Shown: one piece after another, positions 1-24,742 of the stretch
How positions within the stretch are numbered: position 1 is the first letter of the stretch
Layout of the letters: every line of letters starts with the position of its first letter
IMG/VR virus record: IMGVR_UViG_3300020200_000167
Location: 1 to 24,742 of that record
Length of the DNA stretch: 24,742 nucleotides
Source: a virus
Strand: one strand, 5' to 3'
The notes under the pieces: model-generated
The model's database searches: none
Seen by the model: the letters and a program-made list of their open reading frames with translations, nothing else
What the model was told of the DNA's origin: nothing
Made by a program: the position numbers and the translations under genes

Positions 1-1138
1 CTACTGAGGTTGAGGTTCTAACAACATCACACTCTACAGTTTCAAATGTTGTGGAATCGTACACATTAACAGCAACTTCCCTTGATCCAAGGTTGTGTGT
101 TACTGGAATTTGTGTTAAAGATCCATTTCCTACTGTCGTAGAGAATTTGCGTGTAATGGCGTGATAATTTGTGCCATTATTTGTAAGAGTCCAGTTATCG
201 CTTGTCTCATTCCATAATACTTCAACATCGGCAGAATCTCCACGCTCTACACGGATACCAGCATCTGCTGTTGGAGTTCCTGTAAAGTCAGTATTAAGAT
301 TGATCTTATTATCAACGATATTTACCTGTGTTGTATTTACAGCGTTAATTGTTCCAGTTACATTTAAGTTTCCGCCAACTGTAAGATTGTTTGTGATTGA
401 AACATCGTCTGGAAGTCCAATAGTTACTGCTCTTCCTTCTGTTCCAGCTCCAGTCACTTCAACTTCGTTAGCTGTACCTTGAACTGTGGCTACATAATCT
501 CCAGTAGTCTGTGAGGTAAGGTTAACATTCTTGATTGTGACTGCGCCAGATGTTACTGTAAAATCTGCGTTGGCAAAAGAAGCAACACCTTTATTTGTAG
601 TAGAGGCGTCTTCTCCTGCAATTGTAACTGTATTATTAGTTACTGTTGTATCAATACCTTCGCCAGCAGCAAATGTAAGGGTATCTGTTAGAAGGCTGAC
701 TGTGTCTGTACCAGTTTCGCCAGCAATTGAAAGATTGGTTGCAACAGATGCTGTTCCTGCTGCGGTCAAACGACCTTGAGCATCAACTGTAAATGTTGGA
801 ATTAATGATGCTGAACCATAAGATCCTGCTGTAACAGCAGTATTATCTAAGTCAATTGTTGTTATTCCAGTTGTGTCTACATATGTTGCAGTTAAACCAG
901 TTCCGCCCTCTATTGAAGAACCAATAATGTCTTGGATTGCTTCTGTAGAAGCAGTCATTGATACCCATGGTCCATCTGGTGAAGATAAACCATTGTAGTA
1001 GAACATCGTATTGGACGATGTATTGTAATAAATCTGACCAGCGACCGCTCCAGTTGGGTTGGAGGCTAATCCCTGGATTCTAGCGTTCTGAAGTTCATTC
1101 TTATTCAGATTGATATCAGTTACGAATAATCTTGCCAT
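1..1138 (-). CDS. Tail fibre-like structural protein, partial (C-terminus outside window)
   Basis: An open frame runs from the ATG at 1138 to the window edge (379 codons) without a stop. The start has a good ribosome site (GGAG in CTTAAGGAGATATAG). The N-terminus ([20 protein letters not shown]) and the phrase [17 protein letters not shown] resemble the N-terminal parts of many phage tail-fibre or appendage proteins. The body is rich in Thr, Val, Gly and Asn with beta-strand-like repeats, and a stretch near the visible end ([19 protein letters not shown]) resembles fibre tip or adaptor domains. A related phrase occurs in the next gene upstream (HNMGYNPNVTVKAS). Structural role is well supported; exact position in the virion is not. 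Confidence 0.75.
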
Positions 1139-1151
1139 ATTCTATATCTCC

Positions 1152-1589
1152 TTAAGACAGGAATGCTGTCCCGCCGAATGGTTGTGCCATTATCAGCGTA
1201 ATTTTGTTAATACTATTATAGTCTATTCCAGTTTCTAATAAGTCCCCTGAGCTTGCTTTGACAGTAACGTTTGGGTTATAGCCCATATTATGCTCAATTT
1301 CTAGGGAATAATAGGTTCCAGCATTTTGCACCTGGGAAATAGAGAATGGAAATGTAAGGGTAGAGGTGCTTAATAAATAGTTTGTTGCGCCGTCCCAGTT
1401 TGCATCGTTTAATTTAGGGCCATATAGCCTAGTAGTATTTTTATCATAATAAAAATCACCCTCTAGGCCAAGGTTTCCTGCTGGTGCCCCGTTTCCATTA
1501 AGGATTGTTCTGCCACGAGGACCTTGGGGGCCAGGGGCACTTACAACAACCTTATTGGTTTGTGCGGCTATGATTTGTGTAATAGACAT
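1152..1589 (-). CDS. Short tail-fibre/collagen-like protein
   Basis: 145 aa. Near residues 19-26 it has a short collagen-like run (GPQGPRG), followed by GDFYYDKNTTRLYGPK, a phrase typical of phage fibre proteins that describe a displayed strand. The C-terminal half (SLEIEHNMGYNPNVTVKASSGD and following) is a small beta domain like that in the neighbouring long fibre gene. It abuts the next minus gene (its ATG overlaps the stop of 1589-1939) and lies 13 bp from the start of the partial fibre gene, so the three form one structural operon. Function is inferred from composition and context. Confidence 0.65.
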   Translation of the reverse strand: MSITQIIAAQTNKVVVSAPGPQGPRGRTILNGNGAPAGNLGLEGDFYYDKNTTRLYGPKLNDANWDGATNYLLSTSTLTFPFSISQVQNAGTYYSLEIEHNMGYNPNVTVKASSGDLLETGIDYNSINKITLIMAQPFGGTAFLS

Positions 1590-1939
1590 TAAATTGTTAC
1601 CGATCTACTTAAGGTTATAAATCCCTCAAGAAGTTTTATTTTGTTTAAATTGGTATCTGTCAACATAATATCATATGAAGACTTTGGGTAAAACAGTTTA
1701 TTTGTTTGCGTTGGAGTCATCTTCATAGTTAATTTACCATTTGGGCCATCTATTGTGATTCCTCCCGTTGAGGGGGATGTTAGGCTGAAAGCTAACTTGC
1801 TTCCGCCCTTGTTATCACGAACCTGCATCTTTGCACTGGATCCAGTAATATCGATAGGAACACCGCTGCTGTCTTTATATTCAACGGTAAATGTGAAGGT
1901 AGTGTTTTGATCCACTTCCCAATTTTTTTGTCCTGCCAT
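1589..1939 (-). CDS. Phage tail-associated beta protein (BppU N-terminal-like)
   Basis: 116 aa. The pattern DQNTTFTFTVEYKDSSGVPID, then ITGSSAKMQVRD, TLTMKMT-like strands, SYDIMLTDTN and a C-terminal LLEGFITLSRSVTI follows a very common phage family placed beside fibre and baseplate genes, of which the BppU N-terminal domain is the best-known member. That resemblance is from memory of the pattern. It is the first gene of the fibre operon and is preceded by a hairpin with a T-run that separates it from the holin-like gene. Confidence 0.55.
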   Translation of the reverse strand: MAGQKNWEVDQNTTFTFTVEYKDSSGVPIDITGSSAKMQVRDNKGGSKLAFSLTSPSTGGITIDGPNGKLTMKMTPTQTNKLFYPKSSYDIMLTDTNLNKIKLLEGFITLSRSVTI

Positions 1940-1960
1940 TTGCTAAATCTCCTAAATAGG

Positions 1961-1992
1961 AAAACTCCTATGCCTATTTTAGCACAGGAGTT
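1961..1992 (-). terminator. Intrinsic terminator-like hairpin after the 2014-2244 gene
   Basis: On the minus strand AACTCCT and AGGAGTT form a 7-bp stem with a 16-nt loop, followed directly by a T-run. It lies just downstream of the holin-like gene and upstream of the fibre operon. Confidence 0.55.
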
Positions 1993-2013
1993 GTCCTAAG
2001 TACTTTTATTAAA

Positions 2014-2244
2014 TTATGACTTTTTGGTGAATCCGAACGAATTTTCGTTTGGATTTAGAGCCTTTAGAATAACGGGCAAGCAAGCCGCAATCCCACCCTT
2101 AACCAAGTCTCCTGGGTCTGTGTTGCCAGTCATATATAGTGCAATGGCGGCGCCAAGGAAGTGGCGACCATAGCTTGCTAACGCTGCTAGAATTTTCTCT
2201 TGCATTGTTACCTTTCCATCATTATTAAGATCTTCTTTTTTCAT
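2014..2244 (-). CDS. Small membrane protein, holin candidate
   Basis: 76 aa. An acidic N-terminus with an EF-hand-like loop (DLNNDGKVTMQEK, residues 5-17) is followed by two hydrophobic stretches, around FLGAAIALYM (29-38) and GGIAACLPVILKAL (50-63). The tail is polar. Size and two-segment topology fit a holin, and genes of this shape sit beside fibre genes in many phages, but no holin motif proves it. SD AGGAGG lies 6 nt from ATG. Alternative: a small structural membrane protein. The DxNxDG loop suggests possible Ca2+ binding. Confidence 0.5.
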   Translation of the reverse strand: MKKEDLNNDGKVTMQEKILAALASYGRHFLGAAIALYMTGNTDPGDLVKGGIAACLPVILKALNPNENSFGFTKKS

Positions 2245-2255
2245 AAGACCTCCTT

Positions 2256-2302
2256 ATTTCTGGGCTTTGTGCCCAGGAATTTTGGGATTGCTCCCAATCT
2301 TT
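2256..2302 (-). promoter_or_regulatory. Paired hairpins between RNR gene and holin-like gene
   Basis: On the minus strand CTGGGC-ACAAA-GCCCAG forms a 6-bp hairpin and GATTG-GGAG-CAATC a second one, filling the gap between the reductase stop and the SD of the next gene. They lack a T-run, so an RNA-processing or attenuator role is as likely as termination. Confidence 0.35.
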
Positions 2303-2314
2303 ATTATATACCCT

Positions 2315-4249
2315 TTAGCTAGAAATGTCTACCAATTCACAATTACCATCGGAACTGCAAGCCAATGTAGCATTTATAGAGGTTCCATCTTCTGTCTCAT
2401 AAAAAGATAAGTCTTCCCAACGAATCGAGGAGGGCATCCTGGCAAGAAGCTCTAGGTACTCTGTCTCTGTTATTTCTTGATATGGAGCTTGTCTATAAGA
2501 GTGATTTGAGTGGGGAAGAAATGAAATTCCTGAAACCTCATCAAAATATCTATATACCCACGCACCAACTTCCATCCATTCCTCCTCCTCAACAGATACG
2601 GTAATAGATGGTTTATGCTCACACCATTCCCGCTGATACACAAGCCATGTATTTAAGTGGTCAATAGCGGTAAGGTCATCTCTTACGATGGCGCCCTCTG
2701 GCGCCTTTACTGGAAATGAAAAAACATATGTATCGTTTGGTTTCATAAAATCATCTTCTACTGGAATGCCTACTTCCTTTAAAAATGTCGATAGCGGGTC
2801 TTTCTTATCGCCACGCACCGTTCTAATGTAATATGGCGAATGCCAGGCATGCATTCCTGAAGATACGCCAGTTAATTGAGATACTGTGCCTGAAGGCTTA
2901 ACGCATGTGATAGCAGCAGATTCATTTATTCCAACCTTTTCTGCTTCGCTCTTGTTCACGCTTCTTGCATGATCACGAATCTTAGACAGGAAATCTCCAA
3001 GCTTATCTAGCCCTTCTCTGCCTGACATAAGGCTATGCCCGAACTGCCCAGTTATTGAAACGCCAAGTAGTCGTTCTTCTTCGGTATTATCTCTCCAGAT
3101 TTTACGAAGATACTTAAAATCCGTAAGGGTTGATTGCCATGTTCCAAGTATGGTTGCTAGACGAACCTTGTTTTCTATTTCTCTAGGCGTGTCTTTGTCA
3201 CGAATTACAACCTCAGACAGGTTACAAAATTGATAAGGTCTGAGTATAATCTCGGAGCAGGGATTGGTTCCGTAATGGATTTCAGGGTCTCTGCGTCCCC
3301 ATCTTGCTGCCTGTTTCTGGGCAGCGGCCACATTGTATATGCCTCGTTCTCCTGATTTAGAATCGTATAGATTTTTCCATTCTGCAATAAACTGTTCCAT
3401 TTCTGGCTTACGAGAATATGCCACCGAATTATTTGACAAAGCACGTTGTGTGTTTTTCTCCCACCAATTTCCAGATTTTGCTGCGGCCATTTCAATATCG
3501 TTAATGTTAGAAAGGGAAATCATTGCTGAGCGACGAACGCCTCCCACAACCACAATCTCCCCAATTTTGCACATGATGTCATGCGCTTCAATTGGTTTCA
3601 GCTGACGACCCGCTGCTTGCCTAAATTTTACAATGGTAAAATCAAATAGATTCACCAATGGCTGTGGCCCAGATGACCTTCCGCCCATGGTTTTAAGCCT
3701 TGCGCCAGCAGGACGAAGTTTAGATACATCAATTACTGGAATTTGTCCTGCCCATAGCATGGCAAGCAATTCTCTATAGGACTTTGCCCACCCAGTCTTA
3801 GAATCTTCTACAACAATTGTAGTCGTGGTTTTCTCAAATGTCTCTGGAACCGCAGGAAGCTTGTTGACATATTTGTATTCAACAGAAAATCCTACGCCCG
3901 TTCCACACATTAGAATATACATGGTCTCATCAAATGATCGTGGCGAATCTACTGGAATAAAAGAGCAGTTGTATCCCGAAACATGGTCTCTTTCTAGGGC
4001 GGGACCAGAAGTCATGACAGATCTCATAGAAGGCATTACATTGCGATTGAAAACTGCATCTTTTAATTCTGCAACCAAAGAATCATCTGGCTCGTATTTA
4101 TAGTTATCTTTTAGGTAGCCAAGCATGAAGGTGAAATATCTATCTACTGTTTCTCCCCACGTTTCCCTGCGATTCTCTTCTGGGATCCATCTTGCATATC
4201 TAGACAATGCGATAAAATTTTCGTAGGGGTTATCAATAGCTTTCAGCAT
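2315..4249 (-). CDS. nrdJ: Adenosylcobalamin-dependent (class II) ribonucleotide reductase
   Basis: 644 aa. It reduces ribonucleotides to deoxyribonucleotides for phage DNA synthesis, using adenosylcobalamin to make a thiyl radical, so no separate radical subunit or oxygen is needed. It resembles the monomeric Lactobacillus-type triphosphate reductase. C331 in NPCSE would be the thiyl cysteine with N329 and E333. C95 (YNCSF) and C342 (FCNLS) are the redox pair, and the C331-C342 spacing equals that of C408-C419 in the Lactobacillus enzyme. KPSGTVSQL (451-459) is the phosphate-binding loop. C631 and C637 near the C-terminus form the shuttle pair. All key residues are present. It is about 95 aa shorter than the Lactobacillus enzyme. 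No intein or intron interrupts it. SD AGAAGG precedes ATG. Confidence 0.93.
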   Translation of the reverse strand: MLKAIDNPYENFIALSRYARWIPEENRRETWGETVDRYFTFMLGYLKDNYKYEPDDSLVAELKDAVFNRNVMPSMRSVMTSGPALERDHVSGYNCSFIPVDSPRSFDETMYILMCGTGVGFSVEYKYVNKLPAVPETFEKTTTTIVVEDSKTGWAKSYRELLAMLWAGQIPVIDVSKLRPAGARLKTMGGRSSGPQPLVNLFDFTIVKFRQAAGRQLKPIEAHDIMCKIGEIVVVGGVRRSAMISLSNINDIEMAAAKSGNWWEKNTQRALSNNSVAYSRKPEMEQFIAEWKNLYDSKSGERGIYNVAAAQKQAARWGRRDPEIHYGTNPCSEIILRPYQFCNLSEVVIRDKDTPREIENKVRLATILGTWQSTLTDFKYLRKIWRDNTEEERLLGVSITGQFGHSLMSGREGLDKLGDFLSKIRDHARSVNKSEAEKVGINESAAITCVKPSGTVSQLTGVSSGMHAWHSPYYIRTVRGDKKDPLSTFLKEVGIPVEDDFMKPNDTYVFSFPVKAPEGAIVRDDLTAIDHLNTWLVYQREWCEHKPSITVSVEEEEWMEVGAWVYRYFDEVSGISFLPHSNHSYRQAPYQEITETEYLELLARMPSSIRWEDLSFYETEDGTSINATLACSSDGNCELVDISS

Positions 4250-4371
4250 TTATAATACCTTCTCTCCGCCTTGCGGTTTGTTTTATTTTAGTGTGAAGAC
4301 ACTATTTTATCAAAGAATAATTTAAAAGAGAAGCCCTAAAATAGTTTTTGACGATATATAACTAAACAATT

Positions 4372-4407
4372 ATAATCGACTAGACATATTTATTTTAGTC
4401 GACCAGC
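4372..4407. promoter_or_regulatory. Two operator-like palindromic half-site clusters
   Basis: TCGACTA (4376-4382) and TAGTCGA (4396-4402) form an inverted repeat with a 13-bp spacer just upstream of the TTGACA of the 4408 promoter, in the divergent gap between the reductase gene and the transglycosylase gene. Related CCTAGTCRACTAGG palindromes occur at 6999, 8057 and 15233. A repressor operator is inferred. Confidence 0.45.
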
Positions 4408-4437
4408 TTGACACATACCACTAAATAATGCTACTAT
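4408..4437 (+). promoter_or_regulatory. Sigma70-type promoter of the transglycosylase unit
   Basis: TTGACA (4408-4413), 18-bp spacer, TACTAT (4432-4437). The start codon follows about 30 bp later. Unlike the plus-strand promoters after 8235 it has a full -35 hexamer and no TGTCRG box. Confidence 0.65.
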
Positions 4438-4470
4438 TATAGTCCGTTATCTCTATAGGAGGAAATGCCG

Positions 4471-5034
4471 ATGGAGAAAATTAAAGAGCGTTTGAGCGAA
4501 GTTGCTCATAACTGGTCTTATATAGGAATGATTATATTATTTCTATTTACCGTCCAGCCTGGGCCAATAGTAGGTCAAGCGTCAGTCGTTCGACCTATAG
4601 TTAAGGTTGAAAAAACTGAAAGACAACTAAAGAGAGAAATACTAGATAAGTTCAGTAATGATACTTATAAGCACTCAGAAAGGCTTGCGCCTGAAGATTT
4701 AAAAGATTTACTATGGGCTGTAGGTTTTGAGGGCTTAGCTTTAAAAACAGCTTGGGCTGTCGCTAAAGTAGAATCAAATGGGAGACCACTGGCTCTAAAC
4801 GACAATTCAAGAACAGGAGATAAATCTTACGGAATTTTTCAAATCAATATGCTAGGGGAACTTGGCATAAAAAGAAAAGATAAATTCGAATTAGTTTCAA
4901 ATAAGGAATTATTTGATCCAGTAACCAATGCAGAGATAGCGTATGAGATGACCAATGGCGGAAAAGATTGGTCGTCTTGGATAAACTCGATGGGTAAGGC
5001 CAAGAGCTTCATATCCAGTTTTCCAGAAAATTAA
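4471..5034 (+). CDS. Membrane-anchored lytic transglycosylase-like protein (SLT fold)
   Basis: 187 aa from the chosen start. One hydrophobic segment (about 15-35) forms a signal anchor or signal peptide, followed by a Lys/Glu-rich linker and a lysozyme-like domain. E101 in AVAKVESNG matches the catalytic glutamate, and SYGIFQIN (119-126) matches the conserved SxGxxQ motif of SLT-type transglycosylases. LFDPVTNAEIAYEM (147-160) matches their third motif. It would cleave peptidoglycan, for entry or lysis. AGGAGG at 4457-4462 sits 8 nt before the ATG at 4471 but only 2 nt before an in-frame ATG at 4465, so 4471 is preferred. It leads a three-gene unit. Confidence 0.8.
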   Translation: MEKIKERLSEVAHNWSYIGMIILFLFTVQPGPIVGQASVVRPIVKVEKTERQLKREILDKFSNDTYKHSERLAPEDLKDLLWAVGFEGLALKTAWAVAKVESNGRPLALNDNSRTGDKSYGIFQINMLGELGIKRKDKFELVSNKELFDPVTNAEIAYEMTNGGKDWSSWINSMGKAKSFISSFPEN

Positions 5035-5046
5035 AGGAGGTTAAGG

Positions 5047-5262
5047 TTGAAAAAGATACAGTATGTATCTAAATACCTAACCTTGTCAGAGGATGGCCTC
5101 GTTCCCAGGATAGAATGTCCTATGGATCGGGGCCTTCTCATGTGCAACCAGACAAAAGAGGATGAGGTATACTTGTACTGTCTATCCTGCAGTTACAAGA
5201 GGATTATAGGGAGTAAATTTTATGACGAACTCAAGTTGGCCGTCGACAGAAATTCAAGTTGA
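5047..5262 (+). CDS. Zinc-ribbon small protein
   Basis: 71 aa, TTG start with AAAGGAGG 6 nt upstream. C24 and C33 plus the knuckle CLSC (C45, C48) make a likely zinc-binding ribbon. Family not recognised. The gene overlaps the next one by 41 bp, so they are probably translated together. Confidence 0.6.
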   Translation: MKKIQYVSKYLTLSEDGLVPRIECPMDRGLLMCNQTKEDEVYLYCLSCSYKRIIGSKFYDELKLAVDRNSS

Positions 5263-5584
5263 CGGAGGCAAGATAAAGGAAAGCGACGCCATGGGCAGGG
5301 AGAAATTTTGGGAAGATATCGGAAGGCCTGATGGCGGGAATAAGAATAAGGAGCATCCACAAAGCCTAGAGGAGAATCTACCTATGGTCAATTATATTAT
5401 GCTGCATAGGATTTATGATTTGCTTACCCTAATATCAAACAAAACGGTGGGGTCGGAAGATACGGCTAAAATGGTGGAATATCATAACCAGGGATACCTT
5501 CTCGGTCCATCCCCCTCATATACCCCAGAAGATGAGGTAAAAGAAAATACTGCCCAAGAATCCCTTGACCTTGACTTGGGATAA
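5222..5584 (+). CDS. Hypothetical acidic protein
   Basis: 120 aa, start inside the end of the zinc-ribbon gene with GGGAG 8 nt upstream. The N-terminus is Gly/Lys-rich and disordered. A central segment (NLPMVNYIMLHRIYDLLTLI) is helical and amphipathic, and the C-terminus is acidic. Not recognised. Last gene of the unit, followed by the terminator at 5670. Confidence 0.55.
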   Translation: MTNSSWPSTEIQVDGGKIKESDAMGREKFWEDIGRPDGGNKNKEHPQSLEENLPMVNYIMLHRIYDLLTLISNKTVGSEDTAKMVEYHNQGYLLGPSPSYTPEDEVKENTAQESLDLDLG

Positions 5585-5669
5585 TAACTATTTTATAATT
5601 TATTTGTACTGGTTGTAGCATCCCACCGATAAGCTCCCAGTATAATGTGTAGCAATACACTAGGAAAAC

Positions 5670-5707
5670 CCCATTCGGATCCGCCTCTGGATGGGAATTT
5701 TTCTTTT
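5670..5707 (+). terminator. Intrinsic terminator between converging units
   Basis: CCCATTC (5670-5676) pairs with GGATGGG (5689-5695), 7 bp with one G-U, followed by a T-rich run (AATTTTTCTTTT). It ends the plus unit where the minus cluster converges. Confidence 0.65.
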
Positions 5708-5710
5708 ATA

Positions 5711-5851
5711 TCACAATATCGAAGTATCGGTCAACATAATAGTGAATTCGCAAAAAAAAGTGCGGCGGGGATAGAAGCAAAGTTCCACATGAAACAATCT
5801 ATCACAATAGGGACAATCAATATCCCTTATTCCTCCATCTATCGTTATCAA
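5711..5851 (-). CDS. Possible zinc-ribbon microprotein
   Basis: 46 aa reading with a TTG start. CPYC (C13, C16) followed by RLFHVE and later C25 and C34 looks like a small zinc ribbon. The start is uncertain: no SD stands before the TTG, while a GGAGG sits inside the frame about 12 nt before the CPYC codons. It overlaps the 3' end of the upstream membrane-protein gene by 35 bp. Confidence 0.4.
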   Translation of the reverse strand: MITIDGGIRDIDCPYCDRLFHVELCFYPRRTFFCEFTIMLTDTSIL

Positions 5852-5924
5852 AATCCCGAAAGGATTGGATAAGGGCAAATGCCATCAGAATTATGCCTAT
5901 GACCATCCCCAACACTATCTCCAT
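5817..5924 (-). CDS. Single-span membrane microprotein
   Basis: 35 aa. Residues 3-21 (IVLGMVIGIILMAFALIQ) form one membrane segment, followed by a charged tail (FRDFDNDRWRNKGY). The ATG lies 7 bp after the stop of the upstream gene and has no clear SD, so translation may be coupled. Function unknown. Confidence 0.5.
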   Translation of the reverse strand: MEIVLGMVIGIILMAFALIQSFRDFDNDRWRNKGY

Positions 5925-5931
5925 AGGCAAA

Positions 5932-6093
5932 TTATAGGGCGTCTATGATCCTAGATAGGGCCGAACGGGCCCTATTCAATCCAAAAGCCCTAATGGCGGC
6001 AAATAGGAGGATAGAGATAGAGAAGCTGACAAATACGGATATCCATCCTATGAATAATATTACCTGGATGAAATTCTTATTGGGTGATATCAT
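5932..6093 (-). CDS. Single-span membrane protein
   Basis: 53 aa. Hydrophobic segment from about 10 to 35 (QVILFIGWISVFVSFSISIL and following) and a basic amphipathic tail (RAFGLNRARSALSRIIDAL). AGGAAGGA precedes the ATG with 3 nt between. Function unknown; it belongs to the minus microprotein cluster. Confidence 0.6.
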   Translation of the reverse strand: MISPNKNFIQVILFIGWISVFVSFSISILLFAAIRAFGLNRARSALSRIIDAL

Positions 6094-6246
6094 TTATCCT
6101 TCCTGCCCCCCTTTGCCATGATTGGGCCAAATCGGCCTTCTGATGGGCAATAGAGGGCCTTTTAAGACCCACCCTAGGGTCATACCTATAAGGAGATATT
6201 ATGGGGCCTTATATCTAAAGGAAAATTTTTTTTCCCACCCCGCCTT

Positions 6247-6576
6247 TTATTCAAAGCTATCCCCACATGCACAGGATCCCTGTGCCATGGGATTATCTAT
6301 TTCGAATCCGATCTTCTCCATGGTCTCGACATAATTGAGGGTGCATTCGCCTAGATATGGCCAGGACATCCTGTCTATATGGATATCGAAGTCTTCGAAT
6401 CTTATTATCTCGTCCCCTTCCTTTTCCTCATAGTCGAAGTATGTCTGGTATCTAAGTCCAGAACAGCCTCCAGGTTGTACCGCCAGCCTCAAAAATAGAT
6501 CATAATCTGGAGTGGCTATCTGGCTATTCTTGATCAATTCGGAGACCTTCTTCTCCGCAGGCAGTGTCAGATTCAT
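6247..6576 (-). CDS. A-type iron-sulfur carrier (ErpA/IscA/HesB family)
   Basis: 109 aa, the normal length of the family. These proteins take up and hand on Fe-S clusters to client enzymes. The three cluster ligands are visible: C38 in GGCSG, and C102 and C104 in GSCACG. The spacing (64, then 2) equals that of E. coli IscA C35/C99/C101. SGLRYQTYFDYE matches the usual start of the barrel. Phage copies of this family (often named hesB) are known from aquatic phages. It may support a host or phage Fe-S enzyme late in infection. Whether it is ErpA-like or IscA-like cannot be settled here. Confidence 0.88.
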   Translation of the reverse strand: MNLTLPAEKKVSELIKNSQIATPDYDLFLRLAVQPGGCSGLRYQTYFDYEEKEGDEIIRFEDFDIHIDRMSWPYLGECTLNYVETMEKIGFEIDNPMAQGSCACGDSFE

Positions 6577-6606
6577 CTTAATTTCCCGCCGAATTTAGCC
6601 CAAGTT

Positions 6607-6723
6607 TTACCTTCCACTTAATTTCTTAATGCATTCATAGCAGTAATTCTCCATTACGCCCCTGCTGTTCAGCTTCTGGACATATTTTGGTCTATCGCAG
6701 AAGTCGCATTTAATCGCAGTCAC
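6607..6723 (-). CDS. Zinc-ribbon microprotein
   Basis: 38 aa, GTG start. CDFC (C6, C9) and CYEC (C28, C31) with an 18-residue spacer are a textbook small zinc ribbon. The start overlaps the 3' end of the upstream membrane gene by 14 bp. SD is weak (AGAAAGAAG). Role unknown; such ribbons usually bind nucleic acid or a partner protein. Confidence 0.6.
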   Translation of the reverse strand: MTAIKCDFCDRPKYVQKLNSRGVMENYCYECIKKLSGR

Positions 6724-6850
6724 AATTTTTCTTCTTTCTCATCTTCCACCACATCCATGCGTGGTGTACTGCCATAAGACCCATAAGGGTCCACATAAGC
6801 TGCATTTCAGTTATGCCTATGGCTAAATCTATGTTGTGATGATCATGCAT
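6710..6850 (-). CDS. His/Met-rich single-span microprotein, leaderless
   Basis: 46 aa (MHDHHNIDLA...). The central part (MQLMWTLMGLMAVHHAWMWW) is hydrophobic and unusually rich in Met, His and Trp, and the tail is basic then CDCD. The composition hints at metal binding at a membrane; this is inference. The ATG lies 6 nt after a TATAAT (minus strand, 6857-6862) preceded by TG, an extended -10, and there is no SD, so the mRNA is predicted to be leaderless. Confidence 0.55.
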   Translation of the reverse strand: MHDHHNIDLAIGITEMQLMWTLMGLMAVHHAWMWWKMRKKKNCDCD

Positions 6851-6856
6851 GGATAT

Positions 6857-6865
6857 ATTATATCA
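6857..6865 (-). promoter_or_regulatory. Extended -10 promoter giving a leaderless mRNA
   Basis: Minus-strand TGATATAAT, with the hexamer at 6857-6862. The ATG of the 6850 gene begins at the 7th nucleotide downstream, the expected transcription start. It overlaps the stop codon of the upstream zinc-finger gene. Confidence 0.55.
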
Positions 6866-6970
6866 CTTGCATCTTTTGTGATGATTGTATAATGTTATAT
6901 ATGCGAAACCAGATCTTACTTCGATCTCCCGCCCACATTTGCCACATATCACAATTCGATTAGACGCCAT
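6863..6970 (-). CDS. C2HC zinc-finger microprotein, leaderless
   Basis: 35 aa. CGKC (C9, C12) and HHKRC (H30/H31, C34) form a likely zinc site, as in small nucleic-acid-binding fingers. The ATG is 7 nt after a TATAAT and has no SD, so it is another predicted leaderless gene. Confidence 0.6.
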   Translation of the reverse strand: MASNRIVICGKCGREIEVRSGFAYITLYNHHKRCK

Positions 6971-6977
6971 TTGAGTA

Positions 6978-7007
6978 ATTATACAATATACACAATGTCC
7001 TAGTCAA
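6978..7007 (-). promoter_or_regulatory. Promoter of the zinc-finger microgene
   Basis: Minus strand: TTGACT (7002-7007), 18-bp spacer, TATAAT (6978-6983). The -35 lies inside the palindrome at 6999-7012, so a protein bound there should block it. Confidence 0.65.
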
Positions 7008-7012
7008 CTAGG
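6999..7012. promoter_or_regulatory. Operator-like palindrome CCTAGT-CA-ACTAGG
   Basis: Perfect 6-bp arms around a 2-bp centre, covering the -35 of the minus promoter. It is the best copy of the motif also seen at 4372-4407, 8057 and 15233. Confidence 0.5.
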
Positions 7013-7037
7013 ATAAATTATCAAATAATAAGCGACC

Positions 7038-7139
7038 TTATTTTTTCTTAAATTTACTTTCAATATAGGCCCCTACAACTACTCCTAGGGTGCATAGCAA
7101 TAAGATTCCGAATATTACGTTTATTATTATGGTTTTAAT
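7038..7139 (-). CDS. Possible membrane microprotein with a non-standard start
   Basis: The frame encodes a 33-aa single-span protein (hydrophobic to about residue 25, then ESKFKKK). No ATG, GTG or TTG lies before the hydrophobic part. An ATT at 7139 is preceded by GGGGGTGA at SD distance, so an ATT start is the best guess. It directly follows the tRNA genes on the same strand. Confidence 0.3.
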   Translation of the reverse strand: MKTIIINVIFGILLLCTLGVVVGAYIESKFKKK

Positions 7140-7158
7140 AACATCACCCCCAAACTTG

Positions 7159-7231
7159 TATCCCCAACGGGATTTGAACCCATGTTATCGCCATGAAAGG
7201 GCGAAGTCCTTGGCCTCTAGACGATGGGGAC
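7159..7231 (-). tRNA. tRNA-Glu (UUC)
   Basis: Folds into a full cloverleaf: acceptor GTCCCCA with TGGGGAT (G1-U72 wobble), D-arm with GTCTAGAGGCC, anticodon stem TCGCC/GGCGA around CTTTCAT (anticodon TTC), T-arm with GGTTCAAATCC. The body closely follows bacterial tRNA-Glu. No CCA is encoded. Confidence 0.9.
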
Positions 7232-7237
7232 TACATG

Positions 7238-7310
7238 TACAGCAGGTAAGATTCGAACTTACGATGACCGAATTATGAGTTCGGGGCCTTAACCACTTGG
7301 CTACTGCTGT
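7238..7310 (-). tRNA. tRNA with CAT anticodon (Met or lysidine-type Ile)
   Basis: Acceptor ACAGCAG/CTGCTGT, D-arm GCC...GGC, anticodon stem CCGAA/TTCGG around CTCATAA (anticodon CAT), 5-nt variable loop, T-arm GTAAG/CTTAC around TTCGAAT. The sequence alone does not decide between elongator Met and Ile2. It overlaps the 3' end of a small coding frame (7273-7443). No CCA is encoded. Confidence 0.88.
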
Positions 7311-7443
7311 TAATTTTATCGTCCCCTTTGTCCAATTCTTTCAGTATACGCTTAGCAATTTCATATGCTTCGGGCTTTTTATGCTTGGTTTTTAGATAGG
7401 GATAGATTAGGTTTGCTATGCGTTCTATTAGTTCCTGATCCAT
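7273..7443 (-). CDS. Small helical protein whose end overlaps a tRNA
   Basis: 56 aa (MDQELIERIANLIYPYLKTK...). The first 40 residues form a charged amphipathic helix pair. Codons 45-56 lie inside the tRNA(CAT) gene, so the last residues (SSSQVVKAPNS) are read from tRNA sequence. No SD is seen; a TATATA lies 5 nt before the ATG. Function unknown. Confidence 0.5.
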   Translation of the reverse strand: MDQELIERIANLIYPYLKTKHKKPEAYEIAKRILKELDKGDDKINSSSQVVKAPNS

Positions 7444-7487
7444 ACTGGTATATACATTTGTATATTCTTCCTATTTAATTTTTTAAT

Positions 7488-7612
7488 CTAACTTTCATCT
7501 GGGTATATTAGATTTTTAGCAAAGCCCCCCTTTCCCCCCATTTTTTAGATGTTGGGAAAGAGGTTAATGTAGCTTTCATCTGGTACATATTGAGTTTCAG
7601 TGTAAGCCCCCC
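7488..7612. repeat. Imperfect direct repeat pair, about 43 bp
   Basis: Copies at 7488-7530 and 7569-7612 share TTTCATCTGG near one end and AAGCCCCCC at the other, with a partly conserved middle. They fill the gap between two minus-strand genes and would lie in the transcript leader or spacer. No coding or known RNA motif is recognised. Confidence 0.45.
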
Positions 7613-7676
7613 ATAAACCATGATAAGTATAACACGGCCCATTTTCTTAAGTCAAGGGGTTTTATAAGATTTTTTA

Positions 7677-7973
7677 TTAATCTTCTGAATCTAGCAAATT
7701 GCCCCGATCAATGGGTGCAACCAATGCGTATCCAACAATGTCTTCTTGATATCCCTCAAATTGCATTATATCGTAGAATTCCTTGTTGAAATTTCTTAAC
7801 GATTGTGTGACTTTTTCTGTTCTGCTTAAATCACCTGAATCGTTTTCTATTTCGTTGTATATTAAGTTGAACATAGTCTCAGCTATGTCGGAATTGATTT
7901 GTCTTCCGATCTCTTGTGTGTATTGATCTTTTGTTGCATTATCAGGTAATGCATGTAGGACCATGGGTCTCAT
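7677..7973 (-). CDS. Hypothetical helical protein
   Basis: 98 aa, predicted mostly helical, acidic. Not recognised. Its leader (TTTTAACGAAAAGAAAAAAT) resembles the AACGAAAGGAAA leaders of the plus-strand genes. It is the first gene of the minus cluster, divergent from the large plus region. Confidence 0.5.
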   Translation of the reverse strand: MRPMVLHALPDNATKDQYTQEIGRQINSDIAETMFNLIYNEIENDSGDLSRTEKVTQSLRNFNKEFYDIMQFEGYQEDIVGYALVAPIDRGNLLDSED

Positions 7974-8056
7974 GTAATTTTTTCTTTTCGTTAAAACATT
8001 AGATAGACTTTCTATTAATGTAAGTTCATTGTAGCAAATGTTGATTACTAAAGCGT

Positions 8057-8070
8057 CCTAGTCGATCAGA
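8057..8070. promoter_or_regulatory. Operator-like site, degenerate copy
   Basis: CCTAGT-CG-ATCAGA matches the left arm of the palindrome at 6999 fully and the right arm at 4 of 6 positions. Confidence 0.35.
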
Positions 8071-8234
8071 AAATCAAGTTCTTAAAAATGTTAATATGTT
8101 TTTAATTTGTATGATGCACGATTTTAAAATGTCCGTTTTGTGTATTTAGTGCGCCCATATGTGGTGTATATCACAGAAAAAATGTGTGAGGCTAATCACA
8201 ATGTCCGATTTGTGTGGATTTATAAGTTGCAAAA

Positions 8235-8256
8235 TGTCAGAGGGCTAGTGTAAATT
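8235..8256 (+). promoter_or_regulatory. TGTCRG-box promoter 1
   Basis: TGTCAG, 10 nt, TAAATT. The leader has AGAAAGGATA before the ATG at 8285. First of the 16-member family. Confidence 0.7.
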
Positions 8257-8284
8257 GAAAGTATAAGTACAGAAAGGATAGCAA

Positions 8285-8401
8285 ATGTTAGACTATAAAG
8301 AATTGGGCTTCAGTTCTGAGGACGAAATGTGGGAACATATTGAGTCTGAAAGAGAATATGAGTTCTCGGTATGGAACTCTCTCCAGGTTTGGAGAGAATA
8401 A
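8285..8401 (+). CDS. Acidic microprotein
   Basis: 38 aa, Glu/Trp-rich (DEMWEHIESEREYEF). It starts 28 nt after a box promoter with GAAAGGA as SD. Not recognised; a small acidic phage protein of this kind may inhibit a host factor, but nothing shows it. Confidence 0.55.
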   Translation: MLDYKELGFSSEDEMWEHIESEREYEFSVWNSLQVWRE

Positions 8402-8419
8402 CCTAATGACGATTGGCTA

Positions 8420-8465
8420 ATGAGCCTAGCAAATAAGGTCGCAAGACATGAGCCTAGCAAATAAG
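8420..8465 (+). repeat. 18-bp direct repeat, period 28
   Basis: ATGAGCCTAGCAAATAAG occurs at 8420-8437 and again at 8448-8465, in the gap between two microgenes. Each copy reads as a five-codon start-to-stop frame. Confidence 0.6.
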
Positions 8466-8474
8466 TAGCCAAAA

Positions 8475-8496
8475 TGTCAGCCCCATAGTATAAGAT
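8475..8496 (+). promoter_or_regulatory. TGTCRG-box promoter 2
   Basis: TGTCAG, 10 nt, TAAGAT; leader with GAAAGGAAC before the GTG at 8523. Confidence 0.65.
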
Positions 8497-8522
8497 TAAA
8501 CTAAGAAAGAAAGGAACAACAA

Positions 8523-8681
8523 GTGTTAGTATTAGATTACACAGTTGAGAAAGAGGGTAACCTCATTACAGTATCGGATAGGCTCATGATAAATGAGCGC
8601 CAAATAAATGACCTAATGGATAGCCTAGTGGCTAATGGTTTTACAGTAGAGGCCATGTCAGTAGCCCCTGCTATACTCTAA
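8523..8681 (+). CDS. Hypothetical microprotein
   Basis: 52 aa, GTG start with AGAAAGGAA upstream. Mixed alpha/beta pattern. Its 3' end contains promoter 3 (8656-8677). Not recognised. Confidence 0.55.
   Translation: MLVLDYTVEKEGNLITVSDRLMINERQINDLMDSLVANGFTVEAMSVAPAIL
8656..8677 (+). promoter_or_regulatory. TGTCRG-box promoter 3
   Basis: TGTCAG, 10 nt, TATACT, inside the end of the previous gene; leader with AACGAAAGGAAAA. Confidence 0.7.
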
Positions 8682-8709
8682 GAACTAAGAACGAAAGGAA
8701 AATAGATAA

Positions 8710-8826
8710 ATGATAAACTCAGTTCAAATTATAGACTGCTCATCTTGTTATGGTGAGGGAATTATTTTTATTGGCGATGAAAATGATTATTCAATAGAGC
8801 CTTGCGAGTGTGTCAGTAAGTCCTGA
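8710..8826 (+). CDS. DnaJ-type zinc microprotein
   Basis: 38 aa. CSSCYGEG (C10, C13) resembles a DnaJ CxxCxGxG repeat, closed by CEC (C32, C34). The same layout recurs in the 9696 gene, so the two are probably paralogous zinc modules. Promoter 4 begins within its last codons. Confidence 0.6.
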   Translation: MINSVQIIDCSSCYGEGIIFIGDENDYSIEPCECVSKS

Positions 8827-8832
8827 TACACT
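8811..8832 (+). promoter_or_regulatory. TGTCRG-box promoter 4
   Basis: TGTCAG, 10 nt, TACACT; leader with AACGAAAGGAAAA before the GTG at 8860. Confidence 0.65.
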
Positions 8833-8859
8833 AAGACTAAACGAAAGGAAAATAAATAA

Positions 8860-9033
8860 GTGTATGCTATGAGTTGGGAGATAGATAACTCTCTCTATAA
8901 ATATGAAACAATACAAGAACCCTACACAGTAGAGTTTTATGAATATGAATCAAGCGATAAAGATTTATCACTTGATGAATTGCTAGAACAAGAGGAAAAC
9001 GAATTACTAGAATCGGAAAGAGAGGATTTCTAA
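8860..9033 (+). CDS. Acidic microprotein
   Basis: 57 aa from a GTG placed at the same distance from GAAAGGA as in sister genes. The tail is a Glu-rich helix (LDELLEQEENELLESERED). Not recognised. It abuts the next gene with no gap. Confidence 0.5.
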   Translation: MYAMSWEIDNSLYKYETIQEPYTVEFYEYESSDKDLSLDELLEQEENELLESEREDF

Positions 9034-9180
9034 ATGTTTACACTAAGACTAGAATTAAACGAATATGGATTAGAGTTTGATTTTTTTAACAATGGTGTTT
9101 ATCTAAATTGGATAACACTAGGAATAATTGCTATCGCTACTATTGCGATTGTAGTTTACAAAAACAATTCCTACTTCTAA
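9034..9180 (+). CDS. Single-span membrane microprotein
   Basis: 48 aa. Hydrophobic segment around 25-42 (LNWITLGIIAIATIAIVV) with a short polar tail. ATG directly follows the previous stop, so translation is probably coupled. Confidence 0.55.
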   Translation: MFTLRLELNEYGLEFDFFNNGVYLNWITLGIIAIATIAIVVYKNNSYF

Positions 9181-9188
9181 ATTGGCGC

Positions 9189-9249
9189 ACCCGCCGATCG
9201 GCGGGTCGGCTTGACAAAATGGGCGGGGCCCCCAGCTTGCTAGGGGGGC
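9189..9249 (+). terminator. Tandem GC-rich hairpins, terminator-like
   Basis: ACCCGCC-GATC-GGCGGGT (9189-9206) is a perfect 7-bp hairpin. A second one pairs GCCCCC (9228-9233) with GGGGGC (9243-9249 region). No T-run follows. The GGGCGGGGCCC segment is shared with the hairpin at 10194. Confidence 0.45.
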
Positions 9250-9259
9250 GATTTGTCCG

Positions 9260-9284
9260 TTACGTCCGATTTATGAAATCCCTG
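9260..9284 (+). repeat. TTACG-N16-CCTG repeat, copy A
   Basis: TTACG at 9260 and CCTG at 9281, flanked by AAAT before CCTG and ATTTTGTGAGATT after it. It lies between the hairpins and promoter 5. Confidence 0.55.
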
Positions 9285-9352
9285 GATTTTGTGAGATTTA
9301 TCACACGACACGCCGTCTTACTATTTGAGAAAATATAATTTAGATTTGAAAA

Positions 9353-9374
9353 TGTCGGTGGGTTTTGGTAAAAT
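9353..9374 (+). promoter_or_regulatory. TGTCRG-box promoter 5
   Basis: TGTCGG, 10 nt, TAAAAT; leader with AAACGAAAGGAAAAC before ATG 9404. Confidence 0.7.
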
Positions 9375-9403
9375 CATAAATCTAAACGAAAGGAAAACTA
9401 TAA

Positions 9404-9568
9404 ATGACACTTCAAAAAGAAAAATATGAATTTATCGCTAAGGTTGAGCAATTAGCGAAAGATAAACACGGCGAAAATTATCTCGCCGCTCTTTGGGGTT
9501 CTGCCCAATGCTTTTTGACCGAGGAAAATCTCAAGGTCATGGAAAATGTTTTTGGGGGTAATAAATGA
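9404..9568 (+). CDS. Hypothetical microprotein
   Basis: 54 aa, helical (MTLQKEKYEFIAKVEQLAKD). Overlaps the next start as ATGA. Not recognised. Confidence 0.55.
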   Translation: MTLQKEKYEFIAKVEQLAKDKHGENYLAALWGSAQCFLTEENLKVMENVFGGNK

Positions 9569-9699
9569 ACCTCCAAGAATTTAGAGAATTTATTATTGCT
9601 GAGCGTAAAGTTCAGCAAGAAAAAAACCTAACCGCCATAATGTCGGTGGTGGGTGCTACAATTACAGACAACAACGAACGAAAGGAAAACTATAAATGA
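9565..9699 (+). CDS. Microprotein frame running through a promoter
   Basis: 44 aa, start coupled by ATGA to the previous gene and stop coupled by ATGA to the next. The last 19 codons are the TGTCGG box, -10 and leader of promoter 6, so its C-terminus (MSVVGATITDNNERKENYK) is dictated by regulatory sequence. Confidence 0.45.
   Translation: MNLQEFREFIIAERKVQQEKNLTAIMSVVGATITDNNERKENYK
9641..9662 (+). promoter_or_regulatory. TGTCRG-box promoter 6
   Basis: TGTCGG, 10 nt, TACAAT; leader with AACGAACGAAAGGAAAAC before ATG 9696. Confidence 0.7.
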
Positions 9700-9899
9700 G
9701 TAAGATAAAACGAGCAGTTGAAACTATCCTAAACTGCGAACTTTGTGGCGGTAAAGGATACAGTTATTGGGGAAATGGTGAGGACTACGACACCGAGATT
9801 TGTGATTGTAACCCACACGAAATAATCCTTGACGGCGAGGAAATTATTTATTCCGAACTAATTGAGGAAAATCTATTTACAACTAGCGAGGCTAACTAA
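9696..9899 (+). CDS. DnaJ-type zinc small protein
   Basis: 67 aa. CELCGGKGYSYW (C14, C17) matches a DnaJ CxxCxGxG repeat, and CDC (C36, C38) completes the zinc site. Same layout as the 8710 gene. The tail is acidic. Confidence 0.65.
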   Translation: MSKIKRAVETILNCELCGGKGYSYWGNGEDYDTEICDCNPHEIILDGEEIIYSELIEENLFTTSEAN

Positions 9900-10090
9900 T
9901 GATGACTCGCAAAGACTATGTTGCTACCGCAGAAATTTTGCGGTATGTATCAAATAAAACCCACCCCGCAGTTTTTTCTAAAATGGTAAATGATTTTGCG
10001 GAAATGTTTGCGAAAGATAATTCAAGATTTGATGTGAAAAAATTTCACGAAGCGAGCAATTATAATGTTTCCAAATTTAACACGAATTAA
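9899..10090 (+). CDS. Conserved small phage protein (RKDY...F..DN.RF type)
   Basis: 63 aa, start overlapping the previous stop (TAATG). The pattern RKDYVATAEIL, then VNDFAEMFAKDNSRFDVKKFHEA is one I recognise from many phages as a small protein of unknown function. A second ATG at 9902 is equally possible. Confidence 0.65.
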   Translation: MMTRKDYVATAEILRYVSNKTHPAVFSKMVNDFAEMFAKDNSRFDVKKFHEASNYNVSKFNTN

Positions 10091-10184
10091 AAAAGTTTTG
10101 GAGTTGCGCCGATCTAATGCGGCCTCTCCAATTCGTAATCGTAAAAAATATTCCCGCAAAATAAAACACAAAAAAGCTCAATAG
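10065..10184 (+). CDS. Very basic microprotein
   Basis: 39 aa, starting inside the previous gene in another frame. RRSNAASPIRNRKKYSRKIK is strongly basic and resembles short RSN...KKY.RK proteins common in phages. Likely to bind nucleic acid. No good SD, so coupling is assumed. Confidence 0.5.
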   Translation: MFPNLTRIKKVLELRRSNAASPIRNRKKYSRKIKHKKAQ

Positions 10185-10193
10185 AATTGGGCG

Positions 10194-10217
10194 GGGCCCG
10201 CACGCCTGCGGGGGCCC
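10194..10217 (+). terminator. GC-rich hairpin, terminator-like
   Basis: GGGCCCGCA pairs with TGCGGGGGCCC (2-nt bulge) around CGCC. No T-run. Same position relative to the next repeat and promoter as the hairpins at 9189-9249. Confidence 0.45.
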
Positions 10218-10225
10218 TAGCCGTG

Positions 10226-10251
10226 TTACGAGTCAAGCTAGAAATGCCCTG
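10226..10251 (+). repeat. TTACG-N17-CCTG repeat, copy B
   Basis: TTACG at 10226 and CCTG at 10248, followed by AATTTTGTGAGATT as in copy A. Confidence 0.55.
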
Positions 10252-10299
10252 AATTTTGTGAGATTCGTCACAAAAAATTTTTAGGCTTAATTTAACAAA

Positions 10300-10321
10300 T
10301 GTCGGCAGGCTAGTGTATAAT
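10300..10321 (+). promoter_or_regulatory. TGTCRG-box promoter 7
   Basis: TGTCGG, 10 nt, TATAAT; leader with AACGAAAGGAAAAA before ATG 10350. Confidence 0.75.
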
Positions 10322-10349
10322 CAAGCCATAACTATAACGAAAGGAAAAA

Positions 10350-10610
10350 ATGGCTACAAAGTTAGACACAACAAATTGGGTTTCTTATCCATTCTCAGTA
10401 AATGGTATGAAATTCAAAACTCTCCTTGACCCAAAAGGCAGTTTCTATGAAAGAATAGAAATGTTGCCCCAAGACGAGTTCACGAAAGAAAATACACTCA
10501 TGTTCTTAGAATTCATTGGTGACCCCAACCTTCTTTCCGCCGAGGAATTACAAGAACAATTAGATGTGCTAAATCTGGGCGCTTCGCAGGCTATCTTAGC
10601 CCTAGCCTAA
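10350..10610 (+). CDS. Hypothetical protein
   Basis: 86 aa. Beta-rich first half (WVSYPFSVNGMKFKTLL), acidic helical second half ending QAILALA. Not recognised. Confidence 0.65.
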   Translation: MATKLDTTNWVSYPFSVNGMKFKTLLDPKGSFYERIEMLPQDEFTKENTLMFLEFIGDPNLLSAEELQEQLDVLNLGASQAILALA

Positions 10611-10632
10611 TGTCGGTGGGCTAGGATATAAT
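10611..10632 (+). promoter_or_regulatory. TGTCRG-box promoter 8
   Basis: TGTCGG, 10 nt, TATAAT, beginning right after the previous stop. The leader contains AACGAAAGGAAACAA, the exact 15-nt complement of the small RNA at 16764-16778. Confidence 0.8.
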
Positions 10633-10665
10633 CTAGCCCTTAACCTAACGAAAGGAAACAAATAA

Positions 10666-11172
10666 ATGGGATTAGACATGTATCTTGAGGCAAGAAAGCA
10701 TATTGAGAAAATTGATTGGAAAAAGTTAGATAAAGATAACTATGGCGCAGAAACTTGCTATTCCGAGGCTACTTTCCCACAATGGAATAATGTAGTTGAG
10801 TCTGCTGGACTTACTACTATTGTCGATAGAGAAAGTATCTATGGCGTAAATGTTAGCGTTACTGTTGCCTATTGGCGCAAGGTCAATTCAGTTCATAATT
10901 GGTTTGTGAACAATATCCAAGGTGGTAATGATAACTGCGGTGAATACTATGTACCTCAAGATAAATTGAGAGAATTAGTTAGACTATGTACCTTAGCGGT
11001 CACTAATAAAGACCCTAACTTGATACCGCCCCAAGAGGGATTTTTCTTTGGCGGAACTGACATAGATGAGTGGTATTGGCGTGGTCTAATGAATACTATT
11101 GAGCAAATCCAGCAACTTATAGATAGACCCGATTTTGAGGAATTGTCCTTCTATTACACTTCATCTTGGTAA
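10666..11172 (+). CDS. Conserved phage protein (GLDMYL...YWRK family)
   Basis: 168 aa. MGLDMYL at the start, AYWRKVNSVHNWFVNNIQGG in the middle and NCGEYYV after it are the hallmarks of a phage protein family widespread among unrelated phages. The function of the family is unknown as far as I know. Promoter 9 overlaps its stop. Confidence 0.75.
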   Translation: MGLDMYLEARKHIEKIDWKKLDKDNYGAETCYSEATFPQWNNVVESAGLTTIVDRESIYGVNVSVTVAYWRKVNSVHNWFVNNIQGGNDNCGEYYVPQDKLRELVRLCTLAVTNKDPNLIPPQEGFFFGGTDIDEWYWRGLMNTIEQIQQLIDRPDFEELSFYYTSSW

Positions 11173-11194
11173 TGTCGGCTGGCTCTGATATAAT
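11173..11194 (+). promoter_or_regulatory. TGTCRG-box promoter 9 (leaderless gene)
   Basis: TGTCGG, 10 nt, TATAAT (11189-11194), overlapping the end of the previous gene. The ATG at 11202 starts 8 nt after the hexamer, so this member of the family lacks the GAAAGGA leader. Confidence 0.75.
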
Positions 11195-11201
11195 CTCCGC
11201 C

Positions 11202-11918
11202 ATGTTAAAGCGCTCTAAAGATAGAAAGGTTGCTAATGCGGTATCCCCAAATGGAAAGACCCCCACGATTGCGAACACTTTTGGCCTGCCTGCTGGCAAG
11301 CAGTATTCTTGTCCTGGCGCTACTAATGTGTGCGAAAGTGTCTGCTACGCTGGCAAGTTAGAAAAACTTTATCCTGCGGTAAGTGGGGTATTGTTTCATA
11401 ATTGGGAACTGCTACGCAACGCAGATGAGCCCACTATGGTAGATTTATTAGAGAATATGATTAATGACTTTAGAAAAGATTGCGATAAACGCAATGTCGA
11501 AAAGTTATTCCGTATTCATTGGGACGGTGATTTCTTTAATGATACCTACGCTAGGGCATGGCAATATGTGATTATACAAAACGCAGATATTCAATTTTGG
11601 GTTTATACCCGTGTTGCTTCCGCCGCAATTATTCTTAAAGGAATATCTAATCTATCTTTATACTACTCAACTGATGATGACAACAAGGAGACCGCTAGAG
11701 AATTAAGGGCCTCTCATGGTGTCCGTCTTGCATATCTTGCTAAAACTTTTGCGGTGGCGGAAAGTGTTATGAAAGAATTAATTGGCAAAGTAGGCGCTAG
11801 GTGTCCTGAAAACGCAAAGCAGATTCCGTTAATCTCTGCTAATGGCTCTGCCTGCGTATCGTGCGGATTGTGTGTCTATAACAAGGCAGACATAAGATTT
11901 TCTGCGAGTAAAAAATAA
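11202..11918 (+). CDS. GP88-like cysteine-rich phage protein
   Basis: 238 aa from the chosen start. Features: GLPAGKQYSCPGATNVCESVCYAGK (C37, C44, C48) near the N-terminus, FRIHWDGDFFNDTYARAW centrally, and a C-terminal cluster C201, C218, C221, C224 (ACVSCGLC). The layout fits the actinophage gene-product-88 type; eight cysteines (these seven plus C94) could hold an Fe-S cluster or zinc, which is inference. An in-frame TTG at 11166 lies upstream of the -10 hexamer and would not be transcribed from promoter 9, so the ATG at 11202 is chosen; it is predicted leaderless. Function of the family is unknown. Confidence 0.75.
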   Translation: MLKRSKDRKVANAVSPNGKTPTIANTFGLPAGKQYSCPGATNVCESVCYAGKLEKLYPAVSGVLFHNWELLRNADEPTMVDLLENMINDFRKDCDKRNVEKLFRIHWDGDFFNDTYARAWQYVIIQNADIQFWVYTRVASAAIILKGISNLSLYYSTDDDNKETARELRASHGVRLAYLAKTFAVAESVMKELIGKVGARCPENAKQIPLISANGSACVSCGLCVYNKADIRFSASKK

Positions 11919-11964
11919 TGGCCACGAGCTGCGGCAATTAATTTGGGAGGACACAATTGATCAG

Positions 11965-11980
11965 GCCCGCAGATGAGCGG
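11965..11980 (+). terminator. Short GC hairpin
   Basis: CCCGC-AGATGA-GCGGG, downstream of the GP88-like gene and just before the DnaA-box dyad. No T-run. Confidence 0.35.
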
Positions 11981-11982
11981 GG

Positions 11983-12014
11983 TTATCCACAGCCTTACGG
12001 CTAATTGTGGAAAA
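11983..12014. repeat. DnaA-box dyad 1
   Basis: TTATCCACA (11983-11991, perfect DnaA consensus) faces TGTGGAAAA (12006-12014, one mismatch when reversed). Between them lies CTTACGGC. The 24-bp core matches that of the dyad at 13917 at most positions. Confidence 0.55.
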
Positions 12015-12020
12015 GCCCTA
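11995..12020 (+). repeat. TTACG-N17-CCTA repeat, copy H
   Basis: TTACG at 11995 and CCTA at 12017, overlapping the right half of DnaA-box dyad 1. Confidence 0.45.
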
Positions 12021-12031
12021 AATATTGCCGA

Positions 12032-12053
12032 TGTCGGCGGGCTGGTGTATAAT
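12032..12053 (+). promoter_or_regulatory. TGTCRG-box promoter 10
   Basis: TGTCGG, 10 nt, TATAAT. The leader contains AACGAAAGGAAACAA, a perfect 15-nt match to the small-RNA antisense. Confidence 0.8.
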
Positions 12054-12082
12054 CGGGGCATTACAACAACGAAAGGAAACAA

Positions 12083-12355
12083 ATGTTATCAACCGCAACT
12101 GCCCTTATCAAGGCAACCGAGGACGCAATTTTTGATGATGAGGCAATGTCCTTCGCCCAAGAGTTTATGCGCCGTGCTAAAGACTTAGACGAAGTGGATT
12201 TCGCTAAATCTATTTATATTTATTCTACTCTAGTTGCTAGTCTAGCAGTAGATAAGGCTATGAAAGTATTACTAACTAAAGAACAAGTAGTGGAACTATG
12301 CTCTTGTATTGACGAGTTGGAAAAAATACAAGATGAGGTTATCAATGGGAAGTAA
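12083..12355 (+). CDS. Hypothetical helical protein
   Basis: 90 aa, all-helical pattern with acidic and hydrophobic heptads. Not recognised. Overlaps the next gene by 11 bp. Confidence 0.65.
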   Translation: MLSTATALIKATEDAIFDDEAMSFAQEFMRRAKDLDEVDFAKSIYIYSTLVASLAVDKAMKVLLTKEQVVELCSCIDELEKIQDEVINGK

Positions 12356-12620
12356 TTTTGCTTATGACTTAGCAGAAGATGAGTTAGGCTTAGGCTTAGA
12401 ACAGTCTATTGAAATTCATCTACGGGCTAATCATTACCCGCCCGTTCCTTCATCTATGGTCAAGCCCTGCATTGAGGCTATTGACGCTTTCTATGATGAG
12501 GAAACAGATCGAGAGATACCTATGCCCGAAGGCATAACCTATAAAGGATTAAACACAGCCCCTGCTTGGGCTATCGTAGAACAACACCACCTAGACGAGT
12601 GGCTACCTGATTACTTATAG
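12345..12620 (+). CDS. Hypothetical acidic protein
   Basis: 91 aa from the ATG at 12345, which has GAGG 6 nt upstream; a TTG at 12309 in the same frame is less likely. Acidic, with WAIVEQHHLDEWLPDYL at the C-terminus. Not recognised. Confidence 0.6.
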   Translation: MGSNFAYDLAEDELGLGLEQSIEIHLRANHYPPVPSSMVKPCIEAIDAFYDEETDREIPMPEGITYKGLNTAPAWAIVEQHHLDEWLPDYL

Positions 12621-12625
12621 ACAGA

Positions 12626-12647
12626 TGTCGGTGGGCTATGATAGAAT
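12626..12647 (+). promoter_or_regulatory. TGTCRG-box promoter 11
   Basis: TGTCGG, 10 nt, TAGAAT; leader with AACAGAAAGGAAGCAA. Confidence 0.75.
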
Positions 12648-12674
12648 ATCCCTCCAATAACAGAAAGGAAGCAA

Positions 12675-12851
12675 ATGACCATAAATGGTTATACTTACAG
12701 GGTTGGTGACTTGTTCACAACTCTGAAGTCAAAGAAAACAGGCATAATCAAAGAGATTATTCCTAACGCATCTGGCTCGGTGCGTGTATTGCTAGAACTA
12801 CCAACTAAGGAAACTCGTTGGACTAGCGTATCCGCTAAGTCGCTAGAATAA
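12675..12851 (+). CDS. Small beta-barrel-like protein
   Basis: 58 aa. Strand-rich with YRVGDLFTTLKSKKTGIIKEI and VRVLLEL, a layout like small SH3/KOW-type barrels. This is a pattern guess; no family recognised. Confidence 0.55.
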   Translation: MTINGYTYRVGDLFTTLKSKKTGIIKEIIPNASGSVRVLLELPTKETRWTSVSAKSLE

Positions 12852-12863
12852 TCTAGAACATAT

Positions 12864-12889
12864 TAGCCCCCCTACTTGTCGGGGGGCTA
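12864..12889 (+). terminator. Perfect 9-bp hairpin overlapping the TGTCGG box
   Basis: TAGCCCCCC (12864-12872) pairs with GGGGGGCTA (12881-12889) around TACTTGTC. The box of promoter 12 spans the loop and right arm, so one sequence may end one transcript and start the next. Confidence 0.6.
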
Positions 12890-12898
12890 TGCTACAAT
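12877..12898 (+). promoter_or_regulatory. TGTCRG-box promoter 12
   Basis: TGTCGG, 10 nt, TACAAT; leader AAACGAAAGGAAATAA (14 of 15 positions pair with the small RNA, the other as G-U). Confidence 0.75.
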
Positions 12899-12928
12899 TC
12901 TTGCTGACAAATAAACGAAAGGAAATAA

Positions 12929-13351
12929 ATGGCTAGAAATGGCAAATCTATAAATGTCAAGATTGCTACCTCCAAAGTAATCAAGGCACTAGAAACAAAG
13001 TTAGTCCAACTCCGAAAGGATAAGGCTAATCAAAAAGCAAATGAGGAGAAGCACGCTAAGGCTATAAAGGCTTGGAACAAAGAGGTAGGCAAATTAGCAC
13101 TTGCTAAAATCTCTAAAGCAGAGAACTTAACTGCCAGAGTTTGCTACAACGGCATGATAAGTGTTGATTTCAGTTTACCTAAAGAGTCTTTTGAACTTCC
13201 TGAAGAGCCTGAAAAAGACTTCGATAGTCTAAGTGAGTGGCAGTATAAGGAAATGGTAGATGAAATTGAGAACGCTATCCGTATCCTAAAGATGACAGAT
13301 GAGGAAGTCGTAAGCACTTCAACTTACAACTCTATCGCTCGTTATCTCTAA
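12929..13351 (+). CDS. Hypothetical coiled-coil protein
   Basis: 140 aa. Residues about 10-60 are a Lys-rich helix likely to form a coiled coil, followed by a short beta region (VCYNGMISVDFSLP) and an acidic helix. Not recognised. Confidence 0.65.
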   Translation: MARNGKSINVKIATSKVIKALETKLVQLRKDKANQKANEEKHAKAIKAWNKEVGKLALAKISKAENLTARVCYNGMISVDFSLPKESFELPEEPEKDFDSLSEWQYKEMVDEIENAIRILKMTDEEVVSTSTYNSIARYL

Positions 13352-13356
13352 TAAAT

Positions 13357-13384
13357 TGGGGGCTAGACAAAAATCTAGCCCCCA
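13357..13384 (+). terminator. Perfect 11-bp hairpin overlapping a promoter
   Basis: TGGGGGCTAGA (13357-13367) pairs with TCTAGCCCCCA (13374-13384) around CAAAAA. A TATAAT lies 3 nt after the stem, so the hairpin occupies the place of the -35 and box. It may terminate the upstream message and shape the next promoter. Confidence 0.6.
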
Positions 13385-13387
13385 TGT

Positions 13388-13393
13388 TATAAT
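13388..13393 (+). promoter_or_regulatory. -10 element without TGTCRG box
   Basis: TATAAT, 27 nt before the ATG at 13421. No TGTCRG at the standard distance and the SD is GAGGA, not GAAAGGA, so this unit seems outside the common regulon. Confidence 0.5.
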
Positions 13394-13420
13394 TATTACC
13401 CCTACTAACCGAGGAACAAA

Positions 13421-13624
13421 ATGTATAAAATCTCAATAATATTTGACGGCAAGGCCCCTCAAGTATTTCAATATTCTGACGCCCTTGACGCTTTCTCTAC
13501 TTATTTATTTAAGTGTATAGATTTAGGCGAGGCCAAAGATACAGCAACCTATAACCTCTCGCTACCAAATGGCAAGATGTATAGTAAAACATTTAACACA
13601 AATGGATTCGTGTCGAGCAAATGA
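13421..13624 (+). CDS. Hypothetical protein
   Basis: 67 aa, beta-rich start (MYKISIIFDGKAPQVFQYSD). SD GAGGA. Overlaps the next gene as ATGA. Not recognised. Confidence 0.6.
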   Translation: MYKISIIFDGKAPQVFQYSDALDAFSTYLFKCIDLGEAKDTATYNLSLPNGKMYSKTFNTNGFVSSK

Positions 13625-13845
13625 CAGCTCGCTTCCGTGTTGAAATATATGACGAAGTAAAGGATAATGACCTTACCCTTTACTTTGACCAAGGCGTAGA
13701 CAAGGATTATCTAACCGAGTTAGCGTTTTCTAATATGTATAAGTTTCAAGGGAATATTCGTGCTTACGTGTATGATGACCTAAACCAGAAAAAAACAACC
13801 TGCTTGGTGTTGAATCGTGAGTTCTTACCGCCAAAACCTGGATAA
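13621..13845 (+). CDS. Hypothetical protein
   Basis: 74 aa, alternating beta strands and an amphipathic helix. Coupled to the previous gene (ATGA). Not recognised. Confidence 0.6.
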   Translation: MTARFRVEIYDEVKDNDLTLYFDQGVDKDYLTELAFSNMYKFQGNIRAYVYDDLNQKKTTCLVLNREFLPPKPG

Positions 13846-13848
13846 TAA

Positions 13849-13896
13849 TCTTGGGGCGGGGGCTCCCTGCTGACCCCCTGCCCCATCTTCCCAAGA
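13849..13896 (+). terminator. Long GC-rich hairpin
   Basis: TCTTGGG (13849-13855) pairs with CCCAAGA (13890-13896), with inner pairing of a GGGGG run to CCCCC. It follows the gene pair directly and precedes DnaA-box dyad 2. Confidence 0.5.
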
Positions 13897-13916
13897 TCGC
13901 CCGCAGACATGGGGGG

Positions 13917-13948
13917 TTTTCCACAGGTTTACGGCAGCTTGTGGATAA
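13917..13948. repeat. DnaA-box dyad 2
   Basis: TTTTCCACA (13917-13925, one mismatch) faces TGTGGATAA (13940-13948, perfect when reversed), with TTTACGGC between. Same length and spacing as dyad 1. Confidence 0.55.
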
Positions 13949-13982
13949 CCTCGCAAATTTGATATCTGTCTATCTTGTCAAA

Positions 13983-14004
13983 TGTCGGTGACCCGTGTTA
14001 TACT
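13983..14004 (+). promoter_or_regulatory. TGTCRG-box promoter 14
   Basis: TGTCGG, 10 nt, TATACT; leader with ATCGAAAGGATAAA before ATG 14037. Confidence 0.75.
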
Positions 14005-14036
14005 TAGGCCAAATCAACAATCGAAAGGATAAATTC

Positions 14037-15041
14037 ATGGCGCATAACCTTGAAACTAATGGCGATGAAGTCGCTTTTGCCATTCGTGGCACACCTGCTT
14101 GGCACAATCTTGCCAATCGTATATTCTCACAAGATGAGGATGTCAATACTCAAACAATGCTAGATGAGGCTAAACTCTCAAACTGGAATGTTCGTTTATC
14201 TCCAATAATTGAATATATCAATCCTGAATGGAATGATGTATCAGATTCACACTTAGTGCTACGCACTAATCCGTTTAATTCTGAAACCGATGTTCTTGCT
14301 GTTGTCGGTAAGAGATATAAAGTAGTTCAGAATGAGGATTTATTTGCGTTCGCTGACGCTATCCATGACGCTAACCCTGAGTGCCGTTGGGAATCTGCTG
14401 GCTCTCTCAAAAAGGGTAAAGTCGTATTTGGTAGCGTAGATATTCCACGCACTATGGTATTAGACCCACAAGGGGCTAACGATAAGACAAAATTGTATCT
14501 TATCGTATGGACAAGTCATGACGGCTCTGTTGCTGTTCAAGCATCGATAACACCTGTTCGTGTTGTATGCCAAAATACCTTGAATCTTGCCATGAGTAAT
14601 GCGAAGCAATCATTCAAGATTCGTCATACTCAATCTGTCGAGGGCAGAATTCAAGTTGCTAGGGAAACTCTAGGTCTTGCTCTTGGATACTTTGATGAAT
14701 TCGAGAAAGAGGTTAAAGAGTTATTCGAGCAATCAATAACTAATGTTGAATTCTCTAAATTGATTCGCACAATCTACCCTAAGCCAGATAAAGAATCTAG
14801 GGGTGCGATAAAGAAATGGGAAAATAAAGTTGTCCTAATTGATGACCTTTATTTCAATTCACCTACTAACGCAAATATCAATGGCACAAAATGGGGCGCT
14901 TTCAATGCTCTAATCGAGCGCCTTGATTATTTCCGTTCTGGTCGTGGCAATTCCGAAACACTAATGGCTGGTGCTTCTGGATTTGACCCTGTTCTAACTG
15001 CTGAGAAAAATAGACTTCTCAAGTTGGTAAAAGCATTTTAA
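14037..15041 (+). CDS. DUF932 phage/plasmid-like protein
   Basis: 334 aa. The start AHNLETNGDEVAFAIRGTPAWH, then VVGKRYKVVQNEDLFAFADAI, ASITPVRVVCQNTLNLA and FKIRHTQSVEGRI follow the DUF932 (phage/plasmid-like TIGR03299) family, common on phages and plasmids. Its function is not known for certain; links with DNA replication or recombination have been proposed from context. An in-frame start at 13995 lies before the -10 and would not be transcribed, so the ATG 8 nt after GAAAGGAT is used. A strong terminator follows. Confidence 0.88.
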   Translation: MAHNLETNGDEVAFAIRGTPAWHNLANRIFSQDEDVNTQTMLDEAKLSNWNVRLSPIIEYINPEWNDVSDSHLVLRTNPFNSETDVLAVVGKRYKVVQNEDLFAFADAIHDANPECRWESAGSLKKGKVVFGSVDIPRTMVLDPQGANDKTKLYLIVWTSHDGSVAVQASITPVRVVCQNTLNLAMSNAKQSFKIRHTQSVEGRIQVARETLGLALGYFDEFEKEVKELFEQSITNVEFSKLIRTIYPKPDKESRGAIKKWENKVVLIDDLYFNSPTNANINGTKWGAFNALIERLDYFRSGRGNSETLMAGASGFDPVLTAEKNRLLKLVKAF

Positions 15042-15054
15042 TAAATGCTAAACT

Positions 15055-15082
15055 AACGGGGGAATAAAATCCCCCGTTTTTT
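15055..15082 (+). terminator. Intrinsic terminator after the DUF932 gene
   Basis: AACGGGGG pairs with CCCCCGTT (8 bp) around AATAAAAT, followed by a T-run. The clearest terminator of the window. Confidence 0.85.
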
Positions 15083-15086
15083 ATTT

Positions 15087-15162
15087 GGTGCGTTAGATTA
15101 GCTCGGCTTAAATCGCTACCTTGTCACGGTAGAGATCGTGGGTTCAAATCCCATACGCACCG
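15087..15162 (+). tRNA. tRNA-Asp (GUC)
   Basis: Acceptor GGTGCGT/ACGCACC, anticodon stem CTACC/GGTAG around TTGTCAC (anticodon GTC), T-arm with GGGTTCAAATCCC, discriminator G as usual for tRNA-Asp. It starts 4 nt after the T-run of the terminator and is followed by GCAC/GTGC hairpin and a T-run. No CCA is encoded. Confidence 0.9.
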
Positions 15163-15165
15163 CCC

Positions 15166-15188
15166 GCACATCTGAGTGCAGGATTTTT
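15166..15188 (+). terminator. Terminator-like hairpin after tRNA-Asp
   Basis: GCAC-ATCTGA-GTGC followed by AGGATTTTTG. Short stem, so moderate. Confidence 0.4.
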
Positions 15189-15191
15189 GTG

Positions 15192-15216
15192 TTACGAATC
15201 ACAGAAAAAACCCCTG
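15192..15216 (+). repeat. TTACG-N16-CCTG repeat, copy C
   Basis: TTACG at 15192 and CCTG at 15213, between the tRNA and promoter 15. Confidence 0.45.
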
Positions 15217-15230
15217 AACCCCTTGCGGGA

Positions 15231-15252
15231 TGTCAGTCGACTAGTGTACAAT
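15231..15252 (+). promoter_or_regulatory. TGTCRG-box promoter 15 with operator-like overlap
   Basis: TGTCAG, 10 nt, TACAAT. The spacer contains TCGACTAG, so CAGTCGACTAG (15234-15244) overlaps both box and spacer and matches the palindrome seen at 6999. Leader ACAGAAAGGAAAGAA. Confidence 0.7.
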
Positions 15253-15277
15253 ACGGGTCACAACAGAAAGGAAAGAA

Positions 15278-15682
15278 ATGGAAACAGAAATAACCATGCC
15301 CGAAGCCCCCCTTCTTAAGGATAATGACCTTGAGGCAAAGTTGGAGCGTATCAAAAATCTAGAAGACTGGTTGTCCCGTTCACATGTCACAATCAGCAAG
15401 ATTATTGATAACTTAACTATGGAGGGTTGGTATAGTCTAGATGTAGATAAGAGCGATGTGCTCAGAGACCTCTGTGAGATATTAGACCATACTCCACAGC
15501 AACAAATGTCTTGGACAACAAATATTGTAGTAGAAGGAACTACTTTGGTTAATCTAGACGAAGTAGAAGACTTTGATGTTAGATATCACCTACAAGATAG
15601 TTTGACAGTAGATTCCAGCGATTGGAATTCTAAGGTTGATTCATGGGATGTTAATGATGTAATATCTCAGGAATGGGATTAA
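15278..15682 (+). CDS. Conserved hypothetical acidic protein
   Basis: 134 aa. Helical first half (LEAKLERIKNLEDWLSRSH), then VLRDLCEILDHTP, then a strand-rich acidic C-terminal part (VVEGTTLVNLDEVEDFDV). I have seen similar LCEIL...EVEDFD layouts in phage proteins of unknown function. Overlaps the next start (TAATG). Confidence 0.65.
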   Translation: METEITMPEAPLLKDNDLEAKLERIKNLEDWLSRSHVTISKIIDNLTMEGWYSLDVDKSDVLRDLCEILDHTPQQQMSWTTNIVVEGTTLVNLDEVEDFDVRYHLQDSLTVDSSDWNSKVDSWDVNDVISQEWD

Positions 15683-15924
15683 TGTATTACAAGTTGCATA
15701 CACCTCTCGGTAAGGCCTGCCAGCAGGCCTACTGGGACGCAGAATGGTCTGGCTTGGACCCATATTATCTAGGAAATAATGTATTTGAAATTGGGACGGG
15801 ACATGTAGAAAAAGTTACCTCCTTGATTTCTAAATATAAATTAGATATACTAGTGGAGTCAGAATATACGCCAACTGGCTATAAGACTGATAGGAGACAG
15901 TATGGACTACAGAGACGGTTTTGA
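15682..15924 (+). CDS. Hypothetical protein
   Basis: 80 aa from the ATG overlapping the previous stop; an ATG at 15673 is possible. Aromatic-rich (YWDAEWSGLDPYYLG). Not recognised. Confidence 0.6.
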   Translation: MYYKLHTPLGKACQQAYWDAEWSGLDPYYLGNNVFEIGTGHVEKVTSLISKYKLDILVESEYTPTGYKTDRRQYGLQRRF

Positions 15925-16066
15925 AGACGGTGTAAAATTTACCCGTGAGGTTATTATTGCCAACATTCGCAAGTGGGCAGAAACTCAATCCGATTATGAC
16001 GCACAAACGTTAGATTGGGTAGCAGACCGTATCGAGTATGGGACACTAGATGACAGCCTTGGATAA
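15902..16066 (+). CDS. Hypothetical microprotein
   Basis: 54 aa, overlaps both neighbours. AGGAG lies 5 nt before the ATG. Acidic helical (MDYRDGFEDGVKFTREVII). Resembles short phage proteins with a DGFxDGxxFxRE start; function unknown. Confidence 0.6.
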   Translation: MDYRDGFEDGVKFTREVIIANIRKWAETQSDYDAQTLDWVADRIEYGTLDDSLG

Positions 16067-16268
16067 AATATATGTTGCCGTAGATTATATGTGGTGTGAT
16101 CGTTGTCACGTAGCACGAGCTTCACATCTAATTAAACTATTAGAAGGCGAACTGTATTTTTGCGGACATCATTACACAGACCATAAAGAGGCCCTTGACA
16201 AAAAGGCCTATGAGGTAATAGAATTAAATAAGACGGAAGAAGTCCCTCAACTAGAAAAGGTGGTTTAA
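16050..16268 (+). CDS. DUF7455-like zinc protein
   Basis: 72 aa. WCDRCHVARASHLIKLLEGELYFCGHH (C16, C19, C38 with H40/H41) matches the small actinobacterial and actinophage zinc-binding family known as DUF7455. Function unknown; the fold is a zinc ribbon. Overlaps the previous gene. Confidence 0.75.
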   Translation: MTALDKIYVAVDYMWCDRCHVARASHLIKLLEGELYFCGHHYTDHKEALDKKAYEVIELNKTEEVPQLEKVV

Positions 16269-16270
16269 AC

Positions 16271-16672
16271 ATGGGAGACAGAGCAAACTTTGGCTTTACA
16301 CAGCCAAATGGGCACACAATTGTGCTGTATGGACACTGGGCAGGCGGCGCAATGCTAAATCAATTAGCGAATGCGGTATTGGCGGCGGAGCCTAGGTGGG
16401 AAGACCCTGCATATGCAACACGTATCGCAATTAGTCAATTGGTTGGGGACCAGTGGACCAGCGAAATAGGTTGGGGGCTACACGTAGACGAGATATCAGA
16501 CAATGAGCATAGGATTCCAGTAATCAATTGGGATAAGAAGAGATTCAGTCTTCATGAAGAAGAGTCATTCGACATAGACAATAATGTACGTGGGATGAGG
16601 GACGAACCAATCTTCACTATGGGCCTGGCGGCATTCTGTAGTAAATATGCAGATGACCTAGTCTCTGTGTGA
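16271..16672 (+). CDS. Conserved phage protein (MGDRANFGF...YGHWAG family)
   Basis: 133 aa. The start MGDRANFGFTQPNGHTIVLY, followed by GHWAGG and later RIAISQL and DNEHRIP, is a pattern recurring in actinophage-type genomes. Function unknown. The -10 of the small-RNA promoter begins right after its stop codon. Confidence 0.7.
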   Translation: MGDRANFGFTQPNGHTIVLYGHWAGGAMLNQLANAVLAAEPRWEDPAYATRIAISQLVGDQWTSEIGWGLHVDEISDNEHRIPVINWDKKRFSLHEEESFDIDNNVRGMRDEPIFTMGLAAFCSKYADDLVSV

Positions 16673-16678
16673 TATAAT
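16670..16678 (+). promoter_or_regulatory. Extended -10 promoter of the small RNA
   Basis: TGATATAAT (TATAAT 16673-16678) directly behind the stop of the previous gene. No TGTCRG box at the family distance and no clear -35, so it is controlled differently from its predicted targets. Confidence 0.6.
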
Positions 16679-16682
16679 AGTG

Positions 16683-16837
16683 GCAGGTCCTAGCGGACCT
16701 GTCTACTAGAAGTATGGTGCGGCTACTAGGCTTCCGCCAAGTCGCTAAGTAATGCAGCATTGCTTGTTTCCTTTCGTTTCTGCTAGCAGCCTTACTTATC
16801 CATAAGATCTCTCATGTATTAGCTGGGAGATTTTTTT
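16683..16837 (+). ncRNA. Candidate antisense small RNA against the GAAAGGA leaders
   Basis: About 155 nt. It begins just after an extended -10. Elements in order: a 9-bp hairpin GGCAGGTCC/GGACCTGTC with loop TAGC (16682-16703); a weaker GCGG/CCGC hairpin; an 8-bp hairpin AAGTAATG/CATTGCTT (16747-16765); a pyrimidine-rich segment TTGTTTCCTTTCGTT (16764-16778); and a terminator. The segment is a perfect 15-nt antisense to AACGAAAGGAAACAA in the leaders of the genes at 10666 and 12083 and pairs nearly as well with many others. The expected action is to cover the ribosome site of these genes. The same segment read backwards resembles a leader plus ATG, but no promoter lies behind it on that strand. 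Expression is not shown by sequence alone. Confidence 0.65.
16807..16837 (+). terminator. Intrinsic terminator of the small RNA
   Basis: ATCTCTC pairs with GGGAGAT (7 bp, one G-U) around an 11-nt loop, followed by seven T. Supports transcription in the plus direction. Confidence 0.75.
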
Positions 16838-16876
16838 ATTTGGCCCTCAGAAAAACTTGGGGGTAGGAAATTCTGT

Positions 16877-16901
16877 TTACGGATATCAAATATATTTCCT
16901 G
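16877..16901 (+). repeat. TTACG-N16-CCTG repeat, copy D
   Basis: TTACG at 16877 and CCTG at 16898, between the small-RNA terminator and promoter 16. The rest of 16838-16954 shows no gene. Confidence 0.45.
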
Positions 16902-16954
16902 GGAATTCGGACAATTTGGTCAAATGGGGCAGCTACCTGCTTCATATAGACAAA

Positions 16955-16976
16955 TGTCGGGGGTAGGGTATATAAT
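16955..16976 (+). promoter_or_regulatory. TGTCRG-box promoter 16
   Basis: TGTCGG, 10 nt, TATAAT; leader ATATCGAAAGGAACAAAA before ATG 17003. Confidence 0.75.
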
Positions 16977-17002
16977 AGGGGCATATATCGAAAGGAACAA
17001 AA

Positions 17003-17770
17003 ATGCCAAATTGGTGTTTTAATGGTCTGACCATAGAGGGAAATCCTGATTCGGTCAATAACCTAATTGCTCAGATGAATAAGCCATTTGTCATGACACA
17101 TGATTCATGGAATATGGAAAACAACGAAATGGAAGCGATTGAAACTACCTATTCCAATCCTGTATTTGCTTTTCATAATATCTGGAACCACCGCCTAGAG
17201 AATATAACAGATTTAGAATATACCCAACAAATGCCGAAATCCACACTACCTGTGGAAGACGGCCAATGGTGGGAGGATACACAAAAAATAGCCTTAGTGG
17301 ATAATTCTTGGTATAACTGGAATACACGTAATTGGGGAACAAAATGGGATGTTGCTGTATCTGAAGATAATGAATTTCCAGATACATATATGGAAGGTCC
17401 TACACAAAATGGAGATAACTCTGTAGTTTTCTATAACTTTCAGACTGCTTGGTCTCCTCCGATTCCCGCCATGGAAAAACTATCTGCACAATATCCTAGT
17501 TTATTGCTAACTCTATCTTATGAGGAGGAAACAGGCTGGGGTGGGGAATGCGAATTCCTTGGTGGAGAAATAACTAGTCAATCAGATTATGATAATAAAT
17601 GCAGAGATTGTGATTCTGAAAATACTATGGAGTATTGCGATAATGACTGTGGCGAGATATGTTCATCTTGTAATTACCTAGCGGAGGCAGACCTAGAGGC
17701 AGTAGCAGAATGTCAGACCCATAAGATATACTTGGATACGAATGTGCCCGAATATAGAAAGGATAAATAA
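17003..17770 (+). CDS. Api92-like ferredoxin-fold protein with C-terminal zinc ribbon
   Basis: 255 aa. MPNWCFNGLTIEG at the start, NWNTRNWGTKWDVAV in the middle, FQTAWSPPIPAM and a Tyr/Glu-rich strand after it are hallmarks of the Api92/YubB-like family (DUF1281-type), common on phages and plasmids. The C-terminal 55 residues carry CRDC, YCDNDCGEICSSC and a later Cys, a zinc ribbon that I do not recall as part of the usual family. Function unknown. First gene of a long overlapping operon. Confidence 0.8.
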   Translation: MPNWCFNGLTIEGNPDSVNNLIAQMNKPFVMTHDSWNMENNEMEAIETTYSNPVFAFHNIWNHRLENITDLEYTQQMPKSTLPVEDGQWWEDTQKIALVDNSWYNWNTRNWGTKWDVAVSEDNEFPDTYMEGPTQNGDNSVVFYNFQTAWSPPIPAMEKLSAQYPSLLLTLSYEEETGWGGECEFLGGEITSQSDYDNKCRDCDSENTMEYCDNDCGEICSSCNYLAEADLEAVAECQTHKIYLDTNVPEYRKDK

Positions 17771-18009
17771 TGGGATATCGCAATGACAAACCAAGCATGT
17801 TTGACGACATGCCAGACCAAGTTCAAGGCGCAGTAATTCAGGAAGTATCTGAACAACTATTTGATTCTTGGATAGAGAATCATCAAGATGAAGGTATGTT
17901 CATAGCCGATTATGAAATGGCCTCGATGTCCTCTGACCCCTCGATTAAACAAAGGTTTAACGAATATTGGGAAATAAAAGAGGATGAGGAGTACTACCTT
18001 GACCACTAA
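17770..18009 (+). CDS. Hypothetical acidic protein
   Basis: 79 aa, start overlaps the previous stop (TAATG); SD GAAAGGAT, the common leader core, lies inside the previous gene. Helical and acidic. Not recognised. Confidence 0.6.
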   Translation: MGYRNDKPSMFDDMPDQVQGAVIQEVSEQLFDSWIENHQDEGMFIADYEMASMSSDPSIKQRFNEYWEIKEDEEYYLDH

Positions 18010-18172
18010 TAAATTAATCGAATATATCAAACTACATAGATTGTCTATATCTCAAGATATGGAGAAGATAGGGGATGATTATCCAGATACAATTATTGGG
18101 GAAAAGGAATACTTACAGGGTGCCCTTGCGGCATTAGACCATATACTAGAGGTAGCAGAGGAAATGCTATGA
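17999..18172 (+). CDS. Hypothetical helical protein
   Basis: 57 aa from TTG 17999, which has GAGGAG 7 nt upstream; an ATG at 17984 in the same frame has its purines directly adjacent and is less likely. Pattern: helix, then YLQGALAALDHILEVAEEML. Not recognised. Confidence 0.55.
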   Translation: MTTNKLIEYIKLHRLSISQDMEKIGDDYPDTIIGEKEYLQGALAALDHILEVAEEML

Positions 18173-18453
18173 ATATGTCAATGGGAATGGACCCATTAGA
18201 TCCACACATGCAGAAAGCGGTAGACGCTGGAGTTTCAGGCCTTGACATCATCCATGGGCACCTTAAGAGTCTCATATCGGATTGCGAAAGCAATTCTTTT
18301 ATTGCACAGGCAGAGGAGTCCATGTCGCCCAATGACATGAATCATATGGAGAGCAGGTATTGGGAAGGCCAACTGGACGCTTTAACAGCAATATATAATT
18401 TGACATACTCGTTGGCATTCGCCATTAATAACAGGGAGGGAAGAAATGGATAG
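18169..18453 (+). CDS. Hypothetical helical protein
   Basis: 94 aa, coupled to the previous gene (ATGA). Met-rich N-terminus; YWEGQLDALTAIYNLTYSLAFAI resembles the end of the preceding protein (YLQGALAALDHIL), so the two may be distant duplicates. Confidence 0.6.
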   Translation: MNMSMGMDPLDPHMQKAVDAGVSGLDIIHGHLKSLISDCESNSFIAQAEESMSPNDMNHMESRYWEGQLDALTAIYNLTYSLAFAINNREGRNG

Positions 18454-18838
18454 AGCAAATATCAATGAACCATTAGACCTACAGGAGGCAACACGTAGGG
18501 ATGATATATACAATGAGTTAAATCTAATTGTAGATAGGCTAGAGAAGATTTCTGTATACCCGTCATTGTTATGGGTATGGACATTCGATATAATTCGTGA
18601 CAAGTTCGAGAGCAGTCAATATGACGAACTACTGGCAGGAGAGCCAGACTATATAGATGAGGTCATTACTGAGGGAGTTACCCTAAAACAAATCTTTGAT
18701 AAGTTTTGGGATGATGTTGACGGCCTAGGTCTTAGTATGGAATATGGCTCTGATGCCATAGAAGATACAATAATTGACTGGATGAGGGAGAATGACTTCC
18801 TCGTGGCACTAGATGATGATGGGTGGCTAAATGGCTGA
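18446..18838 (+). CDS. Hypothetical acidic protein
   Basis: 130 aa, overlaps both neighbours. Helical, strongly acidic, Trp-containing (LLWVWTFDIIRDKF). Not recognised. Confidence 0.6.
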   Translation: MDRANINEPLDLQEATRRDDIYNELNLIVDRLEKISVYPSLLWVWTFDIIRDKFESSQYDELLAGEPDYIDEVITEGVTLKQIFDKFWDDVDGLGLSMEYGSDAIEDTIIDWMRENDFLVALDDDGWLNG

Positions 18839-19019
18839 GGAAGAAGTTTGGGATGAGCTGGATGAGGACCCCTGGCCAGGCAGGATGACTGAAAAGGAGA
18901 TTGTCAATTTTAAGTTAGCCCTTGCCAAGGCTTGGATGGAGAATGGACAAGAACGGTTGGCCCATGATATAATTCGGACAATCGTAGAAAAGGCGGAGGG
19001 TCAAAATGAGCAATTATGA
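18831..19019 (+). CDS. Hypothetical small protein
   Basis: 62 aa. Acidic start (EEEVWDELDEDPW), helical rest. Overlaps both neighbours. Not recognised. Confidence 0.55.
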   Translation: MAEEEVWDELDEDPWPGRMTEKEIVNFKLALAKAWMENGQERLAHDIIRTIVEKAEGQNEQL

Positions 19020-19236
19020 TACTACATTAGAAATCCTGGAAGTTGAGTATTCATGCTCACCTGGAGGTGTAGACACATTTGAGGTATATGACAAAACGGA
19101 CATATCGGACAGACCAATATATGAATCAGAGTCTTTGACGGATGCTGTGCAATATTGCTATAATCTAGGACGTAATTTTACCGTCCAAACGATAGCAGCA
19201 TGGCACAAGGAAATGGAGTCATATGAGCCAGTCTGA
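19006..19236 (+). CDS. Hypothetical small protein
   Basis: 76 aa, acidic, strand-rich. Overlaps both neighbours by 14 bp. Not recognised. Confidence 0.55.
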   Translation: MSNYDTTLEILEVEYSCSPGGVDTFEVYDKTDISDRPIYESESLTDAVQYCYNLGRNFTVQTIAAWHKEMESYEPV

Positions 19237-19456
19237 ACCATTAGATGTGGAAACCACGGTTTCGAATATCCATGATTGGATATTGGCTATAGATGTATAT
19301 TCAGATGAAGGGATAAGAGACTGGATACCCAAGTCTAATCGTTTTGAGTTTCTAACCACGGTTCAAGATGGTTGTTTTTGGAGAGATGAAAAAGATGTAC
19401 GGGCTAAAATTAGCTCTTACGGGGGGTATTTACAAATCCGTGAATATCCGATATAA
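19223..19456 (+). CDS. Hypothetical small protein
   Basis: 77 aa, last gene of the overlapping run that began at 17003. ATGA-like overlap with the previous gene. A TATAAT (19452-19457) overlaps its stop and serves the next gene. Not recognised. Confidence 0.55.
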   Translation: MSQSEPLDVETTVSNIHDWILAIDVYSDEGIRDWIPKSNRFEFLTTVQDGCFWRDEKDVRAKISSYGGYLQIREYPI

Positions 19457-19457
19457 T
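19452..19457 (+). promoter_or_regulatory. -10 element upstream of the mini-Lsr2 gene
   Basis: TATAAT followed 25 nt later by the start codon; leader has ATGAAAGGATCC. No TGTCRG at the family distance. Confidence 0.45.
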
Positions 19458-19482
19458 GAATACCTATCATGAAAGGATCCAT

Positions 19483-19629
19483 ATGCAAACAAAGAGAGAA
19501 TATCTCGTAAGTAAAGGAATAACAGTTGGGAAGAGGGGACGTTTCTCTTCCGCCGCAACTAAAGCTCTGCAGGATGCAGCAGCTCAAGGCCTTGTGTTTT
19601 TAAAGGAAAAACAGAAGCCAAGAAAATAA
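19483..19629 (+). CDS. Mini-Lsr2-type DNA-binding microprotein
   Basis: 48 aa. TKREYLVSKGITVGKRGRFSSAATKALQDA closely follows the C-terminal DNA-binding domain of actinobacterial Lsr2, including the R-G-R minor-groove hook (R18, G19, R20). The oligomerising N-terminal domain of Lsr2 is absent, so it could bind the same AT-rich DNA without bridging it, perhaps countering host silencing. That role is inference. SD GAAAGGAT upstream. Confidence 0.65.
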   Translation: MQTKREYLVSKGITVGKRGRFSSAATKALQDAAAQGLVFLKEKQKPRK

Positions 19630-19636
19630 CTAATAG

Positions 19637-19939
19637 TCTTACCCCAGGTGAGAGCTGGCGTTCTGTATTGTCATACTGCACCCGCCCGCTAGCACCAGGT
19701 CTTCAGATGAGGGGCCCTTACTACGGCGCCTCTCCCCGAGCTAGTTTCTCTTGCTTCCTAGCTCAGAGGTAGGCCATCCTTTCGGCCTTGAAGGCGGGGA
19801 CATGATGGTCGGTCTACTAATCGGGCACGATCATCAGTGGTCGTAGGCAGGTAAGAATATGTGGGGGGTTCTGGCCCAAAGAACCAAAGGCCCAGCTGGT
19901 CGTTGACATTCCAAGCTGGCGGATGATCTCCCCACATAT
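19637..19939 (+). ncRNA. Large structured RNA candidate, two domains
   Basis: No coding frame fits, but many perfect helices do. Domain I is closed by TCTTACC (19637-19643) with GGTAAGA (19850-19856). Inside are CCAG/CTGG, GAGCTAG/CTAGCTC (19738-19764), GGCC-ATCCTTTC-GGCC (19772-19787) and a 9-bp TGATGGTCG/CGATCATCA stem. Domain II is closed by 10 bp, ATATGTGGGG (19857-19866) with CCCCACATAT (19930-19939), and contains GGTTCT/AGAACC and CCAGCT/AGCTGG arms, a multi-branched junction. It does not match tRNA, tmRNA or RNase P RNA as I know them. Strand is assumed from the neighbours; the helices also read on the minus strand. It could be part of the mini-Lsr2 transcript. Confidence 0.6.
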
Positions 19940-19963
19940 CACCATCGGCCACCACTATCCAAA

Positions 19964-19985
19964 TGTAGGTTCATTATGATATAAT
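19964..19985 (+). promoter_or_regulatory. TGTCRG-box promoter 17 (one mismatch)
   Basis: TGTAGG, 10 nt, TATAAT; leader with AGGAAAGGCGGAG before ATG 20010. Confidence 0.6.
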
Positions 19986-20009
19986 CGAGGGTTCTAGGAA
20001 AGGCGGAGT

Positions 20010-20426
20010 ATGAAAACCAAAGAACAACAGATAGGCGAACTACTGGCAAACTCAGTAGAGGATTATTTCTTCAATCCTGCCTCTTTGGGCAGGTATCTAT
20101 CGGAGCAACCCATATACACCCTAAATCGCATTATAGAGGTTGTAGCATGGATTATAGAGAAGCAGGCAGAGCGTTATCGCAGAGAGGTTGCCGAAAACGG
20201 CACAATCTGCGAAGGGCTCATCATAGCCAATATGCTTGATAATGTGATTGACAAGATAAAGGTATCTAATGACTTCAAATCAGTCAAACTCCCTATCCTG
20301 CCAGAGGAGAGGGGAGCGTTCGTCAAATCCCTTCCTGAGACGGATAGTCAGGCATACAGGTATTCATGGCTACACGATACAATCAAGCCACATCAGAATG
20401 TCATATTAAACGAGATAGTCCGATGA
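20010..20426 (+). CDS. Hypothetical helical protein
   Basis: 138 aa, mostly helical. Overlaps the next gene as ATGA. Not recognised. First gene of the last plus unit before the candidate origin. Confidence 0.65.
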   Translation: MKTKEQQIGELLANSVEDYFFNPASLGRYLSEQPIYTLNRIIEVVAWIIEKQAERYRREVAENGTICEGLIIANMLDNVIDKIKVSNDFKSVKLPILPEERGAFVKSLPETDSQAYRYSWLHDTIKPHQNVILNEIVR

Positions 20427-20614
20427 CCAAGCTATTAGAGGGCGATCAATGCGTTTGGTGTGGGCATGAATTCGAATGGCCTCTTCCAGGGCGGCGGAAC
20501 AAAATCGAAACAAAGCTAGATGAATATAATCATATAATGGAATTGATCAGAACCATAATCCCTGTCCTGGTCCTTGGCCTGCAGATAATTATTATAATAA
20601 AACTATCTAGATAG
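20423..20614 (+). CDS. Zinc-knuckle membrane protein
   Basis: 63 aa from the ATG overlapping the previous stop. CVWCGHEF (C10, C13) suggests half a zinc site; the C-terminus (IRTIIPVLVLGLQIIIIIKL) is a membrane segment. Tail-anchored topology likely. Function unknown. Confidence 0.55.
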   Translation: MTKLLEGDQCVWCGHEFEWPLPGRRNKIETKLDEYNHIMELIRTIIPVLVLGLQIIIIIKLSR

Positions 20615-20617
20615 CTC

Positions 20618-20911
20618 ATGTCTCCTAAAGCAAGATATTCCCTGGAAAGATACTTTGGATCCTCCATCCCTGCTGCCATCAGATCGGCCCTTTCGATCGA
20701 GGGGATAAGGCCGTTAAAGACTGGATCTCATTTTAAGGTATCTGGAGAACGTGGCATATTCACATTCTTATATGCGGAAGGCGATATCATAACCTGTTTC
20801 GATCCGAATGGCCAGTTCAAGATGGTATCAGCCAATAAGGTGAAACGATCGATCAATCGATCTAAACGAGAGCGATATAAAAAAGGCGGGAAGAAAACAA
20901 AATCCCCTTAG
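20618..20911 (+). CDS. Hypothetical basic protein near the origin
   Basis: 97 aa. Beta-rich middle (GSHFKVSGERGIFTFLYAEGD) and a very basic tail (KVKRSINRSKRERYKKGGKK). DNA or RNA binding is likely from charge. A TATAAT at 20593-20598 lies 19 nt before the ATG; no SD is visible. Confidence 0.6.
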   Translation: MSPKARYSLERYFGSSIPAAIRSALSIEGIRPLKTGSHFKVSGERGIFTFLYAEGDIITCFDPNGQFKMVSANKVKRSINRSKRERYKKGGKKTKSP

Positions 20912-20969
20912 CCCTATATAAAATACAACCCATATAGATATGATAGATCTAAGATATATCTTGGCCAAT

Positions 20970-21012
20970 TTATCCACAGGTTATCCACATCCTGTGGATA
21001 TTTTTGTGGATG
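20970..21012. repeat. DnaA-box cluster
   Basis: TTATCCACA twice in direct order, 11 bp apart, then TGTGGATAT and TGTGGATGG in reverse order. The first two match the DnaA consensus exactly. Confidence 0.65.
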
Positions 21013-21017
21013 GAGAT

Positions 21018-21066
21018 ATGGGCCAAAATTTGCATTTACGATCATATGTGAAAAATCCCTGAAAAT
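21018..21066 (+). repeat. Iteron-like repeat, copy E
   Basis: ATGGGCCAAAATTTGCATTT, then ACG, 17 nt, CCTG (21058). Long form of the TTACG/CCTG repeat. Confidence 0.6.
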
Positions 21067-21149
21067 TCTGGAAAATGTATGTTAAATCTAATATAATGTA
21101 TATAGAATATAACAGAATGTTATACAAATGGATCAGAATCTAGGGGAAT

Positions 21150-21198
21150 ATGGGCCAAATTTATCCGTTTACGGAGCATGGCCAAATGCCCCTGAAGC
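21150..21198 (+). repeat. Iteron-like repeat, copy F
   Basis: ATGGGCCAAATTTATCC, TTTACG, 17 nt to CCTG at 21191. Confidence 0.6.
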
Positions 21199-21206
21199 TT
21201 GATGAT

Positions 21207-21255
21207 ATGGGCCAAAATTTATATTTACGAGGATATTGACAAAATCCCTCAAATA
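21207..21255 (+). repeat. Iteron-like repeat, copy G
   Basis: ATGGGCCAAAATTTATATTT, then ACG, 17 nt, CCTC (21247). Starts 57 bp after copy F. Confidence 0.6.
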
Positions 21256-21482
21256 TGCTAATAAATATGGCTCCAATGTGGAGCAAAATGGATTACGGTG
21301 GAGTAAAATGGAGGGCTTCAATTACACATATATCCAATTAAAGATATATTAGTAATAATTGGTAGTGATTTAGTAGCATTCTCTCCTAACATGCCCCATA
21401 GAATGCCCCTTATAGGCCTTCAAAGGGCCATTAGCGGGGGGATTAGGGGGAGATCCTATAAGGAGTATCTTGTGCATTTTCG

Positions 21483-22097
21483 CTACTGATGGCTTCGATT
21501 TCGGATATTAGGCGATGGGCCACGATATACTCCTACATTTGGATCCATCATATGCTCTGGAACCTTTAGCCCATCTGGATATACTATATGTATCGCATCC
21601 CCTAATGTCTCTGGATTTATATCTTTTGGCTCTATCGGCAGCGATAGCTGCTCCGTATCTGCCTTATATGAGGTTATATATCTGACCTCATCTAGTATAT
21701 TATTGGCTAGGGCTGTATTTATCATCTCCGCCGACCAGGAAAATCGAATCGGTTCGGCTGAGAAATATACCACGAAATAGATATCTGGGTATTTGGTCTT
21801 GACCAAGACTGCATTTGCTATGGCCTTCTTTACATTATCTGTTCTTTGGGCTCCAGGTCTTTTGCCATTATCCTTCTTCCCGCCCTTTGATTCTACATAC
21901 TCTATGCCCTGCCAGGACCCAGCAAACTGAGGGTCTTCCTGCCTGGTGGATCCGTATGCGATAAAGTCTACCTCACACCCTGTACCTGATATATAGACAT
22001 TCTTTTCAATTGCGACAAATCCACGCTCTTTCAGATCTTGTTGTACCAATTCCTCGAATTCGTCCCCAGACCTCTTTGATTCAGCTTGGAAATTCAT
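21483..22097 (-). CDS. PD-(D/E)XK nuclease-like protein
   Basis: 204 aa. Order of motifs: GDEFEELVQQDLKERGF (helix with E14/E15), then a strand with CEVDFIAYG (D44), then IEYVESKGG (E69, K71), the classical E..D..ExK arrangement, followed by a helix with DNVKKAIANAV. This fits phage nucleases of the restriction-endonuclease-like fold; whether it trims host DNA, acts in packaging or in recombination is not visible. Overlaps the next gene's stop by 4 bp. Confidence 0.7.
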   Translation of the reverse strand: MNFQAESKRSGDEFEELVQQDLKERGFVAIEKNVYISGTGCEVDFIAYGSTRQEDPQFAGSWQGIEYVESKGGKKDNGKRPGAQRTDNVKKAIANAVLVKTKYPDIYFVVYFSAEPIRFSWSAEMINTALANNILDEVRYITSYKADTEQLSLPIEPKDINPETLGDAIHIVYPDGLKVPEHMMDPNVGVYRGPSPNIRNRSHQ

Positions 22098-22408
22098 CCG
22101 ACCTGCTTTCTATTCCTAGTCTGGGGTCTTTTCTTCTTGGGATATATCATATCTATATATTCACAACCCTTGATCCAAGCCTTTTTCCTATTTGGGAATA
22201 TGGCCTGTGATCTAACGCCATTGGAATTCTCATAATACCATAATCCGCTAGCTTTATCTCTGCCGACCTTGACCCATTTCTTTATAGGTGGTTTGTCGTT
22301 GATGCTTTTCTCTAGGCAATTCTTGTCGTAGCAGAGATAGGTTGATTCCTCTAGTTGTTGCTTAGCTTTTAGCACATCTAAGGATTCTATTATTATCCTC
22401 TTAGACAT
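22094..22408 (-). CDS. Hypothetical basic protein
   Basis: 104 aa from the ATG at 22408, which has GGAGG 6 nt upstream; longer in-frame starts up to 22453 lie inside the zinc microgene. C26 and C31 and a basic WVKVGRDKASGLWYYENSNG region with KKKRPQTRNRKQ at the end suggest nucleic-acid binding. Not recognised. Confidence 0.6.
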   Translation of the reverse strand: MSKRIIIESLDVLKAKQQLEESTYLCYDKNCLEKSINDKPPIKKWVKVGRDKASGLWYYENSNGVRSQAIFPNRKKAWIKGCEYIDMIYPKKKRPQTRNRKQVG

Positions 22409-22505
22409 TGGATTCCTCCATACATCTAAAGCAGACCTCGATCTGCTCACCATTCCTCTTAGTGTTTACTGTCTGAACTCCATACTCAAAACATAGGTCG
22501 CACAT
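22401..22505 (-). CDS. Zinc-ribbon microprotein
   Basis: 34 aa. CDLC (C2, C5) and CFRC (C25, C28) with a 19-residue spacer. GGGGAG precedes the ATG. Overlaps the next start by 8 bp; its 3' end carries the SD of that gene. Confidence 0.65.
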   Translation of the reverse strand: MCDLCFEYGVQTVNTKRNGEQIEVCFRCMEESNV

Positions 22506-22514
22506 TGTCTCCCC

Positions 22515-22940
22515 TTACTCTAAATTCAATTGCGTCTCAAACAGGGTATCTGTCTGATTTAACTTATCTCCTTGTTCAAGGAGGTTGAATCCTTTGCTTC
22601 TTTCTAGGGCGACATACCTATAATCAAATAGCCCTAGGTCATCCTCGAGCTTCTTGAATATCTGCTCTGTAGGCAATAGCCCGCATGTGTATAGATCAAA
22701 TTGTATCTCTGCAGGAGCAGGCTCATCCCATACATGTAGGGCTATATGTGAGGTCTCTATCATGACTACGCATGTCAGACCTCTATTGCCCTCTTTTGTT
22801 ACATATGAGGAATATGGACCTTGTATCGTCTTCATGTCGATGGAATCGACTAATGACTGCATCCATTCTACCGCCGCCGTTTCACTTTTTAACGCACTAT
22901 TTGTGTATCCATTTACGAGTAATTGATTATGTAATGGCAT
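22515..22940 (-). CDS. speD: S-adenosylmethionine decarboxylase-like protein
   Basis: 141 aa, close to the bacterial proenzyme length. The enzyme removes CO2 from AdoMet to supply aminopropyl groups for spermidine. ETSHIALHVWDEP matches the self-cleavage region: S64 would become the pyruvoyl group, H69 corresponds to His68 and C86 (YTCG) to Cys83 of the Thermotoga enzyme. Two residues are inserted between S64 and C86, and the usual ESH is TSH. Spermidine made late in infection could neutralise packaged DNA. speD genes are known in aquatic phages. Confidence 0.72.
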   Translation of the reverse strand: MPLHNQLLVNGYTNSALKSETAAVEWMQSLVDSIDMKTIQGPYSSYVTKEGNRGLTCVVMIETSHIALHVWDEPAPAEIQFDLYTCGLLPTEQIFKKLEDDLGLFDYRYVALERSKGFNLLEQGDKLNQTDTLFETQLNLE

Positions 22941-22943
22941 ATA

Positions 22944-23084
22944 CTATCTACTTTCTTTAAGGAAGGGTTGGACCTTTTGTATAACCCTAAATGCATCGCC
23001 AGTGTCTGGGTCCACAAAGTCCCACCTAGGGGTCTCGAAGTCATCATAGTTCAATGATGCCTCCAGGTTTTCTAAAAATCCCAT
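22944..23084 (-). CDS. Hypothetical microprotein
   Basis: 46 aa, acidic (LNYDDFETPRWDFVDPDTGD). Overlaps the previous stop as TAATG, with GGAGGAGAA upstream. Directly precedes the decarboxylase gene. Confidence 0.55.
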   Translation of the reverse strand: MGFLENLEASLNYDDFETPRWDFVDPDTGDAFRVIQKVQPFLKESR

Positions 23085-23275
23085 TATATACCGTTCTCCT
23101 CCATGTATCTTAAACGCTCTTCGTATTTATCCCAATACGGAGTGCCATCTACATCATAATCAGAGCCTAATCTGTTTAATACCTCTTCGTTTTCTTTAAG
23201 AGTTTGCTCAATCAGTTGTTTTATCTTAAGAGCTCGCTCTTCTTTGTCTTGGTTATCTTGTCCAACGCTGGTCAT
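23084..23275 (-). CDS. Hypothetical acidic helical protein
   Basis: 63 aa from the ATG placed just after the upstream stop; in-frame ATGs at 23284 and 23290 are possible. Charged helix (KEERALKIKQLIEQTLKENE) then WDKYEERLRYMEENG. Not recognised. Confidence 0.55.
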   Translation of the reverse strand: MTSVGQDNQDKEERALKIKQLIEQTLKENEEVLNRLGSDYDVDGTPYWDKYEERLRYMEENGI

Positions 23276-23276
23276 T

Positions 23277-23414
23277 TCAGTCATCAGCATTTTCTTCGTC
23301 GTCCCACCCGTCAAGAAGGTCTATGTCAAATGATTTGAATGCTCTGTATACGACATAAGAAAATGCGCCCATGATTAGACCTAGAACTACTAATCCTCTT
23401 TTTCTTTTACTCAT
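23277..23414 (-). CDS. Single-span membrane protein
   Basis: 45 aa. Basic start MSKRKRG, membrane segment LVVLGLIMGAFSYVVY (8-23), acidic tail (DLLDGWDDEENADD). AAGGAG upstream. Typical inner-membrane microprotein with N-in orientation. Confidence 0.6.
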   Translation of the reverse strand: MSKRKRGLVVLGLIMGAFSYVVYRAFKSFDIDLLDGWDDEENADD

Positions 23415-23432
23415 ACCGCTCCTTATGTCTTA

Positions 23433-23462
23433 ATTATATAGGAAGATCCAAGGTTTTGTCAA
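23433..23462 (-). promoter_or_regulatory. Consensus sigma70-type promoter
   Basis: Minus strand TTGACA (23457-23462), 18-bp spacer, TATAAT (23433-23438). Perfect hexamers, leading into the 23414 gene and probably the whole unit down to 21483. Confidence 0.8.
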
Positions 23463-23488
23463 TAGGCACATAGATATCCAAATAAGAT

Positions 23489-23521
23489 CCCCACCAGCCC
23501 TGGATAGGGCTTAGTGGGGAA
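23489..23521 (-). terminator. Terminator-like hairpin after the 23529 gene
   Basis: CCCCAC and GTGGGG flank an inner AGCCCT-ATCC-AGGGCT stem. The following T-content is only moderate. Confidence 0.5.
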
Positions 23522-23528
23522 TATTTAA

Positions 23529-23744
23529 TTAAACCTTCTTGGGCCTAGTTTTTTTGGGTCCGATTACGGTTTCCCTGCGAACGCCGTGTTTATTTCTGTC
23601 AATTCTAACTTTTGGCTTTGGGCCATTTAATCCAGATCTAAACTTACCCTGCGAAGGATTTTTTCTCGCTACTTCTTGCGAAGTTAAAGCGCCTGATGGG
23701 GTACTGTTGGGTGGCGTCGTCATCCCAGTACCGTTATTGTCCAT
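23529..23744 (-). CDS. Basic hypothetical protein
   Basis: 71 aa from ATG 23744; an in-frame GTG at 23777 is possible. Low-complexity Thr/Pro/Ser start, then a Lys/Arg-rich tail (GPKPKVRIDRNKHGVRRETV). Not recognised; probably disordered and nucleic-acid binding. Confidence 0.55.
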   Translation of the reverse strand: MDNNGTGMTTPPNSTPSGALTSQEVARKNPSQGKFRSGLNGPKPKVRIDRNKHGVRRETVIGPKKTRPKKV

Positions 23745-23781
23745 TAATAAATCTCTGTCTCTCCTGTGGCGTTGCACTCAT
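23734..23781 (-). CDS. Possible 15-aa microgene
   Basis: MSATPQERQRFINGQ, start overlapping the previous stop (ATGA) and stop overlapping the next start. Tight coupling suggests translation, but size makes it uncertain. Confidence 0.3.
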   Translation of the reverse strand: MSATPQERQRFINGQ

Positions 23782-23885
23782 GTTGAGCTAAGCCCTGACT
23801 CTCCGTCATTTGAAACATCATTTATTGTTGCGTCAGCAATTCCTGTTGTGCTGCCAACATTCTCACATCCACACTCAACGCACAT
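23778..23885 (-). CDS. Cys-rich acidic microprotein
   Basis: 35 aa. MCVECGCENVGSTTG (C2, C5, C7) then an acidic Ser-rich tail. Its ATG is 1 nt after the stop of the upstream gene. The frame stays open upstream, but that part overlaps the better-supported 23887-24048 gene. Confidence 0.5.
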   Translation of the reverse strand: MCVECGCENVGSTTGIADATINDVSNDGESGLSST

Positions 23886-23886
23886 T

Positions 23887-24048
23887 TTACTTGCCGTTGT
23901 TTCCGAGCCCTGCACCATCTTGAGATGATACATCCTTTGCCGCTGGAAGCGATCCAGTTGCAGGGGAATACTCGCCAGATGCGTCAATATCATTTGTTCC
24001 TGCTGGCTTAGTTGCCTCAAAGCCACCTAGATTTAATCCGTCTGTCAT
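23887..24048 (-). CDS. Low-complexity hypothetical protein
   Basis: 53 aa, Gly/Ala/Asp-rich (MTDGLNLGGFEATKPAGTND...), with TAGGAG 7 nt before the ATG. Probably disordered. It was chosen over an overlapping frame because of its strong SD. Confidence 0.55.
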   Translation of the reverse strand: MTDGLNLGGFEATKPAGTNDIDASGEYSPATGSLPAAKDVSSQDGAGLGNNGK

Positions 24049-24067
24049 TTTTTTCTCCTATAGGTTT

Positions 24068-24109
24068 GTATTTAGATGGGTCTAGAAGTCCATCTATAGG
24101 TCTATTATA
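24068..24109 (-). promoter_or_regulatory. -10 element and leader hairpin
   Basis: Minus strand TATAAT (24104-24109), then a leader with TAGATGG/CCATCTA hairpin before the SD of the 24048 gene. No good -35. Confidence 0.4.
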
Positions 24110-24116
24110 GCATTTA

Positions 24117-24239
24117 TTAATTCTTGTATTTCTCGTGCCAGCAATCCTCGCAAATAGCTACATACTCGTTTTCTATGGTAATAAGGCGGGTTGCCATCTT
24201 GGAGCAGCCCGCCATTCCACATGTTCCCTCTAGTAGCAT
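24117..24239 (-). CDS. Zinc-ribbon microprotein
   Basis: 40 aa. C7, C12 and CEDC (C30, C33) make a small ribbon; ENEYVAICEDCWHEKY ends it. Start overlaps the previous stop (TAATG). Confidence 0.6.
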   Translation of the reverse strand: MLLEGTCGMAGCSKMATRLITIENEYVAICEDCWHEKYKN

Positions 24240-24427
24240 TACTTCTTTTTATTTGATTTTTTTACAGTCTTTTTGACTGCTGGCTTCTTTTTGGCTGGAG
24301 CCTTTTTGGCTGGAGCCTTCTTAGATGCTGCTTTCACGACTTCCACCTTCCCAACTGATTCTTCTAAAACAAGGGCAGTGTATTCATCCTCTTGTTTAAG
24401 GAACCAATTCTTTAATTTATTAAACAT
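24239..24427 (-). CDS. Small protein with histone-H1-like Lys/Ala tail
   Basis: 62 aa. First half amphipathic (MFNKLKNWFLKQEDEYTALVLEESVG); second half is ASKKAPAKKAPAKKKPAVKK-type repeat. Such tails are typical of bacterial histone-like and actinobacterial HU or topoisomerase C-termini and bind DNA without sequence preference. May be a virion or nucleoid-associated protein. Confidence 0.6.
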   Translation of the reverse strand: MFNKLKNWFLKQEDEYTALVLEESVGKVEVVKAASKKAPAKKAPAKKKPAVKKTVKKSNKKK

Positions 24428-24554
24428 TATTTATTTCTATCCTTTTTAGTATATAATCGATCACCATTTGTGGCTTCCACTCTTCTGGAAGTTCAAGATT
24501 ACTGATCTCTTGTATAATGTCCCGTCGGACTTTATTGTTTATATAATCTTCCAC
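24420..24554 (-). CDS. Hypothetical helical microprotein, leaderless
   Basis: 44 aa, GTG start. Helical, amphipathic (VEDYINNKVRRDIIQEISNL). The GTG follows a TAGAAT (24561-24566) by 6 nt, with TTGCCC 17 bp further upstream, and has no SD, so it is predicted leaderless. Overlaps the next start by 8 bp. Confidence 0.5.
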   Translation of the reverse strand: MEDYINNKVRRDIIQEISNLELPEEWKPQMVIDYILKRIEINNV

Positions 24555-24560
24555 TATATT

Positions 24561-24589
24561 ATTCTAGCACTCATATGATAAAGGGGCAA
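24561..24589 (-). promoter_or_regulatory. Leaderless promoter overlapping a terminator
   Basis: Minus strand: TTGCCC, 17-bp spacer, TAGAAT (24561-24566), start codon at +7 from the hexamer. The -35 is the right arm of the terminator hairpin at 24581. Confidence 0.45.
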
Positions 24590-24601
24590 GCATACCCTGC
24601 C
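24578..24601 (-). terminator. Terminator-like hairpin after the edge gene
   Basis: Minus strand GGGGCA...TGCCCC stem followed by TTTATC. Ends the partial gene at the window edge. Confidence 0.55.
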
Positions 24602-24615
24602 CCTTCGCCACGAGC

Positions 24616-24742
24616 TTACTTAATTAAAGCAACCTTTGCAGTTGGATTCTTTTTATTCCACTTCTTAGCGAGGGAATTGAACGCCTTCCTAATGTCTGCT
24701 AGAGCAACAGCATTTGCAGCATTTGCTGCATCTAGTTGTGCC
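24616..24742 (-). CDS. C-terminal end of an Ala/Lys-rich protein (partial)
   Basis: 41 residues visible (AQLDAANAANAVALADIRKA, then FNSLAKKWNKKNPTAKVALIK). Helical, basic at the end. The start lies outside the window. Possibly a virion or DNA-binding protein; not recognised. Confidence 0.55.
   Translation of the reverse strand, partial: AQLDAANAANAVALADIRKAFNSLAKKWNKKNPTAKVALIK

Follow-up and report, generated by a model that had tools for sequence, protein, structure and literature searches.

A pseudoknotted phage RNA family with a predicted open loop that matches, by complementarity, the ribosome-binding leaders in a phage gene block

Results

A standalone small-RNA gene upstream of a DUF1281-like gene

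The sequence analysed here, referred to as the window, comprises 24,742 bases and is a virus record of IMG/VR; all coordinates without a prefix refer to it. On its plus strand, between ORF 16271-16672 and the gene at 17003 that encodes a DUF1281-like protein, the window carries the elements of a small transcription unit:

16670..16678, + strand: extended -10 promoter TGATATAAT, read from the sequence and present as TGnTATAAT in 85 of 88 homologous loci
16685..16837, + strand: predicted small RNA of about 153 nt, from the promoter, hairpins and terminator, with the start inferred from the -10 box
16683..16703, + strand: 5' hairpin CAGGTCC/GGACCTG, from sequence and folding
16807..16837, + strand: intrinsic terminator made of a hairpin (stem 16807-16813/16825-16831) and T7 (16831-16837)

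An earlier note on this DNA had placed an extended -10 box at a stop codon, followed by a 5' hairpin, a second hairpin and a hairpin with a T7 terminator. All of these are indeed present, and the TGA within the promoter box is itself the stop codon of ORF 16271-16672. The note had also held that this promoter, unlike those of the genes presumed to be targeted, lacks a TGTCRG box. This applies to the whole family: among the 88 distinct complete loci counted in IMG/VR viral contigs, 85 carry TGnTATAAT and none has a TGTCRG promoter. Since a terminator-like hairpin is also found in 84 of these 88 loci, the RNA gene is a standalone unit, with a promoter class other than that of its presumed targets, and thus has the separate transcription unit, with promoter and terminator, expected of a multi-target anti-Shine-Dalgarno small RNA. 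The RNA, taken as 161 nt, folds more strongly than shuffled sequences (z -3.1). At the position of the 5' hairpin, many homologs have a hairpin of variable sequence, as judged by eye on distinct loci.

In the relatives, the RNA lies about 200–300 bp upstream of the DUF1281-like gene, and this position, together with the terminator at its end, would also suit a cis-acting leader or attenuator of gene 17003, comparable to a riboswitch. Such a role is extremely unlikely, as gene 17003 has its own TGTCRG promoter (~16956-16976) between the terminator and its start, the loop described below matches leaders up to 8 kb away, and the leader match follows the RNA even where the neighbour gene groups elsewhere (loci L064/L065).

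An uncatalogued RNA family in viral contigs

The DUF1281-like neighbour protein, used as a query, yielded 80 viral loci. The motif TCCTTTC was found about 200 bp upstream of the DUF1281-like gene in 10 of these 80, in a common context ending with CTAGCAG. Further loci were gathered by a pattern scan, and the aligned cores (alignment A1, part of whose centre is bound to be invariant because of the scan pattern) were used to build the model R1. R1 matches 40 of 81 sources, i.e., the window and the 80 loci; 39 of them, including the window, have E values below 1e-7, and in all 39 the RNA occupies the same place beside the DUF1281-like gene. The matches include a distant group, with E values of 1e-8 to 1e-10, that was not selected by pattern. 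R1 also matches 60 of 65 additional loci from a second pattern scan.

The 40th match, a weak homolog of 27 bits at L049:11844-11928, has no anti-leader tract. It carries the same kind of extended -10 promoter, has no clear terminator and stands directly before a small ORF; the leaders of this phage are mostly AGAAAG, an association with a tract-less RNA that is only suggestive. A compact form of the RNA, in which the side arm after P2 is much shortened and the tract reads TTTTCCTTTCGTTGAGG, was observed in L156, L158, L161 and L166.

No Rfam 15 family reaches its gathering score, the best being trpB (E 1.1, 19.8 bits versus 59 required), and a known RNA family is thereby ruled out. In cellular genomes, none of 73 short-pattern hits matches R1; as this check covers pattern hits only, prophages of other sequence are not excluded. 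Named phages gave no DNA match of note to the window and no match to the DUF1281-like neighbour protein. The Streptomyces phages Jay2Jay and Mandalore have no R1 match, an empty result that is weak alone, although R1 does find the RNA elsewhere. The structured RNA family is real, new and uncatalogued, and its occurrence goes hand in hand with the sequence of the presumed targets, as detailed below.

The RNA core is an H-type pseudoknot with a pyrimidine loop predicted to be open

The conserved core of the RNA is made up of an outer stem, a side arm and a pseudoknot:

16711..16718, + strand: outer stem P1, 5' strand, covarying helix
16789..16796, + strand: outer stem P1, 3' strand, covarying helix
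16719..16724, + strand: P2 5' strand GCGGCT, supported by covariation
16740..16745, + strand: P2 3' strand AGTCGC, supported by covariation
16747..16765, + strand: P3 hairpin AAGTAA/TTGCTT, stem 1 of the pseudoknot, 98% of cells paired with little covariation
16754..16758, + strand: P4 pseudoknot 5' strand GCAGC, supported by covariation
16782..16787, + strand: P4 pseudoknot 3' strand GCTAGC, supported by covariation
16766..16781, + strand: anti-leader tract GTTTCCTTTCGTTTCT, loop 3 of the pseudoknot, core TTTCGTT kept, predicted open

In alignment A1, 95.4% of the cells are paired and the covariation score is 0.216, versus 0.085 for shuffled and 0.02–0.05 for slid alignments. Covariation supports P1, P2 and the H-type pseudoknot helix P4. 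P2 displays eight pair combinations, and both of its variable positions are paired in 62 of 62 distinct cores. The last P4 pair is C-G, U-A or G-C in 14, 5 and 4 sequences, respectively, and another P4 position changes from A-U to G-C in the distant group; the last P4 pair is missing from four rows with GCAGG/ACTAGC among the 62 distinct cores. This pseudoknot, formed by GCAGC (16754-16758) with GCTAGC (16782-16787), had been overlooked in the earlier reading. The elements follow in the order typical of the H type, with the P3 stem, a 1-nt loop 1, P4 and a 16-nt loop 3, so that two helices in the right order, a short loop 1, a long loop 3 and covariation are all present.

Loop 3 of the pseudoknot is the anti-leader tract. 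The pyrimidine tract TTGTTTCCTTTCGTT was found at 16764-16778, as had been described, and its bases 16764-16765 belong to the 3' strand of P3, which leaves 16766-16781 as the free loop. Predicted without P4, the tract has an unpaired probability of 0.73, versus 0.42 for the whole RNA. Of 62 distinct RNAs, 61 retain its core TTTCGTT (UUUCGUU in the RNA) and one has TTTCGAT, while the surrounding helices vary freely. A tract drifting against fixed leaders, which the earlier note had named as grounds for refutation, was thus looked for and is not the pattern seen. The sole altered core, at L209:7666-7756, reads TTTCGATGG for TTTCGTTGG; the leaders there remain AACGAAAG.

The loop is complementary to the leaders of a set of phage genes

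A search of the window with AACGAAAGGAAACAA, allowing three mismatches at most, gave 15 matches, versus 1.0 expected from 100 shuffles (largest value 4). Besides the tract itself, they comprise 14 sites, and 11 of these are plus-strand leaders. The leaders that the earlier note had singled out, and that of the neighbour gene, are located as follows:

10647..10661, + strand: leader of gene 10666, exact complement of the tract
12068..12082, + strand: leader of gene 12083, exact complement of the tract
10336..10350, + strand: leader of gene 10350, 1 mismatch
12914..12928, + strand: leader of gene 12929, 1 mismatch
8690..8704, + strand: leader near 8710, 2 mismatches
8840..8854, + strand: leader of gene 8860, 2 mismatches
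9385..9399, + strand: leader of gene 9404, 3 mismatches, AACGAAAGGAAA kept
9677..9691, + strand: leader of gene 9696, 3 mismatches, AACGAAAGGAAA kept
16987..17001, + strand: leader of the neighbour gene 17003 (DUF1281-like), 3 mismatches

The exact tract complement was thus recovered in front of genes 10666 and 12083, as two plus-strand occurrences. The six leaders said to match nearly do match, with the qualification that their mismatches range from 1 to 3. Two further genes of the block, 12675 and 15278, have AGAAAGG in place of CGAAAGG. A conserved unpaired motif complementary to the Shine-Dalgarno regions of several genes is therefore present.

The presumed targets form one gene block

In three contigs of 107–117 kb, CGAAAG leaders are almost confined to a single block of about 10 kb surrounding the RNA, which contains 12 of 13, 10 of 11 and 10 of 11 of the CGAAAG sites, nearly all with a TGTCRG promoter. 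The RNA-less contig G007 has three scattered CGAAAG sites, none with a TGTCRG promoter. The block promoters consist of TGTCRG, about 10 bases and TATAAT (window 8230-17000; L008, L011, L044, L107), and the TGTCRG promoter motif is common to phages with and without the RNA. Because this spacing falls short of what an ordinary -35 box needs, the promoters may depend on a phage activator or on an unusual sigma factor.

Most products of the block are small proteins without a known function; DUF932 and GP88 proteins are encoded as well. The DUF932 gene is followed by a tRNA-Asp gene (window 15086-15165), which precedes the next TGTCRG gene, and similar tRNA-like sequences occur in the corresponding stretch of relatives, e.g., L038 and L052. 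On the minus strand, the window carries genes for ribonucleotide reductase (2315-4249), about 65% identical to those of Streptomyces phages, and S-adenosylmethionine decarboxylase (22515-22940). The nearest relatives of the ribonucleotide reductase and DUF932 proteins are from Streptomyces phages of Stanwilliamsviridae, whose genomes have the DUF932 gene at their left end. Protein kinship and the position of the DUF932 gene suggest an actinobacterial host and an early block, without being proof.

The leader type goes together with the RNA

The leaders of RNA-bearing phages are mostly AACGAAAG, whereas those of RNA-less relatives with the same TGTCRG promoters are mostly AGAAAG. Depending on the RNA-bearing subgroup, a C precedes GAAAG in 47–71% of leaders, versus 9% in the RNA-less relatives, where A accounts for 67%. 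The promoter, TGTCRG-N10-TAnnnT, occurs in the RNA-bearing and the RNA-less sets and was held constant in the comparison: among GAAAG leaders behind this promoter, CGAAAG represents 125/173, 42/52, 30/36 and 10/10 with the RNA, and 6/64 without it. When loci recruited by the neighbour gene alone were considered, 95 of 131 unique promoter leaders carry the C in RNA-bearing phages versus 11 of 86 in RNA-less ones; a significance that treats related phages as independent would be overstated. Taken per phage, the C fraction is 0.60–1.00 in 33 loci with the RNA and has a median of 0 in 15 loci without it. Roughly one leader in four still reads AGAAAG in the RNA-bearing phages.

On the neighbour-gene tree, presence or absence of the RNA has to change at least four times, partly owing to near-identical or truncated rows; the upstream sequence of L017 is too short to judge the RNA. 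L030 and L031 (with L032 and L020) fall within an RNA-bearing clade, and the RNA is absent from them, their leaders being mostly AGAAAG even behind TGTCRG promoters. Conversely, L064 and L065 fall within an RNA-less clade and have both the RNA and AACGAAAG leaders. Recombination of the marker gene may be the cause of these placements; the RNA and the leader type still go together. One exception was found, L069/L070, where four of five TGTCRG-promoter leaders have the C and the RNA was not found in the partial contigs; it could lie outside them, be too diverged or have been lost recently.

An explanation by two clades alone is weakened by the tree and by L030–L032 and L064/L065. The RNA could also be a structured element with some other role, such as protein binding or packaging, in which case its loop would resemble leaders only incidentally and the leader types would be mere clade markers. 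The small number of independent changes, four at least, and the breach of the rule by L069/L070 leave some room for this, which is nonetheless scarcely credible given that the RNA and the leader type switch together at two nested places of the tree, that the tract core is fixed while the helices vary, and that the window holds 15 times the matches expected. The interpretation given in the earlier note is supported in relatives at one leader position: the leader C that pairs with the tract, and not with 16S rRNA, tracks the RNA, also across changes on the tree.

The leader C is complementary to the loop and not to the 16S rRNA tail of freshwater actinobacteria

In 10 genomes of one freshwater actinobacterial family, reached via a chance hit and not shown to be the host, the 16S rRNA tail is CCTCCTTTCT. 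The leader C pairs with the G of the tract, whereas the 16S tail has a U at this position, and the leader that best fits such a tail has an A before GAAAG. Median loop–leader binding ranges from -10.3 to -18.2 kcal/mol for the leaders of RNA-bearing phages versus -6.8 to -11.4 for those of RNA-less ones, while the 16S tail slightly favours the RNA-less leaders (-10.3 versus -8.8 to -9.8).

The idea that each loop binds the leaders of its own group best is not generally true by binding energies. As the loops are not consistently best on their own subgroup, we do not claim fine co-variation of the flanks, and our claim is confined to the conserved core AACGAAAG, to which the main group adds GAA. 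The loops of the distant groups have lost the CC that pairs with GG, and the pairing is thus reduced to about 8 bp.

The main tract shares UCCUUUC with the 16S tail CCUCCUUUCU, so that the RNA might be thought to act as a decoy of this tail, covering host Shine-Dalgarno sequences and shutting off host translation. We regard this as very unlikely: the tract lacks CCUCC, which pairs with strong host sites; the distant members have lost the CC too, yet kept CGUU; and the tract G is unpaired at sites fitted to 16S rRNA but paired in the leaders of RNA-bearing phages.

Discussion

Small RNAs directed against Shine-Dalgarno sequences are known from bacteria, LhrC and RsaE among them. With others of this kind, α-r14/NfeR1 and AbcR1/2, the phage RNA shares an unpaired pyrimidine motif directed against several initiation regions. 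In NfeR1, of the α-r14 family, this conserved motif pairs with the initiation regions of several mRNAs and blocks ribosomes (PMC10746234). NfeR1 is cellular and has three hairpins, each with CCUCCUCCC, whereas the present RNA is phage-encoded, is apparently matched to a custom leader of phage genes and exposes a single pseudoknot loop with UUCCUUUCGUU. Since CCUCCUCCC is absent from it, the RNA does not meet the three-hairpin definition of the α-r14/NfeR1 family.

Phages also encode antisense RNAs that act on phage mRNAs, i.e., c4 of P1/P7, sar of P22, and OOP and aQ of lambda; c4 and sar block the initiation of ant translation, the complementary stretch of c4 being probably in a loop (PMC12197685). 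These RNAs have essentially one target each. The RNA described here does not fit that one-gene pattern, as it matches about ten unlinked leaders in trans over roughly 10 kb, although this is complementarity only. VpdS, PreS and DicF are trans-acting base-pairing small RNAs of phages or prophages (PMC12197685). Their targets are mainly host RNAs (both kinds for VpdS), in contrast to the phage leaders matched here, and VpdS and PreS bind Hfq, to which nothing in the present data points. Overall, most of the phage RNAs reviewed have a single phage gene as their target or else are directed mainly at RNAs of the host (PMC12197685). An analogy of role, and of role only, is offered by a protein of 122 residues, T4 RegA, which vies with ribosomes for the initiation regions of about 30 mRNAs (PMC3014915); it recognizes A+U-rich sites, whereas the present RNA would act by base pairing. 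The kind of mechanism is thus known, and its phage-encoded, pseudoknotted and block-wide form appears to be new, as far as the open-access literature without preprints allows, so that priority is not firm.

The RNA family, its structure, the anatomy of its gene, the complementarity of its loop and the leader association are established by computation. From these we propose, as the probable reading, a trans-acting anti-Shine-Dalgarno RNA that represses a phage gene block; its expression, pairing in the cell, repression and timing are inferred. The host-type promoter of the locus would drive a phage-encoded regulatory RNA of about 153 nt acting in trans, whose pseudoknotted core would keep the 16-nt pyrimidine loop open. 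This loop would find its partner, AACGAAAG(GAA), in the 5' leaders of the genes with TGTCRG promoters, of which each genome has about ten, gathered in a single block of roughly 10 kb that surrounds the RNA gene. As the duplex covers the Shine-Dalgarno sequence GAAAGG, loading of the 30S subunit should be blocked, and accumulation of the RNA would lower the translation of the whole block. Because the loop is tied into the pseudoknot, it may have to open before a long duplex can form.

That the effect is repressive is an inference, drawn from where the duplex lies and from how known anti-Shine-Dalgarno RNAs act (PMC10746234). Complementarity and leader association are silent on the sign of the effect, and the keeping of the C by the phages fits any benefit; the RNA could therefore pair with the leaders and help the mRNAs, by protecting them from RNase or by holding them until ribosomes displace it, so that the block would be stabilized or activated. 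We consider this unlikely, given that a duplex lying over GAAAGG and ending near the start codon is the arrangement of known repressing RNAs (PMC10746234).

Returning to repression, the C before GAAAG pairs with the loop G and not with 16S rRNA, and would thus mark the phage leaders as targets. Opinion could be equally divided on a further step, in which the RNA is a block-wide translational switch and the leaders were recoded from A to C before GAAAG, at the cost of a pair with the ribosome, to bear an address that the phage's RNA reads and that is absent from host mRNAs.

As the loop and the leaders are associated through evolution, the RNA is probably a switch for a viral gene block. Global repression of a phage's own translation is known from a protein, T4 RegA, and this would be its RNA counterpart. 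The RNA and its presumed targets go together in a widespread freshwater phage group related to actinobacteriophages, and a single base makes their leaders deviate from the best fit to the host ribosome, so that they offer a clean, testable case of co-evolution between a small RNA and its regulon. The loop itself gives a simple means to recognize such a regulon in metagenomic phages.
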